Source: Candidatus Gracilibacteria bacterium CG17_big_fil_post_rev_8_21_14_2_50_48_13
GTDB taxonomy: Bacteria; Patescibacteriota; Gracilibacteria; 1-14-2-50-48-13
Direction: 5' to 3'
Length of the DNA stretch: 64,000 nucleotides
NCBI GenBank assembly: GCA_002783265.1
Contig: PFFG01000001.1
Span: forward strand, 62,001-126,000
This document shows positions 1 to 64,000 of this stretch, piece after piece. Each line of letters begins with the position of its first letter. Position 1 is the first letter of the stretch. The notes below the pieces were generated by a model. The model was not told the DNA's origin. It ran no database searches and saw only the letters and a list, made by a program, of their open reading frames with translations. The position numbers were made by a program, and so were the translations under genes.

Positions 1-1
1 C

Positions 2-1039
<1,038 letters not shown>

Positions 1040-1050
1040 CACATTCCACT

Positions 1051-1464
1051 ATGAAGTTTTTCAAGTTTGAAATCATGACACCGAATGGCACGCTCCTTTC
1101 CCGGGACGTGCAGTCGGTGAAGTTATCCACGGAGGCGGGTGTAACGTCTGTCTTGGCAAACCATGCAGATTTGCTCGCTTCGGTACAGTTCACGCATGTG
1201 ATCGTCAAGTATGATCATCATATCGATGAATACCTAGTACGTGGCGGTATTCTCGCCATGGATCATGATATGAATACCCTGTCGCTGTTGGTGAGCTTTG
1301 CTGAAGAACTCTCTGAGACCACAACTGTTTCCGCGGGTGAATATCTTACCATGCTCAAGACGGAACTCGAAGAAGGTCATACCCTCAGTAGTTTTCATCT
1401 GGACTATCTCCAGGAAGAACATTTTGTGCTCACCAAACAAATGGAAACGGCTCAAAAGCCGTAA
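1051..1464 (+). CDS. atpC: F1 ATP synthase epsilon subunit
   Basis: This 137-residue protein has the size and N-terminal beta-sandwich pattern of epsilon, starting MKFFKFEIMTPNGTLLSRDV, and a C-terminal helical part that in the family can brake ATP hydrolysis. Epsilon joins gamma in the rotor stalk. It begins 11 nt after atpD and is the last gene of the operon: a strong hairpin terminator starts 10 nt after the TAA. No Shine-Dalgarno sequence precedes the ATG, so translation may be coupled to atpD. The C-terminal part is divergent, but order and N-terminal motif make the call firm. Confidence 0.93.
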   Translation: MKFFKFEIMTPNGTLLSRDVQSVKLSTEAGVTSVLANHADLLASVQFTHVIVKYDHHIDEYLVRGGILAMDHDMNTLSLLVSFAEELSETTTVSAGEYLTMLKTELEEGHTLSSFHLDYLQEEHFVLTKQMETAQKP

Positions 1465-1474
1465 CTCTGACACT

Positions 1475-1510
1475 AAAAAAACCGCCGGCAACGATGACCG
1501 GCGGTTTTCT
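1475..1510. terminator. Bidirectional intrinsic terminator after atpC
   Basis: An 11-bp perfect stem (1478-1488 pairing with 1498-1508, core ACCGCCGG/CCGGCGGT) encloses a 9-nt loop and is flanked by an A-run on the left and a T-run on the right. It can therefore stop atpC transcripts on the plus strand and those of the convergent membrane-protein gene on the minus strand. Confidence 0.9.
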
Positions 1511-1517
1511 AGTGTGT

Positions 1518-2012
1518 TTAGTTTTTCGCCCCAGAGGCAATCTTTCCGGCAACAAACATATGCCAGGAAAGGACAAGATTGAAGAGAAGCCAGAAGATCA
1601 TCTGACCGAAGTTACCTGTCATGAGGACAGGAATGGGCAATAGTACCATAATCACAGCAAAAACCATCACCAGCAGTAATGCAAGAAGGCCATAATGCAG
1701 GTACGCATCGAAGGTGAGAAGAGTGTATCGCACGACGGGGTTTTTTCCATCACCCTTTGCGTTACCCATGAGGAACAACACAAGAGGAAGGATCGCACCA
1801 ATCACTCCTACAACACTATTCAATGAATTTTCTAACAGAGTACCCAAGGCATACATTGATGGATCCAGGGGAACAGAATTCATGAGTACAGCAAAAAGAG
1901 CACCTAAGACGGCAAATACCCAAAGGTAGTTCTGCTCTACCTGCGTCGTAACTTTCTTCTGAGAGAACTTGCGAGCGAGTGCAAAGAGATCAAACATGGT
2001 ACGAGAAAACAT
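1518..2012 (-). CDS. Small polytopic membrane protein, unknown function
   Basis: The product is about 164 residues with four or five hydrophobic helices and short charged loops (for example around NAKGDGKNP). I recognise no family. The frame can be extended to a TTG at 2033, but a perfect sigma70 promoter (TTGACA, 16 nt, TATAAT) lies at 2025-2052 and covers that codon, so the ATG at 2012 is the sensible start and the leader would be only about 5 nt. The gene is convergent with atpC and shares its terminator. It lies head-to-tail behind the SLH protein but has its own promoter. Confidence 0.7.
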   Translation of the reverse strand: MFSRTMFDLFALARKFSQKKVTTQVEQNYLWVFAVLGALFAVLMNSVPLDPSMYALGTLLENSLNSVVGVIGAILPLVLFLMGNAKGDGKNPVVRYTLLTFDAYLHYGLLALLLVMVFAVIMVLLPIPVLMTGNFGQMIFWLLFNLVLSWHMFVAGKIASGAKN

Positions 2013-2024
2013 GATAATAGTCGC

Positions 2025-2052
2025 ATTATACAAATTTTCTTTATTTTGTCAA
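2025..2052 (-). promoter_or_regulatory. Consensus sigma70 promoter for the 1518-2012 gene
   Basis: On the minus strand there is a perfect TTGACA (2047-2052), a 16-nt spacer and a perfect TATAAT (2025-2030). It is the closest match to consensus in the window. The -10 box is 12 nt from the ATG at 2012, implying an almost leaderless mRNA. Confidence 0.8.
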
Positions 2053-2056
2053 ACTT

Positions 2057-2809
2057 CTATTGTGCGTGACGCAGATTCATATACTTAAACAGAAGTCTCG
2101 TCATGTACCCCCGTGTGAGCTCCGCTGAGGGATTCACAATATCCTCCTCATCTAAAGGTAAAAGCCCCATCTCCTTTGCGCGAACAAAGTATGGTGTATA
2201 CCAGGCATGGGCTGGAACCTGCTCAAAGGGAATTTCTCGTGCATCATCTGCAATAATATTTTCCCGCTCCATCACCAAAAGCATTTTCAAAAATTCTGAT
2301 AGCATAATAGGTCGATAGGCTTCGTACTCACCCGTTGGATTACCGGAAATGATACCTATGGTGTATCCTTTGAAGACATAGGGAGCAAACCAGTCTGTGG
2401 GTTTCACATCAGGAAAGGCAACAAAGGGTAAATCTTTTTCCTTTGCAATGTAGGTCTGAAAAGAGTCAAAAATATCACCACTTTCTATAGGTGAAGACTT
2501 GAGTAAGGCTTTTAAAGCCTCACTTCGATTTGTTGGAGCATTTGGGCGAAACGTTTGATCCTGATACCCCTGTATAATGCCCTGACGGACAAGACTCATG
2601 ACCGCTGGGAAAGCGGGATCCCGTAAGTCGACATCAGAAAATATCGGTGTTGGGTCAGGTGCCAGATTCGAAATCTGCGGTACCAGGCCTGCATTGGGTG
2701 GAGCAACACTTAAGGAAGCATTAGTATACCATACCCAGCCAAGTGTCAGAGTACCCACAAGGACAATACCCGCATAGAACAAAATATCTGACCAAGAATA
2801 CTGATGCAT
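2057..2809 (-). CDS. SLH-domain envelope protein with N-terminal membrane anchor
   Basis: The 250-residue protein has one N-terminal transmembrane segment (about 10-28), a short linker, and three S-layer homology units. The first runs from FSDVDLRDPAF with the typical GIIQGYQDQTFRPN motif, the second from AFPDVKPTDWFAPYV, and the third from FEQVPAHAWYTPYFV. SLH domains bind secondary cell-wall polymers in other bacteria, so this protein probably links membrane and wall or S-layer. It has no other catalytic domain. A promoter of form TTGACG-17-TAGACT lies upstream, divergent from lemA. It ends at TAG just before the promoter of the next gene. Confidence 0.88.
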   Translation of the reverse strand: MHQYSWSDILFYAGIVLVGTLTLGWVWYTNASLSVAPPNAGLVPQISNLAPDPTPIFSDVDLRDPAFPAVMSLVRQGIIQGYQDQTFRPNAPTNRSEALKALLKSSPIESGDIFDSFQTYIAKEKDLPFVAFPDVKPTDWFAPYVFKGYTIGIISGNPTGEYEAYRPIMLSEFLKMLLVMERENIIADDAREIPFEQVPAHAWYTPYFVRAKEMGLLPLDEEDIVNPSAELTRGYMTRLLFKYMNLRHAQ

Positions 2810-2841
2810 AACAACAAAAAGAGAGGCGCAAAAGGGCTTTG

Positions 2842-2870
2842 AGTCTAACGTAGGAGAAGCTTTCCGTCAA
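2842..2870 (-). promoter_or_regulatory. Promoter of the SLH-protein gene
   Basis: The minus strand reads TTGACG (2865-2870), 17 nt, TAGACT (2842-2847). The -10 box ends 32 nt from the ATG at 2809, in line with other genes here. Confidence 0.6.
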
Positions 2871-2936
2871 CGAGCGACAATTGATTCCTAGAGATTTGTG
2901 TGTAGAGTGAATGCACTATCTGATACTCTGCTGCTT

Positions 2937-3479
2937 ATGCTCTGGTGGATTGCTGGTTTCGGAACACTTCTTGTCCTTTTGTGTATATATGGGGTCAATA
3001 GCATTATATCTCTTGAAGTGCGTGCGGATGCATCACTGAGCGATGTGGATACGGCCCTGAAAAAGCGCCATGATTTACTGCCAAACCTCCTTGAAATAGC
3101 AAAGGGGTACATGCAACATGAAAAAAACACTTTCACGGAAGTGGCTCGCCTTCGAGCAGAAGCAAGTCGAGCATCATCGCCTCTTGAAGCGGATCAGACT
3201 GAACACAATTTAAGCTCAAGCCTGAACACTTTTTTTATTCTCGTTGAACAGTATCCTGAGCTGAAGGCCGTTGAACAATTTCGTTCCCTTCAAAGTGCAT
3301 TGTCACAAGTGGAGGACAACATTAATCGTTCACGCCGATACTACAATGCAGTTGTCCGGGATTACAATACCCTGATCCATTCCTTCCCCGTCTTTATCCT
3401 CGCTCTGCTTATGCGCAAAAAGCCAAAGCATTTCTTTCAGATCGATGCTTCGGATAGATCGAACCCCTCCCTTTCCTAA
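2937..3479 (+). CDS. lemA: LemA family membrane protein
   Basis: The protein is about 180 residues: one N-terminal transmembrane helix followed by a coiled, helical domain with the LemA signature KKRHDLLPNLLEIAKGYM. The longest frame begins at a GTG at 2898, but starting at the ATG at 2937 (MLWWIAGF) places the membrane helix at the very N-terminus as in other LemA proteins; no clear Shine-Dalgarno decides this. LemA function is unsettled; it is often encoded beside DUF2207/TPM-type membrane proteins, as here, with only 6 nt before the next gene. The two probably form one operon and may act together at the envelope. Confidence 0.9.
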   Translation: MLWWIAGFGTLLVLLCIYGVNSIISLEVRADASLSDVDTALKKRHDLLPNLLEIAKGYMQHEKNTFTEVARLRAEASRASSPLEADQTEHNLSSSLNTFFILVEQYPELKAVEQFRSLQSALSQVEDNINRSRRYYNAVVRDYNTLIHSFPVFILALLMRKKPKHFFQIDASDRSNPSLS

Positions 3480-3485
3480 TTTGAC

Positions 3486-5216
3486 ATGGTCTTTCGCCCT
3501 CGCCTACTCCTCATAGCGCTTGTTTCCTGGCTTACCCTTCTCGGTTCTGCTCAAGCAGCGCCCATGGATATAGAAGCCTTTCATACGAATGTGCACATTG
3601 CAACAGACACTTCCTTCACGGTCACAGAAGATATTGACGTTCTGTTTCATGAACCACGCCATGGTATTTTTCGAGACATTCCCATTGATTACACGGACCG
3701 TGTCGGCTCACCCTATAGAATGTATGTTTCACTTGAAAGTGTGACAGACGCAGAAGGAACACCCCTACCCTACGTGGAAGAACGCTCTGGGGTTTTTCTG
3801 CGCCTACGCATTGGAGACGGGGATACCTATGTTACTGGCCAGAAGTCTTACCGGATTCGGTATCATGTCGAGCGAGCATTTACCATGCAGACAACAAGTA
3901 ATGGTGCCTCCGTCGTCGAATTCCCGTGGAATGTCACCGGCGCGTGGCCAGCGACCATCAGCCAGGCAACGGCGACAATCCACCTCCCTGCCGCTGTTGC
4001 CAAAGATAGAGTCCAATCAACATGTTTTACTGGATACACTGGCGCAAAAGAGAAGAACTGCGTTATAACAGCCTCGGGTTCATCACTGCAATTTTCGACC
4101 ACAAAAAGTCTCTGGCCCAGTCAGGAGTTGACTTACGCAATACAAATTCCCGCGCAGTACCTAGACCTTCCTGGGTTTTCTCAACAGCTCTTGTGGTTTC
4201 TTCGTGATAATTACATGGTTTTATACGCCATGATTCTTGGCATCAGTATTTTCGTTATCTGGTGGATCTACGGTCGAGAGTTCCCTGCCTCAAGTGTCAT
4301 GCCCCAATGGGATCTTCCACAAGACATCCGTTTTTTTGACTCGGTCATGCTGATGCGTGAAACCGTTGGCGCAAGAAACATCCCTGCAGCCATTATTGAT
4401 CTTGCAACGAGGGGGTTTCTTACCATTGATATGGTGCGGCCAAAAAGCTTTATCTTCAGGAAGACAAGAAAAGATGAGGCACTACAACCCGCGGAAAAAC
4501 TTCTTCTGGATGGCCTGTTCGCAAAAAAAGATATGGTGACTTCCTCCGACCTGCGTAATTCTTTTTATGTGCATCTTTCCGCTATCAGCCAAGCCGCTGC
4601 AAAGCGAGTGGTTGATCAGAGGTGGTTCTATCGTGATCCTGCATCCATTACAGCGATTTCCGTTATTGCCGGGGTGTTTCTCTGTGGACTCGGGGTGATG
4701 ATCAGCCTCGGCACAGAACAAGGCTGGGGTCTTTTCAGCAACCTGTTCGTTTCCCTTCTCTGGTTTATCTTCAGTCTGCACATGCCAAAAAAAACACGGG
4801 CCGGACGACGACTTGAAGCGGACATTTACGGGCTCCGCGAGTATATTCTTCGTGCCGAGCAGCTGCGCCTTTCTGTAAAAAGCGCACCGAAACCTTCACG
4901 ACAAGAGTTCGATCGTCTTTTGCCCTATGCCATGCTCTTTGGCCTTGAAGCACGCTGGATTGAGCAGTTTTCCGATCTGCTGCAAGAACCTGCATCCTGG
5001 ATGGAAGGTTCCTACAGATCTTTTTCCAGTAGCTCCTTTATACAATCTCTTGCGACTTTTGAGTCTACCAGCGCGAGTACACTGAGTTCTGTCCCTGCCT
5101 CAAGCAGTAGCAGCAGTTCCAGTTCCTCGAGTTATTCCAGTAGTGGAGGCAGCAGTTTTTCCAGTGGTGGTTCATCGGGCGGGGGCTTTGGTGGAGGTGG
5201 CGGCGGAAGTTGGTAG
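3486..5216 (+). CDS. DUF2207 family membrane protein
   Basis: The 576-residue protein starts with a signal peptide (cleavage likely after AQA, near residue 25). An extracytoplasmic beta-rich DUF2207 domain follows, then a transmembrane helix at about 241-262, a cytoplasmic stretch, and two more helices at about 388-407 and 413-430. The tail is low complexity: serine-rich from about 511 and ending in a glycine run with GGSW, a hallmark of the family. It follows lemA by 6 nt, the common LemA-DUF2207 pairing. The biochemical role is unknown. The next gene overlaps in frame coordinates but its real start lies downstream. Confidence 0.9.
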   Translation: MVFRPRLLLIALVSWLTLLGSAQAAPMDIEAFHTNVHIATDTSFTVTEDIDVLFHEPRHGIFRDIPIDYTDRVGSPYRMYVSLESVTDAEGTPLPYVEERSGVFLRLRIGDGDTYVTGQKSYRIRYHVERAFTMQTTSNGASVVEFPWNVTGAWPATISQATATIHLPAAVAKDRVQSTCFTGYTGAKEKNCVITASGSSLQFSTTKSLWPSQELTYAIQIPAQYLDLPGFSQQLLWFLRDNYMVLYAMILGISIFVIWWIYGREFPASSVMPQWDLPQDIRFFDSVMLMRETVGARNIPAAIIDLATRGFLTIDMVRPKSFIFRKTRKDEALQPAEKLLLDGLFAKKDMVTSSDLRNSFYVHLSAISQAAAKRVVDQRWFYRDPASITAISVIAGVFLCGLGVMISLGTEQGWGLFSNLFVSLLWFIFSLHMPKKTRAGRRLEADIYGLREYILRAEQLRLSVKSAPKPSRQEFDRLLPYAMLFGLEARWIEQFSDLLQEPASWMEGSYRSFSSSSFIQSLATFESTSASTLSSVPASSSSSSSSSSSYSSSGGSSFSSGGSSGGGFGGGGGGSW

Positions 5217-5241
5217 TCTTTACTTTGTCACAACAGCGTGT

Positions 5242-5910
5242 ATGTCGAGAAATAAACTAACGAAATTTGCGGAGTTCCTTGCATTCCCCAATACCTATAC
5301 GCCCTGGGAAGAAGAAAAAAGCACCCTGGAACAATGGAATCCAAAGCATTTGCCTGTGACCATGGAACTAGCGGCAGGGACAGGTGCCTATACCGTTGCG
5401 CTTGCACGCACCTATCCTGAGCGATTTTTTCTTGGTGTCGATATTAAAGGTGCACGTATGTGGACAGGCGCTCGAGCGGCGCTCGACGCGCAGTTAGACA
5501 ACGCTTTTTTTCTGCGCAGTCACATTGAACGTCTGGAAGAAAACATTCCCCAAGCAAGTGTGGAGGAAATTTGGATTACCTTTGCAGACCCGTTCCTTGC
5601 GGAGGGGTCTGCAAAAAAACGTCTTACCTCAGAGCGGTTCCTTGGCATCTATAGCCGTGTACTCAAACAAGGCGGGCTCCTCCATCTGAAAACCGATAGC
5701 ACACCCCTCTTTACGTACTCTCTCGAAACAATTCGATCATGGCGCGGAGAAAAGGGCGAGCATTTTCTTCTCGAGAACGTGTTGCACGACGTCTACGCTG
5801 ATCCAACATCTCCAGAGATACTGACAAGTATTCAAACAACCTACGAAAAGAGTCATCTGGCGGAAGGGAGAACCATTCAATATCTTCGGGCTCGTTTTGT
5901 GGCTCTATAA
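5242..5910 (+). CDS. trmB: tRNA (guanine-N7)-methyltransferase-like protein
   Basis: The 222-residue Rossmann-fold methyltransferase carries the TrmB pattern: a SAM-binding motif VTMELAAGTGAYTVALA, then LGVDIKGARMWTGARAAL, then EEIWITFADPF in place of the usual PDPW/PDPQ motif, and TPEILTSIQTTYE-like residues near the end (read here as SPEILTSIQTTYE). The enzyme makes m7G46 in tRNA variable loops. The frame opens upstream inside the DUF2207 gene, but the ATG at 5242 just past that gene is the likely start, giving normal family length. The 3' end overlaps the convergent dehydrogenase by 6 nt. The altered PDP motif makes substrate slightly uncertain. Confidence 0.82.
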   Translation: MSRNKLTKFAEFLAFPNTYTPWEEEKSTLEQWNPKHLPVTMELAAGTGAYTVALARTYPERFFLGVDIKGARMWTGARAALDAQLDNAFFLRSHIERLEENIPQASVEEIWITFADPFLAEGSAKKRLTSERFLGIYSRVLKQGGLLHLKTDSTPLFTYSLETIRSWRGEKGEHFLLENVLHDVYADPTSPEILTSIQTTYEKSHLAEGRTIQYLRARFVAL

Positions 5911-6903
5911 ACAGTTTGTACAGTTTCCCTCCAGAAAAGACTGAATATTTGCACAGGTCGTCGTCATAATACGTTCAAGCGCTTCCTTGCTGTAAAAGGC
6001 AATATGCGGTGTATAAACGACATTTTCCTGGCGGAGAAGCATCATGGTTCGTGCCATGGCTTCCCGCGTTGCCGTTGACGTTTCATTGTACCGAAGACGT
6101 TCTTCTTCGAGCATTAATTCCTCTCCTTCAACCACATCAAGGCCAACGCCAGCCAGATGTCCGGATTCCAGGGCACAGAGCATGGCCTCCGTATCCACAA
6201 CCCCACCCCGCGCTGTGTTGATGAGCATACTACCCTTCTTCATAGCTGAAAATTCCGCCTTGCCCACTAAATGATGCGTATGCGTGTTATAGGGGACATG
6301 CAAAGTAATAATATCAGACGTGCGGATGAGTGTATCAAAATCCACATAGGTAAAGTCGAGCACATCGGAGAGGAAGTCATCATGATGTGGTTCATAGGCC
6401 TGAACCTTCATTCCGAAAGCACGTCCAATACGAATGACATGTTGCCCGATCTTCCCCGCACCAATAACACCCAGAGTTTTATCTTTGAGATCGAAGCCCA
6501 TAAGCCCCTCAATGCTGTGATCCCCTCGTTGGGAGCGCACATAGGATTTATGGACATTCCGAGAAAGGGAGAGAATCAGCGCAAAGGTATGTTCCGCAAC
6601 CGTGTTTTCACCATACAGGGGGACCGTAGCGATGCGAATACCCTTCGAGGCAGCATACGCCGTATCAATATGATCAAAGCCGGTCGAACGTGTCGCTATA
6701 AGGCGCAGATTGGGCATGGCATCGATGACGGCACGGGTGACCTTGGAGTACACAAAGACAGAAATAATCTCGGCTTCTTGAAAGTCCGTGGCATTTTCTT
6801 CCGAGAGCATTTCCTTTGTACCTTCCACTTCGTGGTGCGCAAAACTCTGTTTGCGCAGCAAGGCCCGATCGAGGGGAGAGAGATCAAAAAATTGGATGCG
6901 CAT
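5905..6903 (-). CDS. ldhA: D-2-hydroxyacid (D-lactate) dehydrogenase
   Basis: The 332-residue protein belongs to the D-isomer-specific 2-hydroxyacid dehydrogenases. The NAD-binding motif GVIGAGKIGQHVIRIG is at about 145-160, the catalytic arginine sits in INTARGGVVD, and the catalytic histidine in VYTPHIAFYS. The pattern best fits fermentative D-lactate dehydrogenase, which reduces pyruvate to D-lactate and regenerates NAD. It is divergent from the malic enzyme gene, and the two share a region holding a GTATAC palindrome. The stop (TAG) overlaps trmB by 6 nt. Exact substrate is an inference from motif similarity. Confidence 0.88.
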   Translation of the reverse strand: MRIQFFDLSPLDRALLRKQSFAHHEVEGTKEMLSEENATDFQEAEIISVFVYSKVTRAVIDAMPNLRLIATRSTGFDHIDTAYAASKGIRIATVPLYGENTVAEHTFALILSLSRNVHKSYVRSQRGDHSIEGLMGFDLKDKTLGVIGAGKIGQHVIRIGRAFGMKVQAYEPHHDDFLSDVLDFTYVDFDTLIRTSDIITLHVPYNTHTHHLVGKAEFSAMKKGSMLINTARGGVVDTEAMLCALESGHLAGVGLDVVEGEELMLEEERLRYNETSTATREAMARTMMLLRQENVVYTPHIAFYSKEALERIMTTTCANIQSFLEGNCTNCL

Positions 6904-6928
6904 AGAAGGATAAGTAAACGTTCACGTT

Positions 6929-6936
6929 AGTATACC
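6929..6936. promoter_or_regulatory. Shared divergent -10 region between ldhA and the malic enzyme gene
   Basis: The minus strand reads TATACT at 6929-6934, 25 nt before the ldhA ATG. The same palindromic GTATAC gives TATACC on the plus strand at 6931-6936, 31 nt before the malic enzyme ATG. One sequence may serve both directions; -35 boxes are weak. Confidence 0.5.
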
Positions 6937-6967
6937 ATATTGCAGAGTGAACAAAAAGAGGTGTAGG

Positions 6968-8143
6968 ATGTGGCCATCACTACTAAACAACATACGTATG
7001 AACGTTGGAGAACAATCCCTTGCACTGCACAAGAAATACGGCGGAAAAATTGGCATCGCTCCTAAAATGGAGGTGAACACAAAGGCTGATCTCGGTCTCG
7101 TCTACACACCTGGAGTTGGTCATGTTTGTTCAGAAATTGCCGAACACCCAGAACTCGTCCACGCACTCACACTCAAAAAAAATACTATAGCAGTTATTTC
7201 TGATGGTTCTGCGGTCCTCGGTCTTGGCAATATTGGCCCTCACGCCGCAATTCCTGTGATGGAAGGAAAAGCGTTGCTGTTTAAGAAAATGGCCGGTCTC
7301 GATGCTTTCCCCATCTGTATAGACACACAAGATACGGAGGAGCTTATTCGCACTATTGAAAATATTGCACCGGTTTTTGGTGGTATTAACTTGGAAGACA
7401 TTTCTGCCCCACGGTGTTTTGAAATTGAACGTCGACTCCGTGAGCGGCTATCCATCCCCGTTGTTCACGACGATCAACACGGTACGGCAGTGGTTGTGCT
7501 CGCAGGCTTGATCAATGCACTGCAGTTACGTGGCGCGGATATTGTTGATGCACACATCGTGATTAACGGCGCTGGTGCTGCTGGCACATCCGTTGCTGAG
7601 CTGCTGCATGCAGCGGGCGCAAAGCACCTCCTCATGCTCGATTCCCAGGGTATTCTCCATGCGGGCCGAGAAGATCTCAATGAGGAGAAAAAAGCCCTAT
7701 TGCGGTTCACGAATCGCGAGGGGAAACAAGGAAACCTTCGCGATGCACTGCGCGGAGCAGATGTGTTTATTGGTGTGAGTAAGGGTAATCTTTTGACGCG
7801 AGAAGATATTGCCACCATGCAAAAGAACCCCTTGGTGTTTGCCCTCGCCAACCCCATTCCAGAAATTCTTCCCGAAGAAGCGAAGGCGGGCGGTGCGTTC
7901 ATTACGGCCACCGGTCGCAGCGATTTCCCCAATCAAATGAATAACGCTCTCGTCTTCCCTGGCCTCTTTTTGGGTGCGTTAACACACGGTATTCGCCTGG
8001 TGACGGAGGAGCACTTTCTTGTCGTCGCAAAAGCTTTGGCTTCCTATGTTACAACGCCTGACCGTGATCATATACTCCCTGATGTCCTCGATGGTGGCGT
8101 TGCCGCACATGTGGCGGCTGCAATGGGAACGACGCTTAACTAG
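6968..8143 (+). CDS. NAD(P)-dependent malic enzyme (malate to pyruvate)
   Basis: The 391-residue protein is a short-form bacterial malic enzyme. It has the N-terminal YTPGVGHVCSEIA motif with the proton-donating tyrosine, a conserved lysine region, the metal-binding VVHDDQHGTAVVVLAGL segment and a dinucleotide-binding motif VINGAGAAGTSVAELL, and it ends after FPNQMNNALVFPGLFLGAL. It decarboxylates malate to pyruvate with reduction of NAD(P). It lacks the phosphotransacetylase domain of long MaeB. The start at 6968 is favoured by AGAGGTG just upstream, the only convincing Shine-Dalgarno in the window. Together with D-lactate dehydrogenase it suggests a pyruvate-centred fermentative metabolism. 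Confidence 0.93.
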   Translation: MWPSLLNNIRMNVGEQSLALHKKYGGKIGIAPKMEVNTKADLGLVYTPGVGHVCSEIAEHPELVHALTLKKNTIAVISDGSAVLGLGNIGPHAAIPVMEGKALLFKKMAGLDAFPICIDTQDTEELIRTIENIAPVFGGINLEDISAPRCFEIERRLRERLSIPVVHDDQHGTAVVVLAGLINALQLRGADIVDAHIVINGAGAAGTSVAELLHAAGAKHLLMLDSQGILHAGREDLNEEKKALLRFTNREGKQGNLRDALRGADVFIGVSKGNLLTREDIATMQKNPLVFALANPIPEILPEEAKAGGAFITATGRSDFPNQMNNALVFPGLFLGALTHGIRLVTEEHFLVVAKALASYVTTPDRDHILPDVLDGGVAAHVAAAMGTTLN

Positions 8144-8903
8144 TTTTGGTGAGTATTTCAACACCTTTCTCCGTCACCAGCACCGTATGTTCAAACTGGG
8201 CGGTAAGTGAACCATCAATGGTTCGTGCCGTCCAGCCATCGTCCTCAATCACAACGTCATCCGTGCCAAGAGTAATCATGGGTTCCACGGTGAAAATCAT
8301 GCCAGGTTTTAGCATGGCGCCTCGTATACCCGTATCGTAATGTGGAATAAACGGTTCTTCATGGAAGACACGTCCAATACCGTGTCCGCCAAAATCTGTG
8401 ACAATTCCATAGCCAAATTTTTCCACATAGGCCTCAATTGCTTTTCCAATATCCCCAATGTAGGCGCCCGGCTTCACTGCAGCAATGCCGCGTTCCATGG
8501 CCGTTTTGGTGCGGGAAACCAGCAAAGAAGCTTCTTCGCTCACCTTTCCCACCAGAAAAGTTCTTGAGGTGTCTCCATGAAAACCATGGAGTTTCACGGT
8601 CACGTCGAGATTGACGATATCCCCCTCACAAAGAATTTCCGCGCTTGGTATGCCGTGACACACCACATCGTTGATGGAGGTACAGATACTTTTCGGAAAG
8701 GGAAAAGTTCCCTCCTGCTTGTAGCCAAGCGGGGCTGAAATGGCCCCATGTTCTTCTGTCCAGGTAGCACAAAGTCGGTCGAGTTCTTCCGTGCTCACCC
8801 CAGGCACAACGAAGGGTTCAATATAATTCAAAAGCTCTGCTGCCAGGCGGCAAGCTTTTCGCATACCGGCAATTTCCTCCTTCGTTTTTATCTGTATAGC
8901 CAT
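8136..8903 (-). CDS. map: Methionine aminopeptidase, type I
   Basis: The 255-residue enzyme removes N-terminal methionine from new proteins. All five metal ligands are visible: two aspartates in NLDVTVKLHGFHGDTSRTF, histidine in GHGIGRVFHEEP, and glutamates in FTVEPMITLG and FEHTVLVTEKG; the substrate-site histidine is in VCHGIPS. The frame extends to 8978, but the ATG at 8903 (MAIQIKTKEEIAGMRKA) matches family N-termini and lies 32 nt after a TATACT box, so the upstream 25 residues are rejected. It follows the exchanger gene by 8 nt but has its own promoter within that gene's 3' end. It overlaps the malic enzyme gene tail by 8 nt. Confidence 0.95.
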   Translation of the reverse strand: MAIQIKTKEEIAGMRKACRLAAELLNYIEPFVVPGVSTEELDRLCATWTEEHGAISAPLGYKQEGTFPFPKSICTSINDVVCHGIPSAEILCEGDIVNLDVTVKLHGFHGDTSRTFLVGKVSEEASLLVSRTKTAMERGIAAVKPGAYIGDIGKAIEAYVEKFGYGIVTDFGGHGIGRVFHEEPFIPHYDTGIRGAMLKPGMIFTVEPMITLGTDDVVIEDDGWTARTIDGSLTAQFEHTVLVTEKGVEILTKTS

Positions 8904-8911
8904 AGAGAGTA

Positions 8912-9883
8912 TTAGGTGCGAACAAACAAGGAAATAGTATACCCTACATAGAGAAGGAGGAATGCTGCCCCCTGCCATCGATCCAGTGAATGCTTTTTAC
9001 CTAAATGCAGGGCAACAAACAAGAGGAATGTCACGCCTACCATAAAAAGAATATCAAAGGTCATACCTGGTGCAACAGGTACAGGCGATATGGCCGCCGT
9101 GAGGCCCAGAATCCAAAGAATGTTGAAGATATTCGAACCAAGGACATTACCAATAGCGATGTCCGACTTCTTTTTCAATGCCGCAACAACCGATGTAGCG
9201 AGTTCAGGGAGCGACGTCCCTATGGCGACGATAGTGAGACCGATAACCTGCTGACTGATACCCGCCATGGCCGCTAAGGTTTTGGCAGATTCCACCATCA
9301 GATAACCACCAACGGCAAGGCCCACGAGACCAAGGAACACAAAGAGCATCGTCTTCCCCGTGCCCATAACCACAAGTTCTTCCTCGTCGACAACACTATC
9401 CCCTTTTCGCGCCGAAGAAATGACATAGTACATAAAAATACAAAACATGCCGAGGAGCACGAGACCATCGCCCCGTGTCACAAAAGCTGTAGTGATGCCG
9501 GATCCCAAAAACGTATCGAGGGCAACGAAGGCCAGCATGAGGGCGGAGAGAAAGGTGAGTGGAATCTCTTTCCACACGGTGTTACTGTGGACAGAGAGAG
9601 GAAAAATCACCGACGCGGCTCCTAGGATAAGCAAAATATTAGCTATATTACTTCCGACCACATTTCCCACCGCAATATCGCTATTCCCCGACAAGGCAGA
9701 GAAAAAACTGACTATAAGTTCCGGTGCGGACGTGCCAAAGGCGACAATGGTGAGACCGATGACGATATCGGGGATCTGAAAACGTTTTGCTAAAGAAACA
9801 CTACCGCCCACAAGCCAGTCAGCCCCTTTGATCAGTGCTACGAGACCAACAGTGAAGAGCAGGATTTGAAGAAAGATATCCAT
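8912..9883 (-). CDS. Calcium/sodium antiporter (CaCA family, YrbG-like)
   Basis: The 323-residue membrane protein has about ten hydrophobic helices and the two inverted alpha repeats of the CaCA superfamily: GTSAPELIVSFFSAL with GNVVGSNIANILLILG in the first half and GTSLPELATSVVAAL with GNVLGSNIFNILWILG in the second. The acidic residues in GTSxPEL bind the cations. The family exchanges Ca2+ for Na+ or H+ across the cytoplasmic membrane. It starts 8 nt after ddl and is probably cotranscribed with it. No Shine-Dalgarno is seen. Ion specificity cannot be read from the sequence. Confidence 0.93.
   Translation of the reverse strand: MDIFLQILLFTVGLVALIKGADWLVGGSVSLAKRFQIPDIVIGLTIVAFGTSAPELIVSFFSALSGNSDIAVGNVVGSNIANILLILGAASVIFPLSVHSNTVWKEIPLTFLSALMLAFVALDTFLGSGITTAFVTRGDGLVLLGMFCIFMYYVISSARKGDSVVDEEELVVMGTGKTMLFVFLGLVGLAVGGYLMVESAKTLAAMAGISQQVIGLTIVAIGTSLPELATSVVAALKKKSDIAIGNVLGSNIFNILWILGLTAAISPVPVAPGMTFDILFMVGVTFLLFVALHLGKKHSLDRWQGAAFLLLYVGYTISLFVRT
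8936..8941 (-). promoter_or_regulatory. TATACT -10 box for map
   Basis: GTATACT on the minus strand lies inside the end of the exchanger gene, 32 nt before the map ATG. No good -35 box is seen. Confidence 0.5.
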
Positions 9884-9891
9884 AAGAGTTT

Positions 9892-10986
9892 TTACGCTTC
9901 GTGATGTAATATATTTTGGTGTGCAGAGCGTTCAAGAGCGCTTTGAATCAACCATTCAAGAACTTCTTGCTGTGAAAGACCATCCTGAGCCCACATTTTC
10001 CCGAAGGCACTGTTTTCTGTAAACCCAGGGAGCGCGTTCAGTTCATTCCAATAGATTTTTCCGTCATGATCCAGAAAAAAGTCGACACGACAGAGACCGT
10101 AAATTGTGTGAAGAGAGGCGACACGAAGGGCAAGTTCCTGAAAAATGCGGTGTTGATCCGGTGAAAGTACCGCAGGGATCTTTGCTGTCGTTGTGCTATT
10201 CGGCTGATATTTTGCATCAAAGTCATAGAAGCCTGCTGAAGGATGCACTTCTGCCATGGAGACAGCAGCACGGAGTCCATCGGGGCCTGCTAAAAGTGCC
10301 ACTTCAATTTCCCGAGGCCTATCGAGTCCTTGCTCAATAATCACTTTATCATCGTACAGGAAAGCCGTTTCCATAGCTGCGTCCAAATCCTCGGGCGAAT
10401 CGACTTTGGAAATACCAACGCTTGAACCTGTATTCGCGGGTTTCACAAAACAGGGGTATCCGCATACCGCCAAGACCCGCGCCAGAACAGTATCACTCTG
10501 TCCTTCCCACTCGTCTCGAAGACAAAAGGTCCATCGAACCATGGGAACGTCCATCCCCACACAAAGCTGCTTTTGCACAACTTTATCCATACTAATTGCG
10601 GAAGCAAGTACACCTGACCCCGCATAGGGAATTCCGAGCAAATCGAGAAACCCCTGTAGTCGGCCATCTTCACCAAAGTCTCCATGCATAACAGGCAGCA
10701 CAACATCGAGACCAAGATCCGCAAGGACGCCAAGGTTGATAGAGTCCTGTTCTTCTTTGAGCAAAACACACTGTTGGGTAATGACTTTTTGCCCACCGAT
10801 GCGAATCTGCTCGAGAGCGTTTCCACCAGCGGTCACGAGACGATTTGCCTTCGTGAGTGCAAGAGGGAGCACATCGTACTTTGTGGCATCCAAACTTTCC
10901 ACAATATTCTTTGCAGACCAAATGGAGACCTCATGTTCCTTGCTCTTTCCACCGAAGAGCACACCAACCCGTAATTTCTTTTCCAT
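9892..10986 (-). CDS. ddl: D-alanine--D-alanine ligase
   Basis: The 364-residue ATP-grasp enzyme joins two D-alanines for peptidoglycan precursors in the cytoplasm. It has GVLFGGKSKEHEVSIWSA at the N-terminus, the HGDFGEDGRLQGFLDLLGIPYAGSG-type region (conserved HGxxGEDGxxQG), the ATP-grasp loop CFVKPANTGSSVGISKV, and the metal-binding WNELNALPGFTENSAF at the C-terminal side. The DGRLQG and long form suggest the Ddl B/VanA-type clade, but specificity for D-Ala over D-lactate cannot be settled here; a D-lactate dehydrogenase gene lies 3 kb away. A TATACT promoter box lies 28 nt upstream, within the end of the elp3 region. Confidence 0.95.
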   Translation of the reverse strand: MEKKLRVGVLFGGKSKEHEVSIWSAKNIVESLDATKYDVLPLALTKANRLVTAGGNALEQIRIGGQKVITQQCVLLKEEQDSINLGVLADLGLDVVLPVMHGDFGEDGRLQGFLDLLGIPYAGSGVLASAISMDKVVQKQLCVGMDVPMVRWTFCLRDEWEGQSDTVLARVLAVCGYPCFVKPANTGSSVGISKVDSPEDLDAAMETAFLYDDKVIIEQGLDRPREIEVALLAGPDGLRAAVSMAEVHPSAGFYDFDAKYQPNSTTTAKIPAVLSPDQHRIFQELALRVASLHTIYGLCRVDFFLDHDGKIYWNELNALPGFTENSAFGKMWAQDGLSQQEVLEWLIQSALERSAHQNILHHEA

Positions 10987-11014
10987 TCTCAGCGCATGAT
11001 AGGTAATTGATAGC

Positions 11015-11020
11015 AGTATA
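11015..11020 (-). promoter_or_regulatory. TATACT -10 box for ddl
   Basis: GGTATACT on the minus strand lies between the elp3 stop and ddl, 28 nt from the ddl ATG. It suggests ddl is transcribed separately from elp3. Confidence 0.5.
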
Positions 11021-11022
11021 CC

Positions 11023-12741
11023 TTAGGAAAGGTGTTTGACCATGTAATCCCCTTCTAAGGTATATCCATTCGTGCGAAAATATTCCCTTACACCTATTCC
11101 TGCAATCACTGCAATTTTTCTCAAACCATAGCTGGCAGCGATTTCTTCGGCTTTGGAAAGCATTTGACGGCCTAAACCGCGATGTTGCGCCGCGCCGTCA
11201 CTTTCTTCTCCGACCCCCCTCTGTACACCATATGTATGCACCTCGCGAACAAGCGCAGCTCCGTCAAGCACACGGATCCAGTGCCGTTTTCGTTCAAAAT
11301 ACTGCGACGGAATACGAAGTCGCAAAAAGGAAAACAGTGTGTCCTGCACCTTATCTTCAAAGGAAATAAAATACTCTTTCCCCTCCGATGCAGCATAGGC
11401 ACGGACAAGAAGTTCAGGTTCCGAGTCCCCTCCTGTTTGAGCGCGTACTTCCCGACACCGGATACAGCGACAAACAAGTCCGCGCCGCTTCATTTCTTCA
11501 TCAATCACCTGCCTGAGGTTGGACGTTTTTGTTCCAGCAAGAATATCCGTCGAAGGTATGTCACGCACAAGGCGTACAACACGCATCCACTCGGGAATCA
11601 TAGGTTTCACCACACAGGCGAGTTTAATAAAGTCTTCGTCCTGCATTGGCGTAAACGTACCCTCCCGCCATAACTTTGTGAGCACACTGAAGTCCGTGAC
11701 CACACATGGATAAAACTTGATCTGATCCGGTTGGAACTCCGGCTTTGTGAGAATATCCTCAAACATGGCAACATCCTTAAGGAACGTTGAACCATAGAGC
11801 CCAGGCATCATATGGTAGGTAAATTTGAACCCCGCATCCTTCATGAGACGTGTCGCATCAATCACCTGTCGCACAAAATGACCCCGACGGTTTTTCCGCA
11901 GTACATCGTCATGGGTATGCTGAACCCCAATTTCCAGGCGCGTCGCACCTAAATGCCGAAGACGCCGAAGCTCCTTCTTATTGACCCAGTCGGGCCGTGT
12001 TTCCAGGGTGAGACCAACACAACGGACCTCAGCTGTCTCATTGCGCTTTTGTGCGTCGGAGAGTTTTCTCTCATGTGGAAGACTTGCCTCATCACCGGCA
12101 CGAAATTTGACAAATTTAAACTGCTCCTTCGGTGCTAGGGCAAAGGTTTTCTTTGCCTCAGAAAAACTATTCATGGCATTGAACGCAGACCTGAGAAAAC
12201 TAGATTGATAATGCTTTGGGTACGCAGAAAAGGTTCCGCCTTGAATTATGAGTTCCACCTTCTCTACCTGATGGCCCGTCGCCTCTAAAGCGCGGAGCCG
12301 GTTATGCATCTGCTTAAAGGGGTCAAAGTTATTCAGCACCGCCCGCTGCATACCAGGCTCACCGGATAGATAACTCTTCGGCATATTTTTTTCCGTCGGA
12401 CAGAAAATACAGGCGCCTGGACACCCTTCGTCACGCAAAAACAAGGAGACAGGTACAATGCCGGAAAGACTGCGCACTTTCCTTTTTTGAATCAAGGCAA
12501 AAAATGCTGGGTGCGGTTGTAAGATTCCTTCCGCCACAAGAGTACGATAGGCCTCGAGAAGCTCGATGTTATGGAGAACGGCAATACCATGCTCTTTGCT
12601 ATATCGGTGGCGAATTTTTTGAAGACCACGCTCCGTCAAGTTTGGCATCGCGCTTGCTTCCAGGACCAGTTGTTCTGCAATGGTTCGTTTCATGAACCAA
12701 ACTGTACCCATTTTTGAAAGGAAGTCTACGAAAGTCCTCAC
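11023..12741 (-). CDS. elp3: Elp3-like tRNA uridine-34 modification radical SAM/GNAT enzyme
   Basis: The protein (572 residues from the GTG at 12741) joins a radical SAM domain and a C-terminal acetyltransferase domain, the architecture of Elp3. The iron-sulfur cysteines are C107, C111 and C114 in CPGACIFCPTEKN, followed by PKSYLSGEPGMQRA and ELIIQGGTFSAYP. A second cysteine motif is CRCIRCREVR. The GNAT part holds QHRGLGRQML for acetyl-CoA binding and ends VREYFRTNGYTLEGDYMVK. Elp3 starts the cm5U modification of tRNA wobble uridines. The GTG directly abuts the upstream gene's TAG, so translation may be coupled; an ATG at 12693 is the alternative. Full-length Elp3 is unusual for bacteria, though it occurs in some lineages. 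Confidence 0.93.
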   Translation of the reverse strand: MRTFVDFLSKMGTVWFMKRTIAEQLVLEASAMPNLTERGLQKIRHRYSKEHGIAVLHNIELLEAYRTLVAEGILQPHPAFFALIQKRKVRSLSGIVPVSLFLRDEGCPGACIFCPTEKNMPKSYLSGEPGMQRAVLNNFDPFKQMHNRLRALEATGHQVEKVELIIQGGTFSAYPKHYQSSFLRSAFNAMNSFSEAKKTFALAPKEQFKFVKFRAGDEASLPHERKLSDAQKRNETAEVRCVGLTLETRPDWVNKKELRRLRHLGATRLEIGVQHTHDDVLRKNRRGHFVRQVIDATRLMKDAGFKFTYHMMPGLYGSTFLKDVAMFEDILTKPEFQPDQIKFYPCVVTDFSVLTKLWREGTFTPMQDEDFIKLACVVKPMIPEWMRVVRLVRDIPSTDILAGTKTSNLRQVIDEEMKRRGLVCRCIRCREVRAQTGGDSEPELLVRAYAASEGKEYFISFEDKVQDTLFSFLRLRIPSQYFERKRHWIRVLDGAALVREVHTYGVQRGVGEESDGAAQHRGLGRQMLSKAEEIAASYGLRKIAVIAGIGVREYFRTNGYTLEGDYMVKHLS

Positions 12742-13479
12742 CTACTCGATTTCTGCAAGGCCACGAAGGACGTTCTGCGCGAAGTCTTCGTTCTCTGTAC
12801 AAAGAGTTTCTATAGTTTCTCGCGTGCGCAGTGACCAGGAAAAATCCTGAGGATTTGCGCCAGATTTTGACCAATCAAGGTAATGAGCATCGATTTTAGC
12901 ACCAGCAATTTCCACTTGAGAAAGAACAATATTGCGCCAGTTTTGCTGGATATATCCTGGCAAAGAGGTAGGAAACTCAGCCACAATACAGCGTTCATAG
13001 AGCATACGGAAGTACTTTCCAAAGGCTTGTGGGTATTGTTCCTGACGAATTTGATGACTGCGGAGACGCAGTGAATTCTTTGGCAGTGTACGATAGGCTT
13101 GTTTTGCGCGTAGATCTGCCTCTGTTGGAAAGTACACCGTTTTGAGTAAGGCCTGAATCTCTGCATGGGCCCCTATTTTTACCATACGCGCTACATCAGA
13201 CTGGGACAGCAAAAATTCACGCCCGTCTGTTGTTGTTTTTGTGCGCAATGAACGTGATTGTCCATTGAGGTGTTCCATAAACCAGCGTGACTGGGCAACC
13301 TTTGCCTCCGCCAAGGCAATAACTTGCAACTCCTTTTCCCAAGGCGTTACGTCTTCAAGATCGAAGGTGTAGAGGAAGGTATTCTTTTTGACCTGTAACA
13401 GAACATCAGGATAATAATCCAACAGGTGTGGTTCCTCTTCTAAGAGATCCTTATCCTCAGAGTGTGCGCCGCTTTCCAT
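12742..13479 (-). CDS. Unknown soluble protein upstream of elp3
   Basis: The 245-residue protein has no signal peptide or membrane helix and I recognise no family. It starts acidic (ESGAHSEDKDLLEEEP), and the rest is mixed helical with aromatic residues. Its stop is immediately followed by the elp3 GTG start, so the two are cotranscribed and it may serve the same tRNA process; that is inference from position only. The start at 13479 is supported by a promoter 26 nt upstream (TTGACT-16-TATAAC). A purely lineage-specific gene is equally possible. Confidence 0.75.
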   Translation of the reverse strand: MESGAHSEDKDLLEEEPHLLDYYPDVLLQVKKNTFLYTFDLEDVTPWEKELQVIALAEAKVAQSRWFMEHLNGQSRSLRTKTTTDGREFLLSQSDVARMVKIGAHAEIQALLKTVYFPTEADLRAKQAYRTLPKNSLRLRSHQIRQEQYPQAFGKYFRMLYERCIVAEFPTSLPGYIQQNWRNIVLSQVEIAGAKIDAHYLDWSKSGANPQDFSWSLRTRETIETLCTENEDFAQNVLRGLAEIE

Positions 13480-13505
13480 GAAATTGCATGAAGAATTTTG
13501 CGGTG

Positions 13506-13533
13506 GTTATACACCATACGCAAAAAGAGTCAA
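13506..13533 (-). promoter_or_regulatory. Promoter of the 12742-13479 / elp3 operon
   Basis: The minus strand reads TTGACT (13528-13533), 16 nt, TATAAC (13506-13511), ending 26 nt before the ATG at 13479. Confidence 0.65.
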
Positions 13534-13562
13534 TCCTGTACAGACAACAAACTGTGGACATC

Positions 13563-13590
13563 AAAAAAACGCCCCGAAGGCGTCTTCTTT
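13563..13590. terminator. Bidirectional intrinsic terminator downstream of the TrmB-like regulator
   Basis: A stem ACGCC/GGCGT (13569-13573 with 13579-13583) has a 5-nt loop, with seven A's on the left (a U-run for minus-strand RNA) and CTTCTTTTTTT on the right. It would end minus-strand transcripts coming from the regulator and the small ORF at 13605. Confidence 0.75.
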
Positions 13591-13604
13591 TTTTGCACAA
13601 CGTT

Positions 13605-13673
13605 TTAGGAACGTTTTTGCTGAACGACATAGAATGTTGCCCCAGCCACAAACATGAGAGTCAGCAGATCCAT
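13605..13673 (-). CDS. Possible 22-residue membrane peptide
   Basis: A short frame from an ATG at 13673 to TAA encodes MDLLTLMFVAGATFYVVQQKRS: a single hydrophobic helix followed by a basic tail, the usual positive-inside layout of a small membrane peptide. It lies 29 nt behind the TrmB-like regulator, in the same direction, and is followed 14 nt later by a strong terminator, so it would sit on the regulator's mRNA. No Shine-Dalgarno precedes it, as for most genes here. A chance frame cannot be excluded at this length. Confidence 0.35.
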   Translation of the reverse strand: MDLLTLMFVAGATFYVVQQKRS

Positions 13674-13702
13674 AACGTGTGTTTTGAAAAAATAGAAGAA
13701 AA

Positions 13703-14461
13703 TTATGCAGGAGTGTTCGTCCAAGCCTGATCAAACATAACGCGCTGCATACGCGCAATGTGTGCATTTTCCATGAGCATCCCCGTCAGCGAATGCATTT
13801 CATTCCAGAAACCGATAAAGTCGCCTAATACATTCATACCTGCCGCAAAGACATACGTATGATTGCTCGCTTTGACTTCAAAGTTTCTAATTTTGATAAA
13901 GATCGGATCCTCTGAGGGAGAGTTCACAAGAACTTTTACTTGGACTCCATGAGGGAGAAGTTCACGGCTCTTTTCCTGAAGCCAGGGTTGAAAGCGCGCG
14001 AGGAATTCGTGAGTGCAAAAAATGTTGAAGGCCTCTAACTGCGTTGTTGCAAGTAACTGCTCTTCCCACATTTTTACAATCCCCTCTTCCCCATGAAATT
14101 GTCGCAGACTCGGAACCGGTAGAGCAGGACTCATAAGCGACTCCAAGTCTGCAACGGTGCTTTTGAGTTTTTGTTTTGTACTTGCAAGCAGTGCCTCTTG
14201 TTTATGGAGTATTGCTAGCAAGTGCGATGGAGTCTCCACGCTGAAAATCTTCGTGTTCTTTCGTCGTTTTTCCACCACGACCCCCTTGCGCTGTAGCGAG
14301 AGGAGGACGTCGTAGACTGACGTACGGGGAATCCCCGTATAGGCAGCTACTTCGATGGTCGACCCGATGCCCCCATGGGTGACGAGACTCAAGTACACGC
14401 CGATTTCTTTTTCTGTTAGCCCGAGACCCCCCAAGGTCTCGGAAACATGCTGGAGTTCCAT
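13703..14461 (-). CDS. TrmB-family transcriptional regulator
   Basis: The 252-residue protein has an N-terminal winged helix (about 1-75; LGLTEKEIGVYLSLVTHG then GIPRTSVYDVLLSLQRKGVV), a coiled segment (about 80-110), and a C-terminal ligand-like domain with LRQFHGEEGIVKMWEEQL. This is the layout of TrmB-like regulators, which in archaea sense sugars; many uncultured bacteria carry relatives of unknown ligand. A perfect inverted repeat (14489-14504) lies between its start and the intergenic region and could be its own operator. It is encoded downstream of the pilin/PKD operon in the same direction but is separated from it by a terminator. Confidence 0.85.
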   Translation of the reverse strand: MELQHVSETLGGLGLTEKEIGVYLSLVTHGGIGSTIEVAAYTGIPRTSVYDVLLSLQRKGVVVEKRRKNTKIFSVETPSHLLAILHKQEALLASTKQKLKSTVADLESLMSPALPVPSLRQFHGEEGIVKMWEEQLLATTQLEAFNIFCTHEFLARFQPWLQEKSRELLPHGVQVKVLVNSPSEDPIFIKIRNFEVKASNHTYVFAAGMNVLGDFIGFWNEMHSLTGMLMENAHIARMQRVMFDQAWTNTPA

Positions 14462-14488
14462 ACGATTTGTGACGGGTTATTTCGTCAT

Positions 14489-14504
14489 ATACTTTTTATA
14501 GTAT
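14489..14504. promoter_or_regulatory. Inverted repeat, candidate operator of the TrmB-like regulator
   Basis: On the plus strand ATACT and AGTAT arms flank an A/T-only centre (ATACTTTTTATAGTAT). It lies 28 nt before the regulator's ATG and overlaps AT-rich -10-like sequence (TATAAA / CATACT on the minus strand), a fitting place for autoregulation. Confidence 0.4.
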
Positions 14505-14571
14505 GCTCTAAGCCTTTGCAATAGTAATTTTCAAATGTCGGAATCTTTCGACACTTTATACATACTTTTGC

Positions 14572-14653
14572 GGAGAATTTCAGCAAACCCGCGCTATGCG
14601 GGCCTTAGCACTTTCGCGGTTCTCCACAAAAAAAGAGGCTAAGCCTCTTTTTT
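14572..14653 (+). ncRNA. Candidate small RNA between regulator and PKD gene
   Basis: On the plus strand a -10-like TATACATACT (14557-14566) is followed by a region that folds on itself: an outer 6-bp stem GGAGAA/TTCTCC (14572-14577 with 14620-14625) encloses a CCCGC/GCGGG hairpin (14588-14602). A strong hairpin terminator follows at once (14628-14653). Promoter, fold and terminator in register suggest an independent RNA of about 80 nt. I match it to no known RNA family; no -35 box is clear. Confidence 0.35.
14628..14653. terminator. Bidirectional terminator of the pilin/giant/PKD operon
   Basis: AGAGGC (14634-14639) pairs perfectly with GCCTCT (14643-14648) around a 3-nt loop, with an A7 run on the left and T-run on the right. 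It lies 28 nt after the PKD gene's stop on the minus strand and also ends the candidate small RNA on the plus strand. Confidence 0.85.
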
Positions 14654-14681
14654 CTGGGAATTCTGATAGTCAATTTGTCGC

Positions 14682-16823
14682 TTACGGCGCACGTACAGTG
14701 ATCTCCTGTTTATAGGAAAGCATGGCACCATATTTGTCGTACACACGCAAATCCACCGTATAGTTTCCAGGGACCGAGTAGGTTTTTCTCACCTTTATAC
14801 CCGTATCACTAGTTCCATCCCCAAAAGACCAACGATAGCTCACAATATCACCGACGGATTCCGACGCATTCATTTCAACGGTGAGTGGCGCGACACCAAT
14901 GGTCGGCGTGGCAGTAAACTTTGGAGAAAGAAGCTCCTGCAACACGGTGATAATCTTTGTTGTAACCTTTGATTGTCCATCAGCAGTTCGCACTTTGAGC
15001 TGCGTCGTATAGATACCCGGCGCCGTAAATTCATAGGTCGTCTGAGCTCCTGTTAAACGAGGTCGTGAACCGTCCCCAAAATCCCATTCATAAGAGGTAA
15101 TTGCGCCGTTTTTGTATGAGGAACCAGAACCGTCGAAGGCCACCGTCAGTGGAGCCGTACCCGTGATAGGGTCTGCAAAAATATCTGCCACAAGATCCTC
15201 CGCTTCCACAACCACCGTTATAGTATCAGTCGCCGTCAGCTTTGCAGCGTTTTCCACTTGAAGGGTCACGAGGTACGAACCGGGACGTTTATAGACATAG
15301 CTCGTTTTCTCACCAGAGGTATCGAACTTCTGATCCCCATCAAAATCCCATTTCCAGTCCACAATGGAATTATTCGGATCCGTGGAAAAACTTCCATCAA
15401 ATTGCACTGTGAGCGGCAAGCGCCCACTGAGTGGTGCTCTAGCAGCAGCAACAATACGTTTTCCATCACCCCCCGTCCCTTCTGCCCGTATACGCGCCGT
15501 TGGCACAGCCTTCGACGTATTCACCGTAATGAGCACTTCTTTTTTCGCACTTACACCAAGATCTGTTTTCACTTCCAGAACAACCGTGTACTTCCCTGCC
15601 TTATCAAAGGTATACTCTGCGGTTTTTCCTGTGACGGGCGTTGCACCATCTTCGAAAGTCCAAGAGTACTCATTAATCTGTCCTTCCTTGGCCGTCGATT
15701 TTGAACCATCAAAGCTCACTTTCAGTGGAGCATCTCCCGTCAGGGTTGAGGCTTCAATTTCAGGTGAGGGCAGCGTCGTTTCATCAACGAGAACCCGAAT
15801 AGATTTTTTAGAAGACAGATTCTTTAGATCAACAACCTCAACGGTGACATTTTCCACGCCTGCTCGCGTGAACGTATGCTTCACTTTTGGCCCTTCTTCG
15901 TCCGTCACACCATCTCCGTCAAAATCCCACAAATACTGATCGATGGGATTTTCCGCGCGAGAACGACTTGCATCGAATTCTACTTCAAAGGGAGCAACAC
16001 CATTTAAGTCCTGCGGTGTCGTGAGGATATCAATAAACGGTTTCACCGTTGTGATGGTAAACCGCACCCCACCAGTTCCAGGGCCGTAAATTTCCGTTAC
16101 CCGCTCACCGACTGTTTGGTACTTATCATGAGGTGCAAGAATTTCTTTCGTCACACGCAAAGAAATATTGAACTGGCCGTTCTGAATACCGCGGTCAATA
16201 TAGGTTTTCGTGACGACAGGTGTTTTCTGTTCTTCCGCGAAGGTCCCCGCCCCTTCTAAATCCCATTCGTAGGATAGAATCCTGTAATTAGCCGTTTCAC
16301 GGGGCAAATAGCGATTTGCATCAAATTGTAACTCCGCAGGCGCCGCAATATTTGAGAGATCACGTACGTCCTGGTATACACCCTTACTATCCTTTTGACG
16401 AACAAGAATATACTGCCCATCGGTAGGTGTCAGCACACTGCTGTTTGGATCAAAACCCATACCCGTAGGGGCTGAAGGGCCAGTAAAAAGCGCTACGACA
16501 TTCCATGCGACAAACAGAAGAATGACGATCAAAATGCCAACACCAGCAAGAACTAGCATTTGCATGCGTTTATCAAGCCCCTTATAGGTATCCCGTACCA
16601 AGGTCGTCAGCTCCTGCACTTTAGAAGCTTTTGGCGCGAGAGGTTCCTGCGCGGGAACTTCCTGAGCAGCAGGTTGTTCCTGCATCTGGGCTGGCTCCTG
16701 CGCGACAGACGCCTGAGTACCAGACACGGACGTATCTTGTGGCTGCTCTGGCTGCATTGGCTGCTCTGGCTGCATTGGCTGCTCTGGTTGTTCTGGCTGG
16801 GGTGTAAGATTCAATGGATCCAT
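14682..16823 (-). CDS. Membrane-anchored protein with about six PKD domains
   Basis: The 713-residue protein has a cytoplasmic N-terminus rich in Pro, Glu and Gln (1-65, with repeated PEQPMQ), one transmembrane helix at about 88-113, and an extracellular part of roughly six PKD-type beta-sandwich domains. Their signatures recur: WDLEGAGTF, WDFDGDGVTDEEG, WTFEDGATP, WDFDGDQKFD, WDFGDGSRP and WSFGDGTSD, each followed by the xYTFxxxGxYTVxLxV strand pattern. PKD domains usually serve protein-protein or polysaccharide contact at the surface. It follows the 3,627-residue gene by 34 nt and closes that operon. No catalytic domain or sorting signal is seen. Confidence 0.9.
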   Translation of the reverse strand: MDPLNLTPQPEQPEQPMQPEQPMQPEQPQDTSVSGTQASVAQEPAQMQEQPAAQEVPAQEPLAPKASKVQELTTLVRDTYKGLDKRMQMLVLAGVGILIVILLFVAWNVVALFTGPSAPTGMGFDPNSSVLTPTDGQYILVRQKDSKGVYQDVRDLSNIAAPAELQFDANRYLPRETANYRILSYEWDLEGAGTFAEEQKTPVVTKTYIDRGIQNGQFNISLRVTKEILAPHDKYQTVGERVTEIYGPGTGGVRFTITTVKPFIDILTTPQDLNGVAPFEVEFDASRSRAENPIDQYLWDFDGDGVTDEEGPKVKHTFTRAGVENVTVEVVDLKNLSSKKSIRVLVDETTLPSPEIEASTLTGDAPLKVSFDGSKSTAKEGQINEYSWTFEDGATPVTGKTAEYTFDKAGKYTVVLEVKTDLGVSAKKEVLITVNTSKAVPTARIRAEGTGGDGKRIVAAARAPLSGRLPLTVQFDGSFSTDPNNSIVDWKWDFDGDQKFDTSGEKTSYVYKRPGSYLVTLQVENAAKLTATDTITVVVEAEDLVADIFADPITGTAPLTVAFDGSGSSYKNGAITSYEWDFGDGSRPRLTGAQTTYEFTAPGIYTTQLKVRTADGQSKVTTKIITVLQELLSPKFTATPTIGVAPLTVEMNASESVGDIVSYRWSFGDGTSDTGIKVRKTYSVPGNYTVDLRVYDKYGAMLSYKQEITVRAP
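16741..16800. repeat. 18-bp tandem repeat coding for the PEQPMQ tail
   Basis: An 18-bp unit (GGCTGCTCTGGCTGCATT on the plus strand) occurs twice and then partly, with a degenerate third copy. It encodes the repeated P/E/Q segment near the N-terminus of the PKD protein and could vary in copy number by slippage. Confidence 0.8.
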
Positions 16824-16857
16824 CTGCAGAAATATTTATGGCTAGAATTCGAGGACT

Positions 16858-19800
16858 TTAAGAAAGAGGTTTCCCTTCTTCTGTTGATTGTACAGGAGCA
16901 GAAGCCTGCTGTACACCTTCCTCAGGAGGGGTTGGATTGACAGGCGCTGATGCTGTGTCTCCTTTCGCATCTCCAATTTGCAACCAGGACGGCGCTGCGG
17001 GTGCGGCAGGTGGTGCAGGTGGCGTCTCAATGATCTGTTCCGCCACTGGAGCTGGTACAGGTGCGGGATCAGGTACTTGCTCCGGAGCCTCGGCTTGACT
17101 ATCAGAGACCTGTTCTTCTGGTTCCAGGGGTTTCTCAGGCAACGGCTCATCAGGAATACGATGTTGATCCGGCGGAAGATCTCCTTCTTTTGAAAATCGT
17201 TTCATGAAGACAGCTAGCTGACCGCGGAGCAAAAGAATGTATTCCTCAAAGTCGACGTGGATTTCCGGATGCGTCTTTTTGTAATACAGGAACAACACAT
17301 ACAGTATGCCGCCGAGTGTCAGAACAAAGAGGAGCAATCCAACAAAAACATACGCAATACCCCAAAGAATAGTCCAGAACGGTGAGCCATCACCAGAAGG
17401 TTGAGTATTGACTTGCGCCACCGTAGGCATTGGATCAACAGTCGTCTGCGGTTCTTCCAATTCCACTGGCACGTCAGCAGTGCGTGGTCCCTGGCTTTGC
17501 ACATAGGTCAAAAAGTCTCGGGCAATCACCGTATAGAAGCCAAGATCTGATTTTTCCTGCTCAGAAAGTCCTGTAGCGCCAATATTCCCTTCCATCCGCG
17601 AAAGTACACCAATAGCACCAAGAGTATCGCCTTGTCCAAGCAGACGCCCGAGATCTTCTCGTGCAGCCAGGAGTCCATCAACGCCTGGTGCCGTAGAAGC
17701 TGCACCTAAAATTGCATCGAGACGTTCCAAGGAAACTTCTGGCGTAAGCCTCGTCACTGGCACAGGCTGCATGGTATCTCCAATGGTATCCAGAGCCCTG
17801 ACCATGGTTTCTTTTCGTGCATCGGACAGCGTACTACCACGCAAAACATTGGCAGCTAAGGACACCATGACGTTGCTCCTCTGCACTTCCGTTCCATAGT
17901 ATTTTTTGACCTGCATCAACGCTTCGCGCACTGTTCCCCGCAGTGAGGTTGGCAGCTCGGCGACACCAAGCATAATGGCACGCAATCGACTTTCCAGCTC
18001 TCCTATACTCAAATAGAAATTATCGAGCGTCAGCGTTGTTTCTGAAACCGCAAGCATTTCGTCGCCAATAACTGGTAACTGATACACATATGCAAGCAAC
18101 TTTTGTCGGTCTGCATACGACACCTCTGGTGATTCTAGCATGCGCGAGAGACCAGCCACAATAGACTGCCGTTCCGCGTGGGTCAGTTCCATCTTTGTTG
18201 TCAGCGTTTCGAGAGAGTCTTGCACAGACGCAAGTAAGGCACCCGTCGCTACCTCTGGGCGCTTTGCAACAGAGGTTTGCATGAACGCAAACAGTTGAGA
18301 TTTCTCGACTGGCAGCATGGACCCACCTTGATTTTTTTCTTCCGCACAGATTCGACGGACAATATCTTTTGTGTCTTTGACATACACCGGCGTGCACAGT
18401 GCAAAGGCGCGAGCAAAAGAATAGAATGGAAAGACATGCTGGGTTTCAAAAAGCATTTCCATTTTGTACTGCAGTGGCAGTGTTGGGTGTGCGAGAATAG
18501 TCTTCTTCAAATCATGCACCAGGTGTGCGGCGGATCGCATATCAAGATTCGCTGTGACAATAGCGGCCGTATCCGCATCAACGCGCGTGCGAAGATCCAC
18601 CAGTAAATCTTGCCCGACAGCCTGGCTTTTTTCTGCATTTTTTGTCACCAGTGCTTGAAGATATTGTTCAAGAGCAAAGGCGAACTGACGCTTTTCAGGT
18701 TCTGTTGCCGCCGCCTGTGTTTGTACAAACTCCATCAGGGTCAGGTAGCGATCTGACTCATTCGTCCCCTCTGCTGTACTATACTGAGCAAGCATAGGGG
18801 TAAATGTGGAAGACGCTGCGGCTGCTCCTTGCGTAAATGAAGAACGAAGCGACGAAACTTCTTCTTGGGAAAGCAGGGTCATTAACTTCGCAACAAGGTC
18901 AGCAAGATCCTTTTGTCTCGTTTCGTCAAAATCAAAAAGCGCAAATCCAGGCAGTATGGCTGCTCGGTCATTTTGGGCAATGATATTTTCTGTGGCTTGC
19001 TGGAGTTGTCCATTAAAATCAGTTACGGTCTGCAATAATTCAGGAAACTTCTCCGAAGACCCAATGGTAAGATCATTATTCATAGCACCCCAAACAGGCT
19101 CTTCAAGCGACAGCATGGATGCAAGATTCGTCGCCGATATTGCCTTATCAAGAAGAGCAAGCACCATCGCCTTCTGGGCAGAAGCGACATCACTATTCTC
19201 AAGAATGCCCCTGATGTTCTGCAGGTACGTTCTTCTTGCCGTCACAAGCTGCATAAGAATGTCTTCTTTTTGCGCTGCATTATATCGTTGATCGCTGGTG
19301 AGCCGATCAAGCATTGCGAGCATGCCGCGACGTTGACGTTCCCAAAGACTTGTCCGAAGAATTAGGTCCTTCGCAGCACGCAGAATCGCCGATCGATTTT
19401 GTGCAACATCGGAAATCCCTGTAGCCAGTTGCACTGCACTTGCACTACCAAGTGCTTTAATAAACTGCTGCATTTCCAGATCTAACGGGGACTCCATGGA
19501 TGTCGCAGCCAGTGTGCGCAATATGGTCACCTTCTGTCCAACAGAGGCAATTGTATACTTTTTCTCCTTCAGAAGACCTTTTAGGGCCGAAACTTCTGCG
19601 GCTACAGCGTTACTTGCTTTTGCTGCTTCCTCTAGGGCTGGCGACGCAAGCAACTTCTCAATATGCTCGTCCATGGTTGAGATGACCATATCTTTGACAA
19701 TAGGATCAATGGTCTGAGACTTCAGTACATCGGAAATCGCAAGAGAGTACCGTACCACAAGAACCGTTGAAGGATCTGTTGCTTCTTGGAGACGTCGGAA

Positions 19801-22800
19801 GGCCTCAGCGAAACTTCCACGATCTGTCTGCATGCCTGATCCTGCCGCGTCGAGAATGGTGTGTAGCGCATTGCGTAAATCATCTGCACCACGCTTAGCA
19901 AGCGTCTTACCTAAGGTCGCATCGATATCAAACACCCGAACCATAGCAAGTCGTGCGAGGAGATCATTGATCTGTGCCTCCGAAACAGCAAGGCGTCCCG
20001 TGCGTTCCCGAAGTCTCTGCATGGCTTCAAGACGATCTTCCAAGGAAAGCGCGCGATCAAAGGCAGCCATGAGTGTCGAAATTTCTTCTGGCACCTGCTC
20101 ACCCAGGTTGCGCAGCAAGGTCGTTCGATACAGATCGAGACTCGACTCGTAGGCACTTGCCGTTGTACAAATTAGGGATTGCTCACCCGATACCGTCAAA
20201 ACGATAGAATAGGAGGAACAGTCGAGAAGGGTTGTATCTCCCACGACACCGTACACATTGAGAGGCTCCGCTTTGGCGTCAGGCGCTGCACTGCGAAGCA
20301 AGGCTCCACTTGCAGAAAGTAAGCCCGTCAATTGCTCAGCCGTATCGTTTGGTATAAGGGTAAATTGCTGTATTCCATCTGCACTCTGTAGCGCAAAAGC
20401 TTCCCGGGCAGTGTTCCATATTGGATTCTGCACATAGGCCTGAATGCCGGCAGGAAGGAAAAGAAATGGTGCCACCTGTGTGAAACCAAGTTGTTCTCCT
20501 TCTGCATAAGCGTTCAATGAACCATTCGTCACAGGAACCGTCCCTGGAATATATCCCGTTGCATCCTGGACACCTGACTTCGTACGAACATCAAAGGCAA
20601 TTACTTGTTCATCTTGTGTTGCAACAGGTGCTTTCGTAAACAAGGGAAGCATGGAGACAGCTCCGAGGGATGACGAGAGCCCAGAGCGTAAGTCGGAAAC
20701 ACTTGTTCCTGCCGTCAAAAGGCTCTGAAGAGCTCCTGCTTGATCAGGCACGAGACGCATCACATCTTCCACAAGTTGCTGAGGAGCAATTCCCTGTTCT
20801 AGGGCAACATCAACGTACGTTGGAATATCCACAAGCAATTGTGGTGGGAGTGTCATTCCGCTGCCAGAAATCGATGCAAGTGTTGCGGAGATTTCTGCAT
20901 TAACCCCATAGGATTGTAAAAGACTCTTTTTCTGATCCCCAGTTAATTGTACGGGGCGTGCGAGAGAGAACGGTACAACTTGGAGGAAACTATCTTTGGC
21001 AATAGCCGTCGTCAATCCTTCAATGCCCGCTTCCGCCTGCAACATTGGCTGATCCGTTGCGATTTTTTGGGCGATGATATCCGAAGAAATTTGTTGTTGT
21101 TCTAAATTTTTGATTGTCAACAACGTCGGCATATCCGCTGGCAATAGAGGGTTCGTGACCACCGTCGCCAACTGGGGATTTGCTTTGAGTGCATCAAATA
21201 GTGCATTGGCAGGAACTCGATCTGCCCGCAACTGTGTATACACACTTTGGAATACGGGGTCCTGGGCTGCTAGAAAATTGTAAATCATCGACGAAGAGAG
21301 TCCTCGACGTTCGTACATTCGGTATGCAGAGACAAAAGGCACAGCAAACTTTTTCAGTGGTTCAGGCCGAACTTCGGAAAGGACATTGGAAACTGCCTGA
21401 ACACGCGCATCAATAGAGGCATCTTTTTGTTCCTGGAGTATACGTGCAACATCTGGGTAGGTACCAGCGAGAGCCCACAGGGCAATATCTGAGGAAACAC
21501 CCCATCCACGAAGCCATGCGATGTATTCACTCACCTGCATGCTTTTCTCCGAAAGACCAAAATGTGCTCGGAAGGTAGAACGTGCCTTCTCGTCCGTGAG
21601 ATAGATGAGCGGAATGCGCGTCCCTCGAGGATAGAGAGAACGGACTGCATCATAGAGTTCTGCCTCCTTGTCGCCGACCTTGTTCAGCAATTCATCAATC
21701 TCTGGAAAATATGGAGCATAAAGAGCGAAGGCTTCACGAGTTGAAAGTCCGCTTGCGAGAAGACTGCGAAGCATGGGTTCCGGCTCAGCAACAACAGGTC
21801 GAAATGCGGGAATGTATACGAAGCGATCGCCAACGGCACCCAAGATCTGTGCAGCAGAATAGAGGCGCGCTGAAGCCTGAGCAAAGTATGCACCAAAGGC
21901 AGCATCAAAACGTGCAAAATGGCCAATAATTGCATCCTCAGAGGAGTACAAGACACTCAGTTCTCGCGTGGCCGAACGCAGTGGAATAGACGCACCCATG
22001 TACGGGAAAAGCCGGAGCGTGCGCTGTCCATTTGCCGCCGTTAGATTGGTGAGAATTTCCCCGTCAGACTGTTTCTGTGCTTTGAGTGCACTGACCAGTC
22101 GACCCATTTCCGCATCCTGCGATGCGAGAAATGCTAGGGCAAAGGGGGCAGAGACTGTTCTGTTCATTGCACGAGCATACTGCGTGAGAGTCGTATCCCA
22201 TCCCGTGAATTGTGCAATTAGAAAGGAATTTGTTGGATAGTCACGAAGGAGATCTGCAAAACTTGGTACAGACTTCCCTTCTCCTTGTTTTTGGTACCAA
22301 GATGAGAGCATAGGATTATCTGCAACGACCTTTTGCATTGCCAGTTCTTCTGGAATACCCTGCGTCATAAAAAAGTGCGCAAGATTCGCTGCGGGCAATT
22401 CTATGGGCCGCATATAGGAGAATCGCACTTTCCTTTCGGCACCATTTTTTATCAATGACGTAAAAATCTCGACTCCCTGTGATTTTTCGCGCTTCAGCGT
22501 CTCATAATCTTGTCCAAAATTTGGGTTGTCTTTCGCAAGTCGCATAAAGGCTTCCTCGGGCGTTAACCCCATGGATATATACTCACCATAGGCAAGCCGA
22601 AGCGGTAAAACAAACATGGACTCAGGCTTATACGTCATAGCTTTGAGTGTCGCCTCCTGCGAAAATTCCTGGTAGTAAAGACTTCGATCAGAAGTTTTCT
22701 TTCTTAGAGCATCGTAAACGGCGCGAAAAGTTTCGTCATCAGAGCGCAATTTCTCGTAAATTGTTTCCTCCGACAAACCATGATGACGTAGTGTTTCATA

Positions 22801-25800
22801 AATGGCATCAAAGTTTGAGACAATTGCAGAAGACACACGAAGGGCGACTTCCCTTCCCGGTTCAGAAAGAAGACGACGCAGAATATCCTGAGCGCTTGTT
22901 CCCTTTGATTTGAGATCCAGAACAATTGCAGCGATATCCGGATCATCTGCGCGCAATTTGTCGACGATTAAGGCATCTGTATAGGCGCGTTCTTTGAGCA
23001 ACAGGTAGGCTCGGCCAATGGATACTCGCAAAGGGGAAAGTGGTTGAAATTCAATACCACCTGCCGTTGTTTCGTGTTTTTCAATGGCATCCAAAAGAGC
23101 AGCGTTGGAAGAAGCCTCGAGCAGTTCAGACCGATACCCTTCTAAAGTTGGGTTATCCACAAGAATTTTGTCGACAATCTCTTTTCTCGATAATCCCTGC
23201 GTCACCAGATGGGCCAAAACATCGTTTGCTGGAACCTCCGCTGCTGCATGCAGGTTTGTGGAGACTTGCAAGTTCGCCTCGTTGCGTAGGGTTTGCACAA
23301 TCGCATCATCGCTTTGCCCCCTTTGTCGCAATTCCGCTATTTTCTTTCCAAGGGCCGCATCATCGGAAGACACTTTCTTAAGAGCCGATGCAGGTCGCAG
23401 CCCAAACTCTGCATACACATCGTATGCAGTCCCAAAGGGCATCTGGTACGGTTTTGTCGGGTCATATTGAATGGCACTGCCCGCGAGATTTTTCGCAAGA
23501 AGGCTTTGAATTTCCGCTTCATTTCTCCCCTCAGATCGTAGTGCACGAACTTGAGCGTCAACACCAGGATTTTGGGCAGCAAGCTGATCGTTGATCACAT
23601 TCGCCGGCAAGTTGTAGGACGTGAGCATGTCACTAACTGAAGTATAACTTGCTGTCAGTTGCGTTCCGCTACTCGCGGCATAGGAACCATTGGTCGTCGC
23701 TTGTTTTGCGACACTTGGACTGAGTCCCTGCATATAGGTTGCACGGACAACGGGTGAAAGTGTCGTTCCAGTGGCTGTAGGAAAAAAAGGAGACACATTG
23801 TTCTCCTTTGGTGGCTCGTACACTGCAATAACGTCACTCGCAGCCCCCCGTAGTCCAGAAAGGGAGGCAAAAACCGGCTTTTCGGCGGGAGATAAGCCAA
23901 CGTCAGAATCGTAGACACGGAGAGCGACGGTTTGCTGCGAGGTTTGTCCTCCCGAAGAAATCAAAGCGGTTATGCGGTATAAACCACAGAGGGGAAAGCT
24001 TACAGAACTACTGAGCCCCGTAGAAGCAATGGGCAGCGGAACGGGATCCGCAATACTACTACACCCTTCCAAGGTTCCATAGCGCTGCATACTCCAAACG
24101 ACGCTGGGAGAGGAGACATTTGCTCCATCGCTCATTTTTGCACCAAGCACCATGCGGAAGGGTGAACTACCCTTTACCCAAGGCACATAGCCAAGACCAG
24201 ACAGGGAGCCAGGCTCTACAAGAGTTGATTGCAGAGCAGGATTTACTCCGGTGGTAATAGTTCTCGGATCTGAGTATACCTTCACGGACTCCTTTGTATT
24301 CATATCGTAGATTTGTGCACCAATTCGGTAGGTATTCACCGAACCAGCGGCACCATAGTTTTCAAGTCGAATAAGACGCTCGGTATCATAAGACACTTCA
24401 TTGAAAAGTTGATTTCCCTGCACTTCATAAAACCACAAGACTTGAATATTCTGATTTGGTTCGTCTGGATCGCGCAAACCACGAAGCTTGGCACGCACAC
24501 TCATAGGTGTTGTGAGGGCACCATTTGGCCACTCAACGACAAAGGAATCGTAGGTGGGGAGCGAGTTTTGTACCTTAAAATACTTCACCATCTGAGACGT
24601 TTTGGCCTGACCATTTACATTTTCGAGAATAGTGAAGGTAACAGGAACACAATTTGCTGAATCCTGGCTACTTTCAACGAAGCGATCACGCACAGAAACA
24701 GATTTTGCAGACAATTCACGCGTCGCGATATTCCATCGAAACCCGGTTGTTGTTGAATCGCGATTAACTGGTAAGTCGGAACTTGCGAGCGATGTACTAC
24801 CATCGAAGAGGTACTCGCGATTTTTCGTCACAATATACCCCTCTTTAGCCGCACCTGAAACAATACACGCGCCAGGAGTTGCGGGAATCACCGCACCTCC
24901 TTCACTCACTGAAAAATCCGCAAGGGGTTCAAGGGGCCTTCGAATAAGAATATTGCGCGTTACCACCAGAGCTTTTTCCGTTGGTTTGGTGACGGAATAC
25001 ATTGTATAGGTAAGCGAGTATTGCCCTTCCTCAGCAATCTGGAGGCTGCCACTAAATGTCGTTCGTCCATCTTCCCCGAGAGAGCCAGAACTGATGGTCG
25101 TCAGGGCTGGTGTCGCACCGTACCCAACTTCCACCTTCCCGATGTTTTTCCCAATCACACGTGTTTTCACTGCCTGACCCTTTGGATACCGCGGGGTTTG
25201 ATTTTGTGGGAAAATGTTGTCCTGACTATCCAGAAGCTGGATGTCATATGTAATGTCTGTGCTGACCGTAATATCCGACGATTTTGTGCTCGTCTCACCA
25301 TATTTATTACGTCCCGTGACAGTCACGCGATAGGTACCCGGTTTACCGAAGGTCAATTCCTTTACACGTTTTGTACCTACGGTTTTCCATTCACTTTGTG
25401 CAAAGCTTGCATCATAGGGACTTGCATCAACAAACACAGTTCCTTCTTCAAGGTATCGAGAAGCGTCTGTGAGTTCAAAAATAGTAGGATTCCCTGGTTT
25501 TTCACTGAGTGTGAAGTCAACCTGCGGTGCTTGCGGAAGCACGACCAGAGATTTGGACATGACACTTTCATCATTTACTCCAGCAAATTTGTTATACACC
25601 GTGAAGGTATATTCACCATCTTGATCGAAGACATAGTCAAAATCATCTAATCCCTTTGATAGTGTTCTATTCAAGACTGTCTGGCCTCCAGAACCTGTAC
25701 TGGAATTTCTCTTAATTTCTACCCGCTTGCTCTCAAGACTAGTAGATTCCGTAAAGGCCGGGAAGGTACGAATTTTATAGGAGTTGCCCACCGTGCCCAC

Positions 25801-27741
25801 ATAGTTGGGATTCACAGTAATATCCGTACCATCGTCGAAGACACGCACCGTGAAGTCCATCACCGCTAGAGTTTGGCCGAGCGTATAATCACGAATAGCA
25901 ATAGTAACTGGGTAGGATCCCGTTTTATCAAACGTCAGCTCAGGTGTAACACGGAAAGGTGTAACACCGTTGAGTGCATTCCCTGAACGTGTAATCTCCC
26001 CATCCACAAAGCGGACAAAGCCGTCTTTGAGTCCGGGCGACACCACATCAATGAGCGTCGGTGTTTGCTTTCCATAAAATTGAATATCACTTTTGAGCGT
26101 CACCGGCTTATCCACGGCTTTTGTCAGTGCAACCGAGTCCTTTGGCATTAAACGAACATTTTTTGTGCCCGATAAGCTTGCATAGGTTCCATTCACCACG
26201 AGCTGTCCCAAACCATTTTGAGCAACGAGACGTGGATCAGAATTATTTCCCAGAACAATGGTATTCGTTCCAATATTGACGCGTCGGCCATCTTTCAAGA
26301 TCGCCGTTATGTCATCGACGAGATACACACTATCCCCCAAGGGAATCGTTACCTTAAAGGTTTCGCCATTCTTAGCAGCATCTTTAATCAAAGTTCCGTC
26401 TCCGCGAGTAATTGTATGTTCTAGGGTTTGAAAACTTTCTGGAAGTGTATTTTGGTCAGAAAGCGTTACTTCGGCTTCTATATCCTTATCTCCTAGACCA
26501 TTGTTGAGTTGAATGGATGCACCTGTCGTGTATGTTCTCGCTTCAAGAGAGTTTCCTGAGTTTTTCACTTTGAAATAACTACGGCGACGATCATAGCCAA
26601 CGGTTTTGCCGTTCTCAATATCTGTCCAGGTAGCTGAGCTCGCAGGATTGAGGCTATTGTAATCAGCAAATGCTTCCCCCGCACCAAACACATATCGGTC
26701 TTCTTCCCCAGGTTTTAAAACCACAACCGTAAGTGATGCCGTTGTTTGTCCTGGTATCTGTACTTGTACGACGTTGGGAGATTCAACCCCTTCATTAATT
26801 CGGTCGATGATTGGTTTGAGATCCACAAAACGTCCGCTTGCACCGGTTGCACTATTACCGTTAGAAACGGAAACATTTCGCGCATCGGAGGGAGCGGCAT
26901 ACACATAGGTGGATTTCACCCAAGCTTTTGCGCCCGATATCGTATCATTTCCCGGTATGAACAAGCCAAAAGATCCACTTTTCACCTGATCCCATTCCGC
27001 TTTCGTTACACGCAGGAGACTGCCACGCAAGGCGGGTAAGCGAGCTGACCCCGCAACAAATTCATAATCCACTGAGCGATAGTCTGCAGAAATAGCCTTC
27101 GATGAATCAGCAGACTGTGCATAGGTGAGTGTCAGTTTTTTGTAGAGATCCGTCGGAATTTTTGCGAAAGCCATCTGTTGACTGGAGACACTGTACCCCA
27201 CTGATCCAGGAAAATTCCACTGAATGTTCGTCTGATCAATGCCTACTTGTCTTTGTAAATCCCCTACACCCGTCACGACGTTATTTCGGGTATTAATATC
27301 CCTCGCTCCCAGTATGGCAAGTATCTGATTGACAATGGCATAAGAGAGTAAAATGACACCAAAACCAATAGCAATGTTAATGATGGTCTTTTTCACATTC
27401 TCCTGCTGTTTCTCATCACCACGCGACATAATAAGCAGTACCCCCTCAAAGATAAGAAGTGCAACTGCTGCAAATCCCAAGAGCAGAAAGACGGAGTTAA
27501 TAATGTTCGTGATGATCACAACTAAATTCGTATCTCCTGTGCCTGTTGGCCCATAAATACCCAGTTTCTGCGTATCAACTCCACTCTGCGTGGTATCTGA
27601 GACAGCATTAAGACCCGTCGCATTTTCAAAGTTCTGTGCTTCAGCAATCGCCATAGGCGTGAGCAGGCTGCCCAGCAAGACAAAAAGGAGAAGGAGTCGG
27701 GCAATCAATGTTTTCATAGTAGTATACATAGGTCGAAACAT
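16858..27741 (-). CDS. Giant 3,627-residue surface protein with N-terminal pilin-like domain
   Basis: The N-terminus has a hydrophobic signal/anchor segment (11-33) and two helices (about 73-105 and 118-144) that match the small pilin encoded just upstream, including the shared LSYAIVNQI. Residues ~150-1340 are beta-rich, PKD/Ig-like in pattern (for example GKPGTYRVTVTGRNKYGE). Residues ~1365-2365 form a run of about twelve helical repeats that I recognise as no known family. A long helical region follows to ~3450. A transmembrane segment at about 3452-3484 leads into a Pro/Glu-rich cytoplasmic tail. Both ends are thus membrane-tethered. It starts 24 nt after the pilin gene; an alternative ATG is at 27717. 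It is probably a cell-surface structural or adhesion protein; function is inferred. Confidence 0.9.
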   Translation of the reverse strand: MFRPMYTTMKTLIARLLLLFVLLGSLLTPMAIAEAQNFENATGLNAVSDTTQSGVDTQKLGIYGPTGTGDTNLVVIITNIINSVFLLLGFAAVALLIFEGVLLIMSRGDEKQQENVKKTIINIAIGFGVILLSYAIVNQILAILGARDINTRNNVVTGVGDLQRQVGIDQTNIQWNFPGSVGYSVSSQQMAFAKIPTDLYKKLTLTYAQSADSSKAISADYRSVDYEFVAGSARLPALRGSLLRVTKAEWDQVKSGSFGLFIPGNDTISGAKAWVKSTYVYAAPSDARNVSVSNGNSATGASGRFVDLKPIIDRINEGVESPNVVQVQIPGQTTASLTVVVLKPGEEDRYVFGAGEAFADYNSLNPASSATWTDIENGKTVGYDRRRSYFKVKNSGNSLEARTYTTGASIQLNNGLGDKDIEAEVTLSDQNTLPESFQTLEHTITRGDGTLIKDAAKNGETFKVTIPLGDSVYLVDDITAILKDGRRVNIGTNTIVLGNNSDPRLVAQNGLGQLVVNGTYASLSGTKNVRLMPKDSVALTKAVDKPVTLKSDIQFYGKQTPTLIDVVSPGLKDGFVRFVDGEITRSGNALNGVTPFRVTPELTFDKTGSYPVTIAIRDYTLGQTLAVMDFTVRVFDDGTDITVNPNYVGTVGNSYKIRTFPAFTESTSLESKRVEIKRNSSTGSGGQTVLNRTLSKGLDDFDYVFDQDGEYTFTVYNKFAGVNDESVMSKSLVVLPQAPQVDFTLSEKPGNPTIFELTDASRYLEEGTVFVDASPYDASFAQSEWKTVGTKRVKELTFGKPGTYRVTVTGRNKYGETSTKSSDITVSTDITYDIQLLDSQDNIFPQNQTPRYPKGQAVKTRVIGKNIGKVEVGYGATPALTTISSGSLGEDGRTTFSGSLQIAEEGQYSLTYTMYSVTKPTEKALVVTRNILIRRPLEPLADFSVSEGGAVIPATPGACIVSGAAKEGYIVTKNREYLFDGSTSLASSDLPVNRDSTTTGFRWNIATRELSAKSVSVRDRFVESSQDSANCVPVTFTILENVNGQAKTSQMVKYFKVQNSLPTYDSFVVEWPNGALTTPMSVRAKLRGLRDPDEPNQNIQVLWFYEVQGNQLFNEVSYDTERLIRLENYGAAGSVNTYRIGAQIYDMNTKESVKVYSDPRTITTGVNPALQSTLVEPGSLSGLGYVPWVKGSSPFRMVLGAKMSDGANVSSPSVVWSMQRYGTLEGCSSIADPVPLPIASTGLSSSVSFPLCGLYRITALISSGGQTSQQTVALRVYDSDVGLSPAEKPVFASLSGLRGAASDVIAVYEPPKENNVSPFFPTATGTTLSPVVRATYMQGLSPSVAKQATTNGSYAASSGTQLTASYTSVSDMLTSYNLPANVINDQLAAQNPGVDAQVRALRSEGRNEAEIQSLLAKNLAGSAIQYDPTKPYQMPFGTAYDVYAEFGLRPASALKKVSSDDAALGKKIAELRQRGQSDDAIVQTLRNEANLQVSTNLHAAAEVPANDVLAHLVTQGLSRKEIVDKILVDNPTLEGYRSELLEASSNAALLDAIEKHETTAGGIEFQPLSPLRVSIGRAYLLLKERAYTDALIVDKLRADDPDIAAIVLDLKSKGTSAQDILRRLLSEPGREVALRVSSAIVSNFDAIYETLRHHGLSEETIYEKLRSDDETFRAVYDALRKKTSDRSLYYQEFSQEATLKAMTYKPESMFVLPLRLAYGEYISMGLTPEEAFMRLAKDNPNFGQDYETLKREKSQGVEIFTSLIKNGAERKVRFSYMRPIELPAANLAHFFMTQGIPEELAMQKVVADNPMLSSWYQKQGEGKSVPSFADLLRDYPTNSFLIAQFTGWDTTLTQYARAMNRTVSAPFALAFLASQDAEMGRLVSALKAQKQSDGEILTNLTAANGQRTLRLFPYMGASIPLRSATRELSVLYSSEDAIIGHFARFDAAFGAYFAQASARLYSAAQILGAVGDRFVYIPAFRPVVAEPEPMLRSLLASGLSTREAFALYAPYFPEIDELLNKVGDKEAELYDAVRSLYPRGTRIPLIYLTDEKARSTFRAHFGLSEKSMQVSEYIAWLRGWGVSSDIALWALAGTYPDVARILQEQKDASIDARVQAVSNVLSEVRPEPLKKFAVPFVSAYRMYERRGLSSSMIYNFLAAQDPVFQSVYTQLRADRVPANALFDALKANPQLATVVTNPLLPADMPTLLTIKNLEQQQISSDIIAQKIATDQPMLQAEAGIEGLTTAIAKDSFLQVVPFSLARPVQLTGDQKKSLLQSYGVNAEISATLASISGSGMTLPPQLLVDIPTYVDVALEQGIAPQQLVEDVMRLVPDQAGALQSLLTAGTSVSDLRSGLSSSLGAVSMLPLFTKAPVATQDEQVIAFDVRTKSGVQDATGYIPGTVPVTNGSLNAYAEGEQLGFTQVAPFLFLPAGIQAYVQNPIWNTAREAFALQSADGIQQFTLIPNDTAEQLTGLLSASGALLRSAAPDAKAEPLNVYGVVGDTTLLDCSSYSIVLTVSGEQSLICTTASAYESSLDLYRTTLLRNLGEQVPEEISTLMAAFDRALSLEDRLEAMQRLRERTGRLAVSEAQINDLLARLAMVRVFDIDATLGKTLAKRGADDLRNALHTILDAAGSGMQTDRGSFAEAFRRLQEATDPSTVLVVRYSLAISDVLKSQTIDPIVKDMVISTMDEHIEKLLASPALEEAAKASNAVAAEVSALKGLLKEKKYTIASVGQKVTILRTLAATSMESPLDLEMQQFIKALGSASAVQLATGISDVAQNRSAILRAAKDLILRTSLWERQRRGMLAMLDRLTSDQRYNAAQKEDILMQLVTARRTYLQNIRGILENSDVASAQKAMVLALLDKAISATNLASMLSLEEPVWGAMNNDLTIGSSEKFPELLQTVTDFNGQLQQATENIIAQNDRAAILPGFALFDFDETRQKDLADLVAKLMTLLSQEEVSSLRSSFTQGAAAASSTFTPMLAQYSTAEGTNESDRYLTLMEFVQTQAAATEPEKRQFAFALEQYLQALVTKNAEKSQAVGQDLLVDLRTRVDADTAAIVTANLDMRSAAHLVHDLKKTILAHPTLPLQYKMEMLFETQHVFPFYSFARAFALCTPVYVKDTKDIVRRICAEEKNQGGSMLPVEKSQLFAFMQTSVAKRPEVATGALLASVQDSLETLTTKMELTHAERQSIVAGLSRMLESPEVSYADRQKLLAYVYQLPVIGDEMLAVSETTLTLDNFYLSIGELESRLRAIMLGVAELPTSLRGTVREALMQVKKYYGTEVQRSNVMVSLAANVLRGSTLSDARKETMVRALDTIGDTMQPVPVTRLTPEVSLERLDAILGAASTAPGVDGLLAAREDLGRLLGQGDTLGAIGVLSRMEGNIGATGLSEQEKSDLGFYTVIARDFLTYVQSQGPRTADVPVELEEPQTTVDPMPTVAQVNTQPSGDGSPFWTILWGIAYVFVGLLLFVLTLGGILYVLFLYYKKTHPEIHVDFEEYILLLRGQLAVFMKRFSKEGDLPPDQHRIPDEPLPEKPLEPEEQVSDSQAEAPEQVPDPAPVPAPVAEQIIETPPAPPAAPAAPSWLQIGDAKGDTASAPVNPTPPEEGVQQASAPVQSTEEGKPLS
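20646..23650 (-). repeat. About twelve degenerate alpha-helical repeats in the 3,627-residue protein
   Basis: Units of roughly 65-90 residues recur, each with a Y/F..G(L/I)S.E.I pattern, then D(D/N)P.f..x.y..L, then G.S...I...L. Examples are QGLSRKEIVDKILVDNP, HGLSEETIYEKLRSDDE, MGLTPEEAFMRLAKDNP and RGLSSSMIYNFLAAQDP. The DNA has diverged, so this is an old protein-level repeat and not a recent tandem duplication. Confidence 0.75.
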
Positions 27742-27765
27742 GAGATTTGGAGAGAGTTGGTGATT

Positions 27766-28275
27766 TTATTGTGTGGGTGGAGTTGTTGTTGGTGTATTCG
27801 TCGTGGTCGTCACTGGCGTTGTCACATTTCCAGCTGGGCTAATGAGGTTCACTATCTGATTGACAATGGCATAGGAAAGAAAAATGATCAGCGTGCCAAT
27901 TGCGAGGTTAATGAGCGCCTGAACAAGTTTTTTCCGCTCATCTTCAGAACCACCAGCAAGAATAAGACGAACGCCAAAGTAAATGAGAAGTCCCACCGCA
28001 ACAACCATGTAGTATTGCAAGAAGTAACTAGTCCAATTCACCACTAGTGTCCGTAAGTTATCTTCCTGAATAATGCCAGACTTCCCTTCATCCACTTTGT
28101 TTTGAAGGGTCTGTAACCCGACATCCAAACCCGAACCTGGATTAGTTTGTGAGGTACTGACGCCATAAGGAAATGTCTGCTGATCTGATCCCAATTGCGC
28201 ATTAGCAATACCAAGCCCAAGGCTGATGGTAAGCACGATTCCTGCGCAAACGGCTCGTACGAATCTGTTCCTCAT
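27766..28275 (-). CDS. Small pilin-like protein (type IV secretion pilin family of CPR bacteria)
   Basis: The 169-residue protein has a signal peptide (about 1-26, cleavage near ANA-Q), a short extracellular part, two transmembrane helices (about 87-107 and 120-146) linked by the charged loop GGSEDERKK, and a Thr/Pro tail. This layout, with FLSYAIVNQI in the second helix, is that of the VirB2/TrbC-like pilin family common in Patescibacteria. It heads the operon of the giant and PKD proteins. A TATACT box lies 26 nt before the ATG. No secretion ATPase or other VirB gene is in the window, so whether it polymerises is unknown. Confidence 0.82.
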   Translation of the reverse strand: MRNRFVRAVCAGIVLTISLGLGIANAQLGSDQQTFPYGVSTSQTNPGSGLDVGLQTLQNKVDEGKSGIIQEDNLRTLVVNWTSYFLQYYMVVAVGLLIYFGVRLILAGGSEDERKKLVQALINLAIGTLIIFLSYAIVNQIVNLISPAGNVTTPVTTTTNTPTTTPPTQ

Positions 28276-28301
28276 GGGAAAAAAAGAAGTGATATCAAGG
28301 A

Positions 28302-28328
28302 AGTATACACTAAAAGCCTCTCTTTTAG
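28302..28328 (-). promoter_or_regulatory. Pilin operon promoter with overlapping inverted repeat
   Basis: GTATACT (-10 at 28302-28307) lies 26 nt from the pilin ATG. Immediately upstream is a perfect inverted repeat, CTAAAAG and CTTTTAG (28310-28316 and 28322-28328), covering the spacer and -35 area. It has no U-run, so an operator is more likely than a terminator. Confidence 0.5.
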
Positions 28329-28351
28329 TAGCCCCTTATGTATAGACAGTA

Positions 28352-29953
28352 CTAAAAAGTATCGTCTAATTTACTATACGATCGGCCAGAAGGTGCATTC
28401 GTATAGGAAACCTCTTCCATAACCTCTCCAGCGGCATTCAAAACCCGGAGACTATCCGACGTATTCCCCAAAGAAATCCTTGTCTCTGTATCTTTCAGGA
28501 TGACGTATGCAAAGGGGGCGAGCGTCACACCCGAGAGATCATAGGGTGCAGAACCACCTACTGCGTCATCAAGAAACACGCCACAAAGAGAGACCTCTTC
28601 ATTGCTTGTATTGTGCAATTCTATCCACTCCTCACCCGTGTCGCTTCCCTCAGGGTTTGGTAAAAACTCGGATAGTCGCACACTGCCATTGCTCCAAACG
28701 GTTTCGGTACATGGTTCTTCACGTTCTGATAATCCTGCACTTGATGTCGTTGGTGCAGTAAGAAAATTTTCGGGCTGCACTTGTGCTGGCGACATATGAC
28801 TCCAACTTAAGAGTGATGCACCGATTCCATACAGCTCCCGCACGAGGAGAGTATTGGTCATAAACGCCGAAGATGAAAAACAAGGGCCAGACCATAGTGA
28901 AGCAAGTGCTTGCATATCAGATACTTCTGCTACTGGGATTGGGTCTTTTGACCAACAAATGGCATCTTGCACTACACCATCCTCATTTTCCAGAAAGACC
29001 TGCTCCGTTGTTGCTACCAGCCCTTTTTGCTCTGTCCACAAGAGCTCTGTCATAGCATCATTGTGAGGTCTATGTGCGCCATTATTCATAGAAACATGGA
29101 GAACATCTCCCGTGTGCACCAAAACATCCGAGAGGTCCATGCGCTGGTTATCGACACGAAGAAACAGATTCCTTAGTGTACTTCCCTCTCCCCCATTACC
29201 ATCGTCTCGAATATACAATCCAACATCGTCTGCAATGCCTGGTGAATTCATCATACTCACAAAGGCTAGGGATACTTGAGGGAGCGGTGGTTCCATAGAT
29301 GGAGATTCCTGTGGGGGAAGCACTACCCCTGTCATTACCGTACCCGACTCCGTTAAGACCATGCCACTCGAGACTTCGAGAGGCATGTACCCCTCTTGGG
29401 GGGCACTGTACTGAAAACATACGACTTCCTGCAAAAGGCAGGTTCGTTGCAAACTTTTCCCCTCTTCTGCCGAAGGAGAGACATCTCCATACCAGAATCC
29501 TGCTTCTGTTGCTGTTGCCAAGAACATTGCTGATGAATCGCCCCATGGAATGTAATCCTCAAGATATGGAGCGCTTGTACCTCCAGGACGATACAAGGCA
29601 ACGGCACCACGAATGTTACCCATATTTGCACTACCGAAGGAAGCCCCCGTATACACGTTTTCGGGTGTGCCTACCCCATCTGCCCGAAGATGCACCTCAA
29701 GTACAGCACCTGGTTCGATAAAGGTTCCCATGGGGAAAGACCACACCGGAAGAGTGTCTGGATCAATTTGCCACCCAGAGATATCCACTCTTTGTGCACT
29801 TCCATTCCATAGAGTTATCACTTCCCTCCCCGTATCAGCCCCCACGGGGTCCGTCAGAATTTGAGAAAGGAAAATTCGCGGTTCATCGACACTTTGTACA
29901 GGTGTCAGCGAGCAAGAAAGTAGGACAAAAAGTAATGAAAGAATACGACGCAT
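28352..29953 (-). CDS. Secreted protein with two lamin-tail (LTD) domains
   Basis: The protein is 533 residues from the ATG at 29953. It starts MRRILSLLFVLLSC, a signal peptide with a weak lipobox (LLSC), so it may be a lipoprotein. An LTD-like beta-sandwich occupies the N-terminal part (IFLSQILTDPVGADTGREVI, then LWNGSAQRVDISGWQID), and a clearer one the C-terminus (VRLSEFLPNPEGSDTGEEWI, then LHNTSNEEVSLCGVFLDD). Between lie beta-rich segments without a clear family. LTD domains in bacteria occur on secreted and wall-bound proteins. The TTG start at 29968 is rejected because the promoter at 29980-30007 fits the downstream ATG. It has its own promoter, ahead of the pilin operon. Confidence 0.82.
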   Translation of the reverse strand: MRRILSLLFVLLSCSLTPVQSVDEPRIFLSQILTDPVGADTGREVITLWNGSAQRVDISGWQIDPDTLPVWSFPMGTFIEPGAVLEVHLRADGVGTPENVYTGASFGSANMGNIRGAVALYRPGGTSAPYLEDYIPWGDSSAMFLATATEAGFWYGDVSPSAEEGKSLQRTCLLQEVVCFQYSAPQEGYMPLEVSSGMVLTESGTVMTGVVLPPQESPSMEPPLPQVSLAFVSMMNSPGIADDVGLYIRDDGNGGEGSTLRNLFLRVDNQRMDLSDVLVHTGDVLHVSMNNGAHRPHNDAMTELLWTEQKGLVATTEQVFLENEDGVVQDAICWSKDPIPVAEVSDMQALASLWSGPCFSSSAFMTNTLLVRELYGIGASLLSWSHMSPAQVQPENFLTAPTTSSAGLSEREEPCTETVWSNGSVRLSEFLPNPEGSDTGEEWIELHNTSNEEVSLCGVFLDDAVGGSAPYDLSGVTLAPFAYVILKDTETRISLGNTSDSLRVLNAAGEVMEEVSYTNAPSGRSYSKLDDTF

Positions 29954-29979
29954 AAGCCAGGATGACAAAATAGCCTAGG

Positions 29980-30007
29980 AGTATAGGAAGGAGTTCGTCA
30001 GATGCAA
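29980..30007 (-). promoter_or_regulatory. Promoter of the LTD-protein gene
   Basis: The minus strand reads TTGCAT (30002-30007), 16 nt, TATACT (29980-29985), ending 26 nt before the ATG at 29953. Confidence 0.65.
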
Positions 30008-30110
30008 GCGTGTCCTGTAGTAGAATTCAGACAACACGGCTCCACTCTTTCTCTTGCAAAAGTGGTGTCATCTCCGTATCGTTGAGCCACATATTTATTG
30101 AGTACTTTTT

Positions 30111-31403
30111 ATGGACATTCGCCTTATTGATGCGAAGAATCATCTTGATTCTCCCGTTCGAATATCTGGATGGTTAGCAGGCAAACGATCCTCCGGTAAA
30201 CTGCATTTTTTGCAAATTCGTGATGGCTCCGATTTCATACAGGGGGTTGTGTTCCAAGGAAACGTCAGTCCTGAAGTATTCGAACGTGCAGGATCTCTGT
30301 CTTTAGAGAGTTCCATACGCATCACAGGAACACTCGTCGAAGAAAAAAGAAGCCCAACGGGTGTAGAACTCCAAGTAACAGATATTGAAGTTGTGCGCGC
30401 AAGTCTTGAAGACTTTCCTATCAACAAAGCAGATCATGGACCTGACTTTTTGCTGGAACATCGTCATCTTTGGCTTCGCTCAAAAAAACAGTGGGCAATA
30501 CAACGTGTACGGAACACTATTATCTATGCGACCTACGAATTTTTGGCAGATCAGGGTTTTATAAAAATTGATGCGCCCATTTTTACCCCAACTTCTTGTG
30601 AAGATACGACAGAACTCTTTGAAGTGAGTTATTTCGAGGATAAGGCCTATTTAAGTCAATCCGGGCAACTCTACATTGAGGCAGCAATTTTTAGTTTCGG
30701 ACGAGTTTTTGACTTTGGACCAGTTTTCCGCAGTGAAAAATCGAAAACACGACGCCACCTCACTGAGTTTTGGATGATGGATGCGGAAATGGCGTTTGTG
30801 GATCACAAAGGCAATATGGAGATGCAGGAGCAACTTGTGTATTTCATTGTACAGAAAGTTCTGGAAAAAAATATCTATGAACTCACGATTCTCGAACGAG
30901 ATATTGAGAAGCTGCGCTCCCTGCAGCTTCCCTTCCTTCGTATGACACATAAAGAAGCAGTAGCTTTACTTCAGACCATGGGATCTTCTATTACCGAAAA
31001 TGATGATCTGGGTGCTGAAGATGAGACTCTTCTGACCAAAGATCGAACCAGTCCAATTTTTATTGAAAAATACCCGTATGCGGTGAAAGCTTTTTATATG
31101 AAGAAGGATCCAGAGAATCCTTTTTATGCATTGTGTAGTGATATGCTTGCGCCAGAAGGCTACGGGGAGATTTTTGGAGGGTCTCAACGTGAAGATGACT
31201 ACGAGGAGTTGCTGAAAGAGATCCGCGCACATAACCTAAGCGAGTCTGATTTCCAGTGGTATCTGGATTTGAGGAAATTTGGATCAGTTCCTCATAGCGG
31301 ATTTGGGTTCGGACTCGAGCGAATCGTGACATGGATGTGTGGAACCCACCATGTTCGCGAGGCAATTCCGTTTCCACGAACCATGTACCGTATTACGCCG
31401 TAA
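30111..31403 (+). CDS. asnS: Asparaginyl-tRNA synthetase
   Basis: The 430-residue class II synthetase has an N-terminal OB-fold anticodon-binding domain (about 1-115, VRISGWLAGKRSSGKLHFLQ) and a catalytic core. Motif 2 is in FRSEKSKTRRHLTEFWMMDA and motif 3 in GFGFGLERIVTWMCG; it ends REAIPFPRTMYRITP as AsnRS does. It charges tRNA-Asn with asparagine in the cytoplasm. The gene stands alone, divergent from the LTD gene and convergent with the O-antigen-ligase-like gene, whose stop codon it directly abuts. No Shine-Dalgarno or clear promoter is seen in the 142-nt upstream gap. Confidence 0.95.
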   Translation: MDIRLIDAKNHLDSPVRISGWLAGKRSSGKLHFLQIRDGSDFIQGVVFQGNVSPEVFERAGSLSLESSIRITGTLVEEKRSPTGVELQVTDIEVVRASLEDFPINKADHGPDFLLEHRHLWLRSKKQWAIQRVRNTIIYATYEFLADQGFIKIDAPIFTPTSCEDTTELFEVSYFEDKAYLSQSGQLYIEAAIFSFGRVFDFGPVFRSEKSKTRRHLTEFWMMDAEMAFVDHKGNMEMQEQLVYFIVQKVLEKNIYELTILERDIEKLRSLQLPFLRMTHKEAVALLQTMGSSITENDDLGAEDETLLTKDRTSPIFIEKYPYAVKAFYMKKDPENPFYALCSDMLAPEGYGEIFGGSQREDDYEELLKEIRAHNLSESDFQWYLDLRKFGSVPHSGFGFGLERIVTWMCGTHHVREAIPFPRTMYRITP

Positions 31404-33212
31404 TTACTGCGTTGCCGCGTTTTTTTGCAGGAGAGCCGATATAAAATCTATATCGGCTTTTTGTTCCTTCCAGATAATTCTTCGGCGTTCACCAAGGGAT
31501 GGATCCACCGGAAGTGAAGAATCACGAATAAAATCAGGCAGCAGATTCCAGTAGGTCTGTGCCCATTCCTGCGCACGGGCTTCATTGCCGAACACCTGCT
31601 CGAGTTGCGCGCCTTTGAGAGCGACAAATGAACAGTTTGAACACGCGGCTTTACCTTCCTCTAGTGCGCGACGCATCCCTTGTACATCACCAAGTTTGGA
31701 ACGTACATCTGCATAAAAAACCCAGGCCCATGGATCATACGGATTCTTCCGCAAGGCATAGTGAAGTGCTTGTTCTCGCTCTGCTATCGTGACAGATGGC
31801 ATATCTCCATTCGCACCAAACACAGCATATTCCAGATGCATCGGCGTCGCTGAAAGGATACTTTGTAAGGCGTGCGGTTCCTGTACATCTCGCAGCTTCG
31901 CATAGGCAAGGTCAGCTATAAAGGTCGCATGTGCGAGAACGAGTAGTCCAATGCCAGTGATGATGAGGGGTGGCAGTATCCAGAACGACAATGTTTTCCG
32001 CTGCTCAGGCAATGTTCGTGCAACCATAACTCCAAGCAGTACGGTCACGAAAACGCGCTCCGCTATTCCTGGAAAACTCACCAAAAGACTCAACGTCCAA
32101 GAAATGAGAGAAAGAAAGAACGCGAACATTCGTTGTTTTTCAATTTCTTCAAAAGAGGAAAAACCCTGGAAAATCTGCCGGAAAACAACAAAAAGAAATA
32201 CGATAAAAAAGCCCGCCCCTACCCAACCTAACTCGATAAGTGTATCGATAAAAAGCTGGTGCACCTTGTCGGGAACAAATCCTAAGGGTTCAACACGGGA
32301 AAGATCTGCGGGAAGTCGCTCTGCAAATACCGTGTACTGCGCGTCCAGTCCATAGCCCCAAGGTGGGGCGGCGATCACGGCATCTACACCCATAGGATAC
32401 AAATAGGCCCGCGTTTGTACAGAACGCAAGACCCCATCAACACGCCCTATACCAACAACGCTAACGAGCAAGAACAGAGTTATTCCCATGCCACTTATGA
32501 GCCATCGATGCGTTTTACTCTTCCACAGCAAGGCAAAACCGAGTGAGAACAAAAGAAGCACAAGGATAACTAGCGATGCACGATTTTGTGTTAAGAGTAG
32601 ACTGCATACCTGTAACAATGATGCCGCGCCAAAGAGGAGCTTTTGCCGTATACTTTTCGCTTGCAGTACACACAGCAGTGAAAAAGGAATAGTGAGAAGA
32701 AGCCATTGTCCCAAAAAATTTGGAATCCCAAAGGTGCCGAAAACACGCCCACCCACTAGGGCAAGATTTCCCGTCACGATGTGTTGTATGCCTTGAAAAA
32801 CAGCAAAAAGCGCTGTAAAGGTAGAAAACAGGACTATGGTTCGCACAAACCACTGAACATCCCGGTTTCTCCAAGGATGCACCACAACAAGGATAAAGAG
32901 TGTTGCGAGGACCACCCAAAGCAAAAGCCCCGAATGTCTTTGATAACTCCCCCAAAGACTGACATCAGGAACCAAGGCACCAAACGCTGTCTGCAGTATA
33001 AGGTACAGGATCCCCATCCCTCCCACCACAAGAATTTGTGTGGGAATGAGTTGCCACGAAGTCCTTTTCCAAGTTTGGTAGGCAAAACCCATGAGCAAGA
33101 TGCCAACCCCAGCGAGCAGAAATAGGAATTTCGGCAATTCGAATTGCTGATGTAAGGCGGGAATCCAAAGGAGCGGTAATACTCCCAGTAGAATAGCAAG
33201 GAATCGGATCAT
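31404..33212 (-). CDS. O-antigen-ligase-like polytopic membrane protein with C-terminal TPR-like part
   Basis: The protein is 602 residues from the ATG at 33212. It has about ten to twelve transmembrane helices and the Wzy_C-type loop with DKVHQLFIDTLIELGWVGAG, as in O-antigen ligases/polymerases. The last ~150 residues are soluble and TPR-like (EREQALHYALRKNPYDPWAW, then ARAQEWAQTYWNLLPDF). Such enzymes move polysaccharide or glycan chains on the outer face of the membrane, in some cases onto proteins such as pilins. That use here would be inference. The GTG at 33242 is rejected because a CATACT box (33234-33239) sits 21 nt before the ATG. Confidence 0.83.
   Translation of the reverse strand: MIRFLAILLGVLPLLWIPALHQQFELPKFLFLLAGVGILLMGFAYQTWKRTSWQLIPTQILVVGGMGILYLILQTAFGALVPDVSLWGSYQRHSGLLLWVVLATLFILVVVHPWRNRDVQWFVRTIVLFSTFTALFAVFQGIQHIVTGNLALVGGRVFGTFGIPNFLGQWLLLTIPFSLLCVLQAKSIRQKLLFGAASLLQVCSLLLTQNRASLVILVLLLFSLGFALLWKSKTHRWLISGMGITLFLLVSVVGIGRVDGVLRSVQTRAYLYPMGVDAVIAAPPWGYGLDAQYTVFAERLPADLSRVEPLGFVPDKVHQLFIDTLIELGWVGAGFFIVFLFVVFRQIFQGFSSFEEIEKQRMFAFFLSLISWTLSLLVSFPGIAERVFVTVLLGVMVARTLPEQRKTLSFWILPPLIITGIGLLVLAHATFIADLAYAKLRDVQEPHALQSILSATPMHLEYAVFGANGDMPSVTIAEREQALHYALRKNPYDPWAWVFYADVRSKLGDVQGMRRALEEGKAACSNCSFVALKGAQLEQVFGNEARAQEWAQTYWNLLPDFIRDSSLPVDPSLGERRRIIWKEQKADIDFISALLQKNAATQ
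31434..31462 (+). terminator. asnS terminator embedded in the convergent coding sequence
   Basis: A perfect 10-bp stem AGCCGATATA/TATATCGGCT (31434-31443 with 31449-31458) with a 5-nt loop is followed by a short T-run. It lies 30 nt beyond the asnS stop but inside the last codons of the opposite-strand gene. Confidence 0.8.
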
Positions 33213-33233
33213 ACAAGAGGGGTCATTGTGCGC

Positions 33234-33239
33234 AGTATG
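33234..33239 (-). promoter_or_regulatory. Candidate -10 box for the O-antigen-ligase-like gene
   Basis: GCATACT on the minus strand is placed 21 nt before the ATG at 33212. It differs from the local TATACT consensus at one base and has no clear -35. Confidence 0.35.
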
Positions 33240-33277
33240 CACAAAAATCCACCAGACCGCAAAAGAATTCCAGAGGT

Positions 33278-33640
33278 TTACGCAAGCCCGCGGTGTCCAA
33301 GTTCCTCATGATCAAGCCCAAGATAGTGACCTAACTCGTGCATGAGAGTTTTGATCGTCATGTGCTGAAGTTCCGCTGCATCACCTTTGGCCTCTTCCCA
33401 GATGGTTGACGCATATAGGACAATATCAGCTGCCGCACCACTGGCTAGTGCGGCATCATCGAGAGGGACCCCAAAAAAATCACCATAGAGATTATGTTGA
33501 GGACTATCCCATAAGACACGGATGGGCACTTGGGCGACGATTCGTGCAAATTCAGGAGATGCCTTCTCCTTAATCAATGCCAGATGTGCATCGACAATAC
33601 GTTGAATGTGTTCAATGACCCCTTCATGGTGCTGATGCAT
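33278..33640 (-). CDS. Small zincin-like metallopeptidase
   Basis: The 120-residue protein has no signal peptide and carries the zinc-binding motif HELGHYLGLDHEE near its C-terminus (HExxHxxGxxH). This fits the small bacterial zincins (Zincin_1 type), whose substrates are mostly unknown. The first half holds PIRVLWDSPQHNLYGDFFGVP, consistent with that family's beta-sheet. The start at 33640 is supported by a GTATACT box 30 nt upstream. It is followed 65 nt later, in the same direction, by the O-antigen-ligase-like gene, which seems to have its own promoter. Confidence 0.85.
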   Translation of the reverse strand: MHQHHEGVIEHIQRIVDAHLALIKEKASPEFARIVAQVPIRVLWDSPQHNLYGDFFGVPLDDAALASGAAADIVLYASTIWEEAKGDAAELQHMTIKTLMHELGHYLGLDHEELGHRGLA

Positions 33641-33670
33641 ACGCTCAAGAAAGAAAATTACAGATAAATA

Positions 33671-33676
33671 AGTATA
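33671..33676 (-). promoter_or_regulatory. TATACT -10 box for the zincin gene
   Basis: GGTATACT on the minus strand lies 30 nt before the ATG at 33640. No clear -35 box is present. Confidence 0.5.
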
Positions 33677-33694
33677 CCATGAGTCCGTGCATCC

Positions 33695-33761
33695 TAAAAA
33701 AATGCATCTGCATTTTGAGGGTACTTTCGTCTTGAATATTTGGTGACCTCACGGGGAATCG
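33695..33761. repeat. Direct repeat copy 1: duplicated 3' end of tRNA-Glu plus flank
   Basis: These 67 bp match 33898-33964 with a single mismatch. On the minus strand they hold the last 21 nt of tRNA-Glu (T-arm half, acceptor strand and CCA) and the 46 nt downstream of it, so this copy is a tRNA fragment without a 5' part. Confidence 0.9.
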
Positions 33762-33888
33762 CCTACCTCACGCTCGCCTCCCTGCGTCGCTGATCGCTCC
33801 TTGTTCGCCTGAGCTGCGGCAGGCCCCGAAGGCTCCTTCGAAGCACATTTCAGTGCTTCTCGTTTCGCTGGTTTCGATTTCCCGTGAG
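33748..33888. repeat. Hairpin-rich element bounded by inverted tRNA-like ends
   Basis: The interval starts with CTCACGGGGAATCG (33748-33761) and ends with its near reverse complement CGATTTCCCGTGAG (33875-33888), 13 of 14 matching; both resemble the tRNA-Glu T-arm/acceptor. Inside are three hairpins: GCCTG/CAGGC (33807-33811 with 33820-33824), CGAAGG/CCTTCG (33827-33840) and GAAGCAC/GTGCTTC (33840-33859). It is non-coding in appearance: the frames crossing it run through the tRNA remnant. It fills the zincin-to-tRNA gap. Confidence 0.65.
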
Positions 33889-33897
33889 TACATATCG

Positions 33898-33964
33898 TAA
33901 AAAAATGCATCTGCTTTTTGAGGGTACTTTCGTCTTGAATATTTGGTGACCTCACGGGGAATCG
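33898..33964. repeat. Direct repeat copy 2, overlapping the intact tRNA-Glu
   Basis: This is the resident copy of the 67-bp repeat: the 3' end of the complete tRNA-Glu and its downstream flank. The flank ends in a T7 run on the minus strand after a weak stem, which may terminate the tRNA transcript. Confidence 0.9.
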
Positions 33965-34018
33965 AACCCCGATTATCAGGATGAAAACCTGACGTCCTAA
34001 CCGTTAGACGATGAGGCC
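33944..34018 (-). tRNA. tRNA-Glu (anticodon TTC), CCA encoded
   Basis: On the minus strand the 75-nt sequence folds as a cloverleaf. The acceptor stem is GGCCTCA/TGAGGTC (one G-T pair), the anticodon stem TCAGG/CCTGA with loop TTTTCAT gives anticodon TTC, and the T-arm holds GGTTCGATTCC. Discriminator A is followed by an encoded CCA. Its promoter lies 31 nt upstream. The 3' end is duplicated at 33695-33761. Confidence 0.96.
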
Positions 34019-34048
34019 ATGTGCTTTTCCCAAAAGGAAAGCCTCTGC

Positions 34049-34076
34049 ATTTTACTAAGGGGCGCGAGGAAGTCAA
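34049..34076 (-). promoter_or_regulatory. Promoter of tRNA-Glu
   Basis: The minus strand reads TTGACT (34071-34076), 16 nt, TAAAAT (34049-34054), placed 31 nt before the mature tRNA 5' end. Confidence 0.7.
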
Positions 34077-34452
34077 GAAAAGGAATTGTGATCGCTGGAC
34101 ATCGTAAAGGAGTATCCAAGCGGTGTTAAACGAAACTATCGAAAGTGTCCCCTTCCCAATGGGCTATTCACGCAAGAAGAAGGAGATTTTTCGTAAACCG
34201 TTCACAAAAAGCACCCTCTTCTTGCCATTGTACGTCAAGCAGAGGGACGATTTTTTCTGTACCTTCGCACAAGGTTTGTTATACTTCTATCAGCCTGAGA
34301 TATTCGTCAGCCCTTTGAACTACATTTCCTCTATTGTCTTCCCCTCCGGGAGTCTATATCTGTTCAGACCGTGGTCTGAACCTGCGATTCCCACCTTGCT
34401 TGTCTCGTCGGGGGAGGAGTTCACTGGTGAAGCAACGGTATTTTGGGCTTTC
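34077..34452. other. Gene-free stretch with palindromes; possible plus-strand small RNA
   Basis: No convincing gene lies here; a GTG frame from 34123 runs antisense into the neighbouring gene and looks non-coding. On the plus strand a TATACT box (34280-34285) precedes a perfect palindrome, GTTCAGACC and GGTCTGAAC around GT (34362-34381), and a second, TTCAC/GTGAA (34420-34431). A small RNA or an operator is possible. No terminator with a U-run is seen. Confidence 0.3.
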
Positions 34453-37400
34453 TTATTTTCTCTGGAGTTGATTACTCAACACAGAGAGATACATGCGCTG
34501 AACGCGATCTCTTTGTGCGGCGATCCAGGGCTCTGGATTTTCTAGTCGTCGATCCTTTGCTTCTGCTTTCAAGACTTCTTCAGCCATTGCTGCCGCTGAC
34601 GCTAGTACGGCTATTTTTCTTTGAGCGTACTGTGCATCAAGCTCAGAAATTAGATGAGAACGGAGTGCTGCACGGGCATTGCCGCTGCCGGGTGCAATTG
34701 CATATTTCGTGAGTAACGCTTGCACAATCGATTGCGATTGAACATCTTGAGCAGCGAGTAAGGCATCAATACGTGAAAGATTTGCGGCCTCATCTTCAAA
34801 GCGCCATACCCCGCCCTGTTCTTGCATTTTATACTGCTTCGCGACTTCTTCAGAGATTTTGAGCCCCAGCCGTGTTGCATCGACATCAGCTTTAGAGCCT
34901 CTTTTTTCAAAGGCATACGACTGCATAGCCATCATAGCCGCCATACTATATTGCGACACCGTGAGTGCCCCAAACATGGCGAGCCCCTGCGTATCGACCT
35001 GCGCCGCTGGTAGAGCGGGCATACTCACATTCCACTTCGAAAAGTCGGGTAAGGAGAGTTTCCAATCAGGCATTTTGAGCCATGATGCCACACGATCTGC
35101 ACCGATAATCGCAAAGGCCAGCTTCGCTGCACCCCATGACAGGTTTGCAATATCACCCGCTCCACTCCAGAATTGATTTGTAGCCGCCCCTTGCAGAACA
35201 TCCATCAGTTCTGGAGCAGAAAGTGATGTGAGCACACGCATGGCAGACACTTCTCCTTCCAACTTTTCGAGTTCTGCATCTTGAACGCCTGCCTGCATTG
35301 CCTTATTACGGAGAGCATCATAGCTTTGGAGAAGCGAAACGGACTCCTTATTTTTTGTTAGTGCATTCCATGCTTCGACAAAGCTGCTTACGCCACCATT
35401 GGATCGCATGGTTTCCTGGATTTTCTTTGCCAAGAATTTCATAGCGCTGCCACTATCTTTTTGTCCGATAACTTGTGCACGCAGCACAGAAAGCATCTGA
35501 AAAGCAGAATTCCCCTTCAGAGAATCCGTGATTTGGGTGAGCTTAGGAACAAGAATCGCGGTTTCGTTTTGCACCGCTGTGGTAACTTCAAGATTCTTAC
35601 GCGCCGAATCTGTTGCCTTCACACGCTCTTCCGGTGTCATACCTGAATCCAAAGTAATTGCTGCCATAGGCGTCTCATCCCGCAAGAGAAGATCTTCGGC
35701 TGCACCTTGTTTCCCTGCCGCTTGAGAAATCAGGCGATTGAGTTCTGCTGTCACCCGTTTTGGAAAGCTCGGATCCTTCTGCGCTCGCTCAAAGACAACA
35801 TCAAAGTTCGGTGGTAATTCTACTTGTTTTTGCTTTTGACTTTCTGGTAAGAGGTCAAGAAACCAACGGGATACTTGTGCGCCTGTAAATTGCGCAGAGG
35901 GTTTAACGTAGTTTGCAGTTTGATTTTCAAAGAGTGCGCGCAGAATACTGTTCATGATTGCATTACCGAAGACCCGGCGCATGTGTTCCTGCGTTCCAAA
36001 CTTTTCCGTCATCCAATTTGGATTGGCCTTAAAGACATCAAAATATTTTTTCTCGAGGTTAAAGAGTGCCGTCTGTGCCTGGAGTTCAATCTGCGAAAGA
36101 ATTGGTGTTTCTGTCGTTTGTTCGGAAAGATTCTCCTTTTTTTCTGGCGCTGATGCCTCAGGTTTTTTACGCAGGAGATCTGCAGGCGATAACCGGAGAC
36201 CTGACTCTTTCTTCACTTCCTCAAGGGCATTGTAAAGACGAAGAGTCTTTGCGAGATACGCTTCCAATTTTTGTTTTGCAATTGCAGCAGCTGAATAGGC
36301 TTTCACCTCCTGGACACGGGATGCGATCTCCTGCGCTTTCGCCACAAGAGCATCTGATACATTGATATCAGCCTTCAGCATGGCCGTGATTCGCGTTGTG
36401 AGAGCATCTCCCGTAAGACTCTGCAGGTCGAGGGATGAAAGAGCGCGAACAACCATTGGAGCAGTTTTTGCATCATAAAATCGTCCCACCGTTTCGGCGA
36501 TATTTGGCGATGTCGCGGTTTCTGGCACAAAGCGTGACAGAGACGCCTGCATCTCTGTCCCCATCTGCGTAAGGGCTCCGCGAAAACGCTGTACCTTTTC
36601 TTTGGGTTCAGAAAGATAGGGTAACTCCGAAGAAGATGACTGCATATACGTACGCATAGCATTTTGCGTAAGACCGCCGAAGTCAGCGATGAGAAATGCG
36701 CTATCAAGGAGGCGATTCCCCTCTCCTTCAATCTTTTCACCGATGTCTTCCCCCAAAGCAAAAGGTTTTTCACGGAGTGCTTGTTGCTCCTTATATTCCT
36801 TCGATCCAGGTTCATAAATACCCTGAGCAGCAGCACTACTACGAACAATATGTGCAGTGGTTCCTGCGATGGCAACACCCCCAAGAAGTGCTGTACCCAG
36901 TCCAATAGCTCCCGTTATCTGGTCGGGAGTTAGTGTGATCTGCAACTGAGGCATCATGGGCTTAATGGCATCAAAAATCTTGGAACCAACCCACTGGCCA
37001 CTCTCATTCGGAATGAGTCCGCCTCCGAATCCAATACCTATTTGAAGAACAAACAGCGCCAACATAGCCATGTCATAGGTAAACTTTCCAGAAGAAAGTT
37101 CCTGGAGAATACGCACATATGCCGCCTTTTCCGTCAGAGACATATTGGCAAAACTACTCAAGGTTTGAATGGAATCTTCGATCTTTTCGATAGTATGGCG
37201 AAGGGCAAGAAGATCCGCCCGTACATCCCCCGTCGCCTTCAGGCCAAGGGAGGCAAGCAAAGGCGCAAGACTCGCGCGCAATTGATCGGTTAATTCCTTT
37301 CTCAGGGGGGCATTCTGCAGTCCCGGCAAAAGGGATTCCAGCGTCCGTACCCCCTCATCAAGCCGCCGCAATGCGTCCGTTTCCCGCCCAATTTCTCCGA

Positions 37401-38205
37401 AAACCGTTGCAACGCTGTTAGGCGAGTTTTTCATAAACTCCATAAAGGACTGCACACCCACTTTCGATTGCTGGAATAATCCAAGAAAAGTTCCGCTATT
37501 CTGTGCGAGGTAGTTCTGGAAGTTTTGCGGGGTAAATTCAGCACCGCGTTCCTTGAGCTCAGCTTGTTTAAAGGCAGTCAAAAATTTGAGCATCTCTTTG
37601 GGAGAGGCATCCATTTCTGACATACCAATAATAGACCGCAGGACATTGACGACACCCGTCAGTGCATTATCTTCAGCCAGATTACCTTCAATGGCACCAG
37701 GTAGTTTAGCCAGAGAGGTAACCTCTGATGCGGCCTGTACAAATCGAGACACGTCCGCCGAATGATCTTTTGTTTCAATGGTCATACCACGCGCACGTTC
37801 GAGGGCTGCACTATCCATGCCGTTTTCCTTGGCAATTTCTGCTGTAACCGTATCGATTTCTGCTTGAAATTTCGCAAAGTTTTGCCCTAAAAACTGCTCT
37901 GTCGCTGCTGGCGGAAGATCCCCTAAACGTGAGACGATACCTTGAAGGGAAAGCGTTGCAAAATCCGGCATGGAGTTTTTCAAGGAACCGAAGAGTTTTT
38001 CTTTGATGGATGCATAGACTTCACTTGGCCGTTTCGTTCCGCCTCCCCCCAATCTGCGCGCAAGCTGCTCAAGATTTGCGCCTAATTCAGCTAGGGCTTT
38101 TTCCTGCGCCAGCTTCGCTGCATCGCGCAGTTCTTGAAGATTTTGACGTTGTTCCGGCAGTCTCTGTCCGGTCTCAAGCTGTTGTTTCTGTGTGTTTTCT
38201 GCCAT
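34453..38205 (-). CDS. Unknown 1,250-residue helical protein with membrane segments
   Basis: I recognise no family. The first ~370 residues are soluble and helical, beginning with a Gln/Glu/Arg-rich coiled-coil-like stretch; there is no signal peptide. Two hydrophobic segments lie at about 375-397 and 425-448 (ITGAIGLGTALLGGVAIAGT), then a long helical part, and a third weaker hydrophobic stretch at about 1070-1097. The protein is rich in Ala, Gln and Lys and has almost no cysteine. It starts 35 nt after the small gene at 38241 and is probably cotranscribed with it. A cytoplasmic scaffold with a membrane hairpin would fit, but that is conjecture. Confidence 0.85.
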   Translation of the reverse strand: MAENTQKQQLETGQRLPEQRQNLQELRDAAKLAQEKALAELGANLEQLARRLGGGGTKRPSEVYASIKEKLFGSLKNSMPDFATLSLQGIVSRLGDLPPAATEQFLGQNFAKFQAEIDTVTAEIAKENGMDSAALERARGMTIETKDHSADVSRFVQAASEVTSLAKLPGAIEGNLAEDNALTGVVNVLRSIIGMSEMDASPKEMLKFLTAFKQAELKERGAEFTPQNFQNYLAQNSGTFLGLFQQSKVGVQSFMEFMKNSPNSVATVFGEIGRETDALRRLDEGVRTLESLLPGLQNAPLRKELTDQLRASLAPLLASLGLKATGDVRADLLALRHTIEKIEDSIQTLSSFANMSLTEKAAYVRILQELSSGKFTYDMAMLALFVLQIGIGFGGGLIPNESGQWVGSKIFDAIKPMMPQLQITLTPDQITGAIGLGTALLGGVAIAGTTAHIVRSSAAAQGIYEPGSKEYKEQQALREKPFALGEDIGEKIEGEGNRLLDSAFLIADFGGLTQNAMRTYMQSSSSELPYLSEPKEKVQRFRGALTQMGTEMQASLSRFVPETATSPNIAETVGRFYDAKTAPMVVRALSSLDLQSLTGDALTTRITAMLKADINVSDALVAKAQEIASRVQEVKAYSAAAIAKQKLEAYLAKTLRLYNALEEVKKESGLRLSPADLLRKKPEASAPEKKENLSEQTTETPILSQIELQAQTALFNLEKKYFDVFKANPNWMTEKFGTQEHMRRVFGNAIMNSILRALFENQTANYVKPSAQFTGAQVSRWFLDLLPESQKQKQVELPPNFDVVFERAQKDPSFPKRVTAELNRLISQAAGKQGAAEDLLLRDETPMAAITLDSGMTPEERVKATDSARKNLEVTTAVQNETAILVPKLTQITDSLKGNSAFQMLSVLRAQVIGQKDSGSAMKFLAKKIQETMRSNGGVSSFVEAWNALTKNKESVSLLQSYDALRNKAMQAGVQDAELEKLEGEVSAMRVLTSLSAPELMDVLQGAATNQFWSGAGDIANLSWGAAKLAFAIIGADRVASWLKMPDWKLSLPDFSKWNVSMPALPAAQVDTQGLAMFGALTVSQYSMAAMMAMQSYAFEKRGSKADVDATRLGLKISEEVAKQYKMQEQGGVWRFEDEAANLSRIDALLAAQDVQSQSIVQALLTKYAIAPGSGNARAALRSHLISELDAQYAQRKIAVLASAAAMAEEVLKAEAKDRRLENPEPWIAAQRDRVQRMYLSVLSNQLQRK

Positions 38206-38240
38206 AGCGTGGTTGTAACTGGGCGAAAGAAAGAGTGAAT

Positions 38241-38555
38241 TTAAACAAGATTTTTGAGGAGTGCTGAGGCTTCCTGCTCCTCCTGTGTGGAGAGATTCTG
38301 TTCAGCCTCCTGGTCCATATGACGGTTTTCCAAACGTACTGCCTGCTGCACTTTCCTCACGACAAGCAGGTAGTTTTCCGCTCGCCTTGTAAACAAGCGA
38401 AGAAGCAAGTCCTCCACCGTCACAAGAACAGAAATTTGTTCTGTTGTAGCAACGAGCGTACGCAGGATCTCCTTCTGATCATCACGAAGATAACTTTCTT
38501 CTGCGATGTCCTTTATGATCTGCTTCCGACGTTCCATTGTGATTTCTGACTCCAT
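38241..38555 (-). CDS. Small helical protein paired with the 1,250-residue protein
   Basis: From the ATG at 38555 the protein has 104 residues, all predicted helical and highly charged, with a hydrophobic stretch EQISVLVTVEDLLLRLF in the middle and an acidic Gln/Glu-rich C-terminus. No family is recognised. The longer frame to 38606 is rejected since the TATACT promoter box (38584-38589) lies inside it. It is the first gene of a two-gene operon; it may be a partner or chaperone of the large protein, which is inference from position. Confidence 0.7.
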   Translation of the reverse strand: MESEITMERRKQIIKDIAEESYLRDDQKEILRTLVATTEQISVLVTVEDLLLRLFTRRAENYLLVVRKVQQAVRLENRHMDQEAEQNLSTQEEQEASALLKNLV

Positions 38556-38583
38556 AGGATAGCTAAGGAAATACCATCCTGAT

Positions 38584-38613
38584 AGTATACATGGATGTGA
38601 TACCAAACGTCAA
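38584..38613 (-). promoter_or_regulatory. Promoter of the 38241-38555 operon
   Basis: The minus strand reads TTGACG (38608-38613), 18 nt, TATACT (38584-38589), ending 28 nt before the ATG. The -35 box touches the U-run of the groEL terminator. Confidence 0.6.
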
Positions 38614-38646
38614 AAAAACGCGCCCCTTGGAGAAGAGACGCGTTTT
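38611..38646 (-). terminator. Intrinsic terminator of groES-groEL
   Basis: AAAACGCG (38615-38622 on the plus strand) pairs with CGCGTTTT (38639-38646) around a 16-nt loop; on the minus strand a T7 run follows. It lies 14 nt after the groEL stop. Confidence 0.8.
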
Positions 38647-38660
38647 CGATTGCGGGCAGA

Positions 38661-40316
38661 CTACATCATGCCGCCCATACCTCCCATGCCACCCATACCG
38701 CCCATGCCTCCATGACCACCATGATCATGTTCAGCAGCCTTTGGAATCTCCGTTATGGCCGCTTCAGTTGTTAGGAACATCGCAGCGACGGAGGCCGCAT
38801 TCTGCAATGCACTTCGTGTCACCTTGGTCGGATCCACAATTCCCTTCTTCACCATGTCACACATTTCGTCATCAAAAGCGTCGTACCCCATATTGATGTC
38901 CTCCGCACTCATGACACGTTCAACAATGACACTTGCCTCTTTCCCTGAGTTGGTGGCAATTTGGCGCGCAGGATACTCCAAAGCACGGCGTACGATATCG
39001 ATACCAATTTGCTCATCGTGACTGGTTCCCTTCAGCGCGGCAAGAGCACGTGATGCTTTAAGCAGTGCCGTACCACCACCTGCGACAATACCCTCTTCGA
39101 CCGCTGCACGGGTAGCAGAAAGCGCATCTTCGATGCGATGCTTTTTCTCTTTGAGTTCCACCTCCGTTGCAGCGCCAACCTCAATCACCGCAACTCCTCC
39201 TGCAAGTTTTGCGAGACGCTCCTGCAGTTTCTCACGGTCGTAGTCTGAGCTTGTGTGCTCAATCTGTGCCTTTATCATACTGACGCGCGATTCAACTGCT
39301 TCCTTGGAGCCCTTTCCTTCGACAATCGTCGTACTTTCCTTGTCGGCAATGATACGTCGAGCAAGACCCAAATGAGACAGTTCTGCCGTATCCAATTTGA
39401 GACCGATTTCATCGGAAATGACTGTTGCACCCGTGATGGCTGCAATGTCTTTGAGCATCTCCTTTCGTCGTTCACCAAACCCTGGAGCCTTAATGGCAAG
39501 AGTATTAAAGGTACCACGAATCTTATTGAGAATCAGGGTCGTGAGTGCCTCACCATCCACATCTTCTGCAATAATGACCAGATTTTTCTGACCACTTTGT
39601 GCAACTTTTTCGAGCAAAGGAAGGAAATCCTGTACAGACGAAATTTTCTTGTCCGTAATAAGAACACGAACATCGTCGTAGGAAGCTTCCATACGGGTTA
39701 CATCCGTCACCATGTATGGAGAGATGTACCCATTATCAAACTGCATTCCTTCCACAACGCGCTTGTTGAGGCCAAAGGTCTGTCCTTCCTCCACAGTAAT
39801 AACGCCGTCTTTACCGACCATATCCATCACTTCAGCAATGAGGGTTCCCACCTCCGTGCTTTGTGCAGAAACCGTCGCAACTTGCGCTATTTCCTCCTTC
39901 GTCGAGATGTGCTTTGCATTCCCCACCAACTGGTCCACAACTGTTGCGACGGCCTTCTCAATGCCCGTTTTGAGCACCATAGGGTTTGCTCCTGCCGCCA
40001 CAACGCGTAGACCTTCCTTGATCATCGCATGGGCGAGCACAGTTGCCGTTGTTGTTCCATCACCCGCCACATCGTTGGTCTTTGTTGCGACCTCCTTCAC
40101 GAGTTGTGCCCCCATATTTTCAAGCGTGTCCTCAAGCTCAATTTCCTTTGCAATGGTAACGCCATCGTTCGTGATGGTCGGGCCTCCGTAGGACTTTTCA
40201 ATCACAACATTGCGTCCCTTTGGTCCCATGGTTACGCGAACCGCATTCGCGAGAATTTCGACACCCGCAAGCATCTGCTGCTTCGCATCATCGTGAAATG
40301 TTACTTTTTTTGCCAT
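38661..40316 (-). CDS. groEL: Chaperonin GroEL (Hsp60)
   Basis: The 551-residue ATP-dependent chaperonin folds proteins in the double-ring cavity capped by GroES. Typical segments are [20 protein letters not shown] near the N-terminus, the nucleotide-binding [11 protein letters not shown], and the Gly-Gly-Met tail that ends in repeated GGM. Length matches the family. It follows groES by 35 nt and ends at TAG before a terminator. Regulation should be by HrcA through the CIRCE element upstream of groES. Confidence 0.98.
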
Positions 40317-40351
40317 AGATTGGAAAAAATTATGAATAAATCAAAGTGCCT

Positions 40352-40627
40352 TTACGCAAGCTTTGCGATGACCCCGTCTTGGCGGAGTACAATAAACTCT
40401 TCCCCATCCAACTTCACCGTATCTCCTGCATATTTTTTATACAGAACAACATCACCAGCGGAGAGCTCCATAGTAATGTCTTTTGTTCCAGGACCGACGG
40501 CTATAACTTCCCCTTTCGTGGGCTTTTCCTTGGCAGAATCTGGTATGTAGATTCCACTTTTCGTTTGTTCTTCGGCTTCGAGCTGTCGAAGGACAACGTA
40601 GTCACTAAGCGGTTTAAGCATAGTCAT
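40352..40627 (-). CDS. groES: Co-chaperonin GroES
   Basis: The protein has 91 residues from the ATG at 40627, or 89 from the next ATG (MLKPLSDYVVLRQ). It contains the mobile loop region EEQTKSGIYIPDSAKEKP and the roof residues before VGPGTKD, as in GroES, the heptameric lid of GroEL. The longer frame to 40663 is rejected because it would start inside the CIRCE operator and before the expected transcription start. groEL follows in the same operon. No Shine-Dalgarno is visible. Confidence 0.95.
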   Translation of the reverse strand: MTMLKPLSDYVVLRQLEAEEQTKSGIYIPDSAKEKPTKGEVIAVGPGTKDITMELSAGDVVLYKKYAGDTVKLDGEEFIVLRQDGVIAKLA

Positions 40628-40649
40628 AGATACCAAATAAGAATATAAT

Positions 40650-40676
40650 TTAGCACTCAGCACGAGTGTGTGCTAA
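40650..40676. promoter_or_regulatory. CIRCE operator (HrcA site) of groESL
   Basis: TTAGCACTC, nine nucleotides, GTGTGCTAA: the CIRCE consensus (TTAGCACTC-N9-GAGTGCTAA) with one mismatch. It sits directly downstream of the -10 box, ideal for HrcA repression. hrcA itself is not in the window. Confidence 0.9.
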
Positions 40677-40704
40677 ATATACCGCTCAGGTAGTTTCAAG
40701 TCAA
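40676..40704 (-). promoter_or_regulatory. groESL promoter
   Basis: The minus strand reads TTGACT (40699-40704), 17 nt, TATATT (40676-40681). Transcription would begin within the CIRCE element. The leader is longer than for neighbours, about 40 nt. Confidence 0.75.
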
Positions 40705-40722
40705 GAAGTTGGACCGCTGAAT

Positions 40723-43700
40723 TTATGGATTCTGTTCTTTCGTTTCGACAACAGAACCGTCGCGATTCAGAAGCACGCTTCCCTCTCCCGGCAGGATGCC
40801 ATCCATGACAAACTGACTTGCTGCATCCGTGGTAATCGTCATGGGTGATAGGAGTTCAGAAACGACGCCATCACGCAAACGCAGGAGTTGCAGCTCAGCG
40901 GAGGGTTGTGGTGGGTACACGGATCCACGAAGGCGTCCAGTCTTCGGATTGTAATCCAGAGTACGAATTTCTGTTGCGGCTACCGTGATGCGGAGGTCTT
41001 TGTAGGAGGTGTTCCCCAGACTATCACGAGCCATTAGACGAAGCGTGTGCAGTCCTGCATCACCAGGCGACCATGTCATGCTCAGCTTAGGCGCCATGAG
41101 AGCAGGTGTTTGCGCCTTTGATGCATGATGTGCACCCATTTCTGTTGGTTTAACGTCACAGGGCGTTTGTGCGGAACAAACGACATCCTCATCATTTGCA
41201 GGATCTCCGTCGTTGTTGCTATCCACAAGAATATCCTTATCCCAGGCAACAGCAACCACATCGTTGATTGCATCTTCTGCAGACGCTTCAAGAACGAGCG
41301 GCCGTTCAAGGGGAACAGTCATATTTTCACCTCTCGGCAGGGATATCAACGGTGCAACCGTATCTTGCGCCCTTTGTGGATGCGCAAAGAGAAGTGCAGA
41401 GGAAAGGCCATACATCGGAGCATTTTCACCGGCTAGTCGCGGAACAATACGCATGAACATTGGCGTTTCGCGCCCCTGAACAGGCAGGGTTACGGTCAGT
41501 TCCTTCCCCTCAACTCGACCAAGCAAGATTCTGGACTCGGGCAACCCTTGCTTCAATGCTTCCTCGGTAAGTTTTGTACGAACCGCTTCCGGCATTGCTG
41601 CGGTATTGCGCTCAACAATCTCACTGAGCGTTGCCGTGGCAGATGGAAACAAGGAAGCGTCTATCGGCACAATCACGTAATCTAGAGGGCTTTCTCCTCG
41701 CTCAAGACCGCGAATATCATCATACACGCGCAGAATATACTGTGCATCGTCTCCAAAGAACTTCCCTGCTCTATCCACCTGCTTTGTGCGTGGGGGCAAA
41801 CGGAACTGGAGAACCACTTGATTGGCATCAACGCCCAACACAGATGCCCCTTGAACCCGAGGAAGCACCGTTGCAATATCACGCAGATCAGAGAGCTCTC
41901 GAATACGGTCAGTACCTCTGTACTGTTCCGTGGTACGAGTCTCAACGGGCGTTCGCTTGTTATATTTTACATAAATATCGCTACCCATACTGTAGACGAT
42001 ATCCGGGTTATCTATATCACCCTGAAGAGCGGTAAAGGCAATGTGGACTGGCATTCCTGCAGGTGGTACGTAGGACATCAAAGTAACCAGCCCACCGTTT
42101 CCAGGAAGCTCCACGAGAATGTTTCCCTCTTCTTCCTTGCCAATGCCCGACTGATGTTGCTTTGGTTCTGGAAGACTTGCCGTTGCGGACACATTTGTCA
42201 CAGCAGGAGCTGCCGTCACTTGTGCTAAGAGTGGTGCTCCAGCCTTATCAACATTCGAAGCCACCGCCTCTCCCGATCCGCCAACTTCAGGACTCTGTGC
42301 AAGAAGAGATGGGCTACGGGCAATTGTTTTTTCAATGGTCGTATCCCGTACATCGAGAGGAATTTCCTTTGCGACGGCCCCAGCAATCTCGTTGAGCATA
42401 CGCTGAGATTCCGTATTGCGACTATCTTGCTCACCCAGACTTGCAATAGGTTTCTCATCAAATTGCTCCTCTGCAAGCATACCTGTCTTCGCGAGAACAC
42501 TCGTGAAATCCTCAAATGTTGCTGCAGTGCCAAGTTTCGCAGAAAGAACTTCCGCAGATTTCAGCGCTTTTTCTTCGTCGGCCACCTCACTCGCAAGATT
42601 CTGCCAACCTGCGACGTACGGCAGTGTATTTGGATCAAGTTCCGAAAGCGCACGGGGTGCAGGTGCAGTAGCTTCATCAATAATTTTGCTCAACTTTTCC
42701 GTCGCAACGCGACGCATGGATTCTGGTAATCCAGAGGCATCACTTGCAAGGAAATCTCGCTGCATCTTGAGGTCTTCTATATATGCATCACTACTTGCAA
42801 GGCCGGTGCTCTGACTTGTTGTCACAATGGATTCCTGCAGAGTCAGGAGTTGATCGATGAGTGCGACCGATATGGGATCTTCCTTTGCTATGGTTTTGAG
42901 AATCTCCGCCTGATCCTTCGGTGTCGCTACCGCCGCCGTTTGTCCACTCACTTCACGGCGTTTTTCCTCGACCGCCTGGCGAACTGCCCCTTGGAAATTA
43001 TTCACCGGGAGTGTCAGGGAATTCTGGAAAAACGAATTGAGATTTCTGTTCGTTTCCGCAAGGGTACGGTTGATTTGATCAATGGCGTAGGTTTTCACCT
43101 GCTTGGAAACAAAGCCAACGGCTGTGCCGTACAATTGCTGCGGCAAGTCACTGAGCAGGAAGTTTGCAGGGTTCACCATGGAGCGAACAAAACCATTCCA
43201 GCTGCGTGCTGCTTCACGGAAAAGCCACATATAGGTATCCTGACCGAGAGGACGGTTCGTATCCAGAACGATACCAATTTGCGTCGAAACACGAATGCGA
43301 TCGAGCGTAGGTTCAAAGGAAGGCGTCGTCATTCGCTGTCCGGAAGGCACAATTTGTGGTGACGTGGTTTGCGCCTCCAAATGACTGCGTACGCGGGACT
43401 CAGCGATGGGTAACACATTGCGCTGCACAAGACAAATCAAGGTAATCACCTTTCCAATAGTCTGAATAAAAGTACGAACCTGTACATTCAGTTGTGGCAC
43501 TGTTGGTGGAGGCGGCAAATTCGGGAACTTCGGCATTCGGAAGACAGGAAGTTCAGGAAGTCTCGGCAAGTTCGGCAGTGCTGGCAACAGAGGGAGGGTC
43601 AGTTGCAGTCCTGTCTGGGCATACAGTGCCAGTCTCGCCTGTGGGAGTGGACCAAGATTTGGTAAAACAATTGGCGTAAAGCGCGGCAGGTTAATTTGCT

Positions 43701-46700
43701 GTGGTATAAAACGAATATTTGGAATCACCACCTGGTAGCGCATATTGATTTGCGACAGATCAATTTCGACGTCAGGCCATTTAGGGAACGGAACCACCTG
43801 CAGTTGAATAAAGTTTCCAAGGAGATCCATCAAGTTCGCAGCGTCCGTTCCCTGTTGGTTGTTACAGGTCTGGCATTGTTGCTGGAAGGAGGCAAAAACA
43901 TCCACCAATACCTGAAAACTCTTCATGGCCTGAGAGATGGAACGAATGGAGTCACGCCACCTTGCGAGAATTTGATTCTGGGTCTGCACATAACCAATGA
44001 TTTGATTCACAACCGTGGAGACAATGCGCAAAAGTCGCCCCATGACGTAGGTTTTCCATTGCAGATACTGCTTCATGGAATTGACAATATTGCCGTACTC
44101 CTTGATGCGCTGAATGTTGGTATCTATACCAGCAAGTCCTGCATAAGCGTCTTCTGCCACTCGGGCAGCTGCTAAACAGTGTTGGAACGTTGCACCGGCG
44201 CTCTGCTGCGAGGTTGCTGAATTCGCAAGGGATGCCTCAAGATTCTCTCGGAGGGTAAAGGTTGGTGGCAAGGCCTTGTTCCAATTAACTCGTCCCTCTG
44301 CATCCGGCTCAAAGAAACAGAAAGCCCACTGCCCGTAGAAGGCATGAAAATTCTCGATGGACTGATTCTTTGTTCCCTCCAATTGATAGAGGAATTCGGA
44401 CACGCGGTCTGGTGGAAGCCATGGATAGTAGAAGACGACATCTTGCATTTGAATACTGACAAACGGCAAGGATCCCACAATGGCGAGCACTTCTGAGAAG
44501 CCACGTACTTCACGCTTTAAGAGGTCGTTACTAGAGATTCCTGCATCCAGAATACGCGTAATATCTGCGTTGGATGTGCCGGTATTCACGTTAATGCCCT
44601 GCATAAACTCCGAGAAGGAGTACTCGGCGGAATTGAGTGTACAGCCGATGGGGTCAGACTCGTCACAGTTTGCTAATGCCTTTCGATCTGCTTCTGACGC
44701 ACGCATCTGATTCAGGGCACGAAGCTGTGTTGTTGCATAGGTAGGATCCTGGGCAATCTTCACTTCGGCAAGGAGAGCACGCGTTTTTTGATCTATAGCT
44801 AAGGCAGTTGATGAACCCGATGCACTATTCCACTCTGTTTGTACAGCGGCGAGGGACTCTGCAAGTTTTGTTTTGACTGCACCCGCAGGTAGGCCGGCCA
44901 AGGCAGAACGAATCTCCGTAAGACGCGCATCGATACTTTGAAGAATGATCGTTGTTTCTTCATCCGTGAAAGCATCTGCGTTTGCGGGAAGTTCCATCAT
45001 ACCAAACTGTTTCGCGAGTTCCAATTTACCCAATTGAGCTGCGACCTCCCCAGGATTATCACAGGATACACCTCCACGACTCTTACAGGAACTCAGCGCC
45101 TGATCACTCAGCTGTTTTGCCGCTGCCTTTTTCGCAAGATCCGACTCCGTCGTGCCAGTCTCCAAAGCCGTACTGAGATCCGTTACCCGCTGAGTAAGCA
45201 CATCCATACTCGTCAAATCTTGGTTTTGCTGGCGTTTTGCCAGTGTGTCATTGGCAGGATTCATTGGCCTTGTGAAACCAAGTGTTGGATCCGGAAGAAT
45301 CAAGGTAATCGTCGGAAGTTTTGTGAGTTTAGCCAAAACCTCATGCATCTGCCGTTCTGCCCAATCCATAATGATTGCTGGGAATGCTGGCGAACGGTTA
45401 TTTTGCGGAATCATATTTCCGAGTCCCTGACCCAAGGAACGGAAATCCTTCATAAATCTATTCACTGCCTCTGAGAAGCCCGCCCCAGGAGGATTTGCGA
45501 AACGTGTCGTTTTAAATTGAAAGTGATCGGAGACGAAGGGAGCTGCCCGTTCATTTTCCGCCATACCGGCTATGGACTTCGTTCGCTGCGCCCGTGCTGC
45601 TGTGTAGCCACCTGAGGAAACCATGCGACCAAGTCCGCCAATAAACCCAGAAAGTCCAGCCGCAAGATCCTGACAGAATTCACGAATACCCAAAATATCC
45701 GGAAGAATGTAGGTATAACAGTTTTTGTTTGGTTCAACACCCGTAGGAACAGGTAAATCAATCATACCCACGGCGTAAGGACCAACACAGGCCGTCAGAC
45801 CAAATCGTCCTGTGAGGGTCGGGCTCAAGTACACACGGAACTGAGACGTGGTCTTTACTTCCGTATAAATGCCCGTTCCTGGCCAGAAGAAAGGTGGCTG
45901 CACTGTTGGGTAAGCAAATATGGCGTAATCCGTTTGATTCGAAATATTCCGGAGAATACCCTTTGGCGTCGTTCCATCCAGCGTTTCCCCGAGAGAGAAC
46001 TCTGGTTTTGGTGCAAGAAATGCCGTATTGAGACTTGGTGGCACAAGCGCACAACCACCATTTTGACAATCCGACTGCGCAAGCTCGCGATTAACGATAT
46101 CAAGAGAGGCATCAACCTTAGACACAAAACTTCCTACGGCAGAACCTGCATTTTTTGCCGCATCAGCAATGGCACCAAAGGCTAATGCAGGCCCATTGGA
46201 AGGCTGCGCCAAACGTGCGATATCCGCCACCTCAAGGGCAGGTGCCCGCACATCGTCATCCCACAAATCAATGAGGCCATCCTGATCTCTATCCGTAGCA
46301 AGGAATGCATTGGAGAGAAGATTATTTAGTGTTTTCGTCGATTTTGTCGTATTTCCTGGGCTTGTGTCCGCCTGGGCATTGGTATCGATCTGCCCGTCAT
46401 CACCCCAGACAAGACCGAAAGACTCTAGCAATTTCCCTATAACAGGAAGGCGGGAAAGTGGATTCGCCTTAGGGCGCTGCGCGATAATATCAGATCCGAA
46501 CTCCCCGCTTTGCATGCGGAAATAGGTAAACATGCCACCTGTTGATGCCGCTGCATCCGTTGAGACAGAAATGAGACGTCGCTTCTCGGCGTTTGGCAGG
46601 TTCGCGAAAATCGTAAACATGGAGCCGAGGGAGTAGAGCCCTGAATCCGTGATTGCTCTCAGCATGAAGGGCACATCGATTAATTGAAGCGTCAAATCAA

Positions 46701-49700
46701 CAGGTGATGTGACAACCTTCGCCTGATAGGTTATGGTGATGGTTTCGCCACCCTTTACTTCGAGATTGGGCACGTAGAGACCGAAGAGTTTTGATGGCAT
46801 CGCCGTACAAGCAGTACGTTCAGCACCACGACGACAGACGAGTGTCTCGCCCAGTAACTCTGTCCCCTGCTGGAAACGATCTGCAATATCCATATTCTTC
46901 GTCGGATTCCCAGGAAGGTTGTTGGTCACGACCAGTGCGTAGGAAAGCGTGTCCCCTACTTGCACAACACCGCCATTCAGATCTTTACCGTATTTTTTTA
47001 TCGTCAAGGTACTGGCTGGATTCAATGCAGCATTTGCTTCACTTTGGAAGGCAAGTGTCTTCACGGGACCTGTGAGGAAGCCCGTCAATGCTCCAAACTG
47101 ATCTGCAACGCCACTCAGGAAGTTCCCCACACCTCCAAAGCCACCCGCAACACAGGAGAAGGGGTTTGCCTTAGCCACGGCCTTAAAGGCTTCATTGTAG
47201 CGGATAAGCGCTTGTCCACCGGAACGAATATAGGGCAGGTCGGCTGCCACAAGCATGCGCATAAGTTTTGAGCCGCCATCCTGATAACTGTAGTAGACTC
47301 CCTCCGATCCAGGGTAGCGTTCATCAAGATTTTTCACGATATCACCCACACCGTCTTGTACATCAGCATTGGTCATCCCCTTCGGCTCCGCTTCAAACAC
47401 CATTTCCGGATGCGAAGGAATAACCGTTGGTACCTGATTACTCGGATAGACTGGTGTTGTATTACGAGGGTCCACAGCCGGACAAATACTTTCTAGCGGG
47501 TTCCAGGTCTTTATCAAGGAACCATTGAATCGGGCATAGATATCTCCCTCCGGCAAGAGATGGAAGCCTGCAGGCACTTGCCCTTCTGGCGCATTTAGTG
47601 GCGTTCCGTCCATCTGCATACCAAGCACATCCACTTCCGTTACCGAGTACCGCTGTTTATTTGTCTCCTCTGACTTCGTGTTACAATCCACACTTGGATC
47701 GATGGAGACGACTTTGAGTTCATTTTTCTTTGTCAGTGCCACGAGATCATCCGTTCCATCACCATCGAGGTCGCCAAAGGTTGCATCACTCAGCGCACCA
47801 AGATTGGGCACGGTATTTTTACAACGTTCGAGAAGACCACTTGTATTCTTAAGCTCCACAAGAGACTTTTCGAGAACTGCATCTGCTGCGGTTATTGCTC
47901 CTTCTGTCGTGATTTGCGGCGCAGAAGTTGGTGAACCGACGGCTACAGCAAGATTTTTCTTACCCGCGAGTTGCATGATCAGAAGTTCGCGAATACCCTC
48001 CGGAATTTCAAAGGTTGCTCCAAGATACGTCCAGGCCACAGGTTTACCGCCTTGATTACGGAGAACCTGCAGTTTGCCGTCACCATCCGTGAAAACAATA
48101 TCTTCGCGACCATCCTGGTCGACGTCATAGAGGACCATTTGCTGAATCTGCCCACCCGTATGCGTGTAAATAACCTCACCGATATCATCCGTAAAGTATT
48201 CATTGCTTCTGTCAGATTCTTCAAGAGAGATGCTGATAACGGGGTCACCAAGATTGATGAGGGCTTCTGACATATAGGGTAGAGTACTTTCTCCAACGGT
48301 GTTTCCACCAGCGAAGAGGAGCATGTTTTTGTAATCACCCGCAAAACCGAGTCCTTCCCCGGCAGGCTCAAGTGCATCTTCCACACCCACCATAGATGGA
48401 TTCACCAAATCACCTGCCATGAGCGGCAAACTCTCATCACGCAGAGCAACGGCGTAGAGATTGTTTGTCGAATCTCCTTGTGGTTCGTAGGCAAGATGGA
48501 ACAAACCTTTTTCCGGTGAGCGAATCTGCACATAGATACCTGTGCCTCCCAAAATATCCAGAGCCTCTGTGACCTTATCCACCGGGAGCGACCCAATGGC
48601 ATCCACGTCATCTGCTCCCTGCCCTGTCCCGTTGCCACCATCAAGATCGGCGACGGTCTGCACAAAGACAGAGGTCAGAGGCGTATTGTTACTCGACAGA
48701 GTAAACTTCAGTGCACCCGTTTCGCGCGCTTCAAAGACATAACGCAGAGAGGTTGCTATGCTTGAGGTGCCTACCTGACCGACCATTTGGTTTGTCCAGG
48801 AAAGCAATGTTTGATCAAGTGCGGAAAACTTCAGGGGACGATCATTCGCAAATTCCATAGCAAGTGGTGATGTCCCCACGAGATCGCGCGACTCCATAAA
48901 AATACTGTTTCGCAGGCCAGCATTAGCGTAACCGGAGGCATTTCGACGCACCATAAAGCGAGCATAACTTGCCCCGAAGACATCAATTTGGACACCCTCC
49001 AACTGTGAACGCAGTGTGCGTCCAAAGGCAGTAAGAGCGGACCAGTCGGGAGATTTTGGATTCAAATCACCTCCGCGTGAAATTGTTCCCACAGTATCAA
49101 ATCCGTACATGACCGTCGTCGATCCATCGGCATTATTCACGTCGAACCGGACAGGTGAGGAGATTTCCGAAAGTAACATCCCTGGCGTGTCCAACTGTGT
49201 CAGACTTGCAGATGCCGCTAGGGTTTTTGCCCCGATGTATCTTGATCCACGAGGATCCGTGCGGGAAATTGTCGCCAGGGTGCGACCATCTGCGCGGTTT
49301 CTTACCGTATAGGTCTGCATATTTGGCAGAAGTGTTTGGGGGACCAGTTCCACCGCCTCTTTGAGAGAAGAAACAAGGAAACGTTCTGGATCAAGCGTCA
49401 TGAGTTCCGTCCTTCGCACCTCTTCATGCATATCCGGTGCCGGAAGGAGATCCTGCTCCTTCTGGACGCTCAGTCGAAGGCCATTATCGATAGTGGCCGA
49501 AAGTCGCGTACCAAAAAGCTCGAGCGTACCCTCAGGGATGGTCAGGCGCCTCGTCTCTGCCGCAGTTTTTGCTGTGATAACTGGCGCAGTCGTTGCTCCC
49601 TTAGCGAAGGAAGCGACCAAATCCGCCGTTGGTAAAAGACTCGGTAAACGCGCTTGTTTGCGCAAACGGACAAGCCCAACATCACGACTTGTCGCAACAT

Positions 49701-52700
49701 AGGTTTCAATCAACGCACTTCCCTGTCGACTCCATGTGAGGACATCGTCCTGCATCGGCAGAGTACGAAGCGTCCGCGTATCTACCTGTGCGATAGTTCG
49801 CGACGTCCCATTCACTGTTTGTGCGATGGTCACTATAGTGCCCTCGCGAGAAAGTGTTACCGATGGTTCTTGCGCAGCAATAAAGGCTGATCCTGGTGTC
49901 GTAAGGGACGGTGTACTACTGGAAGCGTCCACGAGAATAAGGGAATCGAAGGGATCCTCTGCAGTACCATTTGATCCTAAACGGGGATTACCAGCAATTT
50001 TAACGACAGCACGATCCGGCACTTCTTCATACACAAGAGTTTCCTCCATCGTCTCCGTAGAAATGTGTTTTTGTGCAAGTGCGCCCTCTCGCAAAATGAT
50101 GCGTCCAGAAATATCCTTGAGGACATCAAGAAGCACCGTATCTGCACGCATAACACGCAACTTTTCCGCATCTTCCGTGATGGTCACATTCTCCTGCAGG
50201 GGCGTCAGTCTCTGACTTCCGCGCGGAAGCGGTGCTTCAACATTTCGATCAGCATACGTACCCAGCACAAACTGATCGCCAGTTGCAATACCAGAAAGGG
50301 ATCCCAGAATCCATTTTCCACCAGTTCTCGTCACACGAAGGAGGAATCCAAATTGACCAACGGAGCCGACAATATCTGCGGTATTCCCATCGAAGGACAC
50401 CACCTCAAGATTTTGCAGTTTCTGAACAAATTGACGAACAAAACCATTATTCCCAAGCTTCATGAGCGACTCTGCGTCGGTGGAAAGTGGTTCATCCACG
50501 GAAACGACATAGAAGTCTCCCTGCTCGAGGAGGCGGACATTTTGATTACCAAGGAGAACCTGTAACTGTGGCGTAGAAAGAGAGAGGGCAGGAGCCGTTT
50601 GGCCTGGTGTAAAGACAGAAACGGTCGGTGTTTTCATGAGCAAGGTCGGTCGATACATGAGGCGAGCCCGGACCTGACCAGCCGCATCAAAGAGGTCAAT
50701 ACTTGCAATACCCGTCGTCACACCACCATCAAAGACGACGCGGCCGTTCCAGAGCCCCGTTTCCACATACGACAAGGATGCATCTTTCTTAATGACCAGC
50801 GCAGGGATTCCATAGCTACCGTTCACAATACTTGCATTCGTCGATTGTTGTTCCAGAAGGCGCACATGTCCATTGGGAAGGCGTTCACACAGAACATCCG
50901 AAGCATTTGGAGCACATGTAAACTGCGGCTGGGACGCGGTATCTGACCCACCCGTGAGATCAACCTTTACCGTCGGCTCCGTCAGCGTCAATCGAACCTT
51001 CGCCGCCGTCACTGTTCCCACCCATGGTTCAGCGCCATTTGCCGTAAAGCGCATCTCTCGGTTTTCCAGAACATCAAAGGCAAGCGGCAAACGCCTAGGC
51101 ACCACCGTAAAGGCGACGGGGTCCTCATTGCTCATGCGCAGGGCAAAACGATTTTCTGTTTGATTCCAGACTTTACTTTGATTGAGCAGCGCCCCAAAGT
51201 TTGCTGCTGCGAGACTAAGCACGTCACTTTGATCGCCTGTTTTCAGGCCGAGAGTTGTGCCATTCATGGCATAATCCTCTTGGACACCAAGATAGATGGC
51301 AGAGGAGGCAAAGTTCGATGCCTTATCTTCAGGAGCAAAATCCCCTACCCCCGTGAGGAGACGGAATCTCGCCGTATTCCCAGGATAGACAAAGAATGTA
51401 CCAATATCAGAACTGGTATTTGCCTTTTGTTGCTTTGTAGTCACAGTTATGGCAAAGAGCTTTTTCGGCGCATCCAAGCGAAGGCGCATTTCATGCAGCG
51501 GATCACACACTAATCGTGAACCATCTGCAAGTAACACTGCGGCAACACCTCCACGAGTAAATTCCTCATGACAAAGGGGTTCCGAGGTCGTCATGCCTGT
51601 CCAGAATCCATGGGCAGAAGGCGATACGACAAAGAGATTACCTCCTCGTTCCTCCACGCTATAGGCCGTATTGGTGACCGCATTTCTGAAGACCAGTGGG
51701 TTGTAGGCAACCGTCGGTATGTCCACCGTGGAAAGTTGATCAGGATTCGCAGAACGAAGGAGACGCAGAGCCGAAGGTGCATACACAGATCTTGTCTGAG
51801 CTGACTGCATTTCCTGCGTCGTTCCATTTTTTCGTAGACGGAATTCAGAGACGATATTGCCGAATCCATCGACAAAGCTTCGAAGGAAAGGGCGTGTCTC
51901 TAAACCGCTACCCGCAGCTTTTTCTTCCGCAATACGAAGACGCTGGGAAATGTCTTTCAGAGGAAAAGCTGCCAGAATATCGCCCAGATCAACACGCTCA
52001 CCCGCACTGTTGATCCGCAGGGTCAGAGCATCTTTCGTATCATGCAGTAAGACCGTGCGAACAAAGTCCGGAAGTCGAATATCCACACTACCATCGGCAC
52101 GGAGAGTCATGAGTGTATCAAAACCGAAGGTCACCGTCGTTGTTTGCTGGTCGAGGGCATGGGAAACGGAGAACAATGGGGTCTCGGGCGTATAATAGAG
52201 CCCCGCCCTACCCGTGTTCAGAGCGCCACTGTGCGCTCCCTCACCTGCAAAGTCCCGCAAGAACGTGAGTGTACCACGCACGGTGTTCCCCTCAAGGATT
52301 TGCACGCGTACGGTACTTGGCGTGAAATCCAGAAGCCGGAGCGTTCCAACGGTTTCGAGTCGTCCCGTCGCAACAGACACGCGGGCAATATCCCGGGTGC
52401 CTTCCTGAAGGATCTTTCGACCAGCCTCCTCTCGCACTGTGGTTCCCTCTCCTGCGGATAGTTGGACATTCTTTGTGGTCAACGGTGATTCACGGAGAAC
52501 AAAGGCAAGGGTTGCCACACGTGTATTCGTTGGCGTATAGAGGTACCCAAAGGCAGGAATCGTGTAGTCATCCGCTGTTTTCAGTGTCGAGTCCACCGTA
52601 AAGGCAAAGTTCGTCTCGGGTGTGCGCAGAAAACTTTCCTCCGAAAGCGACAGTTGCGTTGCACATGTACGCGCAGGGTCCTCCATATCCCGGCAGTACA

Positions 52701-55700
52701 CAATTTCTGATGCACTTTTTTCTACTCCAGGAATTTGCTGCATGAGTGTGTAGGCCGCACGACTATCACTTGCCTTTGCAACATACGGCACATAGGTTCC
52801 AGGCAGTGCCTGTTCATCGGAGGCAGGTGCGCCGACACGAAGGGTGGAGACAAGGCTGGAGGAAGAACCCAGAGCAACGTCTGAAAGCAGAGGAGTTCCC
52901 TCTTTTGTTGCCAAGGTATATCGAATCTGAGGCGCGGCACCTGTAAACAGTTTGGTCTGTATGGAAACGCGATCATCAAAGGTGCGGTAGGAACCATCAT
53001 GACGGATACGTGCATACACTTTTCCGTCGACCGTATCAAAACGAACACCTTCTGCATCACTACAGGTACGAAATGATGTGGTAGCACTGGAGAGAACGAC
53101 CGTATCTGTTCTGACACATTCCCCTGAGGACGCCGCTGTATCCGTGACAATCCTCAGACCTTCGAGGCTTTGGTTGATGTTCGCTCGACTTATGGAGGTC
53201 ACAGGCGAAGCTGCTGCGTACGGAACATAGGTAAAGGTTGCCGCAGTACGTTGTTCTGCCGTATCCAAACGATCAAGAGTGAGTGCTGCCGTAATTAACC
53301 CCTCCGCGTTCAGTGACGGCGTCATCGAGATTTTCGTATTTTTGAGAGCGCTATTACGTGTTTCAAGCGATGCCTGGAGATTCTCAAGTCGGAGTACATC
53401 TCCGATGCTGTTCAATACTGGGCGGTTCCGTCGAAGCGTTTTGGGCCGAAGATACGGCAAGGTCGCATCCGTGCCTTCCGATGGAATATTCAGCTGGCTG
53501 GAAGCGTGGGTATAGGTCAAAACACGCAAGTCGAAGGGCAGATTTGCCATGCTGTAATAGAGCTCCAGTGCTGGCGTGCCAAACAAAGATACTGTGAAGG
53601 CAAGGAGTCCACCAGATGCAAGAGCTGGCGTGTACGTATTGGAGGCCATGTCAGGTCGGAGTACACGCTGTCCGCCCATTTTTTCCACCACCAAGACGGG
53701 CTCAAAACCAAAAAAGAGTGTTGATGTGGTTCGATCACTACTATGATTGAAGCGCAGTAAGGGTTCCCCCATTTCTGTATACAGACCGGGAACACCAAGA
53801 CGTGCTTCCGGTAAGGATGTACCCGATGCAAGTTGCATGAGCTGTGTATATGCCGTATCAAAGCGGGCAGCAATGCGTGCACGTTCTGTCCCGTCGCTTC
53901 CGACAAATCGCACGGTAAACCGATCCTGGGTTACATCGAGCAGTTCTGGATTCACACCAGACCCTAGCGAAAGTATTCGCAGAGGCTGCTTGTTTATTGT
54001 GACCATTTCCCCCTCCGACGGACTCGTGATCCGAATGCTATTCGATGTTTCCTGTGTGATCAATGATGGATCGAGGGCATAAACATTCACCACATCTTTT
54101 TCAGCCGCTCTCGGATCGACGGCACTTAAGGAAGCAAAGGTCTGCACACGAGGTGATGTTTCCTGTAGTTGTATACGAAGCGTTGCTACACGTGCCCATA
54201 CACCGTTTCTCTGCTCTTCAAGAACAAAGAGAGGTACATCCGCAACATTGCCAACCGTGAGTAAACGGTATTCACCACTTGTCCTCGCTGCATCTGAAAG
54301 CGTTAAGAATGCACCAGGACGCACATTGAGAATGGAAACAAATCCCTGCGTTTGACCCGGAAGAGGATCTTTTCGCACAAGGACCCCCTGTTCTTCATTC
54401 CACAGATGGGAAGCATCTTCAAAACGCACATAGACTCCTTGATGTTGCATACTGAAGAGATCTGGAGCGCCAGAGCTGCTCGCACGTACAGGCAGTGCAC
54501 GATCTGCCCCCAGCACCAGTGAGGCTTCAGCAACTATACGAGACCTACCCTCCCGATCTTCACGCAACACATACGCAATGCGCGAACTGGTATTTTCCGT
54601 CATGAGCGTACGTTCCCAAGAATAGCCATCAAAACAGGTAAAAGTTTCACCCGTTGGTTTGATGCCCGCAAGGACGATATCCTGAGCAGATTCTGGAAGT
54701 GAACAAGGATCAGCGAAATTCGTTTGCACCCGTGTACCACGATCCTTTGCACGAACGCGTAGGCCTTCACTATTCATCGCATAGGTTAGATCTGTAGCGC
54801 GCGTTGAGGATAAATACATACCCGTTGCCTCTGTGGCCGGTGTATCCTGCCATAGGAGTGGGGTTGCACCATAGACAGGAGTCATTTTCAACGCAGTTAT
54901 GCTTGTTCCTTGATCATCTGCAGATACAAGTTTTGCGATTATCTGCATTTTGTCACCCTCAAGGGAAAGTGCATAACGCAGAAGATTCTTGCCTAGCCAA
55001 GCCTGAGCTTCCACCACCCGATTACTGATATTACGTAGTGGCAGCAGCAACTGGGAACCGACATAAAAGCCAATGTTCTCGGCACTGCCTTCGAGTTTCA
55101 ACACATCACGGGAGCGCAGGCGTCCGATAACACCGTCACGCACGCCTTGCAACTCCGAAAGTTCCGTAATGGTTTGTCTGAGATAGTGGAGGACTTTGGG
55201 TGCGAGTATCTGTGGAGCAACTGCTTCAGCTTCCGCGACGAACTTGGCGAGGCTTTCTCCATAGTTCACTTTTTGATTTTCAATGGTGGCCTCTGCTGTA
55301 TTCACGGCTTCTGCGCGCACCGTATCTAAAGATAATTGAATATCACGATCGTAATCACCATCCGCAGGGAAAACACGTTGAGGATCGAGTTTCACCATGA
55401 GCGTCGCAAGGGGCGTCTTTGATTCCCCGTCCGATACGCGCAGGTAGACCAGGTCCTTACGATCAAGATCCATGGCGACAAGGGGAAGCTCTTTAACGGA
55501 TACACCGCGGAAAAACTGCAGGTTATCGGCAATAATTGCCCGTTCCTGCAAAACACCTTCCTCATTCGGTGCGAAAATACGCACGATGGATCGGTTTGCT
55601 CCTAAGAGATCCTTCTTCGTAGTGACTCCAGGTGCGGGAATCACATAAATACCAGGTGCTAAGGGTGCCGTTTCTGCAGGAGAAAGCTCTGAAGGGGTAT

Positions 55701-58700
55701 TTTCAAAGACTGCCCCAGACTGAAACGGTACAATGTTGTATCTCACTTGCATCACCGTCGCACCGTCACTCTGGTCTTTGACATCGACGGTAAACGGCAT
55801 ATTGGGTGCAAGCACTGGATCTGCAAAGAGAGAAACGCCCCCTGCTTCCCGCCCGCCGCCGAGATCAATCGCACCATTCGGCAACACGCGTGCAAGATTT
55901 GCAGGAATTTCAGAAGCGACCGTCGAGGTGGTGACAACCTGAGTTTTTCCTGTAAGCATCCACCATCCGCCCAGGAAGTCCTTTTGGGTCACATCACCGT
56001 AAGGGCCACCAAGGAGATTGGTATAGAGCATATTAGGCTCCAGAGATTCCAACAGCTCCCGTCGCAGGGTCAAACGAATAGGAATGCGGACTGTATCCGG
56101 CAAAATACGTTCATTAATAACCGTTTTCCCGTCACCATTTGTCATCAGGGCACGAACCGTTACCTGTGCTTCACCCCGGAAATTCACCGCTTCAAGGGCG
56201 AAACTACCCCGTCCGTCACGAAGCTTTTGTGTGAGCATGTTCTCCTCTGGCATTCCGGTGCGCATAACCGTGGTTTCCACCAAAGCAGCATCTGCATCCT
56301 CCGTCATTGCATGTAGACGAATTTGTGTTCCGTCGCCTACTTCCGGCTGCACATCGAGAGCAATGGTTGGGCTTTGCTGGGCATCAACAGGATTACCACA
56401 GAGATCTACGCCCACATACCGCAGCGCCGCCAAGGAATTCGCCTCAGGTAGTCCTTCAGCTGTTGCCTCAAGAGGGCGTATGGATTTTGTGGTGAAGGAG
56501 AGAGCTGCAAGTGCCCCTGGAGTGACATTGATGCGCAGGCTCGCCTTGGTCATTTGCTTTGCAGCATCCGTAAAAATCAGGTCCGTACTTCCAGATTTTC
56601 GTGATGGCGTCACCGTCAGTTCACCTCGGCCACCCAGCAGTTGCACAGCACCAGGCAGGGCTGTAAAGAGGCTTAAATCCTGCGTTGACACCTGCATTGC
56701 CCCATCATAGGGAACCAAACGTCCATCTTTATCGCGCAGCTCGACCTTGACCGTAAAGGCACGCGCAGCATTGGCGATGGGCCCATCAACACATGCACTT
56801 TCCGTGGACGTCATCACAGGGACGGTGACACTCGACGAGCCATCCGGCAATGTTGCACGAAGTGAAAGAGAGCCCTTTGGATAGACCATATAGGGAACAC
56901 GCGTCACCAGGCGCTGTCCTATGGCCTGATCGAGAGAACCTGCCTGGGCCGTTATTTGCGAAAGTGGTGCAATTTTTGAGAGCAGAAAGTCCAGGGTATA
57001 CGGCGAGGTACCCTTCCCTTCCGGCAAAGTCAGTTCGAGGGTACTCTTTCCACCTGCCGCAATATCCAGCGATAGATGATCAGCGGTATCGCCGCCAGGC
57101 ATAGCATCGAGAACCATAAGGCCTGCCGTATCGAGTCCTGCAGATTTGGGAATACCAATGGTCGCCATACCAAGTCCGATGCCAACTTCTTCCCCGGAAC
57201 TATTGGTAAACTTAGGCCGCAACGTCACCTTCTGACCTTCAATAGCGACGGGTGGATCCATCTCCAGTCGCATGGTCGAGTACGTTGTGTCTACCACCAT
57301 AAAACTCAAAAGGACAGGTGCGAGATTCATACTACTTTCTGGCACCACTTCCAAAAAGTATTTGCCGGACTCCTTTGGTATAGGCAATGCTGCAGCATAG
57401 GCACCTTCTTCGAGTCTCATAGAAATTGCATCCTGTCCTCCCATGGCTTTCTTGTAGAGATTCTCTGTCCGCGGTTCATCCTTGTAATAGCGCAGTTGTG
57501 CATTTCCGCTTTTTTGAACAACGGTATCTTTTTTGCTCATATCCGTCGCAATAAGCGTGAGCAGGTGTGCAGATTCGTTCGTGGAGAAAATACTGTCCAC
57601 ATCCGTTGACCGAACATCACCTCGTGCACAGGTTCCCGCATCACGCTCCGCACTCGTACAAGGAATGCGATAGAATGCTCCGGAGAGGACTTCCGGCGTT
57701 ACAGTAATTGCATAGGTTGCGGTAATGTCGGCGGATGGTTCGGGCGTGTAGCTCGAGTTCGGCAGCTTTTGCTTGAGTAAGGTGGCCACTACTCGGGTGG
57801 TCCCAAAGGCCTTTGAGGAATTACGTGCGAAGACACGGAATGTAGCAGCGCCATTTTCCACTTTTTGCACCTGCTCAGCCGGTGCTAAGGAAAGAACACT
57901 GGTGGCGGCGTCTTCTGGATGAATTTCAAGCCTGACCATGTCAAACTGGTCCGCCAGTAAAGGTCGGTTAGCAGCATCAAGCAGCAGGACATGCACCTCA
58001 AAAGGCTGGTTACTGCCAAAAGGTATCACGCCAACGGTTTGCCCTGCGGGAGCTTTTGGTGAACCGGCTTCAGGGAGCACCGTCGCCTCTCGCCCAGAGA
58101 AGAACAAGAGTTTCTTCACATAATCTTGCCCGTCGCGAAAGCCATTGGGTTTGTTTTCAAAGCGTTCATTCAGCACGTCTGGCGAAAATACATTGGAATC
58201 GAGAGGCTGGAATAGGCTACTGAGTCCATCTTGGTCCAGATCTTGCAGCCACTTCCCTGCTGTATCTAGCACGGCGCCTGTACCCTTAATCACGAGTTCT
58301 CCCCCCTTCAGAAGTGCATCTCCCGTTTTCCCAAGGTCTTCGACGAATCGCCCCGTTTGTGCGGTGAAACGCTCACCTTCCTTCGATGCAGCTTTCCCCC
58401 AGGCAACGAGATTGAGGGCATTTTGTTCTGCATTCTCCTCTAGGGGCCACAAATGGGTTGCCCAGCACCCAATGGCGGGAAGCCAGTTTTGCAGAGGAAC
58501 GCCAAATTTTGACCCCCCATAACCCGCATATTCGTTGTCACATGGACTTGTTTGTGTACTTTCCGTGCGTTCCAACGTGGGGACAATCGAAGGTGCCTGG
58601 GCTGCACGTGCGCTGCCCTTACCCGTTAAGGACTCCAGCGGAATTTGCATAGCATCTGCACGTGCACTTTCCAAAATCAGGGTTCCCGCCTCGAAGCCCA

Positions 58701-61700
58701 CCTTTTTCTGGGATTGCACGGGATCCGTATACTTCGTTCGCTGTTGCCAGAAATCTGTATCTATCGCTATGTCGGAAGGAGAACTTGTGAGATAGTTGTG
58801 CATCACAAATTTATACTTTTCCGCGAGCGACAGGTGCTGCCAGTATACAGAGAAGGCAAGGCGTTTTTTGGCATTGGACACCTTATCACCTTCCCCATCG
58901 GCAAGGGATGTTTTCGAGAGCACAGTATTCCAACGGTTCTGATCAAAACTGATCGATTCAAGCTTAGTTGGTGCAAGAGCGGTGGTAGATTTCACTCCAC
59001 CAAGACCTTGTTGCAAAATCGTCTGCAGTTCCGCAGGTGATTTTTCCTGTGATCCAATGCTGCCCAGCACTCTGCTTGCGAGAGATTCCACCTGTTTCTT
59101 GACCTCTGGATCACTAATGGATGATGTATCCACTCTGAGACTATCGGCTGGAAGTGTCGCCTTCGGACCGGATAAACTCGTTTTCGCAACGTAATCCACC
59201 AGGTAGTTATTAAAACCCGTAATAAGACTATCCACACGAGACGCCGTTGCTTCTAGGTCGCGCTGCAACTGTGCACGATCTGTATCTAGTGCATAACTAA
59301 AGGTCTTCTGGTCAGGGAACGCACGGAAGAAATTCACATAGGGGATACTGACGTGTTCTTCATACTCATCCCATTTTTCCACTTCACCATAGATATTGAA
59401 CTTTGGCAGAGGTTCATACAAATAGAAGTCGACATATCGAGGATTATTCACCGGCAAGCTCGTTGAGCTCATCGACTGCACCTGCTGTGCTATGGTTTCA
59501 TAAGTTGGCTCCTTGTGCGTGACCACTGTGGCAATTCGCCGCACTCCATTCAGCGCATAGAGTGTTCGCCGACCTGTAGGATCGTTGACATCCGTGACAT
59601 CGCCATGAAGCGCCTCTTGAAAAAACTGTTCGAGTTTGCTTGCACCTTGTGCAATATATTCAAATTTGAAGTCCCATTTCCCCTTGTATTCAAAGGGTAT
59701 CAGCTGCTTCATTTCCAATTTATCTTCCGCGCGAGGAAACAGTCGCCAATTACCTGCATCGGAGTTTGCACGACGTGTAAACTCTTTCATGTACGCAAGA
59801 AGGATATTCTGATCGACGGTATTTGCAGGAAGCCCCTTTATGGTGAAAGGCACACTACCCACACCCCCTCGCATGAAGGCATCCACCAGTGGCCAACCCG
59901 TTATAAGGGTGCCGTTCACTGGGCTGGATGTGTGCTGAAGTGCATCTTCAGTTTTTGGTGACGACTGATCTATGCCCTTGGGCTGAACACCCATAATCGG
60001 ACTTTCACTCACCCCGTATTTTGCATAGCGCAAGCAGGCTAGGTAGCTGTTTTCTGGTGAAAGACCGGCATTGATGTCTTTCTCCGGCCCCTTCGGTTGG
60101 TTTTCTTCAATGACAAAACCTTTACGCGTGTATTCCCAACCTTCTGCATAACTATTGGCCTGGCCTAAGGGATTATAAAGCGTTTCTGCGCGGGTCCGTG
60201 GATAATCATCTCTATACACCTGGGTATCCGACGCATTTTCCACGCTAGGATACGCAACTAAACGTTCTTGGAGAATAGGTTCTTTCCAAGTTGGCGCCAT
60301 ATTTGACTCAATAGTGCCTCCCTTTGGTGGTGTATAGGTCGATTTCGGCGGAAACATGTCATCAATTTTCGACGGTTTGGTCCAAGATTCCACCCCAGAG
60401 AGAATGGTTGGTGCTAAGGTATTCACTTCCCGAATAGTAACTGTTCGCTCCGTGGTACGCAGTGGTAAGTAGTCAGGATCATTAACCGCCGTACCCCCTG
60501 CCCGATCAAAAATCGGCTCCATGGCACGCTGGGGATCACAGGTAATACCCACAAAGGTTAGGGCGTCATAGACCGTCGTTGCCGCAAGAATTCTCTGGAC
60601 TTCCCCATCAACGGCCATAATCGCCGCATTACTTGCCGATACGGCCCGTCCTCCAAAGTCTGCCAGAGCTGCTAGCGTTGCTTGGGATACTTTGGTGGTT
60701 TGGATAAGTTTGATTTCGTACTGCGCTTGGACAAGATCAATCAACATAGACTTTGCCTCCTCCATAACCGCTCCGTCCGTAAAGCGGAATTCTTTTGCGG
60801 GGGCGTTCACACCATACTTCGCGGGGTTCAGTGTGTAGCGATCTTCACCCTTTTTCCTATCCTCAGGGGACTTCGCCATGGAAGACTGGTAGACGCGCTG
60901 AATTGCGGTCATTTCTTTGGTTCCTTGCGTTATAATGGCTGCTAGTTCTGGTTTTAATGCTTGATATTCAGCATCCGTCAGGTCACGCAGAAGCAAGTCT
61001 TTCTGCACATCGAGCAGCTTTTTATAAATCGCAATCGTCGACTCAATAGCATCTGGCGAATCACTCTTCGGCTGATATGCATCATCTGAAAGCATACGTT
61101 CCAGCGTATTGTAGAGCGTTTGATTATAGAGTGTCACCGTCTGAAAATATGCCTGTGATTCGGAGAAATCCGCTATTCCAACACCCACGAGGACAAGAGG
61201 CTGAATATACTTGAGCCAGTCAAGAGCGCCCTTATCTTTACTGCGCAAGTAATCGATATGACGATTCTGGATCTGGGAGAAAATCGTCTGCATATCCGCA
61301 CGAAGTCCCGTGTAGGATGTGCGTTTTGCCGTATCTTCAACGCGCTGCAAATTCTGTGCGGAACATCCTCCCCAATACCCATTGCGGGAGAAATCAAACC
61401 AATCTGGGAAACTATAGGCTTCCGGTCTCTTATCCAGTCGCAGATCTTTGTAGCCAAACCATCGTGGGTCCAGTAATGCTGCATTATCGGTTTTTTGTTC
61501 TGGTGTATCAGAATCAGGGTTTTTCACACGAAGAACCGCATCCATGCTTTTATCATAAAGTCGATTCGCCTCGACTTGTTTCGCTAAGGTGGCTTCTGAT
61601 GCCATTGTACCAATATGCTCAAGGTACGCACCAAAACGACCAGCATCACCCTCTGTTGTCCCATAATACAAACCCCAAATTTGGGTAAACATGGTCTTTG

Positions 61701-64000
61701 CCGCATCGCGAACCCGCTCCATTTGCGTCTTTTCTTCCTTTAACTTTCGCAGCCGCTCGCGCCAAGCTTCCATTTGCTCTGCGGTCACGTTGTCACCACG
61801 TGGAGGGTTACTTTGCACATATTTGATCTCCATCTCCTTTGCACGAATACGTTGCTGTTCCGTGGCAAGAGAAAGCTGCACTTGGCGTGCGACCTTATCC
61901 TCTCGCCAAGCTGCCGTATTCTGCTGGTAACGTGCATTACCTGAGGCATTTTCCCAACTATTTGCAGCATCACGGGTAGCAGAACTAGTCGAACCACCTC
62001 GAAGGTAGATGGGATAGGCTTCACCACCAACCTGTGCCGTTTCTGGAGCCCCACCAAGGTAAATACTACACTGTTCTGCCGTAAAGGGCATATCCACAAC
62101 ATGGACAATAACCTGGAACTGCACAAAATCCTTATTCCAGTCGTAGAGATATTTCTCATGTTTCGTGAGGCGATCCAGAACACGCTGCCAGTTGACCGGA
62201 TTTTCCTTCAGAAAATTCCCCCAGTCGAGAAACAGTTGCAGATCCCCAATAGCAATAATCTGCTGAGACACATAGGCAATATCCGGCTTAGGCGTGGCAC
62301 TAATGTATTCTTTGAGCGAAACCGTCATTTGGTACCGCAGAACTTCGAGCTGTTTTGTGACAGGAATACTTGCATCCTTCGGATCATACAACTCAACAAA
62401 TTTCAACTGTGCGGGAGAAGGATTATCAAAGAAAATCGTACACTCTTTCTCCTTGTCGCCGCCCGCAAAGGATGCACCAATGAGCCCACCTACAGGCCCG
62501 AGCACCCAGCCCCAGTTCTGCCAGTTACTTTGTGTACACCTCAGCATACGTGAAAGGTCATTTTGCCTTTCTGGATTCATGTGATGCACAATGCGTGTGT
62601 ATTTTTGACCCGTGTACGGGATAAACTTTTTCTTTCCGCTGTCTGTCACTGTCTGGTCAAGAAAACTTTGCGCATCAAAAGCAAACTCCCGTGTCGTACC
62701 TTCTGGTGGCGTTGGTTTCAAATCCAGATAAAACCAGTGACCCGGTGCATACTCCGCTGACTGACCAAGACTATTAAAAATATCGCCAAGGTTCGTAAAA
62801 TCCTTTGGCGCCTTATACAACACACTGGTGAACCGTCCAAAATAGTTTATGGGGGTTGTGGGGATATCGAGCTGCAGATGCAAACTTTCTTCTGCAGCAG
62901 ATTTCAACATCGAATCCACCTCGTTTTCCAGAGCCGTATTGACCTCCAGAATATCTTTTCGGCCAGTTTCATCGAGCATTTGGACAATCTTGTAGATCGT
63001 AAAGGCGTCTCGATCACCCGCTTCGCCCGTAAGGGACCATCGACCCGTATTACGAAAGAACCCCGCTTGTTTGCCCACAATGGCACCGAACACTTCAATG
63101 GGCGTATACAGGAAGCTCTCAATAGGATCGCGGGTAAATATATCTGGCACCACCGCTGATTGTGTGATTCCTTCAGCGGCCTTTATGGTCAGTTCCTTTG
63201 TTTTCTCGCTATTTTGAGAAAGACTCCGAACCTGCCGCTCTTTTTCCGCGTCACTGATATTCGGGTTCGCCTGAATTTCCGCTCTTGCCTTCGCTATCAG
63301 TTGTTCCTCACTCATCACGGAACCATCAGGATTTTTCAACTGTTCGTCGCCAAGCAGCGCCAAGGAATCCTTAAAGTTTGTTCCCTGAAGTCGTGCAAGC
63401 CACTCTCGGGTGTACCGCATGTAGGATTTATTATCCCAGTTTTCAAGATAGGCGCTATATCCCGCAAGTCCAAAATCGCTCACGGACTGGAACTCACGGA
63501 AGATATCCATCAAGATTGCCTTTTTAGAAAAAAGACTGTAGCTCCCCTTTGCATAGAAGGAGTGATTTTTATCGAAATACTCTGCAAGGGCTGTACGTGC
63601 CTCGGCACGGTACTCACTTTCCAGAGCATCCAGTTTTGCTGCATAGGCTTCCATCCCTAGTTTTCGACGTATGGAACTGAGTTCCTTTTCTCGCGTCGGA
63701 TCACGAAGAAACTGCTCCCAAGAAATCGGATACGGAATAACGCCATGCCAGACTTCTGGCTGGGGACGACCTGACGTTTCTTGAGAGAGAAAGGATCCAC
63801 TGTTGGCATCGTACGCAAACTGCGGATCGTCAAAATCTGTATAGGGGAACAGACTGAGGTAGGATCGATTGTTTTTCGTTACCAAAGGGAGTGGCACACT
63901 ACCAATCAAGACAATGCCTTTCAGCTTTGAAACAGTATTCGTAGATCCATCGCCTTCGACATACAGTTTAGCAAGTGTCTCGGTAATACGCCACGGCTCC
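40723..64000 (-). CDS. Giant secreted/surface protein, at least 7,758 residues, 5' end beyond window
   Basis: One frame runs unbroken from the window edge to TAA. The TTG at 63909 is not the start: 30 more in-frame codons lead to base 63999 without a stop. From N to C: a beta/helix segment with GIVLIGSVPLPLV and PEVWHGVIPYP; long helical parts including a coiled coil (61690-61880); Ig/invasin-like sandwiches (56500-58000); a beta-rich super-repeat (48400-54750); VCBS-like DxDxDG repeats (47700-48170); a DUF11-like domain (46800-47030); a type-3-like DRDQDGLIDLWDDD (46250-46310); a Leu-Pro-rich linker (43490-43720); and a C-terminal Ig-like domain with DSNNDGDPANDED. No C-terminal anchor is seen. 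Adhesion or prey/host contact is likely but unproven. Confidence 0.93.
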   Translation of the reverse strand, partial: EPWRITETLAKLYVEGDGSTNTVSKLKGIVLIGSVPLPLVTKNNRSYLSLFPYTDFDDPQFAYDANSGSFLSQETSGRPQPEVWHGVIPYPISWEQFLRDPTREKELSSIRRKLGMEAYAAKLDALESEYRAEARTALAEYFDKNHSFYAKGSYSLFSKKAILMDIFREFQSVSDFGLAGYSAYLENWDNKSYMRYTREWLARLQGTNFKDSLALLGDEQLKNPDGSVMSEEQLIAKARAEIQANPNISDAEKERQVRSLSQNSEKTKELTIKAAEGITQSAVVPDIFTRDPIESFLYTPIEVFGAIVGKQAGFFRNTGRWSLTGEAGDRDAFTIYKIVQMLDETGRKDILEVNTALENEVDSMLKSAAEESLHLQLDIPTTPINYFGRFTSVLYKAPKDFTNLGDIFNSLGQSAEYAPGHWFYLDLKPTPPEGTTREFAFDAQSFLDQTVTDSGKKKFIPYTGQKYTRIVHHMNPERQNDLSRMLRCTQSNWQNWGWVLGPVGGLIGASFAGGDKEKECTIFFDNPSPAQLKFVELYDPKDASIPVTKQLEVLRYQMTVSLKEYISATPKPDIAYVSQQIIAIGDLQLFLDWGNFLKENPVNWQRVLDRLTKHEKYLYDWNKDFVQFQVIVHVVDMPFTAEQCSIYLGGAPETAQVGGEAYPIYLRGGSTSSATRDAANSWENASGNARYQQNTAAWREDKVARQVQLSLATEQQRIRAKEMEIKYVQSNPPRGDNVTAEQMEAWRERLRKLKEEKTQMERVRDAAKTMFTQIWGLYYGTTEGDAGRFGAYLEHIGTMASEATLAKQVEANRLYDKSMDAVLRVKNPDSDTPEQKTDNAALLDPRWFGYKDLRLDKRPEAYSFPDWFDFSRNGYWGGCSAQNLQRVEDTAKRTSYTGLRADMQTIFSQIQNRHIDYLRSKDKGALDWLKYIQPLVLVGVGIADFSESQAYFQTVTLYNQTLYNTLERMLSDDAYQPKSDSPDAIESTIAIYKKLLDVQKDLLLRDLTDAEYQALKPELAAIITQGTKEMTAIQRVYQSSMAKSPEDRKKGEDRYTLNPAKYGVNAPAKEFRFTDGAVMEEAKSMLIDLVQAQYEIKLIQTTKVSQATLAALADFGGRAVSASNAAIMAVDGEVQRILAATTVYDALTFVGITCDPQRAMEPIFDRAGGTAVNDPDYLPLRTTERTVTIREVNTLAPTILSGVESWTKPSKIDDMFPPKSTYTPPKGGTIESNMAPTWKEPILQERLVAYPSVENASDTQVYRDDYPRTRAETLYNPLGQANSYAEGWEYTRKGFVIEENQPKGPEKDINAGLSPENSYLACLRYAKYGVSESPIMGVQPKGIDQSSPKTEDALQHTSSPVNGTLITGWPLVDAFMRGGVGSVPFTIKGLPANTVDQNILLAYMKEFTRRANSDAGNWRLFPRAEDKLEMKQLIPFEYKGKWDFKFEYIAQGASKLEQFFQEALHGDVTDVNDPTGRRTLYALNGVRRIATVVTHKEPTYETIAQQVQSMSSTSLPVNNPRYVDFYLYEPLPKFNIYGEVEKWDEYEEHVSIPYVNFFRAFPDQKTFSYALDTDRAQLQRDLEATASRVDSLITGFNNYLVDYVAKTSLSGPKATLPADSLRVDTSSISDPEVKKQVESLASRVLGSIGSQEKSPAELQTILQQGLGGVKSTTALAPTKLESISFDQNRWNTVLSKTSLADGEGDKVSNAKKRLAFSVYWQHLSLAEKYKFVMHNYLTSSPSDIAIDTDFWQQRTKYTDPVQSQKKVGFEAGTLILESARADAMQIPLESLTGKGSARAAQAPSIVPTLERTESTQTSPCDNEYAGYGGSKFGVPLQNWLPAIGCWATHLWPLEENAEQNALNLVAWGKAASKEGERFTAQTGRFVEDLGKTGDALLKGGELVIKGTGAVLDTAGKWLQDLDQDGLSSLFQPLDSNVFSPDVLNERFENKPNGFRDGQDYVKKLLFFSGREATVLPEAGSPKAPAGQTVGVIPFGSNQPFEVHVLLLDAANRPLLADQFDMVRLEIHPEDAATSVLSLAPAEQVQKVENGAATFRVFARNSSKAFGTTRVVATLLKQKLPNSSYTPEPSADITATYAITVTPEVLSGAFYRIPCTSAERDAGTCARGDVRSTDVDSIFSTNESAHLLTLIATDMSKKDTVVQKSGNAQLRYYKDEPRTENLYKKAMGGQDAISMRLEEGAYAAALPIPKESGKYFLEVVPESSMNLAPVLLSFMVVDTTYSTMRLEMDPPVAIEGQKVTLRPKFTNSSGEEVGIGLGMATIGIPKSAGLDTAGLMVLDAMPGGDTADHLSLDIAAGGKSTLELTLPEGKGTSPYTLDFLLSKIAPLSQITAQAGSLDQAIGQRLVTRVPYMVYPKGSLSLRATLPDGSSSVTVPVMTSTESACVDGPIANAARAFTVKVELRDKDGRLVPYDGAMQVSTQDLSLFTALPGAVQLLGGRGELTVTPSRKSGSTDLIFTDAAKQMTKASLRINVTPGALAALSFTTKSIRPLEATAEGLPEANSLAALRYVGVDLCGNPVDAQQSPTIALDVQPEVGDGTQIRLHAMTEDADAALVETTVMRTGMPEENMLTQKLRDGRGSFALEAVNFRGEAQVTVRALMTNGDGKTVINERILPDTVRIPIRLTLRRELLESLEPNMLYTNLLGGPYGDVTQKDFLGGWWMLTGKTQVVTTSTVASEIPANLARVLPNGAIDLGGGREAGGVSLFADPVLAPNMPFTVDVKDQSDGATVMQVRYNIVPFQSGAVFENTPSELSPAETAPLAPGIYVIPAPGVTTKKDLLGANRSIVRIFAPNEEGVLQERAIIADNLQFFRGVSVKELPLVAMDLDRKDLVYLRVSDGESKTPLATLMVKLDPQRVFPADGDYDRDIQLSLDTVRAEAVNTAEATIENQKVNYGESLAKFVAEAEAVAPQILAPKVLHYLRQTITELSELQGVRDGVIGRLRSRDVLKLEGSAENIGFYVGSQLLLPLRNISNRVVEAQAWLGKNLLRYALSLEGDKMQIIAKLVSADDQGTSITALKMTPVYGATPLLWQDTPATEATGMYLSSTRATDLTYAMNSEGLRVRAKDRGTRVQTNFADPCSLPESAQDIVLAGIKPTGETFTCFDGYSWERTLMTENTSSRIAYVLREDREGRSRIVAEASLVLGADRALPVRASSSGAPDLFSMQHQGVYVRFEDASHLWNEEQGVLVRKDPLPGQTQGFVSILNVRPGAFLTLSDAARTSGEYRLLTVGNVADVPLFVLEEQRNGVWARVATLRIQLQETSPRVQTFASLSAVDPRAAEKDVVNVYALDPSLITQETSNSIRITSPSEGEMVTINKQPLRILSLGSGVNPELLDVTQDRFTVRFVGSDGTERARIAARFDTAYTQLMQLASGTSLPEARLGVPGLYTEMGEPLLRFNHSSDRTTSTLFFGFEPVLVVEKMGGQRVLRPDMASNTYTPALASGGLLAFTVSLFGTPALELYYSMANLPFDLRVLTYTHASSQLNIPSEGTDATLPYLRPKTLRRNRPVLNSIGDVLRLENLQASLETRNSALKNTKISMTPSLNAEGLITAALTLDRLDTAEQRTAATFTYVPYAAASPVTSISRANINQSLEGLRIVTDTAASSGECVRTDTVVLSSATTSFRTCSDAEGVRFDTVDGKVYARIRHDGSYRTFDDRVSIQTKLFTGAAPQIRYTLATKEGTPLLSDVALGSSSSLVSTLRVGAPASDEQALPGTYVPYVAKASDSRAAYTLMQQIPGVEKSASEIVYCRDMEDPARTCATQLSLSEESFLRTPETNFAFTVDSTLKTADDYTIPAFGYLYTPTNTRVATLAFVLRESPLTTKNVQLSAGEGTTVREEAGRKILQEGTRDIARVSVATGRLETVGTLRLLDFTPSTVRVQILEGNTVRGTLTFLRDFAGEGAHSGALNTGRAGLYYTPETPLFSVSHALDQQTTTVTFGFDTLMTLRADGSVDIRLPDFVRTVLLHDTKDALTLRINSAGERVDLGDILAAFPLKDISQRLRIAEEKAAGSGLETRPFLRSFVDGFGNIVSEFRLRKNGTTQEMQSAQTRSVYAPSALRLLRSANPDQLSTVDIPTVAYNPLVFRNAVTNTAYSVEERGGNLFVVSPSAHGFWTGMTTSEPLCHEEFTRGGVAAVLLADGSRLVCDPLHEMRLRLDAPKKLFAITVTTKQQKANTSSDIGTFFVYPGNTARFRLLTGVGDFAPEDKASNFASSAIYLGVQEDYAMNGTTLGLKTGDQSDVLSLAAANFGALLNQSKVWNQTENRFALRMSNEDPVAFTVVPRRLPLAFDVLENREMRFTANGAEPWVGTVTAAKVRLTLTEPTVKVDLTGGSDTASQPQFTCAPNASDVLCERLPNGHVRLLEQQSTNASIVNGSYGIPALVIKKDASLSYVETGLWNGRVVFDGGVTTGIASIDLFDAAGQVRARLMYRPTLLMKTPTVSVFTPGQTAPALSLSTPQLQVLLGNQNVRLLEQGDFYVVSVDEPLSTDAESLMKLGNNGFVRQFVQKLQNLEVVSFDGNTADIVGSVGQFGFLLRVTRTGGKWILGSLSGIATGDQFVLGTYADRNVEAPLPRGSQRLTPLQENVTITEDAEKLRVMRADTVLLDVLKDISGRIILREGALAQKHISTETMEETLVYEEVPDRAVVKIAGNPRLGSNGTAEDPFDSLILVDASSSTPSLTTPGSAFIAAQEPSVTLSREGTIVTIAQTVNGTSRTIAQVDTRTLRTLPMQDDVLTWSRQGSALIETYVATSRDVGLVRLRKQARLPSLLPTADLVASFAKGATTAPVITAKTAAETRRLTIPEGTLELFGTRLSATIDNGLRLSVQKEQDLLPAPDMHEEVRRTELMTLDPERFLVSSLKEAVELVPQTLLPNMQTYTVRNRADGRTLATISRTDPRGSRYIGAKTLAASASLTQLDTPGMLLSEISSPVRFDVNNADGSTTVMYGFDTVGTISRGGDLNPKSPDWSALTAFGRTLRSQLEGVQIDVFGASYARFMVRRNASGYANAGLRNSIFMESRDLVGTSPLAMEFANDRPLKFSALDQTLLSWTNQMVGQVGTSSIATSLRYVFEARETGALKFTLSSNNTPLTSVFVQTVADLDGGNGTGQGADDVDAIGSLPVDKVTEALDILGGTGIYVQIRSPEKGLFHLAYEPQGDSTNNLYAVALRDESLPLMAGDLVNPSMVGVEDALEPAGEGLGFAGDYKNMLLFAGGNTVGESTLPYMSEALINLGDPVISISLEESDRSNEYFTDDIGEVIYTHTGGQIQQMVLYDVDQDGREDIVFTDGDGKLQVLRNQGGKPVAWTYLGATFEIPEGIRELLIMQLAGKKNLAVAVGSPTSAPQITTEGAITAADAVLEKSLVELKNTSGLLERCKNTVPNLGALSDATFGDLDGDGTDDLVALTKKNELKVVSIDPSVDCNTKSEETNKQRYSVTEVDVLGMQMDGTPLNAPEGQVPAGFHLLPEGDIYARFNGSLIKTWNPLESICPAVDPRNTTPVYPSNQVPTVIPSHPEMVFEAEPKGMTNADVQDGVGDIVKNLDERYPGSEGVYYSYQDGGSKLMRMLVAADLPYIRSGGQALIRYNEAFKAVAKANPFSCVAGGFGGVGNFLSGVADQFGALTGFLTGPVKTLAFQSEANAALNPASTLTIKKYGKDLNGGVVQVGDTLSYALVVTNNLPGNPTKNMDIADRFQQGTELLGETLVCRRGAERTACTAMPSKLFGLYVPNLEVKGGETITITYQAKVVTSPVDLTLQLIDVPFMLRAITDSGLYSLGSMFTIFANLPNAEKRRLISVSTDAAASTGGMFTYFRMQSGEFGSDIIAQRPKANPLSRLPVIGKLLESFGLVWGDDGQIDTNAQADTSPGNTTKSTKTLNNLLSNAFLATDRDQDGLIDLWDDDVRAPALEVADIARLAQPSNGPALAFGAIADAAKNAGSAVGSFVSKVDASLDIVNRELAQSDCQNGGCALVPPSLNTAFLAPKPEFSLGETLDGTTPKGILRNISNQTDYAIFAYPTVQPPFFWPGTGIYTEVKTTSQFRVYLSPTLTGRFGLTACVGPYAVGMIDLPVPTGVEPNKNCYTYILPDILGIREFCQDLAAGLSGFIGGLGRMVSSGGYTAARAQRTKSIAGMAENERAAPFVSDHFQFKTTRFANPPGAGFSEAVNRFMKDFRSLGQGLGNMIPQNNRSPAFPAIIMDWAERQMHEVLAKLTKLPTITLILPDPTLGFTRPMNPANDTLAKRQQNQDLTSMDVLTQRVTDLSTALETGTTESDLAKKAAAKQLSDQALSSCKSRGGVSCDNPGEVAAQLGKLELAKQFGMMELPANADAFTDEETTIILQSIDARLTEIRSALAGLPAGAVKTKLAESLAAVQTEWNSASGSSTALAIDQKTRALLAEVKIAQDPTYATTQLRALNQMRASEADRKALANCDESDPIGCTLNSAEYSFSEFMQGINVNTGTSNADITRILDAGISSNDLLKREVRGFSEVLAIVGSLPFVSIQMQDVVFYYPWLPPDRVSEFLYQLEGTKNQSIENFHAFYGQWAFCFFEPDAEGRVNWNKALPPTFTLRENLEASLANSATSQQSAGATFQHCLAAARVAEDAYAGLAGIDTNIQRIKEYGNIVNSMKQYLQWKTYVMGRLLRIVSTVVNQIIGYVQTQNQILARWRDSIRSISQAMKSFQVLVDVFASFQQQCQTCNNQQGTDAANLMDLLGNFIQLQVVPFPKWPDVEIDLSQINMRYQVVIPNIRFIPQQINLPRFTPIVLPNLGPLPQARLALYAQTGLQLTLPLLPALPNLPRLPELPVFRMPKFPNLPPPPTVPQLNVQVRTFIQTIGKVITLICLVQRNVLPIAESRVRSHLEAQTTSPQIVPSGQRMTTPSFEPTLDRIRVSTQIGIVLDTNRPLGQDTYMWLFREAARSWNGFVRSMVNPANFLLSDLPQQLYGTAVGFVSKQVKTYAIDQINRTLAETNRNLNSFFQNSLTLPVNNFQGAVRQAVEEKRREVSGQTAAVATPKDQAEILKTIAKEDPISVALIDQLLTLQESIVTTSQSTGLASSDAYIEDLKMQRDFLASDASGLPESMRRVATEKLSKIIDEATAPAPRALSELDPNTLPYVAGWQNLASEVADEEKALKSAEVLSAKLGTAATFEDFTSVLAKTGMLAEEQFDEKPIASLGEQDSRNTESQRMLNEIAGAVAKEIPLDVRDTTIEKTIARSPSLLAQSPEVGGSGEAVASNVDKAGAPLLAQVTAAPAVTNVSATASLPEPKQHQSGIGKEEEGNILVELPGNGGLVTLMSYVPPAGMPVHIAFTALQGDIDNPDIVYSMGSDIYVKYNKRTPVETRTTEQYRGTDRIRELSDLRDIATVLPRVQGASVLGVDANQVVLQFRLPPRTKQVDRAGKFFGDDAQYILRVYDDIRGLERGESPLDYVIVPIDASLFPSATATLSEIVERNTAAMPEAVRTKLTEEALKQGLPESRILLGRVEGKELTVTLPVQGRETPMFMRIVPRLAGENAPMYGLSSALLFAHPQRAQDTVAPLISLPRGENMTVPLERPLVLEASAEDAINDVVAVAWDKDILVDSNNDGDPANDEDVVCSAQTPCDVKPTEMGAHHASKAQTPALMAPKLSMTWSPGDAGLHTLRLMARDSLGNTSYKDLRITVAATEIRTLDYNPKTGRLRGSVYPPQPSAELQLLRLRDGVVSELLSPMTITTDAASQFVMDGILPGEGSVLLNRDGSVVETKEQNP
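46800..47030 (-). other. DUF11-like domain inside the giant protein
   Basis: The segment reads TIKKYGKDLNGGVVQVGDTL then YALVVTNNLPGNPTKNMDIA, followed by DRFQQGTELLGE. This is the strand pattern of the DUF11/conserved repeat domains found in bacterial surface proteins. Confidence 0.65.
47690..48170 (-). other. VCBS/FG-GAP-like calcium-binding repeats inside the giant protein
   Basis: Two DxDxDG loops, YDVDQDGREDIVFTDGDGK and FGDLDGDGTDDLVALTKKN, are spaced as in FG-GAP/VCBS beta-propeller repeats. Such loops bind calcium and are typical of secreted proteins. Confidence 0.75.
48400..54750 (-). repeat. About 1.5-kb protein-level super-repeat inside the giant protein
   Basis: A module with T.FGFD recurs: STLFFGFEPVLVV (near 53700), TTVTFGFDTLMTL (near 52120) and TTVMYGFDTVGTI (near 49100), each preceded by a PG(L/M) or AGL segment and PL.RF-like strand. 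Cysteine-pair loops recur at about 54680, 53080 and 51530. Spacing is near 1,550 bp, with a weak copy near 50600. The DNA is diverged. Confidence 0.55.

Follow-up and report, generated by a model that had tools for sequence, protein, structure and literature searches.

A two-helix unit of the T4SS-pilin type recurs within a gene cassette of the Gracilibacteria, a class of very small, probably host-dependent bacteria. The free pilin, a giant surface protein and, in relatives, probably a third protein carry the unit, and they are encoded together, usually after two "tri-pilin" genes. On balance, we favor the view that this pilin-type hairpin acts in the membrane as an assembly module for a heteromeric adhesin platform that spans the wall, and is not a pilus subunit. 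Assembly in the membrane of pilin-type units that carry giant ectodomains is well supported because the gene order recurs across the class. Co-assembly is less certain in the genome analyzed here than in its relatives, because its tri-pilin genes lie on a contig other than that of the giant and its third protein is without the full hairpin. The "window" below is the whole stretch of 64,000 nucleotides that was analyzed, and the features discussed are collected in Table 1.

Table 1. Features of the pilin-giant-PKD cassette in the window
Feature	Coordinates	Strand	Residues	Basis or remark
Third gene: Pro/Gln-rich cytosolic N-terminus, one TM, six PKD domains	14682..16823	(-)		
Giant membrane-anchored surface protein	16858..27741	(-)	3,627 aa	
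C-terminal TM of giant	17293..17349	(-)	3465-3483	followed by basic stretch and Pro-rich tail
At least 10 degenerate repeats of ~70 aa in giant	21034..23643	(-)	1367-2236	predicted alpha-helical from composition
Ectodomain core of giant	24109..25035	(-)	about 903-1211	common to giants of other Gracilibacteria
Single PKD-like domain of giant	25282..25362	(-)	about 794-820	PF00801, 24.4 bits (cut-off 23.5)
21-nt stretch in giant, identical to 27853-27873	27322..27342	(-)		
Fused pilin two-helix unit of giant	27328..27534	(-)	70-138	PF18895, AlphaFold2
Signal-peptide-like N-terminus of giant	27634..27741	(-)	1-36	hydropathy; AlphaFold2 helix 5-41
Free T4SS_pilin-family protein	27766..28275	(-)	169 aa	PF18895, BLASTP
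21-nt stretch in free pilin, identical to 27322-27342	27853..27873	(-)		codes for YAIVNQI
Pilin two-helix unit of free pilin	27859..28062	(-)	72-139	PF18895

Pilin-type units of the free pilin, the giant and the third protein

A first-pass annotation of this DNA had stated that the two-helix unit of the small pilin reappears at the N-terminus of the giant, and this has held up. Both proteins score above the Pfam cut-off of 26.6 bits for PF18895 (T4SS_pilin), the free pilin at 30.1 and the giant at 38.0 bits, and BLASTP aligns them with 34% identity over 116 residues (E 2e-14), so that chance similarity is ruled out and the homology, on sequence comparison, stands well above chance. Also correct was the statement that the two share the peptide LSYAIVNQI and an identical 21-nt stretch of DNA, although the latter is only mildly unusual. 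It is the longest exact run between the free pilin gene and the whole giant gene, and a run of 21 nt or more has P = 0.004 when both proteins are held fixed and codons are drawn from local usage. Across the unit, 29 of 77 residues and 55% of nucleotides are identical, with identical codons at 16 of the 29 shared residues versus 10.7 expected. SYAIVN is present in most giant units of alignment A1, LSYAIVN being a motif of the family, and the 21-nt identity is thus a mild excess within a conserved motif, by which recent duplication is not shown. Because the overall DNA identity is only 55% and the exact match sits in this motif, the two units appear to be old, diverged paralogues. Recent duplication or gene conversion was rejected as the main origin of the fused unit on the same 55% identity, together with a better fit of the window units to their own positional class (60.7 versus 51.6 and 60.1 versus 55.6 bits on their own and the other's HMM), the margins of 9 and 4.5 bits being small and both units scoring highest, at 73.7 and 63.9 bits, on a mixed model of "other free pilins".

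The free pilin consists of a signal peptide, a short exported segment, the two-helix hairpin and a Thr/Pro-rich tail. PF18895 describes a signal peptide and two TM helices with both termini outside, and this is the topology predicted here from hydropathy, loop charge and AlphaFold2. For the N-terminus of the giant AlphaFold2 places helices at residues 5-41, 72-105 and 110-166, the latter two, which form the hairpin, with pLDDT of about 80-92; the predicted structure of a tri-pilin is too poor to use (pLDDT 60). A Foldseek search with the hairpin returned no significant fold match, a bare hairpin carrying little fold signal, and a sequence search of the PDB gave no match. Eight columns are invariant among pilin units, and these include N, S and G residues in or next to the TMs.

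Beyond its signal peptide and pilin unit, the giant extends as a long ectodomain that ends in a C-terminal TM and a cytosolic, Pro-rich tail of 144 residues. With the signal peptide, a basic loop inside, the ectodomain outside and a basic flank after the C-terminal TM, the predicted topology would make the giant membrane-bound and not extruded. The ectodomain core matches giants of three other Gracilibacteria (G034, G024 and G040) at E values of 1e-12 to 1e-14. An alpha-rich stretch from about residue 1350 to 3450 includes the ~70-residue repeats, for which no match was found in any other locus examined. The window giant is the longest among the complete giants examined. The description of the protein as a "giant PKD" fits its relatives, which usually carry 8-10 PKD domains, but hardly the window giant, with its one weak PKD match and a repeat region of its own. 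A similar C-terminal TM is present in about half of the relatives' giants; in about half, a plain hydropathy criterion finds none, and two-ended tethering is therefore not a general feature.

In the third protein six stretches exceed the Pfam cut-off for PKD, versus the single one of the giant. It is the orthologue of a membrane protein found class-wide with three TMs and six PKD domains, matching that model with 131 bits over positions 88-228 only. The N-terminal part that holds the first TM of the hairpin is absent, leaving one TM in place of the usual three, the window protein having lost the pilin-like hairpin that its orthologues in the class normally carry. These orthologues have a Pro-rich cytosolic N-terminus ahead of the three TMs, and 48 of 52 complete copies have exactly six PKD domains by a purpose-built PKD model. 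Their hairpin aligns with the pilin unit in hhalign at 82% probability and an E of 1e-5, versus E values of 0.3 and 0.04 for two unrelated membrane proteins used as controls, and it is probably homologous to that unit. Outside the class, the hairpin part of the third-gene model matches free ORFs of about 104-168 residues.

A conserved cassette in the Gracilibacteria

In the window the order of genes, read on the minus strand from 28275 to 14682, is pilin, pilin-fused giant and PKDx6 gene, with gaps of 24 and 34 nt. The same order, one or more pilin genes followed by a pilin-fused PKD giant and a PKDx6 membrane protein, recurs in relatives, which belong to other orders of the class and whose loci are named Gracilibacteria, Peregrinibacteria, Peribacteria and Abawacabacteria. 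The third gene is present in 259 of 288 class genomes at E<=1e-5, the weaker of these matches possibly resting on PKD only. By hand count, a fused giant lies within two genes upstream and on the same strand in about 40 of 55 distinct third-gene loci from about 20 families, including one locus (L072) in which ORF overlap hides the giant; in at least 71 of the 288 genomes, a giant-type pilin unit was found within an ORF no shorter than 600 residues. These counts are approximate, as the loci were read with a simple greedy ORF caller, custom HMMs built for the pilin unit, the PKD domain and the third gene, and hydropathy-based TM calls, and MAG contig ends intervene. Pfam itself finds T4SS_pilin and PKD in one ORF at L041, L047 and L042, the pilin match of the last (23.5 bits) being below the cut-off. 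Third genes were also seen in three TGA-recoded Gracilibacteria (L155, L164 and L165, of f14 and f22) when TGA is read as glycine, and in at least one of these loci (L165) a pilin-PKD giant is read in the same way.

Upstream, two tri-pilin genes with three pilin units each are found in families f3, f16, f18, f20, f21, f23 and f25-f29, while f5, f6, f9 and the window have a single pilin, sometimes with a long exported N-terminal part. Giants without the two-helix unit, or genes that are not neighbors, are confined to a minority: in f13 a PKD protein that has a signal peptide but is without the hairpin adjoins free pilins, f7 combines free pilins with the third gene but has no PKD giant, and in f2, f4, f17 and one f15 genome the cassette locus holds only the third gene. 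At L069 the pilin and PKD parts occupy two neighboring ORFs. Fusion of pilin and giant is thus usual, not obligatory. Partners that are fused in most families, and separate but adjacent in others (f13, f7), give the "Rosetta-stone" pattern expected of physical partners.

The units themselves are specialized. Cross-validated HMMs assign 42 of 43 giant units and all 15 giant-adjacent free pilins to their own position, and do so for 53-55 of 57 first, second and third tri-pilin units; the other free pilins form a mixed group. Homology to the pilin unit is clear for the last tri-pilin unit (hhalign 99%). The units are therefore position-specific, and each position is an old part that has been conserved separately rather than an all-purpose anchor. 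This weighs on the proposal that the two-helix unit is just a convenient signal-anchor hairpin and that adjacency reflects ordinary operon shuffling without joint assembly. Any TM hairpin could hold an ectodomain, and PF18895 units are abundant in the window genome, which has 16 matches at E<=1. Their invariant polar and glycine positions, their position-specific classes, an order kept across about 20 families and the tri-pilin genes that usually accompany the cassette all speak for more than anchoring, and we consider this proposal unlikely.

Membrane assembly versus pilus or channel

The window genome comprises 1.28 Mb in 11 contigs. Its PF18895 matches, nine of them over the cut-off, are spread over contigs C1, C2, C6 and C7, and its sole strong VirB4-like ATPase is at C5:149-150 kb, on a contig other than the giant's, and no ORF resembling a pilin lies within about 8-10 kb of it. 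The genome also encodes three strong type IV pilus-type ATPases. A VirB2 would be expected beside virB4 or other T4SS genes, a position that none of the window pilins occupies, and would be a small protein that can be extruded and polymerized; the giant, at 3,627 residues and with a C-terminal TM, is not such a protein, and the free pilin agrees in size only. The two tri-pilin genes lie at C1:38673-39653 and 39698-40549 (122 and 134 bits), on another contig than the giant. About 3.4 kb upstream of them is a TrwB/TraG-like ATPase of 804 residues (L038:10049-12463), a possible T4SS link of the tri-pilins. A Lamin-tail-domain (LTD) protein at 28352-29968 of the window is directly upstream of the free pilin, and an LTD paralogue (L038:2723-4558) adjoins the two tri-pilin genes on C1, giving an LTD neighbor at both pilin loci. 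At the right of the window, an open frame of 7,758 codons (40723-63999, minus strand) runs off the end; it has hardly any Pfam match, and no TM is predicted in it. A sigma-70 and terminator scan around the pilin promoter gave results no better than shuffled sequence.

The first-pass annotation had suggested that the giant ectodomain is built into, or caps, a pilus or pilin assembly in the membrane. The conserved gene order favors its second part, a pilin-type assembly in the membrane; the pilus is disfavored by the C-terminal TM with its 144-residue tail and by the distance to VirB4, and a giant "built into a pilus" seems doubtful. In its full form, the pilus model has the free pilins polymerize into a real VirB2-like filament that the giant enters by its pilin unit, to act as an adhesin at the tip or base. 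Homology to PF18895, the VirB4-like ATPase of the window genome and the many giants with no evident C-terminal TM agree with such a model, as does the multi-pilin array that is essential in a saccharibacterium, for which a pilus has been proposed (PMC10633639 and PMC12102498). However, the window giant is held by a C-terminal TM and cytosolic tail, VirB4 is beside no pilin gene in this genome, VirB6 is scarce or absent in Gracilibacteria according to the 2025 survey (PMC12102498), and the third protein, with its N-terminus inside and an extra TM, is unsuited to extrusion. A pilus of this kind is therefore improbable in our estimation.

More improbable still is a T4SS-derived secretion or uptake channel in which the cassette would supply the membrane and outer part, the tri-pilins a divergent VirB6-like core and the PKD arms mating-pair-type adhesins: it would suit the reported scarcity or absence of VirB6 homologues in Gracilibacteria (PMC12102498), the TrwB/TraG-like ATPase near the tri-pilin genes and the presence of a VirB4-like ATPase, but no T4SS ATPase adjoins the cassette in the loci inspected, and the tri-pilins match pilins, not VirB6, in sequence.

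In the adhesin platform that we favor, pilin-type hairpins would pack against one another in the cytoplasmic membrane and bring a number of very long ectodomains together in a single complex spanning the cell wall. The arms of this complex would be PKD or Ig-like in relatives, and in the window giant beta-rich with a helical repeat region. The complex would be held in the membrane by tethers at both ends of the giant and by the Pro-rich tails that the giant and the third protein have in the cytosol; tethers and tails could also link it to cytosolic partners. Its likely task would be attachment to a host or partner cell, as the domain types, on which the adhesive role is solely based, suggest. 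A more specific and tentative model, possible rather than likely, has the six units of the two tri-pilin proteins, which would be a fused form of the multi-pilin array, and single units of the giant, third protein or free pilin close into a membrane hetero-ring of fixed composition, the non-extruded base of the wall-spanning adhesin arms, serving host attachment throughout the phylum.

Relation to other Patescibacteria and to known T4SS adhesins

A cultured saccharibacterium requires the pilins within its T4SS cluster for epibiotic growth, according to a study in Cell (2023; PMC10633639), and a review in FEMS notes six pilins in the essential array (PMC12857230). In Patescibacteria, VirB2-like pilins occur widely in arrays of 2-11, as reported in a survey in Microb Genom (2025; PMC12102498). 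The Gracilibacteria unit resembles these VirB2-like pilins (PF18895; PF04956, TrbC/VirB2) in its two helices, its signal peptide and a GDE/K-rich motif of the cytosolic loop, and resembles the multi-pilin arrays of the same two papers in being present as multiple copies of diverged paralogues. Unlike the units of these arrays, it is fused to ectodomains of 600-3,600 residues and occurs in triple-unit proteins, and is not beside virB4; pilin-giant fusions are not mentioned for the arrays in the available portions of PMC12102498 and PMC10633639. An ordinary array of five pilin ORFs in tandem, with no giants, was observed in an Uhrbacteria locus (L067).

Giant membrane proteins, PKD proteins among them, are known in Vampirococcus lugosii (PMC8080830). 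Like the present giants, they are predicted membrane proteins of great length that carry PKD and other adhesion-type domains, but a T4SS pilin unit or conserved cassette is not mentioned in the available portions of that paper. For other Patescibacteria, an expression study lists T4SS pilins and PKD proteins, as separate genes, among those that are highly expressed and have no known function (PMC10936435). The PrgB-type adhesins of Gram-positive conjugation systems (PMC12857230) are likewise surface adhesins linked with a T4SS-related apparatus, but PrgB is anchored to the wall by LPxTG, whereas the Gracilibacteria giant is anchored by a pilin-type hairpin and, in many cases, a C-terminal TM. 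No PrgB-type adhesin or PrgB homologue was found in Patescibacteria in the 2025 survey (PMC12102498).

A closer likeness is seen in loci of other Patescibacteria (L193-L204), in which two tandem genes combine a signal peptide, a pilin hairpin and a giant ectodomain. The ectodomains there are of the Big_5, TIG, fn3, LamG and VWA types and not PKD, the genomic neighbors differ, and no third PKDx6 gene was found at these loci. The first protein of each Ig-like pair has about 650-1,040 residues and the second 1,900-4,700, the longest reaching 4,732. Several of these loci adjoin genes for a histidyl-tRNA-synthetase-like protein and a signal peptidase (identified by Pfam in L194 only). Among the Patescibacteria sampled, the PKD version with a third gene was seen only in Gracilibacteria; the pairing of pilin hairpin and giant looks phylum-wide, because other Patescibacteria have the same N-terminal layout on Ig-like ectodomains. 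No description of the fusion or the cassette was found in the open-licence full-text PMC literature, and its novelty is provisional.

The recurrence of pilin and pilin-fused giant, with a third surface gene after them, in about 40 related gene clusters suggests that a fold from secretion-system pilins was put to new use, keeping long adhesin-like arms in the membrane. The cassette connects host attachment of Patescibacteria with the role of their pilin arrays without a conjugation machine, and it predicts that "T4SS pilins" in Patescibacteria serve, at least partly, as membrane assembly modules for adhesin platforms.
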